Origin: Arsukibacterium sp. UBA3155
GTDB taxonomy: Bacteria; Pseudomonadota; Gammaproteobacteria; Enterobacterales; Alteromonadaceae
Assembly (NCBI GenBank): GCA_002364615.1
Contig: DEYP01000013.1
Coordinates: 1 to 64,000 of the forward strand
DNA: 64,000 bases
Reading direction: 5' to 3'
Position numbers and translations under genes: made by a program. Numbering within the stretch: the stretch's first letter is position 1; each line of letters begins with the position of its first letter. This document shows, piece by piece, positions 1 through 64,000 of the stretch. Below the pieces are notes generated by a model that saw only the letters and a list, made by a program, of their open reading frames with translations, was not told the origin of the DNA and did no database searches.

Positions 1-36
1 CAATAACACTGCACTTCCCTATTTAAAATAAGTAAG

Positions 37-112
37 TGGCGTCCCCAAGGGGATTCGAACCCCTGTTACCGCCGTGAAAGGGCGGTGTCCTAGGCCTCTA
101 GACGAAGGGGAC
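37..112 (-). tRNA. tRNA-Glu (TTC)
   Basis: Read on the minus strand this is a complete 76-nt cloverleaf with an encoded CCA end (TGG at 37-39 on the plus strand). The acceptor stem is GTCCCC... pairing with GGGGAC, the T-loop is GGTTCGAATCC, and the anticodon loop CTTTCAC gives anticodon TTC. It is almost identical to the E. coli tRNA-Glu. It lies 13 nt downstream of tRNA-Ala and is probably co-transcribed with it. Confidence 0.97.
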
Positions 113-125
113 GCACTGGAAATCT

Positions 126-201
<76 letters not shown>

Positions 202-254
202 ACACTTTAGTACCCAGCCATTTCGCCTTAACGTTATCGCTGAACACGGGGCGC

Positions 255-283
255 ATTCTAGGGTGACACCGTAAATGTGTCAA
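255..283 (-). promoter_or_regulatory. sigma-70 promoter of the tRNA-Ala-Glu operon
   Basis: On the minus strand there is a perfect -35 box TTGACA (278-283), a 17-bp spacer and a -10 box TAGAAT (255-260). This is followed by a GC-rich discriminator (GCGCCCC), the usual arrangement of stringently controlled stable-RNA promoters. The predicted start lies about 45-50 nt upstream of the tRNA-Ala 5' end. Confidence 0.9.
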
Positions 284-577
284 CAGTTTTTTATGGCCAA
301 AATAGTGTTCGGCCATTTTTTAAACTGTCAGGCGAAAATTAACACAACCAGGGTCCCAGCCTGCTGATTTTTGATAAGATTCCATCACTCCTTTCAAAAA
401 AGCACACTGGATATGTATCAGGGTTGGCTCTGCTGTAATTTATACTAAATCAGCCGCAATTGTCGTTTTCAGGGTTTATTTTGTATACACTACAGCCAGT
501 GTACATCTGCTTAGCAGCCATCAGCACTGACCCGTTGCGGTTGCGATGTTTGCTCAATCATTGATAAGGATATTATT
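284..577. other. non-coding region between tRNA promoter and the XrtA-locus ATPase gene
   Basis: No convincing gene is seen here. It contains a short inverted repeat ATGGCC...GGCCAT (293-316) followed by six T on the plus strand, but no plus-strand gene reads into it. A weak promoter-like pair (TTGTCG, 18 bp, TATACA) lies around 460-490 upstream of the GTG start at 578. A ribosome binding site AAGGA sits at 565-569. Confidence 0.5.
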
Positions 578-1564
578 GTGTACGAGTCTTACTACGGTTT
601 AAAAGAGCGTCCTTTTCAGCTCACCCCAAACCCAAACTGGTTTTTCGCCAGTAAACTGCATAAACGCGCGCTGGCCTACCTGCAGTATGGCTTAACGCAG
701 GGCGAAGGTTTTATCGTCATTACCGGTGATGTTGGCACCGGCAAAACGACTATCGCCAATCAGCTTCTTAATCAGCTTAATCAGGACGAAATTGTTGCCA
801 AACAGATAGTGACATCCAAGCTGGATCCCGATGACCTGATCAGAATGATTGCGTCCAGTTTCAACCTGGCGGTTACTGAACATAACAAAGCCAGTTATCT
901 GGATGCCATATATAGCTTTTTAAAGCGCCTGCATGCTCAGCATCGTCGTGCCCTGCTCATTGTGGATGAAGCACAAAACCTGCCTCTGGAGTCCATTGAG
1001 GAACTGAGAATGCTGTCAAATTTTCAGGTAAATGGTAAACCACTGCTGCAAAGTTTTTTACTTGGCCAAAACGAATTAAACCCGATTATTCAGGCACCTA
1101 ATATGGAGCAGTTTCGCCAACGCATTATTGCTTCATCAAATTTAACGCCGTTACAAACTGACGAAACACGGGCCTACATCGAATTCAGGCTCAATCAAGC
1201 CGGCGCAAAGCCAGGTTTGATAGCAGATGACTGTTACCCTCATATTCAGCAATTCAGTCGGGGTATCCCCAGAAAAATTAATTTGCTGATGGACAGAGTC
1301 ATGCTTTATGGTTATCTGGAAGAGCTAACCAGCATTAGTGAAAATGATCTGCAGGCGGTAATCACTGAACTGTCACAGGAAGTGGCTAACCAGAATGCGC
1401 CCAAGCCTGAAGCAGAAGCCAAAGCCTCTAATGCTGCGGTATTGTCAGAAGTTAGTGCGCTGCTAGATAGCTCACTAGAGCAAAAAGTAAGGCTGGCAAA
1501 AGAGCTTGACCAGCTGCTGAAAAAACAAAAACAGCTGCTAGATACTCCACATAAAGAAAACTAA
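578..1564 (+). CDS. XrtA/PEP-CTERM system-associated AAA+ ATPase (ExeA-like)
   Basis: A 328-aa cytoplasmic P-loop ATPase of the ExeA/GspA-like family that is a regular companion of exosortase A loci (TIGR03015-type). The sequence shows Walker A at residues 50-58 (GDVGTGKTT), Walker B at 126-131 (LLIVDE) followed by AQN, a sensor-like region near 165 (LGQNEL), and a lysine/glutamine-rich C-terminal tail that is probably coiled coil. The N-terminus MYESYYGLKERPF is typical of the family. The GTG start is chosen because AAGGA lies 8 nt upstream. It is convergent with the outer-membrane protein gene. Its precise role in polysaccharide assembly is not established for the family. Confidence 0.92.
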   Translation: MYESYYGLKERPFQLTPNPNWFFASKLHKRALAYLQYGLTQGEGFIVITGDVGTGKTTIANQLLNQLNQDEIVAKQIVTSKLDPDDLIRMIASSFNLAVTEHNKASYLDAIYSFLKRLHAQHRRALLIVDEAQNLPLESIEELRMLSNFQVNGKPLLQSFLLGQNELNPIIQAPNMEQFRQRIIASSNLTPLQTDETRAYIEFRLNQAGAKPGLIADDCYPHIQQFSRGIPRKINLLMDRVMLYGYLEELTSISENDLQAVITELSQEVANQNAPKPEAEAKASNAAVLSEVSALLDSSLEQKVRLAKELDQLLKKQKQLLDTPHKEN

Positions 1565-1600
1565 TAGCGACCCCATTGCCGCTAGTGGCTAAAAGCTATA

Positions 1601-3223
1601 CTAAAAGCTATAAATGTAGCTTAACCATACCCGGTTTTCACTGGCGGTAAAACGGTCGATGCTGGAGTTTCGTTCTGTCCGGCGTAACGATAATGACATT
1701 TCCGACTGCTCTGTTAATGTCAGTTCGTACCCGGCGGAGAACAAAATATTGTCATCCTGACGGTCAGCAACCTGATAATCCAACTTATAAATCCGCAAAG
1801 CCGCGTTAATACTGCTTCGCTCATTAAGACGCCAACCCGTCTGTAAGCTGATACTGCGACTGGTCTGTTCATCGTTGCGTTCTACGTAGTCAATGTCGCT
1901 GACATTTAGCAGTAAATTCAAACTTAAGCGCCGTTTAGTATAACCAAGGGCAAAGCTGGTTGAGCGGCGAAGTACTAACTCCTGATCGAGTTCAACGCCC
2001 ACGTCAGTAACCTGCTGATAAGACTCCCCAGGCTGTGGTGTATAATTGGCATTGGGCGGACGATAACAATCGGTAAATTCGGTCGTGCCTATCGGGCAGA
2101 CAAAAATGCCTAAATCGGTTAGCTCCCGATCTAAAGAGGTCTGAGTTCTCACCGTGTCAGATACGTTTAGCCGCGCGGTTAACGCCCGGATATTATATTG
2201 CCCGGCTAAACTGGCGGTCCGGCCAAAATAACGCCGGTCGTACGAGCCCTCTAAAGAAGAACGACGACTGGGAGCCAGGTAAAACTCTGTAGCCCAGTAG
2301 GTGTTATCTTCATCTTCCTCATCAAAACGTTTGCTGGTCGATTTGTTAACAGACACATTAACCCAGGATACGCGTCCCAGCTTAAGTTCAATACCGCCAC
2401 CGTAAGCGCTAAATTCGTTCCGATAAAAATTATTATTATCAGTGAACTCATAGCTACCACGACCAATCAACGATAACCGGGATGACAGCGGTACGCCAAC
2501 TACGGCTTCTGCCGCCCGGTTTTCGTAATCACGGCGTTGCTCTCGTTGCGTTCTTCCCAAAGCGCCCTCTAAGCGCCAAAACGCGGTGCGCGAACGATCA
2601 CGACTGGCCAGCAGCACACCGGCACGATAACTGTCATTGTCAAAAGCCGGCAAGCCATCATCAATATCGGGCTGGTCGTATTCACTGTGATTGTATTCCA
2701 CTCGCAGTGCAGCGTTTAAATCACTATACGATGCGGTATTCAGATTAATAAAACTGCCATAGGTGGTGGCTTCACTCAGCTCACCGCCGGCGGTAATTTT
2801 ATCGCTGAATACTCCACTTTGCGTATTACGTACCTGGTAACTATTGCGGGCATTAACTCCCCAGGTTAACCGCTCGCTAAACAGCGAGACAATATTACTA
2901 AAAGCAAATTCGTCATAACTTCTGTTGCGCCGCTGGTCGTCTTCATAAAACAACGACTCATGCTGCCAGCTGAAGCGGGTTTGCACTACTTTAGAATTAA
3001 ATAAAAAATCGATAGAGGGCGACAAGGCAATGGCCACACCGTCACCTGCGCCATTGCTATCAAACTGCTCTATATCATACGCATAGGTGCTGGCCCGGAT
3101 CTGCGGTGATATTTCGGTTTCTGCAGCCGTTGCCGTCAACGTTGCTACCGCAGCTATCAGCAACATACCTGCAGGTAATAAAAATCGCGCCTTAACTTGC
3201 GCCATAATAATAGCCATAACCAT
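1601..3223 (-). CDS. XrtA-associated outer-membrane beta-barrel protein
   Basis: About 540 aa with an N-terminal signal peptide (hydrophobic LLPAGMLLIAAVATLTATAA) and then alternating, aromatic-rich strands. It ends in IYSF, a terminal aromatic residue as in outer-membrane barrels. The family (TIGR03016-type) is found next to XrtA, and a role in outer-membrane passage or anchoring of the polymer is inferred. It is the last gene of a minus-strand operon and overlaps the kinase gene. Three in-frame starts are possible (3223, 3217, 3205). AAAAGG is best placed for 3217, while 3205 gives the most typical signal peptide. The first part re-reads the Gly/Tyr-rich tail of the kinase gene. Confidence 0.85.
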   Translation of the reverse strand: MVMAIIMAQVKARFLLPAGMLLIAAVATLTATAAETEISPQIRASTYAYDIEQFDSNGAGDGVAIALSPSIDFLFNSKVVQTRFSWQHESLFYEDDQRRNRSYDEFAFSNIVSLFSERLTWGVNARNSYQVRNTQSGVFSDKITAGGELSEATTYGSFINLNTASYSDLNAALRVEYNHSEYDQPDIDDGLPAFDNDSYRAGVLLASRDRSRTAFWRLEGALGRTQREQRRDYENRAAEAVVGVPLSSRLSLIGRGSYEFTDNNNFYRNEFSAYGGGIELKLGRVSWVNVSVNKSTSKRFDEEDEDNTYWATEFYLAPSRRSSLEGSYDRRYFGRTASLAGQYNIRALTARLNVSDTVRTQTSLDRELTDLGIFVCPIGTTEFTDCYRPPNANYTPQPGESYQQVTDVGVELDQELVLRRSTSFALGYTKRRLSLNLLLNVSDIDYVERNDEQTSRSISLQTGWRLNERSSINAALRIYKLDYQVADRQDDNILFSAGYELTLTEQSEMSLSLRRTERNSSIDRFTASENRVWLSYIYSF

Positions 3224-4118
3224 AACCTTTTCCCTGGTTGCGGTGTGCTTTGTTAATTAAAAACCCTACCGCCATTTCTTTAGGCAGTAAGGAAACCGAC
3301 TGTTCTATTTCAGCCAGACGGGTCCGGTTTTCTTCCACCACGATCACGGCCTGACCACACATCGCTGCCATAACCGCTGTTTCATTCACTCCAAGCAATG
3401 GTGGTGCATCAAATATCACTATCCGATCAGGGTAACGGGTGGCAAATTCATCAACTAGTTGCGACATGCGCTCACTGGCCAGCAGCTCGGTCGACAAGTG
3501 ATGTGGTGAACCTGCGGTAATAATCTTCAGTCGTTCAACATTCGTACTTAACAGAATATCGGGAACCGTGACACTGGTTGACTGTAAATAGTCGGTTAGC
3601 CCCAAATGGTGACTGATATGCAGTGTTTTACTGACGTTGGGCCGCAGCACATCCGCATCCACCAGTAATACGGTTTTATCCTGCTCCAGCGCAATGCTCA
3701 GCGCCAGGTTAATGGCAGAGAAGGTTTTGCCCTCCCCCGGCCTGGAGCTACTGACCAGGATCAGGTTAGGATGCTCCAGGGTTTTACTTAATGCACCAAA
3801 CGCATTATTGATAAGCTTACGTTTAATGACCCGGTATTCTTCATTTATCAGCCGACGATCTTTAGACAACGACACAAAGTTCTTTTTCTCGAGCATCGCT
3901 AAATCGAGCTGTACAGTATACGCTGAACCGTCCTGTTTATCCGGATGCTGTAACGCTTCCGCTTGTGCAGATATTACGTCTTGCTCAGCAGCACGCTGTA
4001 CTATTGTCTGCTGGCCGGTCTGCTGTTCGGTTTGCAGATCACTATTTTTAGCATGGTTCTCAGCATGCCCGGCGCTATCGCGATTCAGCTTGGTTACCGC
4101 TTTTTCAATAGTACTCAT
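3192..4118 (-). CDS. XrtA-associated protein-tyrosine autokinase (BY-kinase)
   Basis: A 308-aa bacterial tyrosine kinase of the CpsD/CapB type (TIGR03018-type), expected to partner with the chain-length protein encoded immediately upstream. Seen: Walker A SRPGEGKT (125-132), Walker A' VLLVDADVLRP (150-160), a Walker-B-like region IVIFDAPP, and a C-terminal tyrosine cluster (GYGYGYYYGAS) that is the expected autophosphorylation tail. The N-terminal ~70 residues are Gln/Ala-rich and low in complexity. The start overlaps the upstream stop by 4 nt (ATGA), indicating translational coupling. Known role of the family: control of polymerisation and export at the inner membrane. Confidence 0.93.
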   Translation of the reverse strand: MSTIEKAVTKLNRDSAGHAENHAKNSDLQTEQQTGQQTIVQRAAEQDVISAQAEALQHPDKQDGSAYTVQLDLAMLEKKNFVSLSKDRRLINEEYRVIKRKLINNAFGALSKTLEHPNLILVSSSRPGEGKTFSAINLALSIALEQDKTVLLVDADVLRPNVSKTLHISHHLGLTDYLQSTSVTVPDILLSTNVERLKIITAGSPHHLSTELLASERMSQLVDEFATRYPDRIVIFDAPPLLGVNETAVMAAMCGQAVIVVEENRTRLAEIEQSVSLLPKEMAVGFLINKAHRNQGKGYGYGYYYGAS

Positions 4119-5710
4119 CGGATTACCCTTAACAACATCTCGGCTGAACGGCCGAACAGCATTTCATTGCTCAGTAAGGCCAGATAGCACAACACTAAAG
4201 CGCCGCTTAACGCAGTAAAATAAATAAAATGCAGTCTCACCTGTTTTAAAATAGCGCTTTTCTCGGTATGAGACACCACCCCAAATACCGGAATATCAGT
4301 AATACTCTGCAGTTGTGATGCACGTGACAATACCGGAGAAATCAGGCTGCGTAAAAAGGCCATGGTAATACCCCCAGCTACCCCAAACAACAGCACCGCG
4401 GTGTAAAACAAGCCGCGCGGCGGTCCCGAAGGCGTCAAAGGCACTCGTGGTGGTTCAATTATATTGAATTGCACATCTTGTTCTGTCGCCTCAGCTCGGC
4501 GCGACAATTCTGCCTGTTCGCGCTTACCCAGCAAGGCTTCATATTTTGATTTGGTAATTTGATAATCGCGGTTCAGGCCGGTAAATTCCGCTTCAATTTC
4601 CGGAATTAAATTCAACTTACTCTCCAGCTCATCAACTTTATCCGCGTACGCCTGCACTCTCACCCGGGTCGATGCCACTTCAGTCTCCAGTCGGGCGACG
4701 TTAATCCGTAGCTCCTGATAAACCGGATTCTGATTAAAGCTGCTGCCAGTATTGCCTTGCGGCGAGTTGGCAGCAATAAACTGCAGCTCTTCTTCACGTT
4801 GACTTTTTAAACGCTCAAGCAACCGTTTGGTTTCCTGTACATCAGGGTGATTTTCAGTGTAGCGGATAAGTAAGCCATCTAATTGCGCCGTTAAACCGCG
4901 GATCCTCTCATCATACTGGGTTGCTACCCCACCACCGGAACTTCCTGCAAAAGGCATTACACCGAACACCGGCTCCTCACCTGTTAACTGACTTCTGGCA
5001 GAAGCTAAGCGGGTTTCCTGCTCTTTAAGCTCTAATCTCGCCGCCTCAAGCTGACGCCTCTCCTGAGTAAGCTGACTATAGTAATCACTTTCATTGCCTT
5101 GCAGCATTGCCATCCGGTTCTTTTTAAAATCAGACAGGCGTAATTCCGCTTCCACTAAGCGGTTTTCATACTCGGTAATTTCACTGTTTAAAAAGCTTTC
5201 TGCCGCTTGCGAATCGGCCCGGCTGGAGCCTAGGCGGTTTTCCACAAAGGTGTTCAGGGTTTCCTGCACCACACTCAGCGCTCGCTGGGGCACAGGATTA
5301 CTATAAGAAATAACGTAGATATTTTCTCTGCCGGAACCTGAGATTTTAATCTGACTTTGCAGCGAATCAATTAGCGCTTCAAACTGCTTCTCGTTTTTGG
5401 CCTGAATGTCGAGGTCCGTCGCTCTGGCAATCTTCTCCAGGTTTGGCCTGCTTAATAGCGTTCTGGCCATCAACTTTATTTCTTCATCTGTATTACTGCG
5501 AAGCGCCAGACCGCGCAGCAACGGCTCCAGAAAAGTGCGGGTTTCCACAAACAATCTGGCACTGGCCTCATAAGTTGGTGGCAGGCTGTACACATAAAAC
5601 CAACCGACAGGACAAATCAGCCAGGCTGTTATCACGATATAGCGCCGACGCAGCCAAATTCCCTGCAAATAGGTATGAACCAGCTCTATCGCCTGTTGCA
5701 ATTCTCTCAT
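4115..5710 (-). CDS. XrtA-system chain-length determinant (Wzz/PCP family)
   Basis: A 531-aa polysaccharide co-polymerase (TIGR03007-type). A transmembrane segment near residues 25-45 is followed by a Wzz domain, a long periplasmic region rich in coiled coil (about 165-400), and a proline-rich segment PLTPSGPPRG leading into a second membrane helix (about 415-440). A further hydrophobic helix lies near the C-terminus (493-513). It acts in the inner membrane, setting chain length together with the tyrosine kinase encoded just downstream, whose gene it overlaps by 4 nt. It lies 46 nt downstream of the export lipoprotein gene. Confidence 0.93.
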   Translation of the reverse strand: MRELQQAIELVHTYLQGIWLRRRYIVITAWLICPVGWFYVYSLPPTYEASARLFVETRTFLEPLLRGLALRSNTDEEIKLMARTLLSRPNLEKIARATDLDIQAKNEKQFEALIDSLQSQIKISGSGRENIYVISYSNPVPQRALSVVQETLNTFVENRLGSSRADSQAAESFLNSEITEYENRLVEAELRLSDFKKNRMAMLQGNESDYYSQLTQERRQLEAARLELKEQETRLASARSQLTGEEPVFGVMPFAGSSGGGVATQYDERIRGLTAQLDGLLIRYTENHPDVQETKRLLERLKSQREEELQFIAANSPQGNTGSSFNQNPVYQELRINVARLETEVASTRVRVQAYADKVDELESKLNLIPEIEAEFTGLNRDYQITKSKYEALLGKREQAELSRRAEATEQDVQFNIIEPPRVPLTPSGPPRGLFYTAVLLFGVAGGITMAFLRSLISPVLSRASQLQSITDIPVFGVVSHTEKSAILKQVRLHFIYFTALSGALVLCYLALLSNEMLFGRSAEMLLRVIR

Positions 5711-5756
5711 TTATCCTCCATGAACAACCACTCCATTACTGCCAGCGTACTAAGAA

Positions 5757-6392
5757 CTAAAACCATGCTTCAGGAATAATAACGATATCGCCAGGCAGAA
5801 TATCGACGTTAGCACTAATATTGCCATCGCGGATCAAATCGTCCAGCCTCAGGCTGTACGTTACCTGACCACCGCTGCTGGTCCGCACTAATTTAGCCCC
5901 GTTACCATCAGCAAACTCTGTCAGGCCGCCTACTGCTATCATCAGGTCCAGCACCGTCATATATTCCCGGTAACTGACTGCCTGCGGATTGGTAGCTTCA
6001 CCAATCACCCTTACCTGCTCACTGTATGGACCGATAAAGTTGGTTACTGAAACTGTCACCACAGGATCACGGATATACTTACCCAGTATTTCTTCCATAT
6101 CCCGCGCGACCTGTGTGGGTGTTTTACCGCTGACAGGCACATCTTCAACCAGTGATGTGGAAATTTTGCCATCCGGCCTGACAATAAAGCTGCCCGACAA
6201 CTCGGGGTTGCGCCAGACAAAAATGGTCAGACTATCGTTAGGGCCCACCAGATACTGATAATTTGACACCGAAGTTGTCAACGATTCTTGGACGGTGGCT
6301 CGCGGGAGTTGCCGGCTATAGGAACAGGCAGTGAGCGTACTTAGTGAAACCAGCACCATTACCAGTGCCGCTAAGAGTCGGTTCGCAATCAT
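5757..6392 (-). CDS. XrtA-system polysaccharide export lipoprotein (Wza-like)
   Basis: About 211 aa. It starts MIANRLLAALVMVLVS and reaches a lipobox LTAC, so it is an outer-membrane lipoprotein. The body has the Poly_export domain (NDSLTIFVWRNPELSG, then VRPDGKIS) and a SLBB domain (VIGEATNPQAVSYREYMTVLD). The family is TIGR03027-type. Start 6392 is preferred over the longer frame opening at 6464, because AAAAGGA lies 9 nt upstream and because it places the signal sequence at the N-terminus. It is the first gene of the minus-strand export operon, divergent from the priming glycosyltransferase across a 184-nt region that must hold both promoters. Confidence 0.93.
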   Translation of the reverse strand: MIANRLLAALVMVLVSLSTLTACSYSRQLPRATVQESLTTSVSNYQYLVGPNDSLTIFVWRNPELSGSFIVRPDGKISTSLVEDVPVSGKTPTQVARDMEEILGKYIRDPVVTVSVTNFIGPYSEQVRVIGEATNPQAVSYREYMTVLDLMIAVGGLTEFADGNGAKLVRTSSGGQVTYSLRLDDLIRDGNISANVDILPGDIVIIPEAWF

Positions 6393-6576
6393 AAAAACGC
6401 ATCCTTTTGTTTGCTGCGAGATTAATATAACGCAAAACTTTACTCTTGTGAGGCCTTTTTTCAAAATTTAATTTATCTGTTATCCTAGAATTTGCACGGT
6501 AATTAGGCTAAATTAACAACCTATAGTGTAAAGGTTGAAAGCGCTGCACAAGCAACAAACGCACAAGGAAGTCGTT

Positions 6577-7986
6577 ATGGGCACGTATAGCCGACATGGA
6601 AAAAGTACATTTGCCGAAAAGCTCTTCTTAGTTGGTGAGCTCATTCTGCTTTGTATTTCAAGTTTAATCGCCAGCCATATTTATAATCAATTCAATCCTC
6701 AAACCCTGCTGGAAATTCGGGTTGTTAACGCCATTATCTTTTCTGCCGCAGTGATGCTGTGCGCACTTTCCGTTGGCCTCTATGATCAAAAGCTACGTGA
6801 AAGTCATGGCGGTATTCTCAAGCGTGTTTTAATTACATTGGTGCTTAGTGGCTTGTTGTTGGAAGGTATTGTTTTTCTGTTATTACCGTCTTTACATATC
6901 GGCTCACTCTATTTGGCTATCTCATCTTTACTGGCAATGCTTAGTTTATCCAGTTTCCGGGCTTTATTTCACTACCATGACATTACCAGGATAAGCCGCA
7001 GAAGGGTTTTAATTCTGGGTGCGGGAGAGCGAGCTTCAATTATTGAGCGAAGAATGCGCCGCGACGTAGACAGACGCTATATCGAAATTGTTGGTTTCGC
7101 AAAAATAGAGGGTGACATTACAGCAACGATCCCGGCTGAAAAAATAATCAGTCTTGACTACGAGAATGACCTTTTTAAATTTGTGGTCGACAACAAAATC
7201 GATGAACTGGTTATAGCGTGTGACGAACGCCGCAACATGCTACCGGTTGAACATTTATTTAAATGTAAAAGTAGTGGTATTGAAGTTGTCGAAATTCTTG
7301 ATTTTATTGAGCGAGAAACCGGGCAGATAGCAGTTAATTTAATTTATCCCAGTTGGGTAATTTATGGTAGCGGTTTTAGTTTAGCACGCAGATTTAAAAC
7401 AAGTCTGGATTATAAGCTCAACCTTATTCTGGCTGTATGCATGTTATTGATAACCTGGCCTATAATGCTTATCACTGCCCTTCTCATTTATTTAGAAGAT
7501 GGCAAAAAAAATGGCGGGCCAATATTTTATCGGCAGGTTCGGGTCGGAGTTGACGGTAAGCTTTTTAATATACTCAAATTTCGAAGTATGGGTGTCAACG
7601 CAGAGGAAAATGGTGCGCAGTACGCGTCAGAAAATGACCGGCGAGTCACGCGTGTAGGCTACTATATTCGTAAATATCGCATAGACGAATTACCTCAATT
7701 ACTTAATATCGTCAAAGGCGAAATGGGATTTGTTGGCCCAAGACCAGAGCGTCCCGAATTCGTCTGTACCTTAGAAAAGAACATCCCCTACTATAGTCAG
7801 CGTCATAATGTCAGGCCAGGACTGACCGGATGGGCTCAACTAAAATACCCTTACGGGGCTACCGACGAAGATTCAATGGAAAAATTAAAATTCGATCTTT
7901 ACTACATTAAACATCGCAGTTTGTTGCTTGATTTAACCATTCTGGTAAGAACGGTAGAAATTGTCTTATTCGGTAAGGGGCGCTAA
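6577..7986 (+). CDS. Undecaprenyl-phosphate sugar phosphotransferase, XrtA type (priming enzyme)
   Basis: A 469-aa inner-membrane enzyme that attaches the first sugar phosphate to the lipid carrier (TIGR03013-type, WcaJ/PglC superfamily). Several N-terminal membrane helices (about 15-125) are followed by a Rossmann-like nucleotide-binding segment beginning VLILGAGER (~145). A further membrane helix (near 290-310) leads into the bacterial sugar-transferase domain with ILKFRSM, the catalytic IDELPQLLNIVKGEMGFVGP motif and GLTGWAQ. ATG 6577 is preceded by AAGGA at good spacing; a TTG at 6535 in frame has no usable site. It is the first gene of the long plus-strand operon. Confidence 0.94.
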   Translation: MGTYSRHGKSTFAEKLFLVGELILLCISSLIASHIYNQFNPQTLLEIRVVNAIIFSAAVMLCALSVGLYDQKLRESHGGILKRVLITLVLSGLLLEGIVFLLLPSLHIGSLYLAISSLLAMLSLSSFRALFHYHDITRISRRRVLILGAGERASIIERRMRRDVDRRYIEIVGFAKIEGDITATIPAEKIISLDYENDLFKFVVDNKIDELVIACDERRNMLPVEHLFKCKSSGIEVVEILDFIERETGQIAVNLIYPSWVIYGSGFSLARRFKTSLDYKLNLILAVCMLLITWPIMLITALLIYLEDGKKNGGPIFYRQVRVGVDGKLFNILKFRSMGVNAEENGAQYASENDRRVTRVGYYIRKYRIDELPQLLNIVKGEMGFVGPRPERPEFVCTLEKNIPYYSQRHNVRPGLTGWAQLKYPYGATDEDSMEKLKFDLYYIKHRSLLLDLTILVRTVEIVLFGKGR

Positions 7987-7991
7987 CGGGA

Positions 7992-8843
7992 ATGAACAAA
8001 CGTAGTTCCGTGTTCAGTGCGCTGACAGTGGATGTTGAAGATTATTTTCATGTAGCGGCTTTTGAACGCACTATTGCCCCGGCAGATTGGGACAACATGC
8101 CCGCTCGGGTACAAAATAATACCCGACAGTTGCTCGATCTGTTTGATACCCATCAGGCAAAAGCCACTTTTTTTATGCTGGGTTGGGTGGCCGAACGCTT
8201 TCCGGAACTGGTTAAAGACATTCATCAGCGCGGCCATGAAGTCGCCAGTCACGGTTATAACCATAGTAAGGCAACCAGCCAGAGTCCGGCAGAATTTTTC
8301 CAGGACGTCAGCCGGGCAAAACATCTTCTGGAAGACATCACCGGCAGTGTGGTAACAGGTTACCGGGCGCCAAGTTTCTCTATCGGTAAACAAAATGAAT
8401 GGGCGTTCGCCTCGTTGCAACAAGCCGGCTATCAATACAGCTCCAGTACCTATCCTGTTATTCACGATTTGTACGGCACCCCGGACTGGCCACAACAACC
8501 CTATTTGCGTAAAGAAGGCATTTGGGAGTGTCCTATGCCCGTATTGTCGATGCTGGGACGACAATTACCTATCGCCGGTGGTGGTTATTTTCGGTTGCTG
8601 CCTTACTGGTTAACCCGGCGCCTTATTTCACGCTATCTGAAACAAAAAAACATACCTTACATGTTTTACTGCCACCCCTGGGAAATTGATCCGCAGCAAC
8701 CGCGTATCGCTGGTGCGCCACTAAAATCGCGGTTTCGGCACTATGTTAATTTAAACAGAATGGAAACCAAAATAGGGTGTTTGCTGCAGGATTTTAACTG
8801 GCGCTCAGTTAACGAAGTGTACCAACCTTATTTTAAACGCTAA
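7992..8843 (+). CDS. XrtA-system polysaccharide deacetylase (NodB/CE4 fold)
   Basis: A 283-aa CE4-type deacetylase (TIGR03006-type) that would remove N- or O-acetyl groups from the glycan. Metal and catalytic residues are visible: TVDVEDYF (Asp14 region), ASHGYNH (His87 and His91), YRAPSFS, and a C-terminal segment MFYCHPWEIDP. No signal peptide is seen, so the reaction may take place on the cytoplasmic, lipid-linked substrate. It lies 5 nt downstream of the priming enzyme. Confidence 0.94.
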   Translation: MNKRSSVFSALTVDVEDYFHVAAFERTIAPADWDNMPARVQNNTRQLLDLFDTHQAKATFFMLGWVAERFPELVKDIHQRGHEVASHGYNHSKATSQSPAEFFQDVSRAKHLLEDITGSVVTGYRAPSFSIGKQNEWAFASLQQAGYQYSSSTYPVIHDLYGTPDWPQQPYLRKEGIWECPMPVLSMLGRQLPIAGGGYFRLLPYWLTRRLISRYLKQKNIPYMFYCHPWEIDPQQPRIAGAPLKSRFRHYVNLNRMETKIGCLLQDFNWRSVNEVYQPYFKR

Positions 8844-8851
8844 GGATTAGC

Positions 8852-9880
8852 ATGTATCAGGTATCAGGCTTAGCACTGGCCGATAAGCGCAGTGCGGATT
8901 GGGATAAGTTTGTCAAAAGTAGTACTGATGGTAGTTTTTTTCATCTTGCTGGCTGGCAACAGGTACTGGCAGATCTCGGCCATCAGGGTTTTTATCTGTA
9001 TGCCACATTAGATCAGCAAATCGTTGGCGTGTTGCCGCTTGCCAGAGTAAAAAGTCGCTTATTCGGTGATGCTTTAGTATCTACTCCTTTTTGTGTTTAT
9101 GGCGGCGCCTTAGGCGAAGAAGACGTTAAACGCCATCTTGAACAGAGTGCAATCACTCTGGCTAACGAGCTCGGCGTCGATCATCTGGAATTGCGCTATC
9201 GCAAACCACAAAACAATCAATTAATTACCCGGGTGCAGCATGCGACCTTTCAGTGTACCCTGGCACAAACCGATGCTGACATTCTGGCAGGGATCAAAAA
9301 GAAACAACGGGCCGTTATCCGGCAATCGCTGAACCAGCAGCTAAACGTGACTCTCGATCAGGATTTACCGTGTTTTTATCAGACCTATTCTGAGAGTGTC
9401 AGAAATCTCGGTACGCCGGTTTTCAGTAAAACGTTTTTTCAGTCACTGCTAAATGTATTTGGTGATGATGCTGAGATCCTGACGGTACGCAAAGACGGTA
9501 AGGCAGTATCCAGTGTGCTCAGCTTTTATTACCAGCAACAGGTTCTGCCCTACTATGGCGGTGGCGTCAACGCAGCCCGCGACCTGAAAAGTAACGATTT
9601 TATGTATTATCAGCTTATGTGTCATGCCCGGAATGACCGTAACTGCGACAGTTACGATTTTGGCCGTAGCAAACTGGACTCAGGTGCCTACAACTACAAA
9701 AAGCACTGGGGAATGGCAGCCGAAGAACTGCATTATCAATATCAGTTGATCAATGCCGCCGAGCTGCCAAATTTAAGTCCCAATAATCCGAAGTATCAGT
9801 TATTTATAAAATTGTGGCAAAAGCTACCGCTGAACGTCAGCCAGTGGCTCGGACCAAAAATTTCAAGGTATCTGGGGTAG
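8852..9880 (+). CDS. FemAB-like XrtA-associated acyltransferase
   Basis: A 342-aa protein of the FemAB/GNAT type found beside XrtA (TIGR03019-type). The N-terminal part (GSFFHLAGWQQVLADLGH) and central part (IKKKQRAVIRQSLNQ) match the GNAT-like double domain. FemAB relatives transfer aminoacyl groups from aminoacyl-tRNA; whether this one modifies glycan, lipid or protein is unknown. It follows the deacetylase by 8 nt and precedes xrtA by 5 nt, so all three are in one transcript. Confidence 0.88.
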   Translation: MYQVSGLALADKRSADWDKFVKSSTDGSFFHLAGWQQVLADLGHQGFYLYATLDQQIVGVLPLARVKSRLFGDALVSTPFCVYGGALGEEDVKRHLEQSAITLANELGVDHLELRYRKPQNNQLITRVQHATFQCTLAQTDADILAGIKKKQRAVIRQSLNQQLNVTLDQDLPCFYQTYSESVRNLGTPVFSKTFFQSLLNVFGDDAEILTVRKDGKAVSSVLSFYYQQQVLPYYGGGVNAARDLKSNDFMYYQLMCHARNDRNCDSYDFGRSKLDSGAYNYKKHWGMAAEELHYQYQLINAAELPNLSPNNPKYQLFIKLWQKLPLNVSQWLGPKISRYLG

Positions 9881-9885
9881 TAATT

Positions 9886-11415
9886 ATGCTGAAGTCTCAT
9901 GGAACTGAGCAAGCGAAACCAAAGTATTTCTATGCGGTTGGCCTGGCGCTGCTGCTTATAGTTTGGCTACTTTGTTTTGCCGACACGCTATGGTCGATGG
10001 TAACCATCTGGCTGCGCTCTGACACCTACGCCCATGGCATCCTAATTTTTCCAATCAGCTTGTTTTTAATCTGGCGAAAACGCCAGCATATCGCGGCTAC
10101 CGCTTTGCAACCTGCTTATTTAGCCTTACCGGTACTCCTTTTGCTGGTTATTATCTGGTTTTTTGCCAACGCCGTTGCAGTTAATGTCGTCACCCAGCTG
10201 GCTGTCGTACTGATGTTACCGGTGTTACTCTGGTTATGTTGTGGCTGGCAGCAATTAAAACTATTACGCTTTCCGCTGTTTTATCTGTTATTCGCCGTAC
10301 CAATGGGTGAAAACCTGGTGCCCTGGCTACAGGACATTACCGCTGACATTACCGTATTTGCGTTACAACTTAGCCAAATACCGGTGTATCGCGATGGCTT
10401 GTATTTAAGCACCCCAACCGGCTTGTTTCTGGTAGCAGAGGCCTGCTCCGGCATTCGTTACCTGATAGCCTCAGTCGCACTGGGTACCTTATACGCCTAC
10501 CTGACTTATACCAGCCGGGTTAAACAGGCCATTTTTTGTATTGCTGCGGTTATTGTGCCGATTCTGGCCAATGGCATCCGTGCCTACGGTATCGTGCTTA
10601 TTGCCTCGTTGACTGATATGAAGCATGCCGTCGGTGTTGATCATTTAATCTATGGCTGGCTGTTTTTCGGACTTGTCATTTTTATTATGTTCTTTATCGG
10701 CGGTTTTTTTGCCGACAAACAAGCTGTAGTCAGTGCTTCCGGCACCGCTAACATAAAGCCGCTTCCTAAGTTAGTATTGCTAAGTGGTGCCCTGGTATTG
10801 TTGTTGCCGTTGCTAACCAGCCTGTTGTTACCGCCGTTAGCCCAACAGCCGCAATACCAGGTACAGCCACTGCAGCAAAATCTGACGCCGGTTGCGGGTT
10901 CGGTCATGCTACCAAAGTTTACCGACAGTTCCGCCGAGTTAGCGGGTAGCTGGCAGCAACAACAGCATAAAATCTGGTTTTACGCGGCGTTTTACCAACA
11001 TACTGACGATAAAAAACTGGTTAGCTGGCATAACCAGCCTTATCAGGCAGCACACTGGACTGCTGCCGGTGCCGAACGGCGTCAGTTGCATGTGGCTAAT
11101 CAGCAGTTAACCTTGCAGGAAATGGATTTAAGAGCAGCTAATGGCCAGAAAAGGCTACTGTGGTACTGGTATGGCAGTGGCAACTTTTTCTCTGCCGATC
11201 CCTACCTTATTACCGCGATGCAGGCGCTTGGCAAAGTATTACACATTAGCCAGCATGGTAGCTTTTTTGCAATAAGTGTTAGCTACACTGATAATCCTGA
11301 ACAGGCCCGCACCGCACTTAATCAAGCACTTCAGCAGCGCATGGAACTGATTATTGCCGCCAACGCGACCGGCCCCGATCATGTCGATTTGGCTAAGCAG
11401 GTTTCACAGCCATGA
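9886..11415 (+). CDS. xrtA: Exosortase A with fused EpsI domain
   Basis: A 509-aa integral membrane transpeptidase that cleaves PEP-CTERM sorting signals. About eight membrane helices cover residues 15-275 and contain the conserved catalytic set: Cys187 in EACSGIRYL, Arg232 in ANGIRAYG, and His253 in VDHLIYGW. The C-terminal 200 residues form the soluble EpsI domain, here fused as is usual for XrtA. ATG 9886 lies 5 nt after the FemAB stop; an in-frame ATG further upstream would overlap that gene by 67 nt and adds a non-membrane extension, so it is rejected. Its likely substrate is the PEP-CTERM protein at 51130. Confidence 0.96.
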   Translation: MLKSHGTEQAKPKYFYAVGLALLLIVWLLCFADTLWSMVTIWLRSDTYAHGILIFPISLFLIWRKRQHIAATALQPAYLALPVLLLLVIIWFFANAVAVNVVTQLAVVLMLPVLLWLCCGWQQLKLLRFPLFYLLFAVPMGENLVPWLQDITADITVFALQLSQIPVYRDGLYLSTPTGLFLVAEACSGIRYLIASVALGTLYAYLTYTSRVKQAIFCIAAVIVPILANGIRAYGIVLIASLTDMKHAVGVDHLIYGWLFFGLVIFIMFFIGGFFADKQAVVSASGTANIKPLPKLVLLSGALVLLLPLLTSLLLPPLAQQPQYQVQPLQQNLTPVAGSVMLPKFTDSSAELAGSWQQQQHKIWFYAAFYQHTDDKKLVSWHNQPYQAAHWTAAGAERRQLHVANQQLTLQEMDLRAANGQKRLLWYWYGSGNFFSADPYLITAMQALGKVLHISQHGSFFAISVSYTDNPEQARTALNQALQQRMELIIAANATGPDHVDLAKQVSQP

Positions 11416-12584
11416 CCGTGCATGTGTGTCATATCCTCTGGAGTTTTCGTACCGGCGGCCTGGAAAATGGTGTGGTTAATTTAATTAACCAGCTAAAGCC
11501 TGACGAGTTTCGACACAGCATCATCTGCTTAACCGATTATGATCCTGCTTATTTTCAGCGAATAACCCGGCAGAATGTCCAGATATATTGCCTGAATAAG
11601 CGCCCGGGCCACGATATCAGCTCATTTTGGCGTTGCTTCAAGTTAATTCGTCAGCTTAAACCCGATGTTTGCCATAGTCGGAATTTAGCGGCAATGGAAT
11701 ACCAGTTGCCTGCGACGCTGGCCAGAGTGCCACAGCGAATCCATGGCGAACATGGTTGGGACTTAACAGATCTCGCTGGGCAGAATAAAAAATATGTCAT
11801 GTTAAAACGGCTGTTTAAAGCCATTATTCAGCGCTATATTTCGCTGTCGCGCGAAGGCCTGAACTACCTGCAACAGCGCATTGGGGTTGCAGCTGAGCGC
11901 ATAACGCTTATCTGTAACGGTGTCGACACTGAGCGCTTTCAACCGGCAACACGGGCTACTTCCACACTACCTGCAATCCTGGCTGAGTCAGACCGGCTTA
12001 TTTTTGGCAGCGTCGGCAGGATTGCTGCGGTTAAAAATCAACAACTACTGGTCGCCGCTTATATTGCGTTATGCCAGCAGCACGCCACTTTTAAGGCCAA
12101 TACCGCGCTGGTGATTATCGGCGATGGCCCGACCCAAACTGAATTGCAACAGCAACTGGCCACGGCTGGCCTTGCTGACCAAAGCTGGTTACCTGGCGAT
12201 CGCAGCGATATTGCCACACTTTTGCCCGGTCTCTCGGTATTTGTGTTGCCCTCGCTGGCAGAAGGCATATCCAATACCATACTGGAAGCAATGGCCTGTG
12301 GTCTGCCCGTTATTGCCAGCAACGTCGGTGGCAACCCTGAACTGGTGAGCACTGAGCGAAAAGATGCTGAGCAGCCAGGCACAGAGCCAACAGGCTGGTT
12401 ATTTAACAGCAATAACCAATCACAACTGCAGCAGCTAATGCTGCAATGTCAGCAAGCGCCTGCCAGGCTGAAAATACTCGGTGACAATGCAAGAGCTTGC
12501 GCAGAGCAGAAATTTAGTCTTGATACCATGGTCAGCGCCTATCGGCGCCTGTATCTTGATAATAATAAACAACAGGAAGGTTAA
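11412..12584 (+). CDS. Family 4 glycosyltransferase, XrtA system
   Basis: A 390-aa GT-B glycosyltransferase (TIGR03088-type, GT4). The N-terminal acceptor domain starts HILWSFRTGGLENGVVNL. The C-terminal donor domain has GSVGRIAAVKNQ, VIIGDGP, and the GT4 signature PSLAEGISNTILEAMACG with Glu residues that bind the nucleotide sugar. It overlaps xrtA by 4 nt. The donor sugar cannot be read from the sequence. Confidence 0.94.
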   Translation: MTVHVCHILWSFRTGGLENGVVNLINQLKPDEFRHSIICLTDYDPAYFQRITRQNVQIYCLNKRPGHDISSFWRCFKLIRQLKPDVCHSRNLAAMEYQLPATLARVPQRIHGEHGWDLTDLAGQNKKYVMLKRLFKAIIQRYISLSREGLNYLQQRIGVAAERITLICNGVDTERFQPATRATSTLPAILAESDRLIFGSVGRIAAVKNQQLLVAAYIALCQQHATFKANTALVIIGDGPTQTELQQQLATAGLADQSWLPGDRSDIATLLPGLSVFVLPSLAEGISNTILEAMACGLPVIASNVGGNPELVSTERKDAEQPGTEPTGWLFNSNNQSQLQQLMLQCQQAPARLKILGDNARACAEQKFSLDTMVSAYRRLYLDNNKQQEG

Positions 12585-12588
12585 ACAG

Positions 12589-14487
12589 ATGTGCGGTATT
12601 GCCGGAATTTTACAGCTAAATAACACAGATCAGGTTAACCAGAACGTATTAAAAGTAATGAATACTGTGCAGTCCCATCGTGGGCCGGACGATGATGGTT
12701 ATCATTTTGAGGCGGGTATTGGCCTGGCACATCGTCGTCTATCCATAATTGACATTGCTGGCAGCCACCAACCGCTATTTAATGAAACCGGTGACGTTGC
12801 CGTGGTATTCAACGGTGAAATCTATAACTTCGCTGAGTTAACCGTGGAATTAAAAGCCCGCGGCCATATTTTTTCTACCCATGGTGATACTGAAACTATC
12901 GTCCACGCCTGGGAAGAATGGGGCGTAGCCTGTGTTCAGCATTTTCGTGGCATGTTTGCTTTTGCTATCTGGGATCGGAATAAACAGCAGCTGTTTATGG
13001 CACGGGACCGGATGGGCATTAAACCGTTCTTCTACAGTCTTTTGCCCAGCGGCGAATTTTTGTTTGGCTCAGAATTAAAAGTTCTGACCGCCCATCCTGA
13101 CTTTGACAAAAGCTTGTACTATCAGGGCATTGAAGACTACTTTACCTTTGGCTACATTCCAGAGCCGCATACAATTTATGCCAATGCTTACAAACTAAAT
13201 CCGGGACATTATCTGTTACTGGATAAAACCCAAGCCACCACGCTTCAGCAAACTCAGTACTGGGATATCGACTTCAGTCAGGCAGTGCTAACCGAGCAGC
13301 AGGTGAAGTCAGAGTTATTGGATCGTTTAAAGGAAGCAGTAGATATCCGGATGATTGCCGAAGTGCCACTGGGTGCGTTTTTGTCCGGCGGCGTCGACTC
13401 CAGTGCCATCGTCGCGCTGATGGCCCAGTTACAGCAAGATAACCCGGTTAACACCTGCTCCATCGGCTTTGATGATCAGCAGTTTGACGAAAGTGATTAC
13501 GCCAGTCAGGTCGCCAGACAGTATCAGACCAATCATCGCAGTGGCATGGTCGATCGCAATGACTTCTCCTTAATAGATAAACTGGCTGCACTGTACGATG
13601 AGCCTTACGCCGACAGCTCTGCTATGCCAACTTACCGGGTATGTCAGTTGGCCAGAAAACATGTAACCGTAGCCCTTTCCGGTGATGGCGGGGATGAACT
13701 GTTTGGTGGTTACCGGCGCTACCGTTATCAGCTGCATGAAGAAAAAATGCGCGGCATTATGCCGCAAGCTATCCGCCAGCCGCTATTTGGCACCCTGGGT
13801 AATGTCTATCCAAAACTGGACTGGGCGCCACGGTTTGTGCGGGCAAAAACCACCTTTCAATCACTGGCTATGAATGCCGTTTCCGGTTACTGCAATACCA
13901 TGTCAATTATGCGTGCAGACGCCAGAGCAGCGTTGTTTTCGCCTAAGCTTAAGCAAAAACTGGGCGGCTATCAGTCGGTAGAAGTATTTAAACGTCACGC
14001 GGCTAATGCCAACACAGATGATCCATTAAAATTAGTACAGTATCTGGATATGAAAACCTATCTGGTCGGCGATATCCTGACCAAGGTAGACCGGGCCAGT
14101 ATGGCGCATTCATTGGAAGTCAGGGTGCCGTTGCTCGATCATAAATACGTGGAATGGGCCAGTCGCCTGCCGAGCGCCATGAATATTCGCGGCAATGAGG
14201 GCAAAGCAGCGTTTAAGCAAGCGCTGGAGCCGCACTTACCGCACGACATTCTGTATCGTAAAAAAATGGGCTTCGCAGTACCACTGGCGGGTTGGTTTCG
14301 CGGCCCGTTAAAGCAAACCCTGCAACAAGCGTTAAATTCTGAAGCGCTGGCCGATTCAGGCTTATTTAATCAGCAACATATTCAGCAACTGTATCAACAG
14401 CATATCAGCGGTAAACGCGACCATAGCTCGGCATTATGGACCCTGCTGATGTTTTCTCAGTTCTATCGTCAGCAATTGGGGGGCTAG
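12589..14487 (+). CDS. Asn-synthetase-like amidotransferase 1, XrtA system
   Basis: A 632-aa, two-domain enzyme (TIGR03108-type). The N-terminal glutaminase begins MCGIAG with the nucleophile Cys2, and contains SHRGPDD and FNGEIYN. The synthetase domain has the PPi-loop SGGVDS (266-271) and the ALSGDGGDELFGGY motif. It is expected to use Gln and ATP to amidate a carboxylate, perhaps a uronic acid in the glycan. The start at 12589 is fixed by Cys2 and an AGGAAGG site; upstream in-frame starts would displace Cys2. It is followed within 2 nt by a second enzyme of the same class. Confidence 0.95.
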   Translation: MCGIAGILQLNNTDQVNQNVLKVMNTVQSHRGPDDDGYHFEAGIGLAHRRLSIIDIAGSHQPLFNETGDVAVVFNGEIYNFAELTVELKARGHIFSTHGDTETIVHAWEEWGVACVQHFRGMFAFAIWDRNKQQLFMARDRMGIKPFFYSLLPSGEFLFGSELKVLTAHPDFDKSLYYQGIEDYFTFGYIPEPHTIYANAYKLNPGHYLLLDKTQATTLQQTQYWDIDFSQAVLTEQQVKSELLDRLKEAVDIRMIAEVPLGAFLSGGVDSSAIVALMAQLQQDNPVNTCSIGFDDQQFDESDYASQVARQYQTNHRSGMVDRNDFSLIDKLAALYDEPYADSSAMPTYRVCQLARKHVTVALSGDGGDELFGGYRRYRYQLHEEKMRGIMPQAIRQPLFGTLGNVYPKLDWAPRFVRAKTTFQSLAMNAVSGYCNTMSIMRADARAALFSPKLKQKLGGYQSVEVFKRHAANANTDDPLKLVQYLDMKTYLVGDILTKVDRASMAHSLEVRVPLLDHKYVEWASRLPSAMNIRGNEGKAAFKQALEPHLPHDILYRKKMGFAVPLAGWFRGPLKQTLQQALNSEALADSGLFNQQHIQQLYQQHISGKRDHSSALWTLLMFSQFYRQQLGG

Positions 14488-14489
14488 TT

Positions 14490-16421
14490 ATGTGTGGAAT
14501 TCATGGAGTTGTCGCCCTGAAACGACCGCAACAGTTTCCATCACAGTGGCTTGACTTAATGGGTGATATTACCGCCCATCGCGGCCCGGACGACAGCGGT
14601 AAATACCTTGCTGAAAATGTCGCACTGGGTATGCGGCGTTTATCTGTTATTGATCTAACCGGTGGCCAGCAGCCTATCAGCAATGAAGATGGCAGCCTGG
14701 TGCTGGTATGTAACGGTGAAATTTATAATTACCGTGAGCTACGCGCCCAACTGGCCGATAGCTACCACTTTAAAACCCAGTCTGATGTCGAAGTCATTCT
14801 GGCGTTGTATCAGCAATATGGCGTTGAATGCCTGCAACATCTGAACGGCATGTTTGCTTTTGCGTTGTGGGATAACAATCGTCAGCAACTACTGCTGGCG
14901 CGGGACCGGCTTGGCATCAAACCGTTGTACTTGTGTCAGCACAATGGTTATCTGGCGTTTTCTACTGAAAGCAAAGCCATTCTGGCGTTGCCAGGCATAG
15001 AAGCAGAGGTGTGTCCGCAGGCCCTCGAGCAATATTTGCAGCTGGGTTATGTACCGGCGCCCTACTCGATGTTCAAGGGAATTCAAAAGCTGGAAGTCGC
15101 CAGTTATCTGTTAATTACTGATAAAGGCATGCAAAAGCAGCAGTACTGGCAACCTGACTTTGATCAGAGCGAGCAACTGAGCGAGCAAAGCTGGACCCGG
15201 AAAATCCGTAGCCAGCTCGAAAGCTCTGTTGCCATGCAAATGGTCAGTGATGTGCCAATAGGTGCCTTTTTATCAGGTGGCGTCGACTCCAGCGCCATCG
15301 TGGCATTGATGTCCAAACACAGCAAAGAGCACAGCAAAGGCCCGGTGCAAACCTACGCCATCGGGTTTGACACCGGTGATGCCGGCAATTTTTATAACGA
15401 ACTGCCCTATGCCCGGGCGGTTGCCGAGCAATTTGGCACCAAACACCGGGAAATTCTGGTCAAACCGGATGTGGTTAGCCTGTTGCCTAAATTATTGTGG
15501 CACATGGACGAACCCATCGCCGACAGTGCCTTTATTACGACGTATCTGGTCTCTGAATTCGCCCATAAAGATGTCACTGTTATTTTATCCGGTGTGGGCG
15601 GTGACGAGTTATTTGGCGGCTATCGCCGTTATCTGGGTGAACACTATCTACAAAAATACCGGCGTCTGCCTGCCTGGTTGCGCCAGAAACTGCTGGTACC
15701 GCTCGCGGGCAAACTGCCAAGCGATCGCCACTCGAAGCTGCTCAATACTCTGCGTCTGACCAAAGCCTTTATTCAGTCGGCAGAGCTGGACGATGCAGAA
15801 CGTTATCAGCGCTATATGCAGGTATTCAGCCAGCAGCAAACCGAGCAGTTGCTTAACACCAGCGCACCGGCCAACGCGATAAAGCAGCACTATCAGCTTA
15901 GTAAAGCCAGTCAGGGTTTGTGGCGGATGTTTGATACCGACCGTCAAAGCCAGTTGCCTGATGATTTATTGCTACTGACCGACAAAATGACCATGGCAAC
16001 CTCACTGGAATGCCGGGTGCCATTTCTAGATCATCAGATGGTCGAGCTGGCGGTAAAAATCCCACAAAGTTTGACCATGAAAAACGGTCGCTTAAAGCAC
16101 CTGCTTAAAGAGTCACTGAACGACATTTTACCCGCCAGTATTCTGGACCGGCCCAAACGTGGCTTTGGCGCGCCATTAGGAGCCTGGCTGAAGCAAGAAC
16201 TGGCTGGCATGTTGCGGCTATTTGTAAACCGTGAAACCATTGAGAAACGCGGCTTATTAAACTGGTCCATCATTGAACAAACCCTTAGTCAGCATTTCAG
16301 CCAGCAGGAAGATCATACCGATCATTTACTGGCACTTATGAATCTGGAGATCTGGTGTCGGTTATATTTAGATAAACAAAGCGCCGAACACATTTCAGAG
16401 ACAATCAGGACGTCATTATGA
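14490..16421 (+). CDS. Asn-synthetase-like amidotransferase 2, XrtA system
   Basis: A 643-aa paralogue of the preceding gene. Cys2 is present (MCGIHG), with HRGPDDSG and CNGEIYNY in the glutaminase domain, and SGGVDS (262-267) plus ILSGVGGDELFGGY in the synthetase domain. The two enzymes are clearly diverged rather than a recent duplicate, so they probably act on different carboxylates. It overlaps the next glycosyltransferase by 4 nt. Confidence 0.95.
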   Translation: MCGIHGVVALKRPQQFPSQWLDLMGDITAHRGPDDSGKYLAENVALGMRRLSVIDLTGGQQPISNEDGSLVLVCNGEIYNYRELRAQLADSYHFKTQSDVEVILALYQQYGVECLQHLNGMFAFALWDNNRQQLLLARDRLGIKPLYLCQHNGYLAFSTESKAILALPGIEAEVCPQALEQYLQLGYVPAPYSMFKGIQKLEVASYLLITDKGMQKQQYWQPDFDQSEQLSEQSWTRKIRSQLESSVAMQMVSDVPIGAFLSGGVDSSAIVALMSKHSKEHSKGPVQTYAIGFDTGDAGNFYNELPYARAVAEQFGTKHREILVKPDVVSLLPKLLWHMDEPIADSAFITTYLVSEFAHKDVTVILSGVGGDELFGGYRRYLGEHYLQKYRRLPAWLRQKLLVPLAGKLPSDRHSKLLNTLRLTKAFIQSAELDDAERYQRYMQVFSQQQTEQLLNTSAPANAIKQHYQLSKASQGLWRMFDTDRQSQLPDDLLLLTDKMTMATSLECRVPFLDHQMVELAVKIPQSLTMKNGRLKHLLKESLNDILPASILDRPKRGFGAPLGAWLKQELAGMLRLFVNRETIEKRGLLNWSIIEQTLSQHFSQQEDHTDHLLALMNLEIWCRLYLDKQSAEHISETIRTSL

Positions 16422-17644
16422 AAATTTTATATGTTTGTCATCGTTTTCCTTTTCCACCAAAGCGTGGTGGCAAAATCCGGCCGTTTAATATGATCCGCCA
16501 CTTTACCGAACAAGGTCATCAGGTTTATGTGGCCTCACTAGCCAGAAACGAGGCAGAGGCTGAAGAAGGTGAAGGTATTGAAGCGCATTGCCATCATTAT
16601 TATGCCGCTGTCGTGAAAGAGCCGGTGCAGTTTGCCCGGATGATCCTGCGTCTGCCACTGCTTACCCCCTCTTCTATGGGCTATTTTTACAGTCAGGATT
16701 TACAGCAGCATATTCAGAAACTGCTGAAAGAACATAAATTTGACCTGATTTTTGTCCATTGCTCATCGGTTGCCCAATACGTCAGTCACGTCGAAGACAC
16801 CCCTAAACTGCTGGATTTCGGTGATATGGACTCGCAAAAATGGTTAACCTACCGCTCGTTTAAACCCTTCCCGTTAAGCTTAGGTTACTTGCTGGAAGGT
16901 CAGAAAATGCTGCGGGCAGAAAAGCGCCTCGCCCGCCGTTTCGATTTATGCAGCTGTACCACTAAAGCGGAACTGGCCACTTTACAAAGCTACAACACCC
17001 GGGTGCCAACTGCGTGGTTTCCAAACGGGGTAGATACCGACTACTTTAACCCCGGCACAGCCCCTTATGAACATCACAGTATTTCATTTATTGGCCGGAT
17101 GGACTATTACCCTAATCAGCATGCCATGCTGAAGTTTTGCCAGCACACCCTGCCACTTATCCGGGAGCAAATTCCAGATGTTAAGCTGTATATTGTAGGT
17201 GCAGAGCCCAGTGCCGAAATCAGAGCGCTGGCCAACTTACCTGGTGTAGTCGTTACCGGCTCGGTACCTGACGTCAGGCCCTATATTATAAATACCGCTG
17301 CCATGGTCGCTCCATTGAATATTGCCAGAGGTACGCAAAATAAAATTCTGGAGGCGATGGCGATGGGTGTACCGGTCGTCAGCAGCAGTGAGGCTGCTGG
17401 CGGCATTGATGCGGTGGCTAATCAACATTTTTTGGTGGCAGACACCCCGGCCGAGTATGCCAAAGCACTGGTAAAATTAATTCGTAATCCATCTTACCGG
17501 CTGCAACTTGCTGAGGCTGGCAGACAACGGATGCTAACGCATCATCAATGGCATTTATCAATGCAACAATTAGACAGTATCGTGCAACAATGTATAAACT
17601 TGCATCAGGAAAAGCAGCTGACACAGAGGGAAGTGCAAATATGA
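16418..17644 (+). CDS. GT4-type glycosyltransferase, XrtA system
   Basis: A 408-aa GT-B enzyme (TIGR03087-type). It begins KILYVCHRFPFPPKRGGKIRP, the donor domain has ISFIGRMDYYPN and LYIVGAEPS, and the carboxyl motif is RGTQNKILEAMAMGVPVV. It is translationally coupled to genes on both sides (4-nt overlaps). The sugar donor is unknown. Confidence 0.94.
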   Translation: MKILYVCHRFPFPPKRGGKIRPFNMIRHFTEQGHQVYVASLARNEAEAEEGEGIEAHCHHYYAAVVKEPVQFARMILRLPLLTPSSMGYFYSQDLQQHIQKLLKEHKFDLIFVHCSSVAQYVSHVEDTPKLLDFGDMDSQKWLTYRSFKPFPLSLGYLLEGQKMLRAEKRLARRFDLCSCTTKAELATLQSYNTRVPTAWFPNGVDTDYFNPGTAPYEHHSISFIGRMDYYPNQHAMLKFCQHTLPLIREQIPDVKLYIVGAEPSAEIRALANLPGVVVTGSVPDVRPYIINTAAMVAPLNIARGTQNKILEAMAMGVPVVSSSEAAGGIDAVANQHFLVADTPAEYAKALVKLIRNPSYRLQLAEAGRQRMLTHHQWHLSMQQLDSIVQQCINLHQEKQLTQREVQI

Positions 17645-18957
17645 ACATCAGTATTTTTGGATTAGGTTATGTCGGTGCGGTCTCTCTGGCTTGTCTGGCA
17701 CGTGATGGTAACCAGGTTATTGGTGTCGACATCGACCCGGTAAAACTGGAGTTAATTAAAAGCGGTCAGTCACCGGTTATTGAAGAAGGTATGCCAGAAC
17801 TGATGGCAGCCATGGCCAAAAGCGGCCGGGTCAGCGTGTCACAGGACGTGCAACATGCCATCAATAACAGTGAAATATCATTTATTTGTGTGGGCACACC
17901 ATCGCAGGAAAACGGTAGCCAGGATCAAACTGCGGTGCTGCGACTGGCAGAGCAGCTGGGAAAAGCGCTGGCGGGTAAAACGGAACGTCATACCGTTGTT
18001 TTTCGTTCTACCTTATTGCCTGGCACGGTTGAAGGCAGTTTGAAAAGCCTGCTGGAGCAGCATTCCGGCAAGCAAGACGGTGTTGATTTTGATATCTGTT
18101 TCCAACCCGAGTTTTTACGTGAAGGCAGTTCGATTAAAGATTACGACAACCCTCCATTTACTATTGTCGGAGCAAACAACGAAGCGGCCCATCAGCAAAT
18201 GCAGCGCTTATTTGGCCATTTGCCTGGTCAGTATCACCGTACCGATGTCAAAACTGCCGAGACGGTTAAATATTTCTGTAATATTTTTCACGCATTAAAA
18301 ATAACCTTTGCCAATGAAGTGGCCAGGCTCTGTGAAGGCTTGACCGTAGATCCGTTTAAAGTGATGGACTTAGTCTGTGCCGATAAACAACTCAATATCT
18401 CCCCCGCCTATCTGAAACCGGGCTTCGCTTTCGGCGGTTCTTGTTTACCAAAAGATTTACGGGCAATGCAATATGTGGCAAAACAAGCAGACATTGAAAT
18501 TCCAATGCTCTCTCATGTGTTATCGTCTAACCAGATCCATTTACAGCAAGCCTGCAAAAAAATTCTGGCACTGGGCAGCCGTGATATCGGCATGATAGGT
18601 CTGAGCTTTAAATCAGGTACTGATGATTTACGGGAAAGCCCATTGGTTGACCTGGCAGAATTCCTGATTGGTAAGGGTATGCTGTTAAGTATCTTTGATC
18701 CGGAAGTCAACTTATCGCGACTGCTGGGTGCTAACAAGCGTTATATTGAAGAATCAATACCGCATATTGGCCAGTTAATGACCAGCGATATTGATCATCT
18801 GCTCGCCAACAATAAGGTTATTGTGCTGGGGTTAAATGATAAACATATTGTTGAAAAGGTACTTGCAGGCCTGACAGCAGAACATACCCTGATAGATCTG
18901 GTGCACCTGAAACAGGTATCTGATATTCGCAGCCGTTACATCGGGTTATGCTGGTGA
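17641..18957 (+). CDS. Nucleotide-sugar dehydrogenase (GDP-mannose/UDP-glucose 6-dehydrogenase family)
   Basis: A 438-aa cytoplasmic enzyme that oxidises C6 of a nucleotide sugar to a uronate with two NAD+. The N-terminal Rossmann motif is FGLGYVG (6-12). The catalytic cysteine is Cys268 in FGGSCLPKDL, and the C-terminal UDP-binding domain contains GLSFKSGTDDLRESP. The LGYVGAVSLACLARDGNQVIG start and overall length resemble AlgD (GDP-mannose dehydrogenase) more than Ugd, but the substrate is an inference. ATG 17641 overlaps the upstream stop by 4 nt. It makes a uronic acid that the neighbouring amidotransferases could amidate. Confidence 0.92.
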   Translation: MNISIFGLGYVGAVSLACLARDGNQVIGVDIDPVKLELIKSGQSPVIEEGMPELMAAMAKSGRVSVSQDVQHAINNSEISFICVGTPSQENGSQDQTAVLRLAEQLGKALAGKTERHTVVFRSTLLPGTVEGSLKSLLEQHSGKQDGVDFDICFQPEFLREGSSIKDYDNPPFTIVGANNEAAHQQMQRLFGHLPGQYHRTDVKTAETVKYFCNIFHALKITFANEVARLCEGLTVDPFKVMDLVCADKQLNISPAYLKPGFAFGGSCLPKDLRAMQYVAKQADIEIPMLSHVLSSNQIHLQQACKKILALGSRDIGMIGLSFKSGTDDLRESPLVDLAEFLIGKGMLLSIFDPEVNLSRLLGANKRYIEESIPHIGQLMTSDIDHLLANNKVIVLGLNDKHIVEKVLAGLTAEHTLIDLVHLKQVSDIRSRYIGLCW

Positions 18958-19940
18958 GTAAACTCGTCAGCTGGCGCAGCTGCCTTATCGTCCTGGCAAT
19001 GATGATATTGCCGGTTGGACTGTTAGTGGCAAATTTCCATAGCGGTACGGAGTTAGTACGTCTAAGAAATGCGATGGTGTTTAATGTTATCAGCATAGAG
19101 CAAAGCCAATGGCCGGGCGATCGCTTTCCGGCCTCTTTTCGCCAGGAAGACGCCCCGCTGCCAGACGCTATTGCCGACGTCATTATTAAGTCACAGCACA
19201 ACGACGATGCGCTGAAAACCATGTTACAGCAGGCAGCCGTATTAAAACTGGATCAGCGTCGGCGCGGCGGTGCCATTCAGGCCGATGTCAGCACCACACT
19301 GGCTCAAATTCAGCAACAACGTGGTTATTGCGCCGATTACACTGAAATTATCAATGTGTTCGGCCATGCGCTGGATATCCCGACACGGGAATGGGCACTG
19401 GCCTTTGATGGTTTTGGCGGCCATGGCCACGCCATTAACGAAATATGGGATCAACAGGCTAAGCGCTGGATTATGCTGGACGTGTTTAACGGCTTTTACC
19501 CGCTAAACCAGCAGCAACAGCCAATGTCGGTGCTGGAGTTTAAGCAGCAGCTGATAGCTGATCGCAGCCAGATCATCCTGAAAAGACTGTCCGACCAGAC
19601 TTTTGGCTTTAAAGACGATGCCCAGGCCCTGGATTATTACTACAATGGCCGGCATCAGTTTTATTTGTGGTGGGCCAACGCCAATATTAGTTATGATGAG
19701 CATCTGCTAATTAAACTTGCGGCAAAAGTGTCTCCGCATCTGGAGCAAATGACCGCCATCATCAGTGGCCAGTTCCCGCCATTAATGGCGATAGCTGAGC
19801 CTGAAAACCTGCATATGATTAACACTATGCAACGACTTAAACTGATGCTTTGGGTGTTATTCTTTTACGAGTTACTGCTGTCATTACTGCTGCTGGTCAT
19901 GCTAATCACCCTAATTTTTCGAAAACGAGCACGGACCTAA
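18948..19940 (+). CDS. Transglutaminase-like membrane-anchored protein
   Basis: A 330-aa protein with one N-terminal membrane segment (about 8-28), a transglutaminase-like core and a second membrane helix at the C-terminus (about 300-323). The papain-like triad is visible: Cys128 in RGYCADYT, His161 in GHGHAINEIWD, and Asp178 in IMLDVFNG. The core probably faces the periplasm. Such proteins are frequent in XrtA loci, but the substrate is unknown. The start overlaps the dehydrogenase by 10 nt; a GTG at 18954 is an alternative. Confidence 0.85.
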   Translation: MLVSKLVSWRSCLIVLAMMILPVGLLVANFHSGTELVRLRNAMVFNVISIEQSQWPGDRFPASFRQEDAPLPDAIADVIIKSQHNDDALKTMLQQAAVLKLDQRRRGGAIQADVSTTLAQIQQQRGYCADYTEIINVFGHALDIPTREWALAFDGFGGHGHAINEIWDQQAKRWIMLDVFNGFYPLNQQQQPMSVLEFKQQLIADRSQIILKRLSDQTFGFKDDAQALDYYYNGRHQFYLWWANANISYDEHLLIKLAAKVSPHLEQMTAIISGQFPPLMAIAEPENLHMINTMQRLKLMLWVLFFYELLLSLLLLVMLITLIFRKRART

Positions 19941-19941
19941 T

Positions 19942-21165
19942 ATGCAGCAACAAGGACAGTTACAGGTTTTGCATGTATTTGACCATTCGGTGCCGCTGCA
20001 CAGTGGCTATGCTTTTCGCAGCCTGGCCATTTTGCAGCAGCAACAACGGTTAAATATTACCACCCGCCAGCTTACCAGCAGTAAGCACTATTTAACCGGG
20101 CCAGCGCAGGAGCAGGTGGAAGGGTTAACCTTCCAGCGCACCAAACCGGGCTGGCTGGCTAAACTGCCGGTAATAAACCAGCTTGATGTCATACGTCAGT
20201 TGGAAAAGCAATTAACCAAAATGGTTAGGCAGCAAAAACCCGACATTATTCATGCGCACTCTCCATCTCTGAATGCACTGGCTGCCGCCAAAGTGGCGCG
20301 GCGCTTTGCTATTCCGCTGGTGTATGAAATGCGGGCGTCGTGGGAAGATGCCGCCGTAAGTCATGGCAGCTGTAAAGAAGGTGACTTGCGTTACCGGATT
20401 GGCCAGTATCTGGAAAAAAAAGCCCTTAACAGCGCCGATTATGTCGTCACCATTTGTCAGGGTTTAGCCAATCAGATTGAACAATGGGGCGTTGCCAGAG
20501 ACCGGATCACCGTAGTAGCCAATGCCGTTGATATCAGTGCTTTTAACCCGGTAACCGAAAAAGATCAGGGGCTTGAGCAAAGCCTGAATTTGCAGGGTAA
20601 AACCGTACTGGGTTTTCTCGGCTCTTTCTATCGCTACGAGGGACTGCATATTCTGCTGGATGCCTTTGCCCAATTGCAGCCACAGCATCCTGATCTCAGG
20701 TTATTGCTGGTTGGGGGCGGCTTGCAGGAAGCGGCTCTGAAAGCTCAGGCAAACAATCTGAATATTGGCGACGCGGTTATTTTTACCGGACGGGTGGCTC
20801 ATAGTACCATCAGTCGTTATTACAGCCTGGCCGATATGTTTATTTACCCGCGTCAGGCCATCCGCTTAACAGAAATGGTTACGCCATTAAAGCCACTGGA
20901 AGCCATGGCCCAGCAAGGGTTAGTGGTGGCCTCTGATATCGGTGGCCATCGCGAGCTGGTGCGGCACAATGACACCGGTATTTTATTCGAGCCAGACAAC
21001 CCAGAGCAGTTAGCAAAGGTGTTAGCAGAATTACTGGCTAACCGGGATGACTGGCCCCGCATCAAACAAAATGGCCGCAACTTTGTGGCACAGGAACGCA
21101 CCTGGCAGCATACCGTCGCTGCTATTTTACCGGTTTATCAGCAGGTGTTACGTGAGAGCAAGTAG
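19942..21165 (+). CDS. Family 4 glycosyltransferase, XrtA system
   Basis: A 407-aa GT-B enzyme (TIGR04063-type). It shows HVFDHSVPLHSGYAFRS at the N-terminus, DIIHAHSPSLNALAA in the acceptor domain, and LGFLGSFYRYEGLH with VTPLKPLEAMAQQG in the donor domain. It starts 1 nt after the transglutaminase-like gene and overlaps the next glycosyltransferase by 14 nt. Confidence 0.94.
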   Translation: MQQQGQLQVLHVFDHSVPLHSGYAFRSLAILQQQQRLNITTRQLTSSKHYLTGPAQEQVEGLTFQRTKPGWLAKLPVINQLDVIRQLEKQLTKMVRQQKPDIIHAHSPSLNALAAAKVARRFAIPLVYEMRASWEDAAVSHGSCKEGDLRYRIGQYLEKKALNSADYVVTICQGLANQIEQWGVARDRITVVANAVDISAFNPVTEKDQGLEQSLNLQGKTVLGFLGSFYRYEGLHILLDAFAQLQPQHPDLRLLLVGGGLQEAALKAQANNLNIGDAVIFTGRVAHSTISRYYSLADMFIYPRQAIRLTEMVTPLKPLEAMAQQGLVVASDIGGHRELVRHNDTGILFEPDNPEQLAKVLAELLANRDDWPRIKQNGRNFVAQERTWQHTVAAILPVYQQVLRESK

Positions 21166-22267
21166 TGCTACGAAGCGGTCCAGGGCACCACTAACCCTGG
21201 CGCTGGTCGGGCCCATCCCGCCACCAGCGGGCGGCATGGCAATGCAAACTGCTCAACTACTGCGACTACTGACCGAGACAGACCAGATAAACGTCAAGCT
21301 GGTGGCCGTGAATCCGCCCTACCGGCCCCAATGGGTTGCTAACATTCCGGTATTACGGGCGCTGTGCAGGTTACTTCCCTACTTCTGGCAATTACATAAA
21401 GTGTTTAAACATAGTGATGTGGTGCATCTGATGGCTAACTCAGGCTGGGCCTGGCACTTGTTTGCCGCACCGGCTATCTGGCTGGCGGCCTGGCATAAAG
21501 TACCGGTTATTGTGAACTACCGCGGCGGCCTGGCAGCAGAGTTTTTAAGTAAACAACAGCGCTGGTTATTACCATCGCTTCGCAAAGCCAGCGTTATCGT
21601 GACTCCCAGTGCTTTTTTGCAACAGGTGTTTGCCCACTATCAGCTAAACTGCCAAATCATTCCCAATATTGTGGATACCCGCATTTTCAAAGGCGAACTT
21701 AAACCCAGCTTAACTGCGGCGCCGCATCTGGTGGTCACCCGTAACCTGGAAGCCATATACGATATTGCCACAGCGATTCGTGCTTTTGCCATTATTAACA
21801 AGCAACTGCCTTCATCCCGGCTTAGCATTGCCGGCAGCGGCCCTGAACTGGCCGCACTTCAGCAACTGGTAATTAAACTGCAACTCAGTAACAAAGTATC
21901 CTTTCCAGGCAAGCTGGATCGGCAGCAAATGGCAGCGCTTTATGCCGAAGCCGATATTATGCTTAACCCGAGTACGGCCGATAACATGCCAAATTCTATA
22001 CTTGAAGCAATGGCAGCCAGTGTGTTGGTGGTCTCTACTGATGTGGGTGGTATACCCTTTATGGTAGATGATGGCAAAGATACCATACTGGTACCGGTGG
22101 CAATGCCCGAGCAAATGGCCAGTGCAGTGCTGTCCCTGATCGCCGAGCCGGACCTGGCGGCCACTTTGGTTGCCAATGCCAGATTAAAAGTAAACCAATA
22201 TCAGCCTGCGCAAGTGCTGCCAGACTGGTTGCGTTTATACCAACAATGTGAGCAAGCTAATGCGTGA
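21152..22267 (+). CDS. Family 4 glycosyltransferase
   Basis: About 371 aa. A GT4 enzyme with LVGPIPPPAGGMAMQT in the N-terminal domain, VIVNYRGGLAAEFL, and the donor motif PSTADNMPNSILEAMAAS. The GTG at 21152 is chosen because AGCAGG lies 7 nt upstream and because the gene then overlaps its neighbour by only 14 nt. A longer in-frame reading from 21047 adds residues with no family resemblance. Confidence 0.9.
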   Translation: MRASSATKRSRAPLTLALVGPIPPPAGGMAMQTAQLLRLLTETDQINVKLVAVNPPYRPQWVANIPVLRALCRLLPYFWQLHKVFKHSDVVHLMANSGWAWHLFAAPAIWLAAWHKVPVIVNYRGGLAAEFLSKQQRWLLPSLRKASVIVTPSAFLQQVFAHYQLNCQIIPNIVDTRIFKGELKPSLTAAPHLVVTRNLEAIYDIATAIRAFAIINKQLPSSRLSIAGSGPELAALQQLVIKLQLSNKVSFPGKLDRQQMAALYAEADIMLNPSTADNMPNSILEAMAASVLVVSTDVGGIPFMVDDGKDTILVPVAMPEQMASAVLSLIAEPDLAATLVANARLKVNQYQPAQVLPDWLRLYQQCEQANA

Positions 22268-23588
22268 TTATCTTATTCTGTTGGTCATTATTGCCTGTAT
22301 TCCGTTTATTTTGCGCCGCCCATTTTTCGGTGTGCTGGTCTGGTGCTGGATCAGTTATATGGTGCCGCACCGCCTCGGCTGGGGCTTTATTCAAACGCTG
22401 CCAGTGGCGTCAGTAATTGGTTTAGTTTTTTTAGTCAGTTATTTATTTAGTAAAGAGCCGAAAAAGATCCCGCTAAGCAGCCCCATCGTGTTTTTGCTGC
22501 TATTTAATCTCTGGATGGTAATTACCTTTATTATGAGCGTGAAAGACCCTTATGTGATTTCACAGTTTGAAAAAATCATGAAAATTCAATTTATGACACT
22601 AATTGTTTTGGCCATGCTTACCACCCGACAACGGATTGAACAAGCACTGTGGGTAGTCGCATTAAGCGTTGGCTTTTACGGTATTAAAGGCGGTATTTAC
22701 ACCATTCAGACAGCAGGTGGAGGACGGGTCTGGGGACCAACCGGCGGCTTTTTCTTTGGTAATAACGAGCTGGCGCTTACTCTCTTTATAATTTTGCCAA
22801 TACTATTTTACCTGCGTCATCTGATCCCCGCCGACAAACGCTGGCTTCGTTTGGGCTTATTAGCAGCCATGGGCTTAATTGTATTAGCGGCGCTCGGCAC
22901 CCAAAGCCGGGGTGGTCTGGTAGCCTGTATCGCGGTGGGGTTTTTCCTGTGGTTAAAAGGCCCGAATAAGCTGGCAATAGCACTGGTTATTTTGTTGGCG
23001 ACCCCCGTTCTGTATCAGTTTATGCCACAAAGTTGGCATGATCGAATGGCCACCATTATCGAACCAGATCGGGAAAGTTACGACGGTTCAGTTAAAGGCC
23101 GCTTTAACGCCTGGGAAATGGCCTTTAATATGGCCAAAGACCGGCCCTTCGGTGGTGGTTTAAACGGTTTTAAAGCTGAAAATTTTTATTTGTATGCACC
23201 AGAGCCAAATCGTAAGCATGACTCACATAGTATCTATTTTCAGGTCATGGGCCATCATGGTTTTATTGGCTTTTTTCTATGGCTGGCAATTTATCTCAGC
23301 ACCTGGCGTAACGCGAAACAAACCATCAAGCTAACCCATAAACGTGACGACTTAAAATGGGCTGCATTTATAGCAAAAATGCTGCAGTGCAGTTTAATCG
23401 CCTATGCTGCTGGCGGCGCCTTTCTGGGGCTGGCTTACTTTGACTTGCCTTTTCATCTGGTTATCACCGTGGTCGCGCTGCAAGTTGTGGTCAGAAAACA
23501 ACTTGCTGAAGAGAAAGCGCAGCTCAAAACCACAGAGCGGCATGTGCAGGATACATATAGCCCTCACCTGAGGCGCCAGAATGACTAA
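22260..23588 (+). CDS. O-antigen-ligase/polymerase-like membrane protein, XrtA system
   Basis: About 442 aa with 10 or more membrane helices and the Wzy/WaaL-type central loop (TIGR03097-type, putative O-glycosylation ligase). The conserved part is RFNAWEMAFNMAKDRPFGGG followed by KHDSHSIYFQVMGHHG, a periplasmic loop with Arg and His residues typical of ligases. It may polymerise the repeat unit or attach glycan to protein. ATG 22260 overlaps the upstream gene by 8 nt; GTG 22248 is also possible. Confidence 0.9.
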   Translation: MRDYLILLVIIACIPFILRRPFFGVLVWCWISYMVPHRLGWGFIQTLPVASVIGLVFLVSYLFSKEPKKIPLSSPIVFLLLFNLWMVITFIMSVKDPYVISQFEKIMKIQFMTLIVLAMLTTRQRIEQALWVVALSVGFYGIKGGIYTIQTAGGGRVWGPTGGFFFGNNELALTLFIILPILFYLRHLIPADKRWLRLGLLAAMGLIVLAALGTQSRGGLVACIAVGFFLWLKGPNKLAIALVILLATPVLYQFMPQSWHDRMATIIEPDRESYDGSVKGRFNAWEMAFNMAKDRPFGGGLNGFKAENFYLYAPEPNRKHDSHSIYFQVMGHHGFIGFFLWLAIYLSTWRNAKQTIKLTHKRDDLKWAAFIAKMLQCSLIAYAAGGAFLGLAYFDLPFHLVITVVALQVVVRKQLAEEKAQLKTTERHVQDTYSPHLRRQND

Positions 23589-24930
23589 TTTATACACCCA
23601 ATTGGTGAGCAAAGTGCTGTTCCGACTGCACGAACGGCTAAAAGGCCATTCCACTTATAAGATGCTGGCAAGGCTGGAACAAAGCCAATGGTTAAGTTCG
23701 CAGCAAATAGCACAGATACAGCAACAGCGCTTGCAGCAGTTTATCGCCGATATCAGTAACCGCTCGCCCTATTATCAGCAACTTTTTAAGGCTGAAGGCC
23801 TGAGCGCCAGCGATATCAATACCATTGCCGATTTAAGCAAGCTGCCCTTTTTAACCAAACAACTTATTACCGACAATCAGCAGGCGCTGTGCAGCGAACC
23901 ACAACACACATTGCAGCGTTACAATACCGGTGGTTCCAGTGGTATACCGCTTATTTTCTATATGGGTAAAGCCCGGGTCAGCCACGACGTGGCGGCCAAG
24001 CTCAGGGCTACCCGCTGGTGGGATGTCGATATTGGTGACCCAGAAGTGGTGCTGTGGGGCTCGCCAATTGAACTTGGCAAACAGGATAAAATTAAAAAAG
24101 TACGTGATACGCTGTTTCGCTCCTATCTATTACCGGCATTCGAATTTACCCCGGCGCATATCGAGGCCTACCTTAAGCAATTACAGCAGTTAAAACCGAA
24201 AATGCTGTTTGGTTATCCGTCGGTTATTCACCAGTTAGCGCTGGCAGCAGAAGCGCGGCAGCTGTCGCTGGCTGAGCTTGGCGTTAAAGTAGTATTTGTT
24301 ACCTCGGAAATGCTGTTTGAACATCAGCGTGCGGTTATTGAACGGGTATTTAATTGTCCGGTTGCTAATGGCTATGGCGCCCGCGATGCCGGCTTTATAG
24401 CTCATCAATGCCCGGCCGGCAGTTTGCATATCAGTGCTGAAGATATTATCGTGGAAATAATTGATAACAATGGCAAAGTATTGCCAACTGGCGAAAGCGG
24501 TGAAATTGTTATAACCCATCTACAAACCCAGGCATTTCCGTTTGTCCGTTATCGCACCGGCGATATGGGGCAATTGTCAGACACACCCTGCAGCTGCGGC
24601 AGGGGCCTGCCAATACTGGCTCATGTCAGCGGCCGCACCACCGACTTTATACTGACGACCGCCGGCGATAAACTGCATGCTTTATCACTGATTTATGTGC
24701 TGCGGGATTTAAAAGAAATCAGGCAATTTAAGATTATTCAGCATAGCCTTACGGAGGTTGAAGTACAGCTGGTATGTGTTGCACCATTGAGTGAGTCTTT
24801 AGCGACACACATTGTCAGTCAGTTTCAACAGCGCCTTGGAACAGATTGCAATGTTACACTGAAACAGCGGGACGTCATTGCCAGCCTGCCAAATGGGAAA
24901 CATCGATATGTTGAATCTAAACTGGCGTAG
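23581..24930 (+). CDS. CapK/PaaK-like adenylate-forming protein
   Basis: A 449-aa member of the phenylacetate-CoA-ligase-like (CapK) branch of the ANL superfamily. The ATP-binding loop is YNTGGSSGIPL, followed by NGYGARDAGFIAHQCP, RYRTGDMG and a C-terminal domain. It contains a Cys-rich segment TPCSCGRGLPIL. CapK proteins are common in polysaccharide loci and are thought to activate a carboxylate; the substrate is unknown. It overlaps the ligase gene by 8 nt. Confidence 0.9.
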   Translation: MTNLYTQLVSKVLFRLHERLKGHSTYKMLARLEQSQWLSSQQIAQIQQQRLQQFIADISNRSPYYQQLFKAEGLSASDINTIADLSKLPFLTKQLITDNQQALCSEPQHTLQRYNTGGSSGIPLIFYMGKARVSHDVAAKLRATRWWDVDIGDPEVVLWGSPIELGKQDKIKKVRDTLFRSYLLPAFEFTPAHIEAYLKQLQQLKPKMLFGYPSVIHQLALAAEARQLSLAELGVKVVFVTSEMLFEHQRAVIERVFNCPVANGYGARDAGFIAHQCPAGSLHISAEDIIVEIIDNNGKVLPTGESGEIVITHLQTQAFPFVRYRTGDMGQLSDTPCSCGRGLPILAHVSGRTTDFILTTAGDKLHALSLIYVLRDLKEIRQFKIIQHSLTEVEVQLVCVAPLSESLATHIVSQFQQRLGTDCNVTLKQRDVIASLPNGKHRYVESKLA

Positions 24931-26353
24931 TAAAATAGCCGTACTGGTTGCCCTTTCACTGTTCTGCAGTCTGCCACTGTCTGCAAGCTCGCTAACCGCA
25001 GAGCAAATTGTGGCTATTGATTGGCACGAGGGCAATGACAACCTGGAAGGTGCCAGCCGCAGCTACAGTTATGCCGCTGCTTATATCAGTTGGCCAGATG
25101 AGCATATGGGTGCCTGGATAGACCAAAACAGCGTTTTTTTAGGTAACAAGGCTTTTGCTGAGCAGCGGATTAGCCGGGCACAAACAAATAAGCAGGTAAG
25201 CTGGCAGATAACAGCGCTGGTAAAACAAATAAGCAGCACCACCCAACCGAATATTGACTTGTTATTACATGGCAAGGACAGTAAAGGCACCACCGTTTTT
25301 CATAGCAAAGAATCGGATATTAGCCAGGCGCCTACCCTGATAATTACCACAAATTCGGGCGCTATTATCAAAACCACTACCCTTATGGACAGCTATCTGG
25401 ATGAAAGCACATTTCGCTCGCTTGGCCATAGTAAAAATTTAAAAGCCGGTGAGCGGAATCTCAGTTTGCTACGTTTTCCTGTGCCCAAACTGCCTGCCGG
25501 TGAGCGTATCGGCAGCGCTGAATTGCAACTTACCGTCAAAAAACAATTTGGCTCCAGCAATATTGGCGTATTCTGGCTGGCCAGGCCTGCAACAAAGGCC
25601 GACGTTTTACCGGAGTTCACTAAAAACCAAATTATTTTCAACGAGGACTTTTCTGAGCGCAATTGGGCCGCTAACTGGAGCAGTCTGGACCGACGCAGCC
25701 TCAGCGACCGAGTTCCTGCACCGACACGTCCAGATAACTATGCCCTGAAAGTTGAATTTAACCCGGCGCAGAATCTGGCGCTCAATTTAGTTTTACTTCT
25801 TAAATCAGTACAAAGTGAAGAGCCCGAAGCGTTATATTTTCAGTACGATTTATATCTGACAGATAACTGGCTGGCAACCAAAGGCGGCGGCAAGTTCCCG
25901 GGTTTAGCCGGCACCTATAATAAAGCAGGCTGGGGCGGCCGCTCTGCTGATGGCAGCAATGGCTGGTCGGCCCGCGGTCAGTTTGCTGATACCATTAATA
26001 GCGACGATAAATTTGATAACAGCACGCCATTAGGTTTTTATGCCTATTATCCCGACAATGGCCAGAATCATGGTGCCACCCTGTTTTGGGATAGTAGCGA
26101 CAACCTGATAAAGCCAGGGCAATGGTACCGGATTACTCAGTACGTTAAATTGAACACTCCAACTAAAGCGGATGGTGTATTAAAAGCCTGGATCGACCAG
26201 CAGCAGGTATTTGAACAAACTAATATCCGATTTCGTGATACTGCTGAACTTAAAATTGAACGGCTTTGGTTAAACTTCTATCATGGCGGCACGGCTAAGC
26301 CTGTGCAGCCAATGACGTTGTATATTGACAACGTTATGCTGGCAACGGAATAG
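24908..26353 (+). CDS. Secreted DNRLRE-domain / polysaccharide-lyase-14-like protein
   Basis: About 481 aa with a signal peptide (IAVLVALSLFCSLPLSASS). Residues ~35-200 resemble a DNRLRE-type beta domain (ASRSYSYAAAYISW..., GERNLSLLRFPVPKL). Residues ~240-480 have the jelly-roll pattern of family 14 polysaccharide lyases: GGGKFPGLAGTYN, then WSARGQF, ATLFWDSS and a long WYRITQYVKLNTPTKADG strand. It is predicted to bind or cleave an acidic polysaccharide in the periplasm or outside, perhaps trimming the polymer made by this locus. ATG 24908 is the start that gives a proper signal peptide. It ends the first plus-strand operon. Confidence 0.75.
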   Translation: MLNLNWRSKIAVLVALSLFCSLPLSASSLTAEQIVAIDWHEGNDNLEGASRSYSYAAAYISWPDEHMGAWIDQNSVFLGNKAFAEQRISRAQTNKQVSWQITALVKQISSTTQPNIDLLLHGKDSKGTTVFHSKESDISQAPTLIITTNSGAIIKTTTLMDSYLDESTFRSLGHSKNLKAGERNLSLLRFPVPKLPAGERIGSAELQLTVKKQFGSSNIGVFWLARPATKADVLPEFTKNQIIFNEDFSERNWAANWSSLDRRSLSDRVPAPTRPDNYALKVEFNPAQNLALNLVLLLKSVQSEEPEALYFQYDLYLTDNWLATKGGGKFPGLAGTYNKAGWGGRSADGSNGWSARGQFADTINSDDKFDNSTPLGFYAYYPDNGQNHGATLFWDSSDNLIKPGQWYRITQYVKLNTPTKADGVLKAWIDQQQVFEQTNIRFRDTAELKIERLWLNFYHGGTAKPVQPMTLYIDNVMLATE

Positions 26354-26397
26354 CCAGCAGCGCATTACAGTTTTTTTGTACGGGGTGCATGCATAAC

Positions 26398-26413
26398 TGG
26401 CTATTTTTGTGCT
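26398..26413 (+). promoter_or_regulatory. possible sigma-54 promoter upstream of the flippase gene
   Basis: TGGCTATTTTTGTGCT has GG and GC separated by exactly 10 bp, with TGGC at -24 and TGC at -12. The other positions of the sigma-54 consensus are only partly met. It lies 52 nt upstream of the wzx-like start, in the 111-nt gap that separates two gene blocks. Weaker than the site at 51051. Confidence 0.4.
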
Positions 26414-26464
26414 TTATTGGTATAAAATACTTTGTAATTTCTTCAATAAAATGGATTTTCTGTA

Positions 26465-28000
26465 ATGCCCTCCTCGCCCGGCCAGGATAGCCAAGAGCAG
26501 CCTACTCAAGCCCAAAATAGCCATACCCAGAATAAAGTATATTCTGGGTCAGTGTTCATGTTAATTACCCGCTTGAGTATTAAATCGATTGGCATTGTCA
26601 GCTCCATTTTCCTGGCCCGGCTACTCACCCCCGAGGATTTTGGCCTGGTAGCCATCACCGTGGCGATTTATGCTTTTATTGAGTTATTTGGCGCCTTGGC
26701 ACTGGGTACAGCGTTAATTCAGCAAAAAACCAATAATTTAGACGACTACAATAGCGCCTGGACTTTTAATGTGTTGTTTGGCTTTGCCGCTGCACTTTGT
26801 CTGGTACTCATCGCTTCGCCGGTGGCAGGCTACTATCAGGATCCGCGCTTAGAGGATGTGTTGTATGTGATTGCCTTTGTCAGTATTTTATCGGGTTTTC
26901 ATAATATCGGGGTAATTAACTTTCAACGCGATCTGAATTTTCGCAAAGAATTGCAATTACAGCTAATTCCCAAAGTTATTAGCTTTGTCATTACCCTGAG
27001 CCTCGCGTTTATTTTCAGAAACTACTGGGCACTGGTGCTCGGGGTAGTCAGTCACCAACTAATCACGACAATTTACAGCTATATTATGCATCCGTTCAGG
27101 CCCCGTATTTGTTTTAAGTCTTTTAATAAACTCTTTAAGTTTTCCCGCTGGTTATTACTTAATAATGTCGTCAATTTTATTAACGATAAAGTCAGTCAAC
27201 TTATTGTTGGTAAGGCGCTATCGCCTACAGCACTGGGATATCTGGCACTGGGTAAAGAAATTGGCCAGCTACCGGGCAGTCATATTGCGCTGCCGATAAG
27301 TAAAGCTACTTTTCCGGTGTACTCGCGTTTTCAGGACAACCCGACTGAATTAAATAAAGCGTATTTAAATACTGTAGCGCTAACAGCCAGCCTAACCATT
27401 CCTGCCTCAATTGGTATAGCTATGGTAGCACCGCTGCTGGTCAGTGTGCTGCTCGGTGAGCAGTGGCTATCCATGGTGCCGCTGTTGCAATTACTGGCAC
27501 TGGCTAATATGTTCTTTAGTGTCACCTCAAATAACAGCTATATTTATCTGGCCGCTGGCAAACCGCATATAGCTTTTTTTATTAATTTAAGCAGATTAGC
27601 AGTGTTTTTTGCGCTGTTTATTCCGCTATTGCACTATAACGGCTTAATTGGCATTGGTCAGGCTAAACTAGGATCTACAGCACTAATGGTGTTGGTGATA
27701 CAGACCATTGTATTGCGTTTTTTAAAACTACCGGTATTGTCATTATTAAACGCCTTTATCCGCCCTGTTGCTGCCGGGCTAATTATGGCTGCGGCTGTTT
27801 GGGGTGTGCAGGTGACCGTGAATTTACCTTTTCCACTGCTGCAATTATTACTTGAAGTACTGACCGGCATTATAAGTTACATTGGCGTCACCCTGTTTAT
27901 CTGGCATCTGCAAGGTTACCCGGAGGGGTTTGAGCATAATATTTTCAGCCGTATGCGGATCAAGGGGTTTCCACCGACAATTAATAGCCCGCTGCCATGA
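26465..28000 (+). CDS. Oligosaccharide flippase (Wzx/MOP family)
   Basis: A 511-aa protein with about 12-14 membrane helices. The N-terminal SVFMLITRLSIKSIGIVSS and ARLLTPEDFGLVAI motifs are typical of lipopolysaccharide-translocating flippases (WzxC/MviN-like). It is expected to move lipid-linked repeat units across the inner membrane. The first ~30 residues are Gln/Ser-rich and cytoplasmic. It opens the second gene block and overlaps the next gene by 4 nt. Confidence 0.92.
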   Translation: MPSSPGQDSQEQPTQAQNSHTQNKVYSGSVFMLITRLSIKSIGIVSSIFLARLLTPEDFGLVAITVAIYAFIELFGALALGTALIQQKTNNLDDYNSAWTFNVLFGFAAALCLVLIASPVAGYYQDPRLEDVLYVIAFVSILSGFHNIGVINFQRDLNFRKELQLQLIPKVISFVITLSLAFIFRNYWALVLGVVSHQLITTIYSYIMHPFRPRICFKSFNKLFKFSRWLLLNNVVNFINDKVSQLIVGKALSPTALGYLALGKEIGQLPGSHIALPISKATFPVYSRFQDNPTELNKAYLNTVALTASLTIPASIGIAMVAPLLVSVLLGEQWLSMVPLLQLLALANMFFSVTSNNSYIYLAAGKPHIAFFINLSRLAVFFALFIPLLHYNGLIGIGQAKLGSTALMVLVIQTIVLRFLKLPVLSLLNAFIRPVAAGLIMAAAVWGVQVTVNLPFPLLQLLLEVLTGIISYIGVTLFIWHLQGYPEGFEHNIFSRMRIKGFPPTINSPLP

Positions 28001-28896
28001 CTGATTCGCTAATGGCTATTCAGCATGCAGCACAGCAGCAACTCAGTGCCTTGCAGCAAAGCGCTATCAGCAGTACAGCGTTACAACAGTTGCAACGTCA
28101 ATGCTATGCGACTTCGCCTTATCAGCCTTATAATCAACAGGCTGAATTACATAACAGCTTAGCTACAATGCCGGCACAATTAGGCTGCAGCAAAACTGAG
28201 CTGGCCAGATTGCTGATCTTAAGCTTATTGACAGAATTCTCATTGCAACAACTACCGCTAACTATCAGCAGCGAGATTAGCGATAACTACCCGCGTAGTT
28301 TGCTGCGTATTTTTAAGCTGTGGTGCAGCACTGATGCCGCCAGCCTGCCAGAAACAGATGACAAATTTCTGAAAGATGTTGGCTTATTAACCGGCGCCCT
28401 GCTGCCCTGCACAGAGCGGGTTGTGGAACCGTTTTCTGCTATTCAACGCTCATTGCTTTACGGAAATGGAATTACGCAGGCGGCGAGCTTTATCCGGGCG
28501 TTAATCGCAGCCCAAGGCAATAAGCCAGTATGCCGGCTGCATATTCATTTGTCAGAAATAAACCAGTTAACCGCCGCCGGCTGGCGCCAGACCTGCCAGC
28601 AAGTTGCTCAGTTGCTACTGCTTAATCGACAACTAAAAGGTATGGTGGGTGCTTGTTGGTTTTATGATCCGGCAATTGCAACTGTCAGCCCCAAACTGGC
28701 TTTTATCAATGAGCTGCTTAGCGAGATGCAAGCCAGCTGGTTTTATTCTCATGGTGAAGGTATAAACAGCGGTGCCTTTAGTCGCTCGGCCAGCCGTAAA
28801 CAGGCGTTTGAAAATGGCCAGTATCAGCCAAAAAACTATGTTATTTTTATCCCCAGAAACCGGCTACTTGCCTGGTATAAAAGGCAACCTAACTGA
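27997..28896 (+). CDS. Hypothetical protein of the EPS locus
   Basis: 299 aa, not recognised. It is Gln- and Leu-rich, has no signal peptide or membrane helix, and appears largely alpha-helical in the first half. The second half contains LHIHLSEINQLTAAGWRQ and GACWFYDPAIATVSPKLAF, which look like an ordered alpha/beta core, and a basic tail (RNRLLAWYKRQ). It overlaps wzx by 4 nt and the deacetylase by 1 nt, so it is co-translated with polysaccharide genes and is probably cytoplasmic. Confidence 0.8.
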   Translation: MTDSLMAIQHAAQQQLSALQQSAISSTALQQLQRQCYATSPYQPYNQQAELHNSLATMPAQLGCSKTELARLLILSLLTEFSLQQLPLTISSEISDNYPRSLLRIFKLWCSTDAASLPETDDKFLKDVGLLTGALLPCTERVVEPFSAIQRSLLYGNGITQAASFIRALIAAQGNKPVCRLHIHLSEINQLTAAGWRQTCQQVAQLLLLNRQLKGMVGACWFYDPAIATVSPKLAFINELLSEMQASWFYSHGEGINSGAFSRSASRKQAFENGQYQPKNYVIFIPRNRLLAWYKRQPN

Positions 28897-29903
28897 TGAA
28901 GCTGTTTATTCTTACATTCTGTAAATGGCTTGGTTTCTTTTATCTTGCCAGTAAAATCACCGCTCGCCGGCCTCGCATTCTCTGCTACCACGGCATTGCG
29001 GTAGATGATGAATACCAGTTTTCGCCTGGCGTATTTATGCGCAGCAGCACCTTCGCCAGGCGCATGGCACTACTGGCTAAATGGGGCTACAAGCCAGTAT
29101 CGCTGGATGAGTTATTTCAGCAACATCAGGCCGGCCAGTATAAAAAAAACACCCTTGTAATTACCATTGACGACGGCTGGGCGGCTATTGAGCAAGGAAT
29201 GCTACCAGCCCTTAAAAAGTACGGCTTTAACGCCACGTTATATCTTTCCAGCTATTTTGTTATTAATCAGCGGCCGGTATTTAAATTGTCTTGTTATTAT
29301 TTGTTCTGGAAGTATAAAAGGCCTTTTGCGCTGACAGATAGTAGCTGTTTAACACCTCATACCTCGCTCAAGCAGTTAAATATTAATGACTTACTGCCTC
29401 TGGCGGCAGAGCTAGGCTCAGCCTACGAGCAGCCCATTTTAACAGAGCTGGCCGCTTATTTTGGGGAAGACCTTGCCAGCTGGCAACATAGCGGTAAATT
29501 AATGTTTCTTACCCCGGAAAAAGTTACCGCCATGGCGGCGCGGGGTCTGGCTATTGAGCTACATACCCACCGCCATAAATTTTCTGAACTAACCTCTGAT
29601 GATGCGGTGGCTGAAATTATAGAAAACCGACAACACATCAACCAACTTACCGGTAAAAACCCGCAGCATTTTTGCTATCCCCGGGGTGAATATCAGCAAC
29701 AGCAGCTTAGCCTGCTGAGCAATATACAAATTAAAACCGCCACTACCACTGAAAATGAATTGGTTAGCAAGCACAACCATTTACTGTGCCTGCCAAGATT
29801 GGTCGATAGTGATAAGGTAAGCGATCTGGAATTTGAAGCTGAACTGACAGGAATAATGACATTATTACGTTCAGCGACTTCCCTGTTGAAACGAGGCGGA
29901 TAA
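28896..29903 (+). CDS. Polysaccharide deacetylase 2 (CE4)
   Basis: A 335-aa NodB-fold protein. Metal/catalytic motifs: VITIDDGWA, LHTHRHKFSEL (His-x3-His) and CYPRGEY. The first 25 residues (LFILTFCKWLGFFYLASKI) look like a membrane anchor or amphipathic helix. It is different in sequence from the XrtA deacetylase at 7992. It overlaps its neighbours by 1 nt on both sides. Confidence 0.9.
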   Translation: MKLFILTFCKWLGFFYLASKITARRPRILCYHGIAVDDEYQFSPGVFMRSSTFARRMALLAKWGYKPVSLDELFQQHQAGQYKKNTLVITIDDGWAAIEQGMLPALKKYGFNATLYLSSYFVINQRPVFKLSCYYLFWKYKRPFALTDSSCLTPHTSLKQLNINDLLPLAAELGSAYEQPILTELAAYFGEDLASWQHSGKLMFLTPEKVTAMAARGLAIELHTHRHKFSELTSDDAVAEIIENRQHINQLTGKNPQHFCYPRGEYQQQQLSLLSNIQIKTATTTENELVSKHNHLLCLPRLVDSDKVSDLEFEAELTGIMTLLRSATSLLKRGG

Positions 29904-31006
29904 TGATAGCGGGCTATCTCAGCAGATTAAAAGACACCCTGGCTATGCTAAAAAAAGAAGCGCAACTGGCCGACTTGTCATTTCCAGAAATGCTATGGCA
30001 AACCAGCAAGTTTTGCCTGAAAACCAGGCTGGGCCCCCGCTATTTTGTCGTAGCCGGTATGGCCAGAAAAAACTTTAAAGAAGCCGATAAGTGGCAGCAT
30101 ATTTCCGCCCGCGAGTATTACCACGCCTTAGATAAACTTAATCCACCGCTTTACCGCAAACTTACTCAAAGTAAATTGTCGGAAAAGGCGTTATACCAGT
30201 TGTTGCATATACCCACGGCGCAAATGCTTGGTTATTTCCACCCCATTAACGGTGTTACTGAAAGCGGCGCGACGTTGACAACAGCTGGAGCGCTGGAACA
30301 GCTACTAAAGCAGCATGCCGGTAGCATGGTGATGCTAAAACCGCTGGAGGGTTTCGGTGGCGTAGGTGTGCTTGCAATCGCAATTACGTATTCTGGTGAT
30401 GAACTGCAGCTGCAATCGGTAGGTGAGCAAAAGTCTTACAATGCAGAGCAACTTGTTAACTTCTATCGTAGAAAAAACCAACACCCGGAATTTATGCTGG
30501 AAGCTTATATTCGGCAGTCTGCCCAGTTCGCCAGTTTTAACCCGTCCAGTTTAAATACGTTAAGATTATGGGTGCTGGAAACCGCACCCGACCAAGCTGA
30601 AGTTATTGGCGGTTACCTGCGAATTGGCCGGGCCGGCAAGGTTATCGACAATGCTTCTGCCGGTGGCATTATGTGCCCGGTTGCACTGGCAACAGGCGAA
30701 CTACAGCCCGGACTAATTAAAAAAACCCCGCATCGTGATGATATTTGTCAGCATCCCGACCATGCCGCCCCCCTGGCCGGGGTTATATTGGAGCAGTGGC
30801 CACAGATTAAACAGTTTGCCGAAAAGGTGCTGATAGCGTTACCCCACACCCGCTTTGCCGGACTGGATATTACTATGACCGGCCACCAGGCCCCATTATT
30901 AATTGAATCCAATGTAGCACCTGATAAAGACGGTGCCGCTCACGGTAATATTCCCTCTATTAAACTTAAACGAGTCGCAAGGAAGCATAATGTTAAGCAG
31001 TATTAG
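29903..31006 (+). CDS. Sugar-transfer-associated ATP-grasp protein 1
   Basis: A 367-aa ATP-grasp enzyme of the type found in capsule loci (ATPgrasp_ST-like). ATP-grasp landmarks: VMLKPLEGFGGVGVLAI (P-loop-like glycine loop), FMLEAYIRQ, FNPSSLNTLRLWV and GLDITMTGHQAPLLIESN (metal-binding end). ATP-grasp enzymes join a carboxylate to an amine through an acyl phosphate, so it may attach an amino acid to the glycan. It overlaps the next paralogue by 17 nt. Confidence 0.85.
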   Translation: MIAGYLSRLKDTLAMLKKEAQLADLSFPEMLWQTSKFCLKTRLGPRYFVVAGMARKNFKEADKWQHISAREYYHALDKLNPPLYRKLTQSKLSEKALYQLLHIPTAQMLGYFHPINGVTESGATLTTAGALEQLLKQHAGSMVMLKPLEGFGGVGVLAIAITYSGDELQLQSVGEQKSYNAEQLVNFYRRKNQHPEFMLEAYIRQSAQFASFNPSSLNTLRLWVLETAPDQAEVIGGYLRIGRAGKVIDNASAGGIMCPVALATGELQPGLIKKTPHRDDICQHPDHAAPLAGVILEQWPQIKQFAEKVLIALPHTRFAGLDITMTGHQAPLLIESNVAPDKDGAAHGNIPSIKLKRVARKHNVKQY

Positions 31007-32063
31007 CAACGCTATAAAATTATCATGGAAAAACCAGAAAGATCCCGATGCTTTACCTTTTTTCCGGCAGCTAAAAGAAATGTTTTTATTACAAATAAAA
31101 ATTGGTTTTGGACCGGGTAACTATCATCGCTATAAACTTTGGCAGAAAGATATGCCCTGGCAACAAAAGCTGGGATACTGGCATGATCAGAAATACTATC
31201 GTTTTTTAAATAAGGTTAACCCACTTAGCTATCGAATAATGGCCCGCAATAAAGTACTGGCAAAATCACTTCTTGAGTTTTACGATATTCCTGATGCCGA
31301 ATATCTTTGCTTTTTATCAAAAAATAATGGTTTTCTGGCTGATGGTAAACCAATAACCACACTTGCTGTTCTGGGCGACATGTTGAAGCAACGAACAGAC
31401 TTAACAAAAATATGCTTTAAACCGGTTGCGGGTTCAGGTGGCGAAGGTTTTTGTGCCGTTGAAATTGAACGTAATAACGATGAAATCAAGTTACGTGAAC
31501 TCAGTAAAGACAGAAGCCTTAACGTTAGCGATTTCGTGACTCAATTAATGGCTACAAATAATGATAGTGATTATATTATCGAAAAGTACCTGGAACAGCA
31601 TCCCGCTTTAGCTGCATTTAACCCCAGTAGCTTAAATACGTTGCGGGTATGGGTAGGTCAACGCGAAAATGAAAAAGCAAAAGTTATTGCAATTTATTTA
31701 CGGATAGGTCGCCAAGGGAGTATGGTAGACAATCTACTGTCAGGCGGTTTTGGTATCGCGATTGACCCTGAAGACTTTAAAACCACCTTGGCTATGTCAT
31801 TAGATAGCAGCAAACCAACCGTTAAAACCCACCCTGACACAGGTTATAATATGTTCGAACAACAGCTGCCATTTCGGGAAGAAGTAATTGCTTTGTCTGA
31901 AAAGGTAATCAGCATTTTACCTCACACTACTTTTGTTGGTTTGGATATCGCGTTGACGCCAGAAGGCCCTGTGATTGTTGAATTTAACTTGGCACCGACT
32001 GCAATAGGCGCCTACGTTATCAATTCAAGTCATCAGCAGTTGTTAGGCTGGCTGGATCAGTAG
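30990..32063 (+). CDS. Sugar-transfer-associated ATP-grasp protein 2
   Basis: About 357 aa. It has the same landmarks: CFKPVAGSGGEGFCAVEI, YIIEKYLEQHPALAAFNPSS, LNTLRVWVG and FVGLDIALTPEGPVIVEFN. The start at 30990 is fixed by AAGGA just upstream and by alignment with the paralogue at 32289. It is much closer to that paralogue than to the gene before it. Confidence 0.85.
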   Translation: MLSSISNAIKLSWKNQKDPDALPFFRQLKEMFLLQIKIGFGPGNYHRYKLWQKDMPWQQKLGYWHDQKYYRFLNKVNPLSYRIMARNKVLAKSLLEFYDIPDAEYLCFLSKNNGFLADGKPITTLAVLGDMLKQRTDLTKICFKPVAGSGGEGFCAVEIERNNDEIKLRELSKDRSLNVSDFVTQLMATNNDSDYIIEKYLEQHPALAAFNPSSLNTLRVWVGQRENEKAKVIAIYLRIGRQGSMVDNLLSGGFGIAIDPEDFKTTLAMSLDSSKPTVKTHPDTGYNMFEQQLPFREEVIALSEKVISILPHTTFVGLDIALTPEGPVIVEFNLAPTAIGAYVINSSHQQLLGWLDQ

Positions 32064-32288
32064 CACCATTCATAAAGAAAGTACTAGGTCGACAAAAAAA
32101 CATGTTCAACAATTTGTATACTTAAGTTAAATATCTATACTTAGTTGATTAAATAGCAGCAGATGCAAATCACCGGCTGCTGTTTGTCTTCACTGAAGTA
32201 TTTTATTAACTAAGTGGAATAGATAGCGTATGGCATCATTAGCAGTTACTTTAGCTTTTTTGTCGTTAACGCGTGTTGTTGAATTATC

Positions 32289-33359
32289 ATGTTAACTTCA
32301 ATTATTTACGCGACAAAAATGTCACTTGCACGCGCCAGAGACATTAATGCGCTGCCATTTCTACAGCAAATTAAAGAGATGTTACTGCTGCAATTGCTAA
32401 CCGGTTTTGGTCCGGGCAATTATCATAAATATTTATTGTGGCAAAAGAATATGTCGTGGCAGCAGAAGATGGGATACTGGCATGATCAGCAGTATTATCG
32501 TTTTTTAAATAAGATAAATCCGCTCAGTTATCGTGTAATAGCTCGCAATAAGGTGATGTCGAAAGCATTGCTCAAATTTTATAACATCCCAGATGCTGAA
32601 TTCCTTGGGTACTTGTCAGCTACAGGAGGGTGTAATGCAGATTGCGCTTCTCTACGCTCAGCGGAGGATCTTACTGCTTTGCTGATGAAGCGTACTGATT
32701 TAGACAAAATCTGTTTTAAACCGGTTGATGGGTCAGGCGGTGAAGGTTTCTGTGCAGTAGAAATTGATCGCAGCAACGGATTAATGTTTAAGGAGCTGGG
32801 TAAGCAAACGACAGTATCTATTGCTAATTTTCTTAGCCGGACGCTGATGATAGATCGAGGGTGTGATTACATTATTGAGAAATATTTACAACAACACCCC
32901 GCTCTGGCAGATTTTAATCCAAGCAGTCTCAACACGTTGAGGATTTGGGTAGGTAAAACTACTGACGGCAAACCAAAGATAATTGCTGTTTATTTACGCG
33001 TAGGCCGCAGTGGAAAACTAATCGACAACAAAATGGCCGGTGGTTTTGGTGTGTCAATTGACATTAACAGTTTTAAAACAGTAATGCTGTTACCACCAGA
33101 TAATAACGAACACTGTTATGAACACCATCCTGACAGTGGTGAGAACTTAATTGATCGCCAACTGCCATTTCGACAAGAAGTTATTACGCTGGCTGAAAAG
33201 GTAATTAGCATTTTACCCAATACCCGTTTTGTTGGCCTGGACATTGCGCTGACACCACAGGAGCCGGTAATTATTGAATTTAATCTTGCACCGACAGCGA
33301 CTGGCGTAACCAAAATGAATGCAAGCCATCAGCAACTGTTAGGATGGCTCGAAAAGTAA
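32289..33359 (+). CDS. Sugar-transfer-associated ATP-grasp protein 3 (tandem paralogue)
   Basis: 356 aa. It aligns along its whole length with the gene at 30990 (shared GFGPGNYH, LGYWHDQ/MGYWHDQ, YYRFLNK, NPLSYR, CFKPV...GSGGEGFCAVEI and GLDIALTP), so it arose by tandem duplication followed by divergence. It is separated from its partner by a 225-nt AT-rich gap that carries a small AGCAGC/GCTGCT hairpin (around 32155-32182) but no gene. The following 144 nt to the convergent gene at 34568 are AT-rich and without a gene. Confidence 0.85.
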   Translation: MLTSIIYATKMSLARARDINALPFLQQIKEMLLLQLLTGFGPGNYHKYLLWQKNMSWQQKMGYWHDQQYYRFLNKINPLSYRVIARNKVMSKALLKFYNIPDAEFLGYLSATGGCNADCASLRSAEDLTALLMKRTDLDKICFKPVDGSGGEGFCAVEIDRSNGLMFKELGKQTTVSIANFLSRTLMIDRGCDYIIEKYLQQHPALADFNPSSLNTLRIWVGKTTDGKPKIIAVYLRVGRSGKLIDNKMAGGFGVSIDINSFKTVMLLPPDNNEHCYEHHPDSGENLIDRQLPFRQEVITLAEKVISILPNTRFVGLDIALTPQEPVIIEFNLAPTATGVTKMNASHQQLLGWLEK

Positions 33360-33503
33360 TAGACATTATTGAAGCACTTGAATATAAGTAATTTCAACAA
33401 TTAAAATAATATGGAAAATATAATTGGTTTATGAATTAAAGTATTAGCCATAATCTGCTAATTTAATTTTAAATACTTTATTAGCTAACTACCCAAGATA
33501 TTT

Positions 33504-34568
33504 TTATTGATCTATTAAAGACTTAAGCTCATTAAGTAATTCAGATTTGATACCGCGGCTATAAGCGACCTGCACTATATCAGCACCATAATTCGTATTA
33601 CCTTCGATAATAATAGGCCCGTTTTCAGTTATCGCAACATCCCAGCCTATCGAGGGTAGGTTCTCAAAACTTAAATGAGCGCGAGTGATTAATTCTTTCG
33701 TTTCGCTCCAAAAAGGTAGCATAAAGCCTTCAATTTTGTTGGCGGTGTGGGGGCAGTTGGCAAAGGATATTATTGATGGCCACAAAGGGTTCAAAGATCC
33801 TTTACCAGCCATAAGGTCTCCCTTATCAAGGTTAATAGCAGCGACCTTGTTGCCCAATCTACCTGTTTTAAAATTGTCGATAATATTGCCAATAGCTACT
33901 AATTTAATAAGACCATAAGCTAATTTTACGTCTTTGCCCCGTCTATGTGAGACTATTCGTAAAGTACTAAGTCCATCATTTGATGAGATTGTAAGAATAT
34001 CAGGGTGTGAACTTAATTTCGGCTGAATAAGCCATCCATCTTTATTCGGCCTATTGTTTTGGCAGTATTGGTAAAGATCTGCAAGAGTACCAGTTTTTTT
34101 TAAAAAGCTCCAAGCACCAGAGCTTCTTTGAGCGCTAAAAGAACCTTCACCTCGTGACCCAGACGCTGGTTTAATAAACAGCGATGAACAATTAATTGGC
34201 ACTGCTTTAATAAATTCAGCTTCAGATAATTCTAAAAGCTCATCATTACGATTAAATATATCAACAGTTTTTAAATTGCTTTTTTTACAATGCTTCCAGA
34301 AAAGCGCTTTATCACCGATAACATTTCTATGGAATTCTTTATTTACACTACCCAAGATTACTATTAATGGAGCATCTACGAGATACTCGGGCCATTCTTT
34401 AACTTTTACCTTACTTAATTCATACACGGAATGGTATGCGGGGCCGATGTTATAACGCAGCTTTGCATAAAAAACAGAAAAAAAAGCACGCAATCTACTG
34501 GTTTTGGCTTGTAAAGCTGCTGCATTAATTGCATATAAGTATGCATAAAACTTATTTGGATAGTCCAT
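33504..34568 (-). CDS. ATP-grasp protein 4 (inverted)
   Basis: A 354-aa ATP-grasp relative in the opposite orientation. Landmarks: SLFIKPASGSRGEGSFSAQ (glycine loop), GWLIQPKLSSHPDI, GLSTLRIVSHR and IGWDVAITENGPIIIEGN (metal end). The N-terminal half differs from paralogues 1-3 apart from GPAYHSVYELSK, which parallels GPGNYHKYLLWQK. AT-rich codon use and reversed orientation suggest separate acquisition. Monocistronic; nothing definite is seen in the 212-nt gap to the next gene. Confidence 0.8.
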   Translation of the reverse strand: MDYPNKFYAYLYAINAAALQAKTSRLRAFFSVFYAKLRYNIGPAYHSVYELSKVKVKEWPEYLVDAPLIVILGSVNKEFHRNVIGDKALFWKHCKKSNLKTVDIFNRNDELLELSEAEFIKAVPINCSSLFIKPASGSRGEGSFSAQRSSGAWSFLKKTGTLADLYQYCQNNRPNKDGWLIQPKLSSHPDILTISSNDGLSTLRIVSHRRGKDVKLAYGLIKLVAIGNIIDNFKTGRLGNKVAAINLDKGDLMAGKGSLNPLWPSIISFANCPHTANKIEGFMLPFWSETKELITRAHLSFENLPSIGWDVAITENGPIIIEGNTNYGADIVQVAYSRGIKSELLNELKSLIDQ

Positions 34569-34780
34569 TTCCTGCCAATTCCTTTTAGCTCATTTACTAG
34601 ATAGGTAAAGAGTTTACTTTTAATCGGGACTTAAGTGTTGCTCTTTAAGTGACTTGTGGTCAAGTTTTTTAACCACTTTTGGAGTAATCAGGCCTAAACT
34701 CTCGAATTAAGTAAAGTGATCTGAAATATACATAATTTTATCCATTCTCTGTTTTGAGGCTTTCACTCATCCTGTTAATA

Positions 34781-35488
34781 TTACCAACTAAGTCCTTTTG
34801 CAGCTAAGCGCTGGCGAAGAGTTGGTACTGGATAATTTAGTGCATAAGCTCGTTTAGCATATTCCAAAGCTGCCTTTGAGTCATTAGCTTCCATCAAATA
34901 CCAACCTAAAAAGTAATTGAGCTCTGCTGATTCATTTTTTAGAAGCTCAGGGGCGTTTTGCAAAGTGGTAATAGCTTGGTCAAGTTTATTTTCTTTTTTC
35001 AGATAGTAAGCAAGCGCTGTGTAGGCAAGCGAGTGCGATGGATGTGTTGTAATCAGCTGCTGAAGGGTGATAAATGCATCTATTTTATTATTATTCAAGT
35101 ATTGGGCTCTGGCATAGTCGACATATATTTCCGGGTACCATTGGTTTTCTTGCGGAATACGGACAACCGTAAACTTAATTTCCCTTACTGCTCTGGTTAG
35201 GTTTTCTTCTCGTTCCTTGCCAGTAGCACTATATGCTCTTTGTAACAGTATTAACCCGGCACAATAATGCCATGCACCACCCGCCGCTTCAGCAAATTCT
35301 CTTACTTCCTTATTCCTTTCAGCAGTCATGTTAGGATAAAAACCAGAGCGACGGCCAGCACCGCTAGCTGCAAAAGCCATTTTACATCGCTCATCCCAGA
35401 TGCTGAACTCGCGTTCGGTTAGGGTAAAATTAAAAGCCTTGATTTGGAAAGACGTTAAAACTAATAACACTCCAATTAAAATTCGCAT
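34781..35488 (-). CDS. Secreted TPR-repeat protein
   Basis: About 235 aa with a signal peptide (RILIGVLLVLTSFQIKA). It has a conserved-looking segment (CKMAFAASGAGRRSGFYP, then GGAWHYCAGLILLQRA) followed by about four TPR-like helical pairs (from ~120). It is probably periplasmic and a protein-protein adaptor. ATG 35488 is chosen because AAGGAAG lies 6 nt upstream; a GTG at 35494 is in frame. Its function in the locus is not known. Confidence 0.75.
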   Translation of the reverse strand: MRILIGVLLVLTSFQIKAFNFTLTEREFSIWDERCKMAFAASGAGRRSGFYPNMTAERNKEVREFAEAAGGAWHYCAGLILLQRAYSATGKEREENLTRAVREIKFTVVRIPQENQWYPEIYVDYARAQYLNNNKIDAFITLQQLITTHPSHSLAYTALAYYLKKENKLDQAITTLQNAPELLKNESAELNYFLGWYLMEANDSKAALEYAKRAYALNYPVPTLRQRLAAKGLSW

Positions 35489-35643
35489 AAACACTTCCTT
35501 GTTAACTCAAATATACGATTAGTATAACCAGTCAATCAAGCGTCGACCAGTCTTGCTAAATAGCAGTTAACAGTAAACACTTTAGTTTTACCAGTGAGAT
35601 CTATAGAATAGTGCTTGGGATTTAAGAAAACAGGGAATGTATA

Positions 35644-36639
35644 GTGGCACTTCGCAATTTGTTAGTAGCGGGCGGTTGCCTTCGTGAAAATGGTTTTGAG
35701 CTGGGTGAAGGTAAGTATTACGGTAAAGCCGGGTTATTAAAACTGGATTTAACCAACGGTCAGTTCAGCACCTTGCTTAGCAAGGCTGATGGCGGCAAAA
35801 ACTATCCCGAGCAACACCCCAATCAACAGTATACCGTTGCCTGTTTAGACGGAGATACACTGTGGCTGCCTACCGATACCGAAATTTATCAGTATCAACT
35901 GCCAGATTTAAAGCAGTTAAAGTGCTTTTCTCATCCTTGTTTTCACAATATTCACTCAGTGCACCTTTTTAATAACGAGCTGGTGGTGACCTCAACCGGT
36001 ATTGATAATATCGTAGTGTTATGCCCTGAAACCGGTGAAATTAAACGAATTGTAAACACTGAAGGAAAAACACCATGGCACCGGTTTGATCCTAAAACTG
36101 ACTATCGACTAATTCACTCAACCCGACCGCATGACAGTCACCCGAACTATGTTTTTAAACTGGATAATAAACTTTGGGTTACCCGTTGTACCCATGATGA
36201 TGCTGTGTGTCTTGATGATGTTACTGATAGAATTGACGTTGCGCATCAGGATGAAATGAGTGTGCATGATGGTATCTGGTGGCAGGATAAACTGGTGTTT
36301 ACCCGGGTTGACGGCTACCTGGTTATCGTTGACCCTAATACCCGTCAGGTTATTGATAAACATGACCCGTTTGCTAACGAACGTAACCGACCATTGGGCT
36401 GGTGTCGCGGTTTATTGGTCGACGGCGATATTTTTTATATTGGTTATTCAAAGCTTAGAAAAACCAAGCTAATGTCAAAATTAAAATTTATTAGCCAGGG
36501 TAATTTTAAGTATATGGATGGCAACGAAGCATTAGTGGTTGCCTATGATATCGGTCAGAAGAAAGTTATTAACACCTATGCCATACCGGCGGGCATGTTA
36601 GATGCCATTTACGGCATTTTGCCATATAACTTTGCTTAA
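35644..36639 (+). CDS. Hypothetical beta-propeller-like protein
   Basis: 331 aa, no signal peptide. Repeating strand patterns with short blades (DTLWLPTDTEIYQY, NELVVTSTGIDNIVVL, NKLWVTRCTHDDAVCL, DKLVFTRVDGYLVIV) suggest a six- or seven-bladed propeller. His/Asp-rich motifs TRPHDSHPNYVF and MSVHDGIWW could bind a metal. The GTG start has GGGA 7 nt upstream. I do not recognise a specific family; DUF4915-like proteins of polysaccharide loci are one possibility. Confidence 0.75.
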   Translation: MALRNLLVAGGCLRENGFELGEGKYYGKAGLLKLDLTNGQFSTLLSKADGGKNYPEQHPNQQYTVACLDGDTLWLPTDTEIYQYQLPDLKQLKCFSHPCFHNIHSVHLFNNELVVTSTGIDNIVVLCPETGEIKRIVNTEGKTPWHRFDPKTDYRLIHSTRPHDSHPNYVFKLDNKLWVTRCTHDDAVCLDDVTDRIDVAHQDEMSVHDGIWWQDKLVFTRVDGYLVIVDPNTRQVIDKHDPFANERNRPLGWCRGLLVDGDIFYIGYSKLRKTKLMSKLKFISQGNFKYMDGNEALVVAYDIGQKKVINTYAIPAGMLDAIYGILPYNFA

Positions 36640-36702
36640 TCAGCCTGATGCACTAACATCGCCATATATTAATTTCAGCAAAAGGATTGCAGGTCAACAG
36701 CC

Positions 36703-38433
36703 ATGGACACACACGTTGTAATAGCCGTTAACGATTGCCCGGAAGTTCGTATCGCCGCCCACCCTAAGCTGGACATTGCCAAAAACGATGCTTGTGCTGT
36801 CGCACTGCTGGGCCGGGCCCGCTGGCAACAACAGCCGGTTACTGCCAGCAAAATACTGCAATTATTAAACGAAAAGTCTGATTTGGCTGCGCTGTACCAG
36901 CATTTAGCCGGCGACTTTTACCTTGTGGTGATTGAAAGCGGTAAACCGGTTTCGCTGCTAAATGACATTATGGGCGTGCAAAGCTGTTATTACGCTTTAC
37001 AGCAACACGTGCTTTATATCGGCCATGGCCTGAAACCGTTAAAACAGCTGGGGGTAACTTGTGCGCTGAATAAACAAGCAATTTATCACTATGTGTATTT
37101 TCACTGCATTCCGGCCCCCGATACCATTTATCAGCAGGTATTTAAGCTGGAGCCTGCCTATCTGATTAACGTTAACGCGACCGATATCAGCGCTGGCTCC
37201 TTGCTCTACTGCCCTGACTTTAAACCCAGTACAGAGTCAGCCAGTGTGCTTCAGCAGCAATGTTTGCAACAGCTAAACAACGCAGTACAACATAGCTTAG
37301 CCCCTGATTGTGGAGCCTTTTTAAGCGGTGGTCTGGATAGTTCGACCGTAGCCGGAATGTTAGCTCAACACCAACAACCGGCGCATACCTACTCTATAGG
37401 TTTTAAAGCTAAAGGCTATGACGAAACAGCCTATGCGCTGATTACTGCGAAACACTTTAACACCCGTCACCAAGTACATTATTTAACGCCTGAGCAAGCT
37501 GCTGACGCCTTTGTTAAAGTGGCGCAGTACTTTGATGAACCTTTCGGCAATTCCTCGGCAATGGCCGCCTATTTTTGCGCCAAATTTGCCAAAGAAGATG
37601 GTCGCGATGTGCTGCTGGCTGGCGATGGCGGTGATGAATTGTTCGCGGGAAATAGTCGCTACGCTAAGCAGAAAGTCTTTGAGGTATTTGCCAACGCGCC
37701 TGAACAATTGCAATCACTCGCCAGAGCAATTTTTCTGAAAACGCCGCTGGCAAGCTTGCCCGGCTTTAAGAAAGTAGCAAGTTATATTCGCCAGGCTGAT
37801 GAAAAACTGCCAATGCGGTTGCAGAACTATAACTTTATTAATCAGTTTGGCAGCACAGCTATTTTTACTGAATCATTTCTGGCAGGCATAGATACAGCAA
37901 GGCCTGAGCAATTACTGAAACAGCGTTACGAGCAATGCCGAAGCAACGATCCGGTTGATAGAATGCTGTTTCTGGACTGGAAGTTTACCCTGGCAGATAA
38001 CGATCTGGTAAAAGTGACTAAAATGTGTGAACTGGCAGGGGTTGAAGTCCGTTACCCCATGCTGGATAAATCACTGGTCGATTTCAGTTGTAAGGTTGCT
38101 GCCAGTACCAAACTACCCGGCCAGAAGCTTCGTGATTTTTATAAAAAAGTCTGTAATGGCTTTTTGGCCGATGAAACCCTTAGCAAAGAGAAGCATGGTT
38201 TCGGCCTGCCTTTTGGGGTGTGGTTGACAGACAATGCCCAACTTAAAACACTGGCTTTAAAGGCGCTTAATGCCTTCCGGCAAAGAAACATTGTTAAAGC
38301 CAGCTTAATTGATGCAGCAATAGACGCGCATACTAACAGCCATGCCAGTTACTATGGTGAGCTAATCTGGATATTAGTGGTACTGGAACTGTGGCTGCAG
38401 GCTGAAGAGCATGAGAATACTGCCAATGCATAA
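36703..38433 (+). CDS. Asn-synthetase-like protein 3 lacking the glutaminase cysteine
   Basis: 576 aa. The synthetase domain is intact, with PPi-loop SGGLDSS (208-214), LLAGDGGDELFAGN and KLRDFYKKV. The N-terminal domain keeps the fold (HLAGDFYLVVIESGKPVSLLNDIMG) but starts MDTHVV and has no Cys2, so Gln hydrolysis is not expected there. Relatives that lost Cys2 include beta-lactam synthetase and lasso-peptide cyclase, which use an internal amine. It may therefore join a carboxylate to an amine other than ammonia. It overlaps the next gene by 23 nt. Confidence 0.88.
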   Translation: MDTHVVIAVNDCPEVRIAAHPKLDIAKNDACAVALLGRARWQQQPVTASKILQLLNEKSDLAALYQHLAGDFYLVVIESGKPVSLLNDIMGVQSCYYALQQHVLYIGHGLKPLKQLGVTCALNKQAIYHYVYFHCIPAPDTIYQQVFKLEPAYLINVNATDISAGSLLYCPDFKPSTESASVLQQQCLQQLNNAVQHSLAPDCGAFLSGGLDSSTVAGMLAQHQQPAHTYSIGFKAKGYDETAYALITAKHFNTRHQVHYLTPEQAADAFVKVAQYFDEPFGNSSAMAAYFCAKFAKEDGRDVLLAGDGGDELFAGNSRYAKQKVFEVFANAPEQLQSLARAIFLKTPLASLPGFKKVASYIRQADEKLPMRLQNYNFINQFGSTAIFTESFLAGIDTARPEQLLKQRYEQCRSNDPVDRMLFLDWKFTLADNDLVKVTKMCELAGVEVRYPMLDKSLVDFSCKVAASTKLPGQKLRDFYKKVCNGFLADETLSKEKHGFGLPFGVWLTDNAQLKTLALKALNAFRQRNIVKASLIDAAIDAHTNSHASYYGELIWILVVLELWLQAEEHENTANA

Positions 38434-39361
38434 ATTACTGCAACTGGCCGGCAAACTGCTTGGCCGTAATAAACTGAGTATTCTCATCTATCACCAAGTA
38501 CTGGCCGAACCGGACCCTATGCGCCCCAGCGAACCTACGGCAGAAGTATTCGACTGGCAAATGCGCCTGCTGCGGGACTATTTTACGCCCTTGTCACTGG
38601 ATGACGCCTTGCACCACCTGCAGCACAACACCCTGCCGGCTAATGCGGTGTGTGTGACCTTTGATGACGGCTATCTGAATAATTTAACAGTAGCTCAACC
38701 CATCCTGGCTAAATATGGTATTCCAGCAACGGTGTATATTGCTACCGGTTTTAGTCATGGTAACAATATGTGGAATGATCGGATTATTTATCTGTTTTCA
38801 GATAAAAATCGCCAACAGCTGAGCTTGCAGGGAGAAAAGGTTGAGCTTGGGGATTGGCCACAACGGCGTGAACTGGCGCAGCAATGGTTGATGAAACTGA
38901 AATATTTAGCAATTGGGCCTAGAATAGCTGAAGTCGATAAACTTTATCTGGAAAATGAGGCGGTTGAGCAAGCCCCATTAATGATGAATCCAGCGGAGAT
39001 AAAGCAACTGGCCGCAACAGGTACCTGTATTGGTGCCCATACTATTAATCATCCCATTCTTAAAGTACTGCCAGCAGCTGAGCAACAAAACGAGATACTC
39101 CAAAGTAAGCAGCAACTGGAAGCGTGGACTGAAAAACCCATTAAGCATTTTGCTTACCCAAATGGTGTCATTGGCCGTGATTTTGATGAAACAGCGGTGG
39201 GCATTGTACAACATTCGGGCTTTGACAGCGCAGTTACAACTGACTGGGGTGTATCTACCGGTGGCAACTCTGTATTTAAATTAAAGCGCTTTACACCTTG
39301 GGATCACCGTGAGTTGAAATTCCACATAAGATTAGTCAACCAATATTGGCAAAAGGGTTAA
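38411..39361 (+). CDS. Polysaccharide deacetylase 3 (CE4)
   Basis: A 316-aa NodB-fold protein with VCVTFDDGYLNN, GAHTINHPIL (His-x3-His) and FAYPNG motifs. It belongs to the short-form family seen in XrtA loci. The start at 38411 overlaps the upstream gene; ATG 38426 (MHKLLQLAGKLLG) is an equally plausible start. The third deacetylase in the locus. Confidence 0.88.
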   Translation: MRILPMHKLLQLAGKLLGRNKLSILIYHQVLAEPDPMRPSEPTAEVFDWQMRLLRDYFTPLSLDDALHHLQHNTLPANAVCVTFDDGYLNNLTVAQPILAKYGIPATVYIATGFSHGNNMWNDRIIYLFSDKNRQQLSLQGEKVELGDWPQRRELAQQWLMKLKYLAIGPRIAEVDKLYLENEAVEQAPLMMNPAEIKQLAATGTCIGAHTINHPILKVLPAAEQQNEILQSKQQLEAWTEKPIKHFAYPNGVIGRDFDETAVGIVQHSGFDSAVTTDWGVSTGGNSVFKLKRFTPWDHRELKFHIRLVNQYWQKG

Positions 39362-39367
39362 TTTAAG

Positions 39368-40501
39368 ATGGCTGAAAAGCATGCAGCTTTAGTAATCGGG
39401 GTTTGTAGTCACGGCCTTTCTGTTATTCGCTCTCTTCATGCTAATGGCGTCACTGTATTTGCTGTTGAAAAAAGCACTGATATACCCGGCGTGAAAACCA
39501 ATACAATATCTCAGTTATTTAAGGTAAAAGACTTTTCAGCCGAAGAGTTATTAGTATCTTTACCTCAGATTAGACAAAGCCTGTCTCAGTGGAATGAAAT
39601 TGTCCTTTTTGCGACCAATGACAACCATGTAAAATTCATTTGTGACCATTACCCAACTTTAGCAACCTATTTTAAAATTAGTTGGGCAGAGCAGAGAAAA
39701 ACTATTAATCAATTACTAGATAAACGAAATCTCGAACATCTTAGTAAGGTCGCTGGATTAAACTATCCAAAATCTGCCATCATTGATAAATGTTCCCTAC
39801 AAAATGTAGTTTTAAGTAACTTCAGATATCCGGTAATTATTAAACCGGCGAAACCCTTATCGTCATTTAAAACTCAAATTGCAGTTAATCATGAAGAAGT
39901 TACTAAGCTGATAGAAAAATTTGCAGCAGATTTGCCACTTGTTGCTCAAGAGTATATTGAAGGGAGTGATCAAACACTATATTTCTGCGCTCTAACTTTA
40001 CGGGCTGGTAAGCATATACAAAGCATGGTCGGACAGAAAATATCTTCTTACCCCCCGGCAAGAGGTCAAACAACTATCGCTCAGACTCTTGAAAATCATG
40101 AAATCACTGACTTTACTTTGCGTTTCTTTAATCAGTTCAAACTAAGCGGACCAGTATCTTTAGAACTGAAAAAAGCGCCTGATAATACTTTTTGGGTGAT
40201 AGAGCCTACTGTAGGCAGAACTGATTTCTGGTCAGAGCTTTGTATTAAAGCTGGTTTTCATCAGCCCTACCAGGAGTATCTGATTGCGTTGGATCAACAG
40301 GTCTTCGTTACACCTTTAACCAGTGCTGTCTGGTTTGATTGTGAGCGTGCGCCACTAAACTATTTGAAAGCATGCTGGACGCAGAAAACGTTTAAACCTT
40401 TTGGGAAACCACCAGCTTTTACTTATTTTAGGTTAGGCGATTTAAAACCTTTTTTTGCTGCATGTCTTTTACTTTTTAAGCGGTTAGTACTTAAACGATG
40501 A
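39368..40501 (+). CDS. ATP-grasp protein 5 (carbamoyl-phosphate-synthase-like)
   Basis: A 377-aa ATP-grasp protein of another branch. The N-terminal pre-ATP-grasp domain reads ALVIGVCSHGLSVIRSLHANGV; the core has YPVIIKPAKPLSSFKT, LVAQEYIEGSDQTLYF and GPVSLELKKAPDNTFWVIEPTVGR. It resembles the D-aspartate-ligase/CarB-like proteins found in glycan loci. It overlaps the next gene by 4 nt. Codon use is AT-rich compared with the main XrtA operon. Confidence 0.82.
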   Translation: MAEKHAALVIGVCSHGLSVIRSLHANGVTVFAVEKSTDIPGVKTNTISQLFKVKDFSAEELLVSLPQIRQSLSQWNEIVLFATNDNHVKFICDHYPTLATYFKISWAEQRKTINQLLDKRNLEHLSKVAGLNYPKSAIIDKCSLQNVVLSNFRYPVIIKPAKPLSSFKTQIAVNHEEVTKLIEKFAADLPLVAQEYIEGSDQTLYFCALTLRAGKHIQSMVGQKISSYPPARGQTTIAQTLENHEITDFTLRFFNQFKLSGPVSLELKKAPDNTFWVIEPTVGRTDFWSELCIKAGFHQPYQEYLIALDQQVFVTPLTSAVWFDCERAPLNYLKACWTQKTFKPFGKPPAFTYFRLGDLKPFFAACLLLFKRLVLKR

Positions 40502-41610
40502 GTAGTGCCAGCACTTTTGGAGTTAAGATTTTCCCGGCAGGATATACGTTGCCACCTATATTGCAACAATGGCTTCTCTTAAATCAGCCTCATGCGGTAT
40601 TTGCATCACCAGATTGGTACTCTTCGTTAATCCAATTTAAACAACGTTACGATTGTAAGCCTAATACAACGTTCTTCTGGTTGTTTATTTTTCAATCTGG
40701 CAAACCTTGCGTGGCTGCGCCATTGGAAAGGGAAGGTAATAAATTCCGGGCAGTCTCGAACTTCTATACACCTTTTAATGAAGTTTTTTTTGATAACACA
40801 ATGCTGAATTTAACCGGGGCATGGTCGTTGCTGATAAACCAGCTTAAGTCTGTAGACAAAAAATGGTTAAGCATCGAAGTTTATCCTTTATTCCCGGTTC
40901 AACTGAATACCTTGCTCTCTTTACAAAAAAACGAAAACGTCTGTGTTTTTCCCTACCACTTTTCCGCAAATTTCAGTTCAGAGTTTAGTGATTTTTCAAC
41001 TTATTGGGTCAATCGCCCTTCTCGTCTGCGAAACACCTATAAAAGAAGAAAAAAAGCGTTACAGAAATTTGATAATAGTATAGAAATTCACACTAAACTT
41101 ACGGAAGCTATCAGGCAAGATTACTGGCAGGTTTATAACCTTAGCTGGAAAATTCAGGAGCCTTCCCGGGAGTTTATTGACTGGTTAATGAACTGGGCTG
41201 AAGAGCATAACAAACTCAGATTAGGCATATTAAAAATAAATGGTCATGCAGTCGCTTCTCAACTATGGCTGATAAATGGCAATACCGCTTATATTTATAA
41301 GTTAGCACAAGACAAAGACAAAGATAGTTTGTCGCCAGGGACAATATTGACAGAACACATGGTTCGAACTTTAGCCGACAATGACGGTATTAAACGAATT
41401 GATTTTCTGCTTGGAGATGACAGCTTTAAAACGCTCTGGATGGACAATAAAACAGAAGTCATGGGAGCAGAAATTTTTAATCAAACCAATGTCTGGGGAT
41501 TTGTTCTGACTAGACTCTACAAACTACGCGATCTGATCAAGCGAAAAACCGGTATTAACTTTTCAAAAAAAGCATTTGTAAAAAAAACTTCTGGGGCTAA
41601 TGATGAGTAG
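40498..41610 (+). CDS. GNAT/FemAB-like acyltransferase
   Basis: A 370-aa protein of the CelD/BioF-like GNAT group (Acetyltransf_6). The diagnostic centre is RPSRLRNTYKRRKKALQK, followed by QVYNLSWKIQEPS, AVASQLWLINGNTAYIYKLA and a DFLLGDDSFKTLWM end. It is coupled to the ATP-grasp gene (4-nt overlap) and to the next hydrolase-like gene (11-nt overlap). The acyl donor and acceptor are unknown. Confidence 0.85.
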   Translation: MSSASTFGVKIFPAGYTLPPILQQWLLLNQPHAVFASPDWYSSLIQFKQRYDCKPNTTFFWLFIFQSGKPCVAAPLEREGNKFRAVSNFYTPFNEVFFDNTMLNLTGAWSLLINQLKSVDKKWLSIEVYPLFPVQLNTLLSLQKNENVCVFPYHFSANFSSEFSDFSTYWVNRPSRLRNTYKRRKKALQKFDNSIEIHTKLTEAIRQDYWQVYNLSWKIQEPSREFIDWLMNWAEEHNKLRLGILKINGHAVASQLWLINGNTAYIYKLAQDKDKDSLSPGTILTEHMVRTLADNDGIKRIDFLLGDDSFKTLWMDNKTEVMGAEIFNQTNVWGFVLTRLYKLRDLIKRKTGINFSKKAFVKKTSGANDE

Positions 41611-42427
41611 AGATGTTTTTGTTAACTCTGGCTTTTATCCTTTTTCATCCGGTCAGCTTTTTTTGCATGCAAAAGTAGATATTGCTACCGAAAACGCCGT
41701 TCTAATACTCCCGCCCTTTGCCGAGGAAATGAACAAAACACGTCATCTTATCAATACGGTAATGCAACAACTTGCTGCGGCTGATTGTAATTGCTTTATG
41801 CTGGACAACTTTGGTACTGGCGATAGCGAAGGCGATTTAGATCAAGCCTCTGTGGGCATTTGGCGCAATGATATTCAGCAGTTTATTGCGCTGCTACAAC
41901 AAGACGGTTACCAGAGATTAAGCGTTGTCGCCATCCGCTTTGGCGCTTTACAGTTGTTTGATTTACTGAACAACGACGCTTTAGGTTTACCCATGCAGAA
42001 CATTGTATTGTGGCAACCAATATTCGACGTAAAAAAATTCTGGCAACAATTTGTCAGGATTAAGGTGGCTGAAGTAATGGCAAGCGGTAAAAAAGTCAGC
42101 CAGAAAGATCTGGAGCAGCAACTCTTGCAGGGAAATACCATTGAGATTGCCGGCTACCCAATAAGTCCTGATTTTTATCAAAGCCTGCTTAGCATGCAAA
42201 CGGCGATTCCGGCGCAATTACAACGATGCCAGCTTAGCTGGTTTGAAACATCACAGCTTGAAAACATTGCGCTGCCGGTACAAAAAATGCTGCTACAGTT
42301 TCAAGAAAATCAAGATGTTAATTTTGTTCAGCTAAAGGCTGAACCTTACTGGCAAACCACCGAGCTGGCCAACGCAGATGAGCTTATAACACTAACGGTG
42401 CAGCAACTAGTCGGGGGCCAGCAATGA
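41600..42427 (+). CDS. XrtA-associated alpha/beta-hydrolase-like protein 2
   Basis: 275 aa (TIGR03101-type). It has the hydrolase-fold landmarks ILPPFAEEMNKTRH and DNFGTGDSEGDL. The nucleophile elbow, usually GxSxG, reads AIRFGAL, so the catalytic serine is missing. It may be a non-enzymatic partner or use another residue. Overlaps its neighbours by 11 and 4 nt. Two adjacent ATGs (41600, 41603) could serve as start. Confidence 0.85.
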   Translation: MMSRDVFVNSGFYPFSSGQLFLHAKVDIATENAVLILPPFAEEMNKTRHLINTVMQQLAAADCNCFMLDNFGTGDSEGDLDQASVGIWRNDIQQFIALLQQDGYQRLSVVAIRFGALQLFDLLNNDALGLPMQNIVLWQPIFDVKKFWQQFVRIKVAEVMASGKKVSQKDLEQQLLQGNTIEIAGYPISPDFYQSLLSMQTAIPAQLQRCQLSWFETSQLENIALPVQKMLLQFQENQDVNFVQLKAEPYWQTTELANADELITLTVQQLVGGQQ

Positions 42428-43311
42428 GTGAGCATTTTGTCAGTATTATTAATGGTGAACATACCCTTAGCGCAATACTACATGATACTGATTGTTGTGA
42501 TATTGATACCAAAGATAAACGGGTTAAAACCGGAGTATTAATTGTTGTTGGTGGACCACAGTATCGTATAGGAAGCCATCGTCAGTTTGTGAAGCTAAGT
42601 CGCGCGCTGGCTGCTGCTGGCATTCCGTCTATGCGGTTTGATAGCGCCGGCATGGGCGACAGCACTGGCAGTAAAGTGATGTTTTATCAGCAGAATGATG
42701 ATATAGCTGCCGCGATTCAGTTATTTATGCAGCAGTGTCCCCATTTAAATAATATTGTGCTTTGGGGCTTATGTGACGCCGCCAGTGCGGCATTGCTGTA
42801 CTGTTATCGCCGGGCTGATAGCAGAGTCGTAGGTTTGGTATTATTGAACCCCTGGGTGCGGCAACAACACAGTCACGCCCAGGTTATGCTGAAGCATTAC
42901 TACTGGCAACGGTTAAGCTCAAAAGCGTTCTGGCAAAAGTTATTGGCTGGCGGCCTGAACCCATGGCAGAGCATTAAAGACGTGCTGCAAACCTATAAAG
43001 CAAGCAAAAGTAGCCAGCCCAAACGTGCGGCTGAGGTTAAACAGCCTAGCAAAGAAAAAACAACGGCAGAAAACTATGTGCAACATATGCTGGCGGGCTG
43101 GCAAGCTTTTGCTGGCAGAACTCTGGTGATCACCAGTGGCAATGACCATACCGCTCAGGAGTTTTTAGACCTCTGTGCTCATAATCCGGCGTGGGAGCAG
43201 TGTCTGGCAAGGGCACAGCATCATCATGTTACTGCGGCAAATCACACTTTTGCCACTACCTTATGGCGCGGTGAAGTGGAACAGCAAACCGCGAAATTTG
43301 TTAGGCAATAA
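42424..43311 (+). CDS. XrtA-associated alpha/beta-hydrolase-like protein 1
   Basis: 295 aa (TIGR03100-type). Landmarks are VGGPQYRIGSHRQFV, RFDSAGMGDSTG and a nucleophile elbow LWGLCDAAS, where Cys takes the place of Ser. A conserved late His (HTFATTLW) is present. The pair of hydrolase-like proteins regularly occurs together in XrtA loci; their substrates are unknown. Last gene of the second plus-strand block. Confidence 0.87.
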   Translation: MSEHFVSIINGEHTLSAILHDTDCCDIDTKDKRVKTGVLIVVGGPQYRIGSHRQFVKLSRALAAAGIPSMRFDSAGMGDSTGSKVMFYQQNDDIAAAIQLFMQQCPHLNNIVLWGLCDAASAALLYCYRRADSRVVGLVLLNPWVRQQHSHAQVMLKHYYWQRLSSKAFWQKLLAGGLNPWQSIKDVLQTYKASKSSQPKRAAEVKQPSKEKTTAENYVQHMLAGWQAFAGRTLVITSGNDHTAQEFLDLCAHNPAWEQCLARAQHHHVTAANHTFATTLWRGEVEQQTAKFVRQ

Positions 43312-43322
43312 ACCAACAACTT

Positions 43323-43336
43323 AGCAGTTAACTGCT
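43323..43336. other. 14-bp palindrome between convergent genes
   Basis: AGCAGTTAACTGCT is a perfect palindrome in the 58-nt gap between the hydrolase gene and the convergent decarboxylase gene. A second imperfect hairpin (GCTG...CAGC) follows at about 43362-43375. No T-tract is present, so a terminator role is only a guess. Confidence 0.3.
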
Positions 43337-43369
43337 CGCACTTATATCTTTACCGCTAAATTGCTGCAG

Positions 43370-44635
43370 TTACAGCAATATCTCTGCCACATTCGGATGG
43401 CCTAAAAAATCCTGCGGGCTGGCTGTAGGCCCGTAGGCGCCGGACTGATACACCACTACCCAGTCCCCTACTTCGGCTTTGGGTAAGTTCATCCGGTCTG
43501 CTAAAATATCCAATGGGGTGCAAAGGGGCCCAACAATGGTAACCAGCTCAGTCTCACTCTGGCTAAAGCGGTTGGCTATTGCTACCGGATAGTTTTTACG
43601 AATAACCTGGCCAAAATTACCTGAGTTGGCTAAGTGGTGATGCAAGCCGCCGTTACACACCAGATAAGTGGTGCCTCGTGAGTGCTTTTTATCAACCACC
43701 TGACAGGCGTATAAACCTGCCTCGGCCACCAGGTATCGCCCAAGCTCAATAACCAGTTCAATACCGGCCAATTCATTGTCGTACTGCTGCAACAAGTCCT
43801 GTAACGACTCGCCTACCGGCGCTAAATTTAGCCGCCGCTCACCGGCAAAATAAGGTATGCCAAAACCACCGCCGAGGTTAATCATCTCAGGCCGGTATGG
43901 ACAGGCTGCAACCAGTTTCGCGGCCAGCGCAAAGGTATGTTGGTGCGCTTCAATTAATGCTTCTGCTTTTAAGTTTTGTGAGCCGCAAAAGATGTGAAAA
44001 CCACGTAATTTAACCGGCATATCGGCAATGTCAGCTAACAGTTCAAGTACTTGTTCTTCATCAATACCAAAGGGCTTGGCACCACCGGCCATTTTCATAC
44101 CGGAGGCTTTAAGCTCAAACGCCGGATTAACCCGTAGCGCCACCTGTGGGGTTTTGTTGGTTTGTGCCCCCAGCGCACAAATACGCTTAAGCTCACCAAG
44201 CGATTCAACATTAAGCGTAACGCCGGCAATAATGGCCGATAGCAGTTCGGCATCGCCCTTACCCGGGCCGGCAAAACTGATATCCGCTACCGGCATGCCG
44301 CTTTGTATTGCCAGCAGCATTTCTTTTTGTGAGGCGACATCAAAACCGTCGACTAACGGCTTTAAATGCTCGACCACCGGCCAGTACGGGTTAGCTTTAA
44401 CGGCATAATGCAGTTTTATCCGTGACGGAATATGGCGGCGAAAACTGGCGACCTGCTGATTAATAATACTGCGATCGTACACATAAAAGGCCGGACGGTT
44501 TAACAACTGACTAATTTCAGTCATGCTAAAGCCGGCTGCCAGCAATTGGCCATTTTGAGTGCTGAACTGGCTCATTTGTTCATGTTGAGGCGCATTATTA
44601 TTCGTACCGGTATGGTTAGCGCTGTTACTGCTCAT
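43370..44635 (-). CDS. PLP-dependent decarboxylase, XrtA-associated
   Basis: A 421-aa fold-III decarboxylase (TIGR03099-type; ornithine/diaminopimelate decarboxylase relative). The PLP lysine is Lys80 in LHYAVKANPYWP. HIFCGSQNL, INLGGGFGIPYF and VGPLCTPLDILADR are further family motifs. It would decarboxylate an amino acid to an amine. It is downstream of the acyl-CoA ligase with a 13-nt gap, so the two form an operon. The first ~20 residues (Asn/Gln-rich) may be an extension, and Met21 is an alternative start. Confidence 0.9.
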   Translation of the reverse strand: MSSNSANHTGTNNNAPQHEQMSQFSTQNGQLLAAGFSMTEISQLLNRPAFYVYDRSIINQQVASFRRHIPSRIKLHYAVKANPYWPVVEHLKPLVDGFDVASQKEMLLAIQSGMPVADISFAGPGKGDAELLSAIIAGVTLNVESLGELKRICALGAQTNKTPQVALRVNPAFELKASGMKMAGGAKPFGIDEEQVLELLADIADMPVKLRGFHIFCGSQNLKAEALIEAHQHTFALAAKLVAACPYRPEMINLGGGFGIPYFAGERRLNLAPVGESLQDLLQQYDNELAGIELVIELGRYLVAEAGLYACQVVDKKHSRGTTYLVCNGGLHHHLANSGNFGQVIRKNYPVAIANRFSQSETELVTIVGPLCTPLDILADRMNLPKAEVGDWVVVYQSGAYGPTASPQDFLGHPNVAEILL

Positions 44636-44648
44636 GCTGAAGCTCCTG

Positions 44649-46250
44649 TCATACTGATTTTACTGCCAAGAAGTAATCCTGATACTGAGTCGCCAGGGTT
44701 TTACGATCTATTTTGCCGTTAGCATTTTTAGGCAAGCTGTTCAGCACTATGATTTCTCTGGGTTGCATAAAATTCGGTAAACTACGTTTTAACTGGGCTT
44801 GCCAGCTTTTAACATCTGGATCTGACCCCGATGTGGCAACCACTACTAAGATGGCCTGGTCAACCCCATCGTATATGCCCATGGCAGCCACATCCACCAA
44901 GGCTGGTTCAAGCCGATAGATTGCTTCTTCCACTTCAGTGGGGCTGACCCGGTAGCCGGAGGTTTTAATCATTTCATCACGCCGGCCCACAAAGTACAGA
45001 TAACCTTCTTCGTCGGCTTTGACGGTGTCACCCGACCATACAGCCGGGCTTTGCAGCTGAATGCCCGATGGAATCATTGGGTCGAACTTAAAGCGCTCAG
45101 CGGTTTTCTCCGGCGCATTCCAATAGCCAAGGCTTACCAGTGGCCCGCGGTGTACCAGCTCGCCTGGCTCATTAGGGCCGCATAAGCTGCCATCTTCACG
45201 CACCACCACAATTTCGGCATTAGGAATTGCCTTGCCCATTGAACCGGGTTTACGGGCTAAATCTGCTGGCGGCAGATAGGTTGAGCGAAATGCCTCGGTT
45301 AAACCATACATCAGATAAGGTTCGGCATTGCTGAAGATGCCTTGCAGCTGCTTAAGCAAAGGTTGTGGCATGGCACCACCAGAGTTGGTTAAGTAGCGCA
45401 CACTGGCAGCGCTGTCATCGTGCCATTTGGCTTTAGCCAGCTGCGCCCACAATGGCGGCACGGCTGCAATACCGGTGACTTTATGCCGCGCTACGGTTCT
45501 GACGACGTCCTGCACCAGAAAAAAGTCCAGCAATACCACGCTGGCGCCTACCGTAAATGCTGTGGTTAACTGGCTTAAGCCGTAATCAAAACTTAGCGGC
45601 AGTAATGCCAGAATAACATCATCGGCAGTATTGTGCAGATAGCTTGCCACACTGCTGGCACCTACCAGCATATTGCGCTGCGACAGCACCACCCCTTTTG
45701 GCTTACCGGTACTACCAGAGGTATACAAAATGGCAGCCATGTCACTATCTGTGACAGCGCCACAAAGCATGCCTAAACTGTCAGCTTCGGCCTCGCTGGC
45801 AGCGGGCAATAGTGCATTAACCGCCAGATGAGCTGGCAGTTGCTCTGCACATTCGTCATCAGTTAATAAAATGGTATGTAAATCCGGACAATCGTTAAGG
45901 ATTGCTGTCAGGGTAGCCAACCGATCTTTACTGGTTACCAATAGCCGCACATTGCAATCCTGCAGAATATGTTGCACCTGCTCTGGTTTTAACGCCGGGT
46001 TAACCGGCACAAACACTCCACCACAGGCCGCAGTGCCCCAGATACTGGAAATTGTTTCGAATTGCTTGGGTAAGTATACGGCTACCCGGTCAAAGCGCTT
46101 TACCCCATGCTGGCGCAAGTTTAACGCCACCGCATTAACCTGCTGATACAATTCAGAGTAACTTAAACTGTTATCTTTAAAATGCAGCGCCGTGCGCCCG
46201 GGAAATGTCTGCTGAGCGTGTTCTAAAAGCTGATATAGATTTTTAATCAT
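44649..46250 (-). CDS. Acyl-CoA ligase (AMP-forming), XrtA-associated
   Basis: About 533 aa of the ANL superfamily (TIGR03098-type). Motifs: ILYTSGSTGKPKGV (ATP loop), YGLTEAFRSTYLPP, SGDTVKADEEG and the C-terminal lysine motif PKNANGKIDRKTL. It would activate an acyl or aminoacyl carboxylate, probably for loading on the ACP encoded divergently. ATG 46250 is preceded by AGAGG; the GTG at 46271 is less likely. Confidence 0.92.
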   Translation of the reverse strand: MIKNLYQLLEHAQQTFPGRTALHFKDNSLSYSELYQQVNAVALNLRQHGVKRFDRVAVYLPKQFETISSIWGTAACGGVFVPVNPALKPEQVQHILQDCNVRLLVTSKDRLATLTAILNDCPDLHTILLTDDECAEQLPAHLAVNALLPAASEAEADSLGMLCGAVTDSDMAAILYTSGSTGKPKGVVLSQRNMLVGASSVASYLHNTADDVILALLPLSFDYGLSQLTTAFTVGASVVLLDFFLVQDVVRTVARHKVTGIAAVPPLWAQLAKAKWHDDSAASVRYLTNSGGAMPQPLLKQLQGIFSNAEPYLMYGLTEAFRSTYLPPADLARKPGSMGKAIPNAEIVVVREDGSLCGPNEPGELVHRGPLVSLGYWNAPEKTAERFKFDPMIPSGIQLQSPAVWSGDTVKADEEGYLYFVGRRDEMIKTSGYRVSPTEVEEAIYRLEPALVDVAAMGIYDGVDQAILVVVATSGSDPDVKSWQAQLKRSLPNFMQPREIIVLNSLPKNANGKIDRKTLATQYQDYFLAVKSV

Positions 46251-46391
46251 CCTTTCCTCTGGACCTTTCACTTTTCATCCCTTTATGTGCAATAATAAAA
46301 CAGTTTTAACCAGAAACCGATAAAAAATTAAGGTTGTCTGGTACTTTAGATAAACCTCTTACAGGACATCGTTATAAAAAGGACGCATTAC

Positions 46392-46634
46392 ATGCCCAAT
46401 CAACAATTACTCGCCGATATTTTGCGCACTGTACTACAGATAGACAAAGATTTCAGTGCCGATACTGCCTTGTTAGGTGCTATTCCTGAGTTTGACTCAA
46501 TGGCGATTATTGCCGTGATTACTGAGCTTGAAGATCAGCTGGGTATTGAATTTGATGACGATGAAATATCCGCTGAAATTTTTGAAACCTTTGGCCGTTT
46601 AGATGCTTTTGTTTCCCAAAAGCAAGCAGCTTAA
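46392..46634 (+). CDS. Acyl carrier protein
   Basis: An 80-aa four-helix acyl carrier protein. The phosphopantetheine site is Ser36 in PEFDSMAII (DSM in place of the usual DSL). It is acidic, as expected. It diverges from the acyl-CoA ligase across 141 nt, and the two are probably one functional unit with the decarboxylase. AAAAGGA lies 10 nt upstream of the start. Confidence 0.92.
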   Translation: MPNQQLLADILRTVLQIDKDFSADTALLGAIPEFDSMAIIAVITELEDQLGIEFDDDEISAEIFETFGRLDAFVSQKQAA

Positions 46635-46687
46635 GTTATTCCCCTATCAACAACACCATTAACGCAGCATTTAATACAGGATTGAAT

Positions 46688-47932
46688 ATGTCACCATTTA
46701 GCCGGGTATCTGTGATTGGGTTAGGATATATAGGGCTGCCTACGGCGGCGGTCATTGCGTCCCGCGGCGTTGAAGTACTGGGCGTTGATGTGTCGGAGCA
46801 TGCCGTCAATACCATTAATCAGGGAAAAGTGCATATTGTTGAACCCGACTTAGATATGCTGGTACAGGCCGCCGTAACGACCGGCAAGCTAAAAGCATCA
46901 TTAAGCCCGGAGCCTGCCGATGCGTTTTTGATCGCCGTACCCACCCCTTTCAAAGAAAACAAAAGCCCTGACCTGAGTTATATCAGAGCGGCGCTGGAAA
47001 CCATTGCCCCGGTATTGGCAAAAGGTAACCTGATTGTTCTGGAGTCGACGTCGCCGGTAGGTACCACCGAACAAATATCTGAGTGGCTGGCCGAGCTGCG
47101 CCCCGATTTAAAATTACCGCATTCAGAGGGTGAACAGGCAGATTTATTTGTTGCGCACTGCCCGGAGCGGGTACTGCCTGGCCGCGTACTGCAAGAGCTG
47201 GTAAGTAATGATCGTATTATTGGTGGCATTACCCCGCGTTGTGCAGAGCGGGCAATAGAGTTGTATCAGCTGTTTGTGCGTGGTGAGTGCCTGCGCACCA
47301 GTGCCCGTACCGCCGAAATGGCGAAATTAACTGAAAATGCCTTTCGCGACGTGAATATCGCCTTTGCCAACGAGCTTTCTATTATTTGTGACACCTTAAA
47401 AATTAACGTCTGGGAATTAATTAAACTGGCTAACCGTCACCCGCGGGTAAATATTTTAAGCCCGGGCCCTGGCGTTGGTGGCCATTGTATTGCAGTCGAC
47501 CCCTGGTTTATTGTTGACTCTGCCCCGGAACAAGCGCAGATTATTCGTAAAGCTCGGGAAATTAACGATAATAAGCCGCTGTATGTTGTTGAAAAAATCC
47601 GGCAGGCTGCTGATCAATTTAAAAAACCGGTTATTGCCTGCCTTGGCTTAGCGTTTAAAGCAGACATAGATGATTTACGCGAAAGCCCGGCGCTGGATAT
47701 AGCCAAACAATTATTAAATGACAATATTGGCGAAATTTTATTAGTTGAACCCAATATTAAAAAACTACCTGCTAAACTGGCTAATTATAATGCTGAACTG
47801 ACCACGCTGAATAACGCGCTGGAAAAGGCCAATATTTTAGTGGTGCTGGTTGATCACAAACAATTTAAGAGCCTGCAGCCAGCCGATGTGACCACTAAAG
47901 TGGTTATAGATACCCGGGGTATATTTGGCTAA
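46688..47932 (+). CDS. wecC: Nucleotide-sugar dehydrogenase (UDP-N-acetyl-D-mannosaminuronate type)
   Basis: About 414 aa. Rossmann motif IGLGYIGLPT (10-19), LESTSPVGTTEQ, catalytic Cys267 in GVGGHCIAVDPWF, and LGLAFKADIDDLRESPAL in the C-terminal domain. The pattern fits WecC-like UDP-ManNAc/UDP-GlcNAc 6-dehydrogenases that make an aminosugar uronate. ATG 46688 has AGGA 6 nt upstream; an in-frame TTG at 46682 overlaps that site and is rejected. The second uronate-forming enzyme of the locus. The symbol is by family resemblance only. Confidence 0.88.
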   Translation: MSPFSRVSVIGLGYIGLPTAAVIASRGVEVLGVDVSEHAVNTINQGKVHIVEPDLDMLVQAAVTTGKLKASLSPEPADAFLIAVPTPFKENKSPDLSYIRAALETIAPVLAKGNLIVLESTSPVGTTEQISEWLAELRPDLKLPHSEGEQADLFVAHCPERVLPGRVLQELVSNDRIIGGITPRCAERAIELYQLFVRGECLRTSARTAEMAKLTENAFRDVNIAFANELSIICDTLKINVWELIKLANRHPRVNILSPGPGVGGHCIAVDPWFIVDSAPEQAQIIRKAREINDNKPLYVVEKIRQAADQFKKPVIACLGLAFKADIDDLRESPALDIAKQLLNDNIGEILLVEPNIKKLPAKLANYNAELTTLNNALEKANILVVLVDHKQFKSLQPADVTTKVVIDTRGIFG

Positions 47933-47996
47933 ACCTGGCTTTACGTAAGCGCGATTTACCACCGACTGAATTGTCACCGCAAAGGAGTGTAGTAAC

Positions 47997-50759
47997 ATGA
48001 AAAAAATTTCGTTATCCGCTGTAGCACTGATCGCCGTATTAACTGGCTGCGGCGGCAAAGATGCCGCTGAGCATTATCAGGATGCATTAACCTATAGCCA
48101 GAACAATCAATACAATGCCGCGGTTATTGAGCTTAAATCAGCCATTTCCCAGGCGCCGGATAATATTGATTACCGGTTGTTGCTAGCCAGGGTATACCTG
48201 AAAACCGGCGATATGGTGTCTGCCGAAAAAGAGTTTGAACGGGCATTACGTAATGGCGCTGATCCGGATACGATTGCGGTGGAAGTGATTCAAACCAGTT
48301 ACCTGGCAGAAAACCATCAGAATGTACTGAGCCTGTTTAACGACACCGAAGGCCTGAGCACAAAAACGCAGCATTACCTGAAGTTTTACCGCGCACTGTC
48401 AGAGGTTGAGCTGGGCGCCGCGGATAACGCCGTAACGCTGTTTGATCAGCTGGTAAACAGCGAGTATCCGGATTTAGCCGCCTATTCAGAGGCAGCGCTA
48501 TTGCTAAACGCCCGTAATGTCAGCGATGCACTTAGCACAGTACAGCAAATTAAGCAGGACAGTCCTATTGCCAAAGAGGCTTTGTTATTAACCTCACAAC
48601 TGCAACTGCTTGATAAACAAACTGACAATGCCATCGCTAACTTAAAACAGTATATTGAACAGGTACCCCGAGCGCTGCGCGTTCGCTTATTGCTGGCACA
48701 AACTTATGTCCAGCAACAGCAATTTGAGGAAGCCGATAAACAGCTGGTTTATATTTTAAAACTAGCGCCAGAACATGGCCTGAGTAACTATCTGAAAGCC
48801 ACCATTGAATATCAGAAGCAGGATTATGCCAAAGCAAAAGAGCATATAGACAAAGCTATTAGCGCCCGTTTTATCAATACTCCCAGCCGGATCCTTGCCG
48901 GTATTGTCAGCCATCAGCTGGGCCTTGAAGCACAGGCACTTAGCCACCTTTCTTCGGTTAAGAATAGCTTACATACCTACCCGCCCGCTCAGCGCTTGTA
49001 TTCGCTGTTGCAACTTCGGGCCGGTGAAACCGCCGATGCCGCCACCAGCCTCAGTAGTGCGGAATTAACGGAGCAGGATTTATCCTTAGTTGCTGGCACC
49101 GCCTTTCAGTTAATTAGTCAGGGCGATCAAAGCCTGGCGAACGAAATTATTAGTCGATACGAAAATATGGTGGTACCGCAAGACGGACAGTCGCTAAGTA
49201 CCCTAGGCAGCCTGAAGCTGGGTTTACCTGATCGCAATGCTGAAGGCATTAAAAATCTGGAACAGGCATTAATGATGGACCCGGGCTTACACGACACCCG
49301 GTTAGTACTAGCCGGCAGTTATATTCGCCAGAAGCAATATGACAAAGCGGCAGAGCTGGCTGAGGAGTGGTTAAAAACCGATGAAACCCGCAATGCCGGT
49401 TATAACCTGAAAGCCCTGACCTATTTGCTGCAGCAAGATCTTGAAAACGGCAAGCTAATGCTGGCAGAAGCGCAAAAAGCTGACAGTGAAAATGTGTTTA
49501 CGTTATACATGATGGCGGCCGTTGCCCGTGATGAAAATGATATTGCTAAAAGTGATGCTTTATTAACCCAGGCACTGGAGTTACGCTCTGATTACGTGCC
49601 CGCGCTAATCGCCTACTTCACCTCAATGCAGCAGCAAGGCACTCCCCAGGTGGCTGTTGATTTAGTGGAACGCTCGCACAAAGCCCACCCTGATAATAAT
49701 CAAATTAGAATGTTACTGGCAAACCTGTACCAGAGCCGGAATAATTTTGCTGATGTTATAAATATTCTTAAGCCCGTCAGCGATACTCAGCAACAGTTTA
49801 CCCCAGCATTTTATGGTTTAATGGTCAATGCGTATGTCAGAACCAACGAGACTGATAAAGCACTGGCACTGGCCGAACGCTGGTACAACAGCGACGATAA
49901 AAACATTCGCGCAGGGCTAGCATACGCTAACTTATTAGCCAACGATGGTCGTTTTAAAGACGCTATAGTGGTGTTAGATAAGCAGCTTAAAATTCACCCG
50001 AAGGAGCCCATATTACTGCGCACTAAAATTGCAGCACAATCTGAAAACGGTGATCAGAAAGGTGCCCTGGCGACCTATGAACTGCTACCCGAAGAGATTG
50101 CCAACAGTGCTGAAATGCTTTATCACAAAGGCCGGATCCAAATTCTGAATAAGCAAATCAGTCCGGGCCTGGAGACCTTAAATAAGTCTTATAATATGAC
50201 GCCAATTCCGGCGACTGCTATTGCGATTGCCGGCGCTTACGCCAAAGACATCTCGTATCGCCGGGCGGTGACTTTTATTGAAGAGCACTTTGCTAAACAT
50301 GGCAAGAACAGCACTGACTTACATGCGTATTACGCCAATTTATTAATCGAAGATGATGTTAATAAAGCCGTTACGGAATACAGCGAAATTGTTCAGCAGT
50401 CTCCTGATAGTATTATTGCCCTGAATAACTATGCCTGGGTGTTATTAGAAGTGGGTAAAGTAGCAGATGCGAAAACCTATGCTGAACAGGCGTTAAAGCT
50501 AGATGAACGCCACCCTGATGTGCTGGACACTTACGGCCGGGTATTGCTTGAGCTGGGAGAACCCACTAAGGCAAAAGCGCAGTTTGAGCAATCTCTTGCT
50601 ATAAGGCCGGATAATGCCGAGGTACAGCTGAATCTGGCGCAGGCGCTGATTGAAAATGGCGAACGGGAGCAAGCGGGTAAAGTGCTGGCAGCCGTTAAAA
50701 CGGATGACGTAAAATATCTGGACCGGGCCAAAGAATTACAACAGAAGTTACAACTGTAA
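47997..50759 (+). CDS. prsT: PEP-CTERM system TPR-repeat lipoprotein PrsT
   Basis: A 920-aa lipoprotein with lipobox LTGC (Cys18) and then more than 15 TPR-like units through to the C-terminus (for example YNAAVIELKSAISQAPDNIDY). PrsT (TIGR02917-type) is a standard member of XrtA loci. Being anchored by lipid and made of TPRs, it probably scaffolds the export machinery in the periplasm. AAAGGAG lies upstream of ATG 47997. A weak sigma-54-like pair (TGGC, 10-bp spacing, GC) lies at 47936-47951. A strong terminator follows. Confidence 0.94.
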   Translation: MKKISLSAVALIAVLTGCGGKDAAEHYQDALTYSQNNQYNAAVIELKSAISQAPDNIDYRLLLARVYLKTGDMVSAEKEFERALRNGADPDTIAVEVIQTSYLAENHQNVLSLFNDTEGLSTKTQHYLKFYRALSEVELGAADNAVTLFDQLVNSEYPDLAAYSEAALLLNARNVSDALSTVQQIKQDSPIAKEALLLTSQLQLLDKQTDNAIANLKQYIEQVPRALRVRLLLAQTYVQQQQFEEADKQLVYILKLAPEHGLSNYLKATIEYQKQDYAKAKEHIDKAISARFINTPSRILAGIVSHQLGLEAQALSHLSSVKNSLHTYPPAQRLYSLLQLRAGETADAATSLSSAELTEQDLSLVAGTAFQLISQGDQSLANEIISRYENMVVPQDGQSLSTLGSLKLGLPDRNAEGIKNLEQALMMDPGLHDTRLVLAGSYIRQKQYDKAAELAEEWLKTDETRNAGYNLKALTYLLQQDLENGKLMLAEAQKADSENVFTLYMMAAVARDENDIAKSDALLTQALELRSDYVPALIAYFTSMQQQGTPQVAVDLVERSHKAHPDNNQIRMLLANLYQSRNNFADVINILKPVSDTQQQFTPAFYGLMVNAYVRTNETDKALALAERWYNSDDKNIRAGLAYANLLANDGRFKDAIVVLDKQLKIHPKEPILLRTKIAAQSENGDQKGALATYELLPEEIANSAEMLYHKGRIQILNKQISPGLETLNKSYNMTPIPATAIAIAGAYAKDISYRRAVTFIEEHFAKHGKNSTDLHAYYANLLIEDDVNKAVTEYSEIVQQSPDSIIALNNYAWVLLEVGKVADAKTYAEQALKLDERHPDVLDTYGRVLLELGEPTKAKAQFEQSLAIRPDNAEVQLNLAQALIENGEREQAGKVLAAVKTDDVKYLDRAKELQQKLQL

Positions 50760-50791
50760 CCCTGATAGATCGTCTACGTGCAGCGGTTTTT

Positions 50792-50825
50792 GGTAAAAAA
50801 TGCCGGATAATGCCGGCTTTTTACC
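50792..50825 (+). terminator. intrinsic terminator after prsT
   Basis: GGTAAAAA with GCCGG pairs with CCGGC and TTTTTACC across a 6-nt loop, with a two-base AT bulge in the left arm. It lies 33 nt after the prsT stop and ends in a T-run. Confidence 0.85.
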
Positions 50826-50911
50826 TTTATCACCTTGTTTCATAAGACACTGCGTTTTCGATATGCATAAATACACAAATCATATTAAAACGTCTTGCTG
50901 CTTCTGCTATT

Positions 50912-50946
50912 GCCTAACACGCATGCTTTAATTGCACACGTTAGGC
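50912..50946. promoter_or_regulatory. inverted repeat, candidate enhancer site (PrsR-type activator)
   Basis: GCCTAAC (50912-50918) and GTTAGGC (50940-50946) are a perfect 7-bp inverted repeat, with similar flanking bases (ACGC and CACG). The centre lies about 148 bp upstream of the predicted sigma-54 start, the usual distance for an enhancer-binding protein. PrsR is the expected activator in XrtA systems; binding is inferred. Confidence 0.45.
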
Positions 50947-51050
50947 TAAAACATTTGACTAGCATCCCTGCTTTACAGGCGACGTCAGAATAATTTACAA
51001 CCACTGGCAACCATCATTAAAATAACCAATAAAAACAAATACATAAAAAG

Positions 51051-51066
51051 TGGCCCAAAAAGTGCA
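51051..51066 (+). promoter_or_regulatory. sigma-54 promoter of the PEP-CTERM gene
   Basis: TGGCCCAAAAAGTGCA matches the sigma-54 consensus TGGCACG-N4-TTGCA at nearly all informative positions, with GG and GC exactly 10 bp apart. The predicted start is near 51077, giving a 5' leader of about 53 nt with TAAGGAG before ATG 51130. Known for the family: PEP-CTERM genes can be driven by RpoN with PrsK/PrsR. Confidence 0.8.
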
Positions 51067-51129
51067 ATGTATTACAAGAATGCGAATGCTATAAGTAGTT
51101 CGCCCTTTTGTTCGATTAAGGAGAAGTAT

Positions 51130-51930
51130 ATGAACAAGTTTTGTAAGGGTATGCTGGCAGGTACAGCTTTGTTAATTGCTCCTTTTACCCAAGCTGCGGT
51201 AATTGAATGGGCGTATACTGTAACAACAGAATGGACATCGGCCACGTTTACTAACGGAGGCGCTAGCGCCAATGCTACCGAAAATAATACGCTGATTAGC
51301 TGGGGTAGTGCGAGCGGTGACCACACCATGCTTGGCCAGCGGGCTGCTGATTCACGCAGTGCCTTAGAAATTACAAATTCAACTGCTACAGGTAATGTGT
51401 TTACCAACGATTTAACGCCAGAAGCAACGAACACAATTACCCACTTCAATAATACGCTGGCTAGTAGTTTCGATACGTTAACAGATGCTAATCTGCGGAC
51501 AACATTAAACTTGACGCCTGTTAACCCGGTAGGCCCGGCATTACCGGCATTAATGACCGACTTTACAATTGATTTTATTGAAACGAATAACTTTTTAGCC
51601 TGTACCTTTCCAAGCAGTTCATTTTGTGATGATATTTTTATTCTTCAGGTAGGTGCGCTGACTTCGTCTTTCAACTACGAAGGCGTTAATTATTTCGTAA
51701 ACATTGTTGAGTTAACGGGTAATTTGCGTCTGCTACCAGACAGAACATGTGCGACTGCAGGTGTTGCCAACGGTTGTTTTGGTTTCACAACCAGAGAAAA
51801 TGCGTTTACTCCAGCAAACTTTGGCTTTGTAATTACTGCGGCAATTCCTGAGCCGGCAACGTTAGGCGTGTTTGGCCTGGGTCTGTTAGGCTTAAGCATT
51901 TTTGGCCGTCGTCGTCAAATTAAAAAGTAA
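51130..51930 (+). CDS. PEP-CTERM sorting-domain protein (THxN type)
   Basis: A 266-aa secreted protein. A signal peptide (MLAGTALLIAPFTQA) precedes a beta-rich, Thr/Asn-rich body carrying the THFN motif that defines THxN-type PEP-CTERM proteins. The C-terminus is the sorting signal: IPEPATLGVFG, a hydrophobic helix and a basic end GRRRQIKK. It is the only PEP-CTERM protein in the window and the likely XrtA substrate. The start at 51130 is set by AAGGAG and by the sigma-54 promoter; the in-frame ATG at 51067 lies upstream of the predicted RNA start. Its terminator has been split by the mobile element. Confidence 0.93.
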   Translation: MNKFCKGMLAGTALLIAPFTQAAVIEWAYTVTTEWTSATFTNGGASANATENNTLISWGSASGDHTMLGQRAADSRSALEITNSTATGNVFTNDLTPEATNTITHFNNTLASSFDTLTDANLRTTLNLTPVNPVGPALPALMTDFTIDFIETNNFLACTFPSSSFCDDIFILQVGALTSSFNYEGVNYFVNIVELTGNLRLLPDRTCATAGVANGCFGFTTRENAFTPANFGFVITAAIPEPATLGVFGLGLLGLSIFGRRRQIKK

Positions 51931-51944
51931 ATAAGCATTGAGTT

Positions 51945-51963
51945 AAAAAACCTCCCAATGGAG
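51945..51963 (+). terminator. left half of a split bidirectional terminator
   Basis: AAAAAACCTCC, loop CAAT, then GGAG. The stem's second arm is cut off after GGAG by the mobile element and continues at 59800 (GGAGG plus seven T). Joined at GGAG, the halves give an 11-bp perfect stem with a 4-base loop. Confidence 0.85.
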
Positions 51964-51995
51964 TATATAGTAAAAACAATGTCTATTCGCGTGTG
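51964..51995 (+). repeat. left terminal inverted repeat of the GMT element
   Basis: TATATAGTA, seven bases, then ATGT and a GT-rich stretch. The same order (TATATAGT, A/T-rich spacer, ATGT...) occurs on the minus strand at the right end (59759-59791) and at the gmtY promoter (59683-59712). Probable recombinase-binding site. Confidence 0.6.
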
Positions 51996-52035
51996 AGTGA
52001 GTGATAGAGCTTTACATATAACGTCAGCGGCTTTC

Positions 52036-52263
52036 ATTTAAAACGTACACACCGTGTATAATAGTGTGTACGTTTTTATTTGCGCCGAGTCCTTCGGCGG
52101 TAACCATTCATCCATGAATTTTTGTTCAGTGTTTAATTGCACCTTGTGAGTGCGACTTGTTCCAACAAGTCGGGAGAGATCGGAGTTTACGTCATTGGTT
52201 TAGCAGGACGGGAATAGTTGTTTGCGGCAAGTACAGAGTTGTCGCCGCATCCGTGCGGCTTTG
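52036..52263 (-). ncRNA. candidate CsrB/RsmZ-like RNA with four GGA-loop hairpins
   Basis: Downstream of the helicase stop the minus-strand RNA would fold into four hairpins, each with GGA in the loop: 52244-52259 (6-bp stem, loop CGGA), 52153-52172 (8-bp stem, loop TGGA), 52106-52119 (5-bp stem, loop TGGA) and 52083-52099 (6-bp stem, loop AGGAC). All four GGA triplets on this strand are in loops. An intrinsic terminator (52040-52076) closes it. This is the layout of CsrA/RsmA-titrating RNAs. No separate promoter is evident, so it may be a 3'-UTR product. Function is inferred. Confidence 0.45.
52040..52077. terminator. bidirectional intrinsic terminator at the element's left end
   Basis: A 13-bp perfect stem, AAAACGTACACAC (52040-52052) with GTGTGTACGTTTT (52064-52076), and an 11-nt loop. 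T-runs are present on both strands. It ends the gmt operon transcript and also replaces the split terminator for the PEP-CTERM gene. Confidence 0.88.
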
Positions 52264-54435
52264 CTAATTTTGGTGTAGTAGTTCAATCAAGTAGCTATTT
52301 CGCTTATGTGAGTTACTGTGGGCTTCTGTAATAACCCTTAGTTCATCCGAGCTACCAACTATATGGATCTCAGCCTCGGCTCTGGTAATCGCGGTATACA
52401 GCCACGCTCTATCAACGATTTTGCCTTTCTGTAGTGCAATAATGATTCTAGGAAACTGCGAGCCTTGAGCTTTATGTAGGGTTATTGCATAACCCAACTC
52501 CATGCAATCGAGCACGGATTGTGTGACCTCAACTTTATCCCCCGTATCCAGCGTTACTTCACCATAACTTTCACCTGATGAGTCAATGCTGGTAAGCGTA
52601 CCAAGAGAGCCGTTTTGAATGCCTTTATCATAGTGGTTTTGCGTAAATAGAATTGCATCATTCAATCTGATGTTTTGAAAGAACCTCTCGCCGTGCATTT
52701 CAAACTCAAGCCTTCTACCGCTTGGGTTAACAGCCTCTTGGGTCAGTTTATTAATTTCAGCAACGAGTGCCTTGGTCGGTGCCATGACGCGACTATTTTC
52801 AGGTGATTGCTGATACAACTCACAACAAGCTTGAGCAATGTCGCTCTTTGCCGTTTCGTGGAAGTGAATAGCCCCCGTACTTAGTTTTTCAGGCACGATA
52901 CCTTGATTAATGAGCTTGGAGTATTCAGGAATACCCGTTGAGCCTTTCTGACGCTTAACGATATCTAGCATAGTATTAGCAATGGCTTTAGATAGAACGA
53001 TATCAGCCAAAACCTTGCCGCAACCTATAGGTGGTAATTGGTCAGGGTCGCCAGCAAAGATAATACGAACCGATGGGTGAATATGGTTGACCAGGCGATA
53101 CATGGTTGGCAAGTCAATCATACTGGCTTCATCTATTACCAGTAAATGCTTTGGTTGGTCTGAACTTGGCTCAATAGGCTCTCTACGTAATAACTTAGCG
53201 ATAGTTGAGGTGATAAAGCCAATTGACTCATGCAAGCGCATAGCGGCTCTGCCACTCAGCGCGACCGCATGTATTTCAAATCCCATTTGATGGTAGGCTC
53301 GAAGTGCGGTTCTAAGTACCGTCGTTTTACCTGTACCCGCTCCGCCAGTGATACAACTCACTGCGTTATCCAAACACGTTGTCACCGCTTCAATCTGTTT
53401 CTTGGTTAGCTCGTATGGTAATTCACCAACCGAAGAGCAATATGCAGAATTTGCAATTTCGTCATAGAGGTTGTTTTGGTTAGCTAACGCTTTAAGTCGT
53501 TTTGCAACGACATTCTCCATCAACAGTTGTGCCGTTGGATGATAGGTGCCAGTGTCAGGGTTGAGAATGTATTGCGCTCTGTTATGGCCCGCCTTAAACG
53601 CTTCCGTCACCAGTTCCTTATCTTTGAGTAATTTGGTTAGGTATGGGCGCAAACACGCTTGAGTTGTATAGGTGTGGCCTTTCTCAATCTCTTTTCGAAT
53701 AGCGGTTTCAAGTGCTGCGCTGAGCCTCTTGTGGTCATAATCTGTGAACTCAGATTTGAAGTCATAATTTGTGACCACAAGATCGACTTGTTCAAATGAC
53801 ATCCCAAAACCAATCAGTACATACGGATTTTGTTTAATAGCCTCAATGGACTCTTCTCCATGATGCTTCAATAAGCGCTGCTGAATACTTGCTGGTATCT
53901 TGTGATCGGTCATCCAGTTGCAGTAGGCCAGATTCTTATATTTGGCGTAACCCTCAAATAACGCATTGATAGAATCTTCACTCAGGACACTTCTAAGGCG
54001 ATCTCTTGATTCATGAGTGTCTTTTCTAACCGTTGAGTGAAAATCCTTTCCTAACAGTTCCCAGAGTGCTCTAGCTTTACTTTCACCGATACCTTTGAAA
54101 TCACTTTCTCTGGCAATAAAGCGAATAAGCTGTTCACCCGTTTCTGGCAGGCTGCATTCGATGTGCTCTGGTGATTCATAGGTATGCTGCTGCATCACGT
54201 AATCACCGGTTTCCATTTCTTCCATTAAACGATGGCCTTTAACCGACCAGTGTTGGCCGAGGGCTGGTTGAACGGGGATGGCATCTGGATCAGCTTTGAT
54301 GGTGACGTAATACTTACCGCTATTGGTTTTGTGTGAGTTTTTTTCCAGTGGAACGCCACTGAATATCACCATTTTGGTAGAACTGTAAGGAATGCTCGTG
54401 ACACGCATTTGGTCTTGATGGAGTGCAACATTCAT
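52264..54435 (-). CDS. RecD2-like DNA helicase (GMT cargo)
   Basis: A 723-aa superfamily 1B helicase. The N-terminal region holds a helix-hairpin-helix-like part (FIARESDFKGIGESKARALW, ~107-125). The ATPase core has Walker A GGAGTGKTT (364-372), Walker B LLVIDEAS (431-438), GDPDQLPPIG (462-471) and the C-terminal GYAITLHKAQGSQFPRII motif. RecD2 relatives unwind 5'-to-3' and act in repair; several act in phage defence. It overlaps the upstream gene by 4 nt and is the last gene of the operon. Whether it serves element maintenance or defence cannot be told from sequence. Confidence 0.88.
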   Translation of the reverse strand: MNVALHQDQMRVTSIPYSSTKMVIFSGVPLEKNSHKTNSGKYYVTIKADPDAIPVQPALGQHWSVKGHRLMEEMETGDYVMQQHTYESPEHIECSLPETGEQLIRFIARESDFKGIGESKARALWELLGKDFHSTVRKDTHESRDRLRSVLSEDSINALFEGYAKYKNLAYCNWMTDHKIPASIQQRLLKHHGEESIEAIKQNPYVLIGFGMSFEQVDLVVTNYDFKSEFTDYDHKRLSAALETAIRKEIEKGHTYTTQACLRPYLTKLLKDKELVTEAFKAGHNRAQYILNPDTGTYHPTAQLLMENVVAKRLKALANQNNLYDEIANSAYCSSVGELPYELTKKQIEAVTTCLDNAVSCITGGAGTGKTTVLRTALRAYHQMGFEIHAVALSGRAAMRLHESIGFITSTIAKLLRREPIEPSSDQPKHLLVIDEASMIDLPTMYRLVNHIHPSVRIIFAGDPDQLPPIGCGKVLADIVLSKAIANTMLDIVKRQKGSTGIPEYSKLINQGIVPEKLSTGAIHFHETAKSDIAQACCELYQQSPENSRVMAPTKALVAEINKLTQEAVNPSGRRLEFEMHGERFFQNIRLNDAILFTQNHYDKGIQNGSLGTLTSIDSSGESYGEVTLDTGDKVEVTQSVLDCMELGYAITLHKAQGSQFPRIIIALQKGKIVDRAWLYTAITRAEAEIHIVGSSDELRVITEAHSNSHKRNSYLIELLHQN

Positions 54436-54869
54436 CGTGGCATGAACCCCATTTCTGACAAGGTTTCATTCAGTTCGCCAAACCGCTCTAGTTTACCTTC
54501 CAGCTCTTTAACTTTGGCTTTTAGCTCAATGTTTTCAGCCTCTAAGGTAGATACTCGTTTAGAGTCGAGCAGCTTGCGATTAGCCGTGTTGTCGTATTGC
54601 TTTGGTTTGTCGGCATTGTTCCTTGCAGATTCGGTCAGTGGCGGGAGTATACCTTTATCACGCAGTTTGTCTTCTAATGCCTTGAGCGCTTTTCTAAGCG
54701 TAGGATTTTGGTTAAGGGCAGACTTGCCGCAGCCGACCCCTTTGGCTACTTCGATGCGGTTGAGCTTGCCTTTAAAGGCGATTTGCTTAAAGTCATCATC
54801 AGTTTGAGTGGCTTGCCATACTTCAAATGCTTCGAGGTTCTGCTGCGCTCTTTGCTGACCGTTCGCCAT
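54432..54869 (-). CDS. Small HTH/coiled-coil protein (VPA1267-like)
   Basis: 145 aa. Residues ~36-75 (LNRIEVAKGVGCGKSALNQ...) look like a helix-turn-helix recognising DNA. Residues ~103-140 are a leucine/glutamate coiled coil (VSTLEAENIELKAKVKELEG). From memory, proteins of this kind accompany the GMT trio as the VPA1267 family, which I cannot verify here. It overlaps gmtX by 1 nt and the helicase by 4 nt. A TnpC-like accessory role in recombination is a reasonable guess. Confidence 0.75.
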   Translation of the reverse strand: MANGQQRAQQNLEAFEVWQATQTDDDFKQIAFKGKLNRIEVAKGVGCGKSALNQNPTLRKALKALEDKLRDKGILPPLTESARNNADKPKQYDNTANRKLLDSKRVSTLEAENIELKAKVKELEGKLERFGELNETLSEMGFMPR

Positions 54870-55546
54870 TAATCATCTACCTCACCTAACAACTTGCGTA
54901 GACCTGTCGCAAAGCCTCTAGGGAATATTTCTATGTTGTATTCCATGTCTTTTACTTGGCCTGCTTGTGTGGTTTGCCAGTTATGTTTTTCCATACATTC
55001 GTCAGAGATAGCGTAGGCTAAGGCTTGCTTCTCGGATTCGGTCAAGATGCCAGATAGTGAAGGCAAGACTTCAACACTCGGCTCTGCGCTTGCATCAAAC
55101 TGACGTACAGGACGCTTATCAATGGTAATATTCGCGTGCTGTTTTAGCAGATTAACCTCTTTGCGATAACGGTTGCGCTCGGCAATAATCTGACCAAACA
55201 AAGCCCGTACCGCAGGGTCTGGAATACGCTCAAGCAGCTTGTTATCCTGTGGAACAGACTTAGAGCGTGAGGTTGGCGATAACGGCTTTTTGGTGGTTGT
55301 TTTGCACTTTGCTGCCCATGCTTCAATCAAGGTGCGGTAGTGCTTGTTTTTGGTTGCTCGCAACGCTTCGTAACCTGGGCCACCTTCTGCTGCTGATACT
55401 CGCCCCATTTGTGCAATCGAGAAATCACGCTGCCCCGATTCTGTATAGGCTTTCAGGATGTCGTTAAGCTTATCTAGGTTTTTTTGGGTTCTTGGCACTT
55501 TGTCGTCTTTTAAGTCAGCCAAGATGATATCAATATTAATGTCCAT
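54869..55546 (-). CDS. gmtX: Gamma-mobile-trio protein GmtX
   Basis: 225 aa, basic, no membrane segment. The N-terminal half (KVPRTQKNLDKLNDILKAY, GRVSAAEGGPGYEALRA) looks like a DNA-binding helical domain. It is the third gene of the gmtY-gmtZ-gmtX order and overlaps gmtZ by 1 nt. Function of the family is unknown; assignment rests mainly on position and length. Confidence 0.78.
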   Translation of the reverse strand: MDINIDIILADLKDDKVPRTQKNLDKLNDILKAYTESGQRDFSIAQMGRVSAAEGGPGYEALRATKNKHYRTLIEAWAAKCKTTTKKPLSPTSRSKSVPQDNKLLERIPDPAVRALFGQIIAERNRYRKEVNLLKQHANITIDKRPVRQFDASAEPSVEVLPSLSGILTESEKQALAYAISDECMEKHNWQTTQAGQVKDMEYNIEIFPRGFATGLRKLLGEVDD

Positions 55547-58212
55547 TAACCCTCCAATAGCGCAGGTTGGGTGAGATTTTCTAAGCGTAAGGCTTTATCC
55601 GACAGTGCATTCATGCCAGCGTTAAATAGCTTGTGATTAGACAGGTATTCACCCGCTTCGATGTAATTAGCCACTTTACGGTAGCCTTCCATTTTATCGT
55701 CAGGGTCGGCTATCTTTGCCATTTGGCGTAGCATGGCATTACCAGCGATTAGCTGCTGTTTCTCATCCATTTCCATAAAGATAGGCTCAAAGCCTTTCTT
55801 CATCAGAGCACGACTAAGTTGGCGGGAGCGCTTTTCAATAGCAGGCGTCTTACGCAATTCATCCTGCAAGTCAGGGAAGAATTCGGCATCGTCACATAGA
55901 AGGGATAAGTGCAGTAACTCAGACTCTGTTTCAACGAATCTCAAGGCATGGCTAATATCTTGTTCACTCCCTACTGCAATCAATTTATCTTTGGTGTCGT
56001 CATCGTTTCGGGCTTCCTCGACGTGAATGATTTTGCTGATTAGCTCGAAGCACGCTATCCAGTCTTTGGTGTATTCATCGGCCTCTACTTGTTGCTTTTC
56101 ATAGCGGCGCTGTAGAACCTGCATGTCATTATGTTTGGTAAAAGGCGCACCTTGCTCTTCACAGAAGAACTGCTCGTCTTTGAGTGCTTCTAGCTCACCC
56201 TCGATTTCAACCGATAGGTTAGCCGCTTGGTGCGCCTTGTAACTGAGTTGATTAAACTGAGCGTTAAGCGCTGGCAGGTATCGCGCCTCGGTAATAAACC
56301 AACGGCAACGAATGCAGTTTTCAGGGCCATGCGGTACGCTGCCATAGATGCGATTAACGGCAGTACTTGAACCTCTCATCAACTCACCGCCGTTCCAGCA
56401 CCCGCCCAGCGTACTGACTTCATCGGATTTTACGGTGTTGCCTCCGACCAAACATAAGCCAGATGAACGCTCCTCCCAGCCGATGGGATTACGGTTAACC
56501 AGAGCTGCCTGAATACTGTCTTCTTTGTGATAGACCATCTTGCATTGAATTTGTGCTAGTGAGGCATCTTTGAGGAAGTTTCGCACTGACTGCTTGGCTT
56601 TACCCTCAAGCTCCCCTTCGGCTTCACTCATTTTTTCCGCCATCACGGACGGGGTGATTTTGTTGTAGTAGATGGTCATTAGGATACGTGAGTGCCCTGC
56701 CAGTAGTTTGGATATGACAGGTAGTGGCAATTGGGTATCCATCGTGTAGGCAGTTATCAGCGATACACGCAAGCTGTGCAGGGGGTGATTTGTGGCAACC
56801 TTTGCGCCTTCTGGAGTGCCTTCTGGGTAATCCACAACCAGTTTAAGTCGCTCTCCATTATCAAGCGCATTACCTTGCTCAGCGAGCTGGTTTTCCAGTG
56901 TTAGCAAGAGTTGATACCAAAGAGGTGCCAGAGACGATCCCCCATAAGATGGTTTGTATTTGTCATCTCCTTTCGCTGACGCATCCCGAAACAGAAAGGC
57001 GATTTCACCCATGCTTTCTAACTGAGTTTGTGACTTCTGTTTGCCAATATGTCTAGCTAGCAGTGCGGTGCAATCTGTCGGTTTCGCTATAGAGTTATAT
57101 TTTTCCTGCCAGTTACGCAGTTTTTCCAGCCAATATAATACTTCCTCATTCTGCCAAGGGATGATGTAGCCGCGTTCTAGTTCATCTTTATTCTGGTCGG
57201 CGGTTTTGTTGGTGTTGACATACAAACCTGTTGAATATTGCCCTGTCATGGTGTCATGGATACGACGAAAGATACCTTTCCCAAAAGGGCGCTTTTCACT
57301 ACCCAGTACAAAGTCATGCTTATCGTTTAACTTCCATTGACCGCTTTCATAACGCCACGTATCCGCTTCACCGCTGTCTAACATGAACACCTGATAGGTG
57401 CGCAGTGGAAGATGCAATTTCATGAAAATGACCATCGCTTTGACGGGTGACCAGATTTGGTGAAGGGTGGTTCTTTTACCACCTCTAGTCACTTCTTTGG
57501 TGCGCCACACACAATCGGGGTCAGATTTGTCAATCAGCTCAGGCTTGACCTCGAACCAGTCGCCATCTCCACCTGCTTTGCTTTGCCCTGACTGCTCTTG
57601 TGCCCATGCCCAATGCTTGAAATGGCGGTAGTGATAGCTAGGCAGTAACGACTCGCCTTGTGGTAGGTTTTGCTCAATCACCGTCAGTTCCGCTTTATCT
57701 GGCAATGGACACAGAATTTGGCGCAGGTCTTGGATGTAACGATACGGAAGTGGGTTACGCACGGTTTCAGTGTGTGAGCCTTGGGTCTTAATTTTGCTCA
57801 GCGGATTGCGAACCAGTGGTGTTAAGTTGCCGCTATCATCTTTTTCAGATAGATGATGTTCAATGACGTAATTAATGAAGTTACAGGGGTGGTTGATAGA
57901 TCTTGTTACTTCTTCGTGGGCGTTAATAGTTTTTCTCATACTAGCTTCTAGCTCTTCAGTGGAGCAGATATGACCATTGTACCCCTTGAAAAACAGACCA
58001 ATATCAGTTGCATAGGGAGCGTACTCCAACAGGTAGGACTCAAAAAAACTGCCCAACGCTCTACGCTTGTTGTTAACTCCCACATGCTGTGTCGCCATCC
58101 ACTCAGCGGCTAATTCCTGCCATTGCTCCCACTCAGGGCCAAGGGTGGTGAGCATCCATTTAAACGTTAAGTCCGATGCACGTCCGTCACGTTTCTTGCC
58201 TTTTTTTGACAT
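55546..58212 (-). CDS. gmtZ: Gamma-mobile-trio protein GmtZ (recombinase-like)
   Basis: 888 aa. A tyrosine-recombinase-like C-terminal catalytic part is visible: HSLR (His479, Arg482), AGHSRILMTIYY (His507, Tyr515/516). I do not see the first arginine box. A later NCIRCRWF motif could bind zinc, and the last ~200 residues are helical. It corresponds to the VPA1269-type protein of GMT elements. One-base overlaps with genes on both sides. It may act with GmtY as a second recombinase subunit, as in the three-gene Tn554 system. Confidence 0.82.
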   Translation of the reverse strand: MSKKGKKRDGRASDLTFKWMLTTLGPEWEQWQELAAEWMATQHVGVNNKRRALGSFFESYLLEYAPYATDIGLFFKGYNGHICSTEELEASMRKTINAHEEVTRSINHPCNFINYVIEHHLSEKDDSGNLTPLVRNPLSKIKTQGSHTETVRNPLPYRYIQDLRQILCPLPDKAELTVIEQNLPQGESLLPSYHYRHFKHWAWAQEQSGQSKAGGDGDWFEVKPELIDKSDPDCVWRTKEVTRGGKRTTLHQIWSPVKAMVIFMKLHLPLRTYQVFMLDSGEADTWRYESGQWKLNDKHDFVLGSEKRPFGKGIFRRIHDTMTGQYSTGLYVNTNKTADQNKDELERGYIIPWQNEEVLYWLEKLRNWQEKYNSIAKPTDCTALLARHIGKQKSQTQLESMGEIAFLFRDASAKGDDKYKPSYGGSSLAPLWYQLLLTLENQLAEQGNALDNGERLKLVVDYPEGTPEGAKVATNHPLHSLRVSLITAYTMDTQLPLPVISKLLAGHSRILMTIYYNKITPSVMAEKMSEAEGELEGKAKQSVRNFLKDASLAQIQCKMVYHKEDSIQAALVNRNPIGWEERSSGLCLVGGNTVKSDEVSTLGGCWNGGELMRGSSTAVNRIYGSVPHGPENCIRCRWFITEARYLPALNAQFNQLSYKAHQAANLSVEIEGELEALKDEQFFCEEQGAPFTKHNDMQVLQRRYEKQQVEADEYTKDWIACFELISKIIHVEEARNDDDTKDKLIAVGSEQDISHALRFVETESELLHLSLLCDDAEFFPDLQDELRKTPAIEKRSRQLSRALMKKGFEPIFMEMDEKQQLIAGNAMLRQMAKIADPDDKMEGYRKVANYIEAGEYLSNHKLFNAGMNALSDKALRLENLTQPALLEG

Positions 58213-59690
58213 TATTTACCTCGTAATTTCGGATGCTTGCCTGTGAAATAGCCTTGCGGGTCGATGTTGTCAAAGCCATGTTCGACCAATGATTTCCAAT
58301 CTAGCGATTTTACTTTGGACTCAGGATTTGCCAGTTGTAGCGTGGCCTTGTTGAGTTCATCGGAGATTTCCTGTTGCCCTTCGCCTGTGTAGGGAACTTG
58401 AGACTCCAGTGATTTGTGGTGCATACAGCGACGAATGATTAACGGGTTAAGCCCTGAGCGCCTTAATCGTCTGCCGTAGTTATGTCGATGTCCGTGAGGA
58501 TCTAACCCTTCCGCTTTATTCGGTGCTAACCCAATGCGTTTTAGTCCTGCCGCATAGCCTTGATGAAAAGCGTTGAGCGTGTATGGGCTGCCGAGGGCGC
58601 TGTGATGGAATGAAATGAACGCATACGGGTGATGACAATCAATACTGGCTCGGTACTTTTGATAGTCTTTCCATAATGACATGAAGACCATGCCAAACTC
58701 CGTGGGGAACCATTGCACTTGGATGTAATTATCACGATGATCTACAACACGATTCTTCCAACCAATCCGCGCTGTACCCTGCATTTTGATCCGTGGTATG
58801 CGGGCATACTCTTCTTTAAGATAGGCTGCTCTGGTATGCTTCCCACTTCGACTGCGCCAGCCATCAGGTGCTTTACCATCAACTTCGTTGTATACCCGAA
58901 CCACAGCATTATCCGGATTGTAAGGGTCTCCAAACACGTCCGTCACCCAAATTAATAATGCTTCACTTTCTCGTAGACCACCGCCATGCATCAGCAGAAG
59001 AATAAGCTTATCTCTTAGCACTACCCGTGGGTCTTTTGCGCCACCCATTCCGTCTTTGAAAAATGACTCCCAGTGTTTTTCTGGAAAGGCAATCGCATCA
59101 TCTTCCGTCTTGGTGAGTGGAGTGCGCCCCTTCATTGTTCTGGCTTTGCGAATAGTTTTATTGATGCTCTTGTCTTCGATATGCCCAAGAAAATCATGCT
59201 GGTTTTTACGAAACCATGCCGCATAATTTAAGCGTTGTTCATGCGGAGTCGCATCCCTCAAGGGATTCATTGGCTCAGTACCTTGCTTATTAGCAATCCA
59301 GTCAGTAAAAGCTGTCAGCCTATGGATGTGTTTATTGACATGTTCTGTCGAGCTTGGCATCCAATATAAGCCAGACGGATCAAGTCCATCTTCACCGACT
59401 GTGCCGCTATACAGGCGTTTAGCAAAGGTTTGGAATAGAATTTTTGGGTCGTTGAACAAGTCCTTGTTTGCCTCCAGATAATCTAAAAGCAAAGAAACGA
59501 CTTGAATGAATTGATTCATAACGGACGCACTGACACCGTTTGCCTCCATTTTAAGAAGGTAATCCGTTACAACACTCAACTCGCCTTGTTCAGTAAGCAA
59601 CACTGGTAGTTGGCTTTTTATGCCCGTGTTATCTTCGACAACAGTCGCTTTTACTTTTACTGATGACATGTTCTGAATGTCTATACACAT
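58212..59690 (-). CDS. gmtY: Gamma-mobile-trio tyrosine recombinase GmtY
   Basis: 492 aa. The full tyrosine recombinase set is present: Arg240 in GGGLRESEAL, His399/Arg402 in DPHGHRHNYG, His424/425 in RCMHHKSLES, and Tyr434 in QVPYTG. It would cut and join the element ends. ATG 59690 is only about 8 nt downstream of the predicted RNA start, so it may be nearly leaderless; Met8 (59669) is an alternative. The start and promoter lie within a repeat shared with the element's right end, suggesting self-repression. Confidence 0.9.
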   Translation of the reverse strand: MCIDIQNMSSVKVKATVVEDNTGIKSQLPVLLTEQGELSVVTDYLLKMEANGVSASVMNQFIQVVSLLLDYLEANKDLFNDPKILFQTFAKRLYSGTVGEDGLDPSGLYWMPSSTEHVNKHIHRLTAFTDWIANKQGTEPMNPLRDATPHEQRLNYAAWFRKNQHDFLGHIEDKSINKTIRKARTMKGRTPLTKTEDDAIAFPEKHWESFFKDGMGGAKDPRVVLRDKLILLLMHGGGLRESEALLIWVTDVFGDPYNPDNAVVRVYNEVDGKAPDGWRSRSGKHTRAAYLKEEYARIPRIKMQGTARIGWKNRVVDHRDNYIQVQWFPTEFGMVFMSLWKDYQKYRASIDCHHPYAFISFHHSALGSPYTLNAFHQGYAAGLKRIGLAPNKAEGLDPHGHRHNYGRRLRRSGLNPLIIRRCMHHKSLESQVPYTGEGQQEISDELNKATLQLANPESKVKSLDWKSLVEHGFDNIDPQGYFTGKHPKLRGK

Positions 59691-59712
59691 AATACATACA
59701 AAGCACTATATA
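59683..59712 (-). repeat. internal copy of the right-end repeat, overlapping the gmtY promoter
   Basis: On the plus strand it reads ATACACATAATACATA, six bases, then ACTATATA. The terminal copy at 59759-59791 has ATACACATTATACATA (one mismatch), nine bases, then ACTATATA. The copy covers the gmtY -10 box and start codon. Confidence 0.7.
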
Positions 59713-59732
59713 CCCACACTTAAAAATGTCAA
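59705..59732 (-). promoter_or_regulatory. sigma-70 promoter of the gmt operon
   Basis: Minus strand TTGACA (59727-59732), 16-bp spacer, TATAGT (59705-59710). The predicted start is near 59698, just upstream of ATG 59690. Confidence 0.85.
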
Positions 59733-59733
59733 T

Positions 59734-59757
59734 AAAAAAGGCAGATTTCTCTGCCTT
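59734..59757 (-). terminator. intrinsic terminator at the element's right end
   Basis: Minus strand AAGGCAGA, loop GAAA, TCTGCCTT followed by a T-run. It stops minus-strand transcription coming from the FAD-oxidase operon just before the gmtY promoter. Confidence 0.9.
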
Positions 59758-59758
59758 C

Positions 59759-59791
59759 ATACACATTATACATAGTTTAATGTACTATATA
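59759..59791 (-). repeat. right terminal repeat of the GMT element
   Basis: ATACACATTATACATA (59759-59774) and ACTATATA (59784-59791) on the plus strand. It is a direct repeat of 59683-59712 and is inverted relative to the left end. Confidence 0.65.
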
Positions 59792-59799
59792 TAACGCCA

Positions 59800-59811
59800 G
59801 GAGGTTTTTTT
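59800..59811 (+). terminator. right half of the split bidirectional terminator
   Basis: GGAGG and seven T directly after the element. It is the exact complement of AAAAAACCTCC at 51945-51955 and overlaps the stop codon of the FAD-oxidase gene. Confidence 0.85.
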
Positions 59812-61492
59812 ATGGCTGCTGATCAGGGAATGGACTCTTTGATCCCCCGGGCTGATAGCGGCCAGGGCTGATAATATTATCCGGATCTAATGCCTGTTTA
59901 ATTTTGGCACTAATTTTCCAGAATGGCTGCTTGGCGTTAAGTAAACTGGCTTGCTGTGCAAGATTAAGCCGGTATGGCACCCAGCCCTGCTTTAACCCTA
60001 CGCTGACTAATTCGTCCAGGCAGGCTTGAGCCTGCGCCACCGCATTGCTATCAGCCAGGTTAAACACAATGGGAATAGTACTGTCGACCATGTCGTGCTT
60101 TAAACTGGTGAAGGTGATCATCGGTTCAATACCATACTTTGGACAGACCGTCCGAACATGGTCTATAAAACGCCGCATAGCGTCACTTTTCATCGGTACC
60201 AGTGGTGCATACCAAAGCAAGCCACAACCGTCAGCAGCCGGGTTTAGCGCTCTGCTTTGCACAGGTGAAGCATGCGGGTTGCGCCAATAGGCTAATGGCA
60301 ACGCCACCTGATTAGGATAGCCACGCATTATTGCAATGCCACCATCAAGCGATGCCAGCATTTTCCGTTGTTTGACTAGCAAAGTATCTGGCAAAAGCTG
60401 CAACAACCACCGGCCAAATTTAATTAACCAGCTATCGGAAAAGATCATTTTACTGCAGTGACCGCCCGCAAAACGTTTTACTTCTTTCCTGGCGGCTTTG
60501 ACCACGGATTTCTGGCCATACAAGGTACCGGCAATAGTCCAGGCTGGAATATCATAATCTTTGGCCAGGCTGGCAAGCTGTTGATCGGTCATCACCTGAT
60601 GTGCCGCCGGACCGTTTGGGTTAGGTGCCATCATTGCGGTGACCCTGCGCTGATCCATAATATTAACGGACCCGACCACCCCTTCCAGTTTTTGTAAAAT
60701 GGTAAACACGATTTGCTGCGCCTGCTCAAACTGTTGCTCGTCAGCAAACTGCAGATAAAAGGCACAGAATGCCTCTGGATCGGCTTTTAAACGCAGGCTT
60801 ATCTCGGTGACCACTGCCAGATTACTTTGGGTCCATAAGCCATCTAAATAGGGACCAAGCCCATATTTGTAAGTTTTATCGATAAAATCATCACAACTCT
60901 GGTCAAGCTCGGCTACTGCAGAGCGAATCTCAGTGCCGTCTGCCAGCAGCCCTCGGATGCTATTGACTGCGGCAAAATGGTCAGTATAGGGCGTAATACC
61001 GTAGCCCCGCTCCAGCGCATTACCTAAAATACTGCAACCCGGACCGGCACCGGTAACCGGCACCATATACTTAAGTTGATGTAAATCCAGGTAGTCTCGC
61101 AGTTGCTGCTGGGTAACCCCTGGCTCTACGGTAAAAATACCGAGGGTTTTATTGTCGCAGCTAATGGTGTTTAACGCCGATAAATCGAGAATAACCGCAT
61201 TGCCATCATTCGCTCTGGCCGAGGCATAGCCCCAGTTGCGGCCGGTACTGATGGGATGGACAGAGAACACGACCCCGGTATTTTTATGATCAGATGCCAG
61301 GGCAAGTACCTGCACAATGTCCTTTCTATTGCCTATTTTTACTACGCAGCTGGGATGTGCTTCGCTACCTTCACAGTTCTGTTTATAAGCCTCTAACTCG
61401 GCATCTGACGATAACACCTGGCTATCTTTACTTAGTTTCTGTTGCAATAAACCAGCAAGTGCAGCTGTAGGTTGATTAGATTTGGCGTTCAA
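59810..61492 (-). CDS. FAD-linked oxidase of the vanillyl-alcohol-oxidase/p-cresol family
   Basis: 560 aa. The PCMH FAD domain has ISTGRNWGYASARANDG and LDLSALNTI, then the pyrophosphate/isoalloxazine region GAGPGCSILGNALERGYG. The C-terminal part ends LDPDNIISPGRY, as in VAO-type flavoenzymes. It would oxidise an alcohol, amine or phenol; the substrate is unknown. It overlaps the acyltransferase gene by 4 nt (ATGA), so the two products probably act in one pathway. No signal peptide. Confidence 0.88.
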   Translation of the reverse strand: MNAKSNQPTAALAGLLQQKLSKDSQVLSSDAELEAYKQNCEGSEAHPSCVVKIGNRKDIVQVLALASDHKNTGVVFSVHPISTGRNWGYASARANDGNAVILDLSALNTISCDNKTLGIFTVEPGVTQQQLRDYLDLHQLKYMVPVTGAGPGCSILGNALERGYGITPYTDHFAAVNSIRGLLADGTEIRSAVAELDQSCDDFIDKTYKYGLGPYLDGLWTQSNLAVVTEISLRLKADPEAFCAFYLQFADEQQFEQAQQIVFTILQKLEGVVGSVNIMDQRRVTAMMAPNPNGPAAHQVMTDQQLASLAKDYDIPAWTIAGTLYGQKSVVKAARKEVKRFAGGHCSKMIFSDSWLIKFGRWLLQLLPDTLLVKQRKMLASLDGGIAIMRGYPNQVALPLAYWRNPHASPVQSRALNPAADGCGLLWYAPLVPMKSDAMRRFIDHVRTVCPKYGIEPMITFTSLKHDMVDSTIPIVFNLADSNAVAQAQACLDELVSVGLKQGWVPYRLNLAQQASLLNAKQPFWKISAKIKQALDPDNIISPGRYQPGGSKSPFPDQQP

Positions 61493-62373
61493 TAATTTAC
61501 CCCGAGTTTTCCAGCGAAATTAATACCAAAACGGTTATCGCCATCGCCCTGATCCTGTTCAAACAAATCCCGCTCAATGGAATGAAGTAACCGGGTAAAG
61601 CCAGAAGAAATGCTGGTTCTGAACATATCTGAATTAATATAGTAAGCTGCTCTTTTACCATGGTATTCAATGGGCTTACCAAGTTGCTTAAAATTAATAC
61701 CAATAAAACTCAGACTACGGGCTAACCGGGGCTCCATCATGACATAGCCATGAAACCGGTTTGAATGAAAGCCCATTGCCGCTGCTGACATATACAGACA
61801 CACCGCAATATAGGGGAAACACCGCAGCTCGCTTTCTGAATACACTTTTTCATTAAAGGCACCGGTGGCAGCCCCTTTAAAATGATCTATTGCCCGCTTA
61901 CGAAAGTTTTCAGGCACCGCCAGCCGGGAGATTTCACAGACACTTTCCCGTGGGAAATTCCACGGTGCAAACTCTTCATCTTCAATTGCATGGGCACAGA
62001 ACTTTTCGATTGGTAACGGCTCATCGTCTTTGGCCGAAGTGATAAGGCGGACAGTACCTGCCAGCGCATCAGAATTAAGGTGTCTGATAAAGCAATGGAT
62101 CGACCGCTCGTCAAATTCGTCGAACTCTTCATAACCTTCTTTAATATCTTCAAAATGCAGCTCTTCGCAGTACACCTGATGCCGCAGCCGATACACTTCG
62201 TGTCGAAGTGCTTCGGTGTTAGCAATTTGCGGCCGTAGATACTTGGAAAAATGCGCCGAAATGGTCTTAGCATCGTTACTGGCCAGGCCGGCCATTGCTT
62301 TTTTAACGATACCACCAATAATGGGTTTATCTGCCAGAGATTTAAGCCGTCTCATAGACCCCTCGTAAGCCAT
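61489..62373 (-). CDS. PEP-CTERM/exosortase-associated N-acyltransferase
   Basis: 294 aa of the family related to LuxI/FeeM N-acyl amino acid synthases (TIGR03694-type). Conserved parts: EVYRLRHQVYCEEL, FDERSIHCFIRH, AGTVRLI and CEISRLAVPENFRKR. These enzymes transfer an acyl chain from ACP or CoA to an amine. A good ribosome binding site is not visible before 62373, while GAGGGG precedes Met7 (62355). A short upstream reading frame overlaps the start. Confidence 0.9.
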   Translation of the reverse strand: MAYEGSMRRLKSLADKPIIGGIVKKAMAGLASNDAKTISAHFSKYLRPQIANTEALRHEVYRLRHQVYCEELHFEDIKEGYEEFDEFDERSIHCFIRHLNSDALAGTVRLITSAKDDEPLPIEKFCAHAIEDEEFAPWNFPRESVCEISRLAVPENFRKRAIDHFKGAATGAFNEKVYSESELRCFPYIAVCLYMSAAAMGFHSNRFHGYVMMEPRLARSLSFIGINFKQLGKPIEYHGKRAAYYINSDMFRTSISSGFTRLLHSIERDLFEQDQGDGDNRFGINFAGKLGVNY

Positions 62374-62425
62374 TAATCATCATTGTCTGATTGTAGTACT
62401 TTAAATAAGTACCTGAAGTGATCAT
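62342..62425 (-). CDS. possible 27-aa leader peptide upstream of the acyltransferase
   Basis: ATG at 62425 has AAAGGA 7 nt upstream, a better site than the main gene has. The frame encodes MITSGTYLKYYNQTMMINGL and seven more residues, and stops at 62342, inside the acyltransferase gene in another frame. This could couple translation. The frame contains an inverted repeat GTACTT...AAGTAC (62396-62412). Speculative. Confidence 0.35.
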   Translation of the reverse strand: MITSGTYLKYYNQTMMINGLRGVYETA

Positions 62426-62522
62426 AACCGAATCCTTTCTTCGTAAAGTGTAGATGATCATCTGGAATTATTCTGTTCTCAGAGTAGCACTTAATTACGT
62501 TAAACAAGACGCTAGTGTGCTG

Positions 62523-63350
62523 TTATGTAAATAACTCAGCCAGTTTTACCGGTACAATATCGTTTGCCGTCTGGTAACCGATGTCATAAAGCCACTGCTT
62601 TTGCTGCAATGTCATATCAAAATTGACAGATGAAATGACACCGGTATTGACGACTATAGTGTTATGCCAATATTCAGCATGGACATATTCGCGTGAGATT
62701 GCGTTCATAAAGGTCTGAATTAACATATAAATATATGACAGCACCGGGAAGTAACGACTGGTGGCGATGGGTTTGTAACTGGCCTCACTTTTTAAACGGA
62801 AACAGACAACAGGCAACCCTTGCCCGGACCAGTCCCGGTGTAGCGCATCTTCTGACAGGATCACGCCATCGGTCATCACATGATGTTTAAAGCGCTTAAA
62901 AGAAAAAAACAACGGGATAGACATCGAAAAGCGTATCGCCTGTGACACTTTTACGTCTGGAGTCAGTTGGCGGTTAAATATGACTGGCCCGCCGCCCTGA
63001 ATATCAGTTGCCAGCACGTGTAAATCCAACTGTAAATCGACAAAGCGCCTACCCTCAAGAATTTTATCAAGCCAGGTTTCAAAGGCGTTGCCATCGCTTA
63101 ACCCACCCAGACGCACCAGCTTAGTAATAGATAAACCGCGAAACTGCTTAAAATCGGTTTTTAGCGCTAACTCATGCATTTGCTGTAAGTTCCAGCCTGC
63201 GGCGAACAAGGCTGCCACAATACTACCACCCGATACCCCAACAATATGACGAAACGTCAGCCCCTGTTGCTGCAACGCTTCCAGAATACCGATATAACAA
63301 GATAGTCGGGTGCCGCCCCCGGATAAGATGGGTACTATTTCCTTAGGCAT
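62523..63350 (-). CDS. Patatin-like phospholipase
   Basis: About 275 aa. Oxyanion loop SGGGTR (10-15), nucleophile Ser40 in GVSGGS, and the catalytic Asp in MTDGVILS. This is the Ser/Asp dyad of patatin-like lipases, which hydrolyse acyl esters. ATG 63350 has AAGG at good spacing; the in-frame TTG at 63356 is rejected. It is separated from the acyltransferase by 149 nt containing a 12-bp palindrome AGATGATCATCT (62452-62463). Confidence 0.9.
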   Translation of the reverse strand: MPKEIVPILSGGGTRLSCYIGILEALQQQGLTFRHIVGVSGGSIVAALFAAGWNLQQMHELALKTDFKQFRGLSITKLVRLGGLSDGNAFETWLDKILEGRRFVDLQLDLHVLATDIQGGGPVIFNRQLTPDVKVSQAIRFSMSIPLFFSFKRFKHHVMTDGVILSEDALHRDWSGQGLPVVCFRLKSEASYKPIATSRYFPVLSYIYMLIQTFMNAISREYVHAEYWHNTIVVNTGVISSVNFDMTLQQKQWLYDIGYQTANDIVPVKLAELFT

Positions 63351-63490
63351 CAGCAACCTTAACTTTTTACTATTATTTACTATCTCAGTATGGGTGAATA
63401 TCGATAAGTTTCCAGCGCTTGCTAGAGCAATTTGTGTACAAATACGCTAGTATGATGAAGTTCACCAAGGAAAGGGAAAGTATTATTGCT

Positions 63491-64000
63491 ATGGTTAAGC
63501 CTATTTATTTTTTTATCTTCTGCCTACTGGTTAGTCTACCCTCCCATGCAACTGAACTTGTTGATACCCTGAAAAAAGTTAAACCCGCTGTGGTTGCCAT
63601 CGGCATCTCAAACCCGACGGGCTCTCCGCGGATCCGGCTGATTGGTAGCGGCTTTGTGGTCAGCCCCGGTAACCGCGTTGTGACAAACTACCACGTTATT
63701 GCCAACCCGCTGGATGAGAGCAAACTTGAGCAATACGTTGTATTGTCGGGTCAGGGTACAGTATTAAAGGTACATAAGATAACCGAACAAAGGCATGCGC
63801 CAGCCTATGATCTGGCATTGTTGAGCATTAGCGGGCAATTACCGGCATTAACGGTAAGTAAGGCTGCTCTGGTTGCGGAAGGTACACCAGTAGCGTTTAC
63901 CGGTTTTCCCATTACTCAGGTTCTGGGGTTATATCCGGCGACACACAGCGGTATTATTGCTGCACACACGCCCATCGCTATTCCTGTCGAGAACTCCCGG
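63491..64000 (+). CDS. Secreted trypsin-like serine protease, partial (cut by window end)
   Basis: The first 170 codons run off the window. A signal peptide (IYFFIFCLLVSLPSHA) precedes a chymotrypsin-fold start with GSGFVVSPGNRVVTNYHVI (catalytic His) and YDLALLSI (catalytic Asp). The serine lies beyond the window. It resembles periplasmic trypsin-like/DegP-type proteases, but any C-terminal domains cannot be seen. Confidence 0.85.
   Translation, partial: MVKPIYFFIFCLLVSLPSHATELVDTLKKVKPAVVAIGISNPTGSPRIRLIGSGFVVSPGNRVVTNYHVIANPLDESKLEQYVVLSGQGTVLKVHKITEQRHAPAYDLALLSISGQLPALTVSKAALVAEGTPVAFTGFPITQVLGLYPATHSGIIAAHTPIAIPVENSR

Follow-up and report, generated by a model that had tools for sequence, protein, structure and literature searches.

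A gamma-mobile-trio element of Arsukibacterium splits a bidirectional intrinsic terminator, the probable target class of one GmtY branch

Our analysis of a 64,000-nucleotide stretch of Arsukibacterium sp. UBA3155 DNA (contig DEYP01000013.1, positions 1–64,000; hereafter the window) identifies a GMT (gamma-mobile-trio) element of 7.8 kb, at 51961–59794. It interrupts a bidirectional intrinsic terminator that a PEP-CTERM gene shares with the FAD-oxidase gene convergent to it. We consider it highly probable that this GMT, which has no recognisable cargo, belongs to a GmtY branch that attaches in the loop region of palindromic, mostly bidirectional intrinsic terminators, and that the spacer at its far end comes from a prior site. 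The target, the ends, the asymmetry of the spacers and the restriction to one branch are shown by sequence comparison, as set out below.

Between the split terminator arms a profile search finds five genes, all on the reverse strand. The element is a GMT by its trio, in the order GmtY–GmtZ–GmtX, each over its NCBIfam cut-off: gmtY (58212–59690; NF040693, 557 bits against 340; PF00589), encoding a tyrosine recombinase, gmtZ (55546–58212; NF047926, 1039 against 600; PF13009), encoding a second integrase, and gmtX (54869–55546; NF040692, 254.9 against 40). Beyond the trio it has only a VPA1267 family protein gene (54432–54869; NF040697, 196.7 bits, over cut-off) and a RecD2-like SF1 helicase gene (52264–54435; TIGR01448, 367 bits, below the cut-off of 500; AAA_30, HHH_RecD2). 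It thus resembles described GMT islands in its GmtY, GmtX and GmtZ but differs from them in having no recognisable defence or offence cargo, which is a common, perhaps not a defining, GMT feature and is seen in relatives (L110 carries a type I restriction-modification system, L125 CBASS-type genes). It is a discrete element with defined borders, and its site is empty in relatives.

At the borders, AAAAAACCTCC (51945–51955) and GGAGGTTTTTT (59800–59810, then a seventh T) are reverse complements of each other at all 11 positions. A sequence-only reading of this DNA had seen here a hairpin split by the element, with a four-base loop CAAT, and had rebuilt the empty site by joining the junctions at a shared GGAG; the exact complement flanking a GMT element stands, but the native loop is more probably CGCCAG and the join at GGAG does not survive comparison with relatives. 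GGAG is present at both junctions of the window, as an exchange at this 4-bp sequence would have it, yet relatives carry GAG at the left end whatever the target and the base preceding it varies: GAG lies ahead of the TATATAGT-type end in 6/6 relatives found by a pattern not requiring GAG, and in all 14 pattern matches where its loss was possible. GAG is thus the element's own conserved first three bases and GGAG therefore no shared site, so that exchange at GGAG is refuted by the relatives and retains virtually no probability. With GAG assigned to the element, CCAATG (51955–51960) on the GmtY-distal side would be a foreign spacer, presumably from the previous insertion site, in keeping with a rule of foreign spacers of ~6 bp drawn from six insertions.

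The left, GmtY-distal end of the element is then GAGTATATAGT (51961–51971), similar in relatives whose left end was read, and the right, GmtY-proximal end is its imperfect inverted repeat ACTATATATAA (59784–59794), again similar in relatives; the two have ~8 bp in common (ACTATATA/TATATAGT) within 11. Native host DNA is represented by the left arm AAAAAACCTC (51945–51954) and the right arm, GAGG followed by TTTTTTT (59801–59811), and CGCCAG (59795–59800) would be the native loop with its closing pair. The empty site of the window is accordingly most likely AAAAAACCTC-CGCCAG-GAGGTTTTTTT, because the native loop was kept on the right at the seven insertions for which an uninterrupted site was read. 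The search of related genomes proposed in the earlier reading did return an intact similar hairpin: among ten same-genus loci (L005–L014) chosen by a close FAD-oxidase homologue, four (L005–L008) have at the corresponding position a hairpin, AAAAAACCTCC-N4/5-GGAGGTTTTTTT, that nothing interrupts, and the remaining six (L009–L014) have by reading other terminator-like hairpins.

The split hairpin recurs across relatives. Inner arms are complementary at 6/6 positions in 25 of 27 junction pairs, the window included, as against 28 of 702 mismatched (permuted) pairings, with thresholds for arm pairing, as for site scans and terminator scoring, fixed after the sites had been seen; complementarity beyond chance, asserted earlier for the window, thus holds for the relatives as well. 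Among pairs from the same contig or record the figure is 17/19; the other eight of the 27 join ends from different contigs, and two of these are the two copies of genome G783, whose ends were paired by their arms, which favours the hairpin hypothesis. The right ends number 28 (19 of 22 loci, eight plasmid loci and the window), L074, L078 and L083 being left out since their sequence ends at or before the right junction. The 27 pairs comprise 23, after L091, L095, L112, L113 and L116 were dropped for having no assigned left end, plus four from pPROV170-1 and pKAZ2; they represent 24 distinct sites, three hairpins being used twice. The first eight plasmid loci were picked for diversity among 60 listed of 86 records. 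Two loci of G793 (L105, L109) were left unassigned, a search located no left end for L062, L126 or L127, and the flank of L126 occurs in just two records, hence no empty site for it. Five further target sites could be read without an insertion, three on IncC plasmids, one on an IncHI2 plasmid and one in Vibrio chromosomes, and all show the hairpin; at the V. owensii site it is uninterrupted in 11/11 other Vibrio loci read, a twelfth matching genome giving no locus.

A G/C-rich stem, a short loop and a T-tract, the marks of an intrinsic terminator, are found in the window and most relatives. The exceptions are L111 and L114 (inverted repeats lacking four consecutive T where the T-tract would stand), L089 (an imperfect hairpin, 5/6 inner pairs), L095 (right end only, no T-tract) and L115, a close relative inserted outside any hairpin (4/6 inner pairs). 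The register of insertion relative to stem and tracts is nearly constant across many hosts, with A at −10 to −7 in 22–24 and T at +7 to +11 likewise in 22–24 of the 27 aligned targets. Insertion might be random among intergenic places, with selection removing what lands outside terminators, given that terminators are probably safe sites and that elements elsewhere may be purged; this constant position, together with the fact that different copies have used the same IncC hairpins, two of these hairpins in either orientation, makes such an origin very improbable.

The fixed distances at which A and T recur across the aligned targets could also mean that only a duplex consensus is recognized (A-tract, G/C-rich arm, spacer, G/C-rich arm, T-tract), one that terminators happen to fit and for which the hairpin is irrelevant. 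However, of 32 distinct places with A4, G/C-rich arms and T4 in ~1.03 Mb only 11 are hairpins, compared with 25/27 insertions that have 6/6 complementary inner arms (at thresholds set by us), the JNE10-2 site lacks both tracts yet has a 9-bp inverted repeat, and arms fit their own partner far better than the partners of other sites; we regard recognition of the duplex consensus alone as rather unlikely. Most targets resemble working terminators, and termination itself, through a paused polymerase or the RNA hairpin, might guide targeting in place of DNA symmetry. Under one scoring rule, passed by 16 of the 27 target sites, all 16 are perfectly Watson–Crick paired and all 16 have at least three A upstream, whereas terminator-like comparison sites under the same rule, which allows G–U, are so in 66 and 53 of 118 cases respectively, although these 118 include homologous and some target sites; moreover, the T-tract is absent from some targets. 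Guidance by termination is therefore, in our view, improbable.

That target hairpins are more palindromic and more often flanked by A-tracts than ordinary terminators suggests that the system may respond to DNA symmetry, whether in the duplex or in a folded form. We put forward, as a tentative possibility, that what GmtY/GmtZ recognise is the inverted repeat as such, extruded or single-stranded and folded into a DNA hairpin, and that the sequence of its arms matters little. Every host would then offer attachment sites wherever it has a palindromic bidirectional terminator, and the branch would have a tyrosine recombinase system that finds its safe harbours by their structure. Integron attC and Xer/CTX-phage recombination likewise involves tyrosine recombinases, there on sites with imperfect inverted repeats, and acts on folded DNA; the GMT branch differs in that its sites are ordinary terminators of the host, with arms that vary in sequence, and for it folding is hypothetical.

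The spacers behave asymmetrically. The GmtY side keeps the native loop at all seven insertions for which an uninterrupted site is known, and at the six that also have a readable left end the GmtY-distal spacer differs from it; spacer length is 6 in six of the eight cases, while L139 and L090 can be read as 7 or as 6 plus a repeated C. Within the IncC group, the spacer CTAAGA is common to L128 and L138, L117 has on its left the native spacer of L138, and L140 has on its left that of L117, so that some spacers match loops of possible donor sites. In L117, however, the left spacer also reads as the reverse complement of the element's native loop, and an in-place inversion could explain it; left and right spacers that are mutual reverse complements (L117, L077, L086) are not the general case. 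We suggest that GmtY, with GmtZ and GmtX, would exchange strands in the terminator loop region (loop plus closing pair), with each arm of the stem and its A or T tract serving as a half-site, and that the GmtY end would retain the native loop as the spacer of the previous site is left at the far end, by way of a circular form that we infer to be ACTATATATAA-(spacer of ~6 bp)-GAGTATATAGT.

All 27 tree rows labelled as hairpin insertions, four of them with a right end only, lie in one 30-row GmtY branch with support of 100/100. Six divergent GMTs are inserted in greB, including one in the genome that carries the window element, and two others lie, by reading, at apparent tRNA 3' parts, although ARAGORN did not recognise the broken tRNA itself. 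For the greB element, blastn between its two ends gave no match, although at the protein level GreB is encoded by the right fragment as well as by the complete gene. The greB group rules out hairpin targeting as a rule for all GMT. The sequence-only reading, which took terminator hairpins to be the targets of the recombinase and proposed examining other GMT boundaries for split hairpins, is thus supported for the element's own branch, but not for the greB group, the two tRNA-like sites or L115. Taken together, greB, apparent tRNA sites and terminators show that the target has changed in the course of one recombinase family. Among phage records no GmtY relative was found at E 1e-20.

Literature searches on the target and the names, covering open-licence papers, found no description of terminator targeting by GMT, and the available parts of two papers naming GMT do not mention a terminator-loop target. 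A donor-derived footprint of ~6 bp at the far end is described for SE and Tn554-type elements in the portions available of three reports (PMC10214605, PMC9345347, PMC12486829). By these partial descriptions the strand-biased circularizing integrative elements SE-6945 and SE-6283 come from Gammaproteobacteria, have two tyrosine recombinases, one unusually long, and keep a native spacer on the integrase-proximal side and a donor-derived 6 bp distally; the hairpin-branch insertions share this spacer arrangement (7/7 and 6/6). In contrast, their gene set is intA-tfp-intB-srap, and the targets given in the parts available are a few selected places (bcp, insJ, the yjjN terminator region and the yaaA promoter), with attB in which the authors report detecting no inverted-repeat structure; one SE-6945 insertion is placed just downstream of a terminator. 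Imperfect terminal inverted repeats of 13–19 bp are described for SE; the ends of the window element have ~8 bp in common within 11. SE are further characterised by copy-out via a nicked double-stranded circle, with the donor locus not left empty. Tn554 and Tn552-II likewise bring in 6–7 bp of att from the donor via a circle (PMC12486829, PMC10214605, in part), but the Tn552-II targets described there are gene sites and not a hairpin class; Tn554 is characterised by TnpA, TnpB and TnpC and a target site particular to it. Group IIC introns, as presented in the available part of PMC7161350, share insertion by reference to intrinsic terminators but, judging by a title cited there, are RNA retroelements that insert after the terminator, unlike tyrosine-recombinase elements that split its loop.

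These results point to a simple landing rule, the loops of bidirectional terminators on chromosomes and conjugative plasmids, for a branch of cargo-carrying elements that occur in marine and enteric bacteria. Such a target class would explain the avoidance of genes, in agreement with the harmless insertion first suggested from the window, and would offer many sites usable without gene breakage; insertions should be predictable nearly to the base, and the ~6-bp spacer may let transfers be traced. Should DNA symmetry and not sequence be what is read, a tyrosine recombinase using a whole class of host sites becomes a testable question.

Finally, the element has terminator-like features of its own within a region (51000–61000) whose 13 terminator-like sites are not clearly above the 10.2 ± 3.4 of shuffles. 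A promoter-like site upstream of gmtY (59705–59732, reverse strand; TTGACA-16-TATAGT, 11/12 consensus matches) is only suggestive, because such sites are no more numerous in the region than in shuffles. Just inside the left end, a hairpin with a T-tract (52040–52078; RNA fold z = −4.0) is a possible terminator, and a hairpin with a T-rich tail near the left end occurs in 6/11 relatives by a strict scan that missed the window's own. Just inside the right end, a second terminator-like hairpin (59737–59758, reverse strand; z = −4.1) reads leftwards to gmtY. The element's own end hairpins could stand in for the broken terminator, and a perfect hairpin with a T-rich tail just inside the right end is present in 27 of 30 relatives, all but L083 (sequence too short), L082 and L089.

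The window's gamma-mobile-trio (GMT) element comprises five minus-strand genes in the order gmtY–gmtZ–gmtX–VPA1267 family–RecD2-like helicase, with no recognizable cargo. GmtY, GmtZ, GmtX and the VPA1267 protein exceed their NCBIfam cut-offs, and the helicase scores under that for RecD2. On reading, GmtY carries HRHNYGRRL...MHHKS...VPYTG and GmtZ HSLR...GH...YYNK, which we take to be retained tyrosine-recombinase motifs. The left border is GAGTATATAGT at 51961 and the right border ACTATATATAA at 59794, and the flanking genes, which converge on the element, encode a THxN PEP-CTERM protein and a FAD oxidase; the same genome has one more GMT, which is divergent.

The sequence-only reading held that the element had split a bidirectional terminator and that other GMT boundaries would show split hairpins. 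This expectation is borne out within one GmtY branch: the inner arms are complementary at 6/6 bases in 25 of 27 junction pairs (8 of the 27 joining contigs of one genome), set against 28 of 702 mismatched control pairings with six complementary inner-arm bases, and 17 of the 19 pairs on the same contig or record have 6/6 complementarity. The sample was a genome scan with GmtY (22 loci), enlarged by eight plasmid loci and more copies from pPROV170-1 and pKAZ2. Right (GmtY-proximal) ends read ...TATATAA, some 10–13 bases and, usually, a T-tract; left ends were located inside the loci, or by pattern in 12/12 genomes searched (the L091 genome left out). An inverted repeat lacking a full T-tract occurs at two loci (L111 and L114), no T-tract at L095 (only its right end was read), an imperfect hairpin with five of six complementary inner-arm bases at L089, and no hairpin, with four of six, at L115.

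An uninterrupted site was likewise predicted for relatives and was found: with the FAD-oxidase gene looked for in 41 genomes, four (L005–L008) of ten same-genus loci having a close homologue carry an intact AAAAAACCTCC-N4/5-GGAGGTTTTTTT hairpin downstream of it, and the other six carry other terminator-like hairpins (by reading). Uninterrupted copies of IncC target sites were read for pKAZ1/pKAZ2, JNE10-2 and p16Pre36, and the IncHI2 hairpin is intact in R478, a second record examined being without the anchor. The V. owensii place matched 13 of 148 Vibrio genomes, the filled one counted; a hairpin is present at each of the 11 remaining loci read, seven of which share the AAAC loop, whereas one, L149, has a different terminator.

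For seven insertions (L110, L139, L111, L117, L138, L116 and L090) the uninterrupted site is known, and in all of them the GmtY-side junction has kept the native loop; six of these have a readable left end, and there the GmtY-distal spacer is always a different one. The spacer is 6 bp long in all but two of eight cases, L139 and L090, where it can be read as 7 bp or as 6 plus a duplicated C. An initial C is found in 14/27 left and 22/27 native spacers, and a final G in 15/27 and 17/27, respectively, a composition that fits an origin of left spacers in older hairpin loops without proving it. Two pPROV170-1 (IncC) copies share the left spacer CTAAGA. In p16Pre36 the left spacer is identical to the native one beside the pPROV170-1 copy that occupies this hairpin in the opposite orientation, and one pKAZ2 copy carries on its left the spacer native to the p16Pre36 site. 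One IncC match could also arise by inversion in place. Among the IncC records read (L110, L139, L117, L138, L128 and L140), three hairpins have each received two insertions of different copies, with both orientations represented at two of the three, and are possible insertion hotspots.

The same junction geometry is described for the strand-biased circularizing integrative elements (SEs; PMC10214605, PMC9345347) and for Tn552-II and Tn554 (PMC12486829). Since the authors who described SE-6945 and SE-6283 report having detected no inverted repeat in attB, the spacer rule alone does not entail hairpin targeting.

Aligned on the spacer, 22–24 of 27 targets have A at each position from −10 to −7, and 22–24 have T at each from +7 to +11, with complementary G/C-rich arms between the tracts. 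Tract spacing alone is insufficient, because only 11 of 450 such places in 803,612 bases have four further pairs; about 1.03 Mb of sequence contained 32 distinct places that also have G/C-rich arms, of which 11 are hairpins. Under one terminator rule, and with thresholds for these target comparisons picked after the sites had been seen, 66 of 118 terminator-like sites are perfectly Watson–Crick paired and 53 of 118 have at least three of four A upstream, as against 16/16 insertion sites meeting the rule on both counts (binomial 9e-5 and 3e-6, respectively, independence assumed). This excess points to the symmetry of the DNA, as judged from sequence, being read. Eleven insertion sites fail the rule: eight have no five-T run beside the stem, and L081, L084 and the window have the run but not a 6-bp stem of the required kind. 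Group IIC introns provide a precedent for terminators as targets (PMC7161350), and one SE-6945 insertion is reported just downstream of a terminator. No description of a terminator-loop target of GMT was found in literature listings of open-licence papers, and priority is uncertain.

In a GmtY tree of 44 rows, with target labels assigned by the analyst and a long-branch warning from the tool covering, among others, L117 and the greB and tRNA rows, 30 rows form one branch (support 100/100; 27 hairpin, 2 weak, 1 other), and six greB rows a separate branch (100/99); a third group consists of the two rows whose sites look like tRNA genes, and six rows are unassigned. The window genome's second GMT (L055) lies in greB, with two greB stretches at 12407–12892 and 19285–19620: the truncated one, at the element's right end, encodes a GreB fragment (positions 50–155 of 156), and the complete gene, whose product scores 247 bits (over the cut-off), adjoins gmtX. 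A matching GreB part lies at the equivalent place in five other divergent GMT loci. It is as if the element replaced the gene it breaks, as SE-6283 is reported to replace bcp. The L055 GmtZ (13530–17840) has 1436 aa versus 888 in the window, with several N-terminal repeats of about 60 aa (SYAEAQ...GITS...YKECPGLP...EWxGW, by reading), none evident in the window GmtZ. At the two most divergent GmtY rows, L071 and L072, the sequence reads like the 3' portion of a tRNA gene, a possible third target class; the broken tRNA was not confirmed by ARAGORN, whose sole call across both loci was a neighbouring tRNA-His in L072.

Within the window element, terminator-like hairpins lie between the right end and gmtY and just inside the left end; 27 of 30 relatives have a perfect hairpin with a T-rich tail in the former place. 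Through such end hairpins the element might re-establish termination and protect gmtY. In L095 the hairpin upstream of gmtY (9918–9943; ATAAATGCAGC-TTTT-GCTGCATTTAT) differs in sequence with pairing retained, as it also is in L117, which suggests that the hairpin itself is conserved. Finally, contigs stop at element ends in L078 (1–7885, both ends) and L074 (1–3683, right end), as expected of several copies or a circular form.
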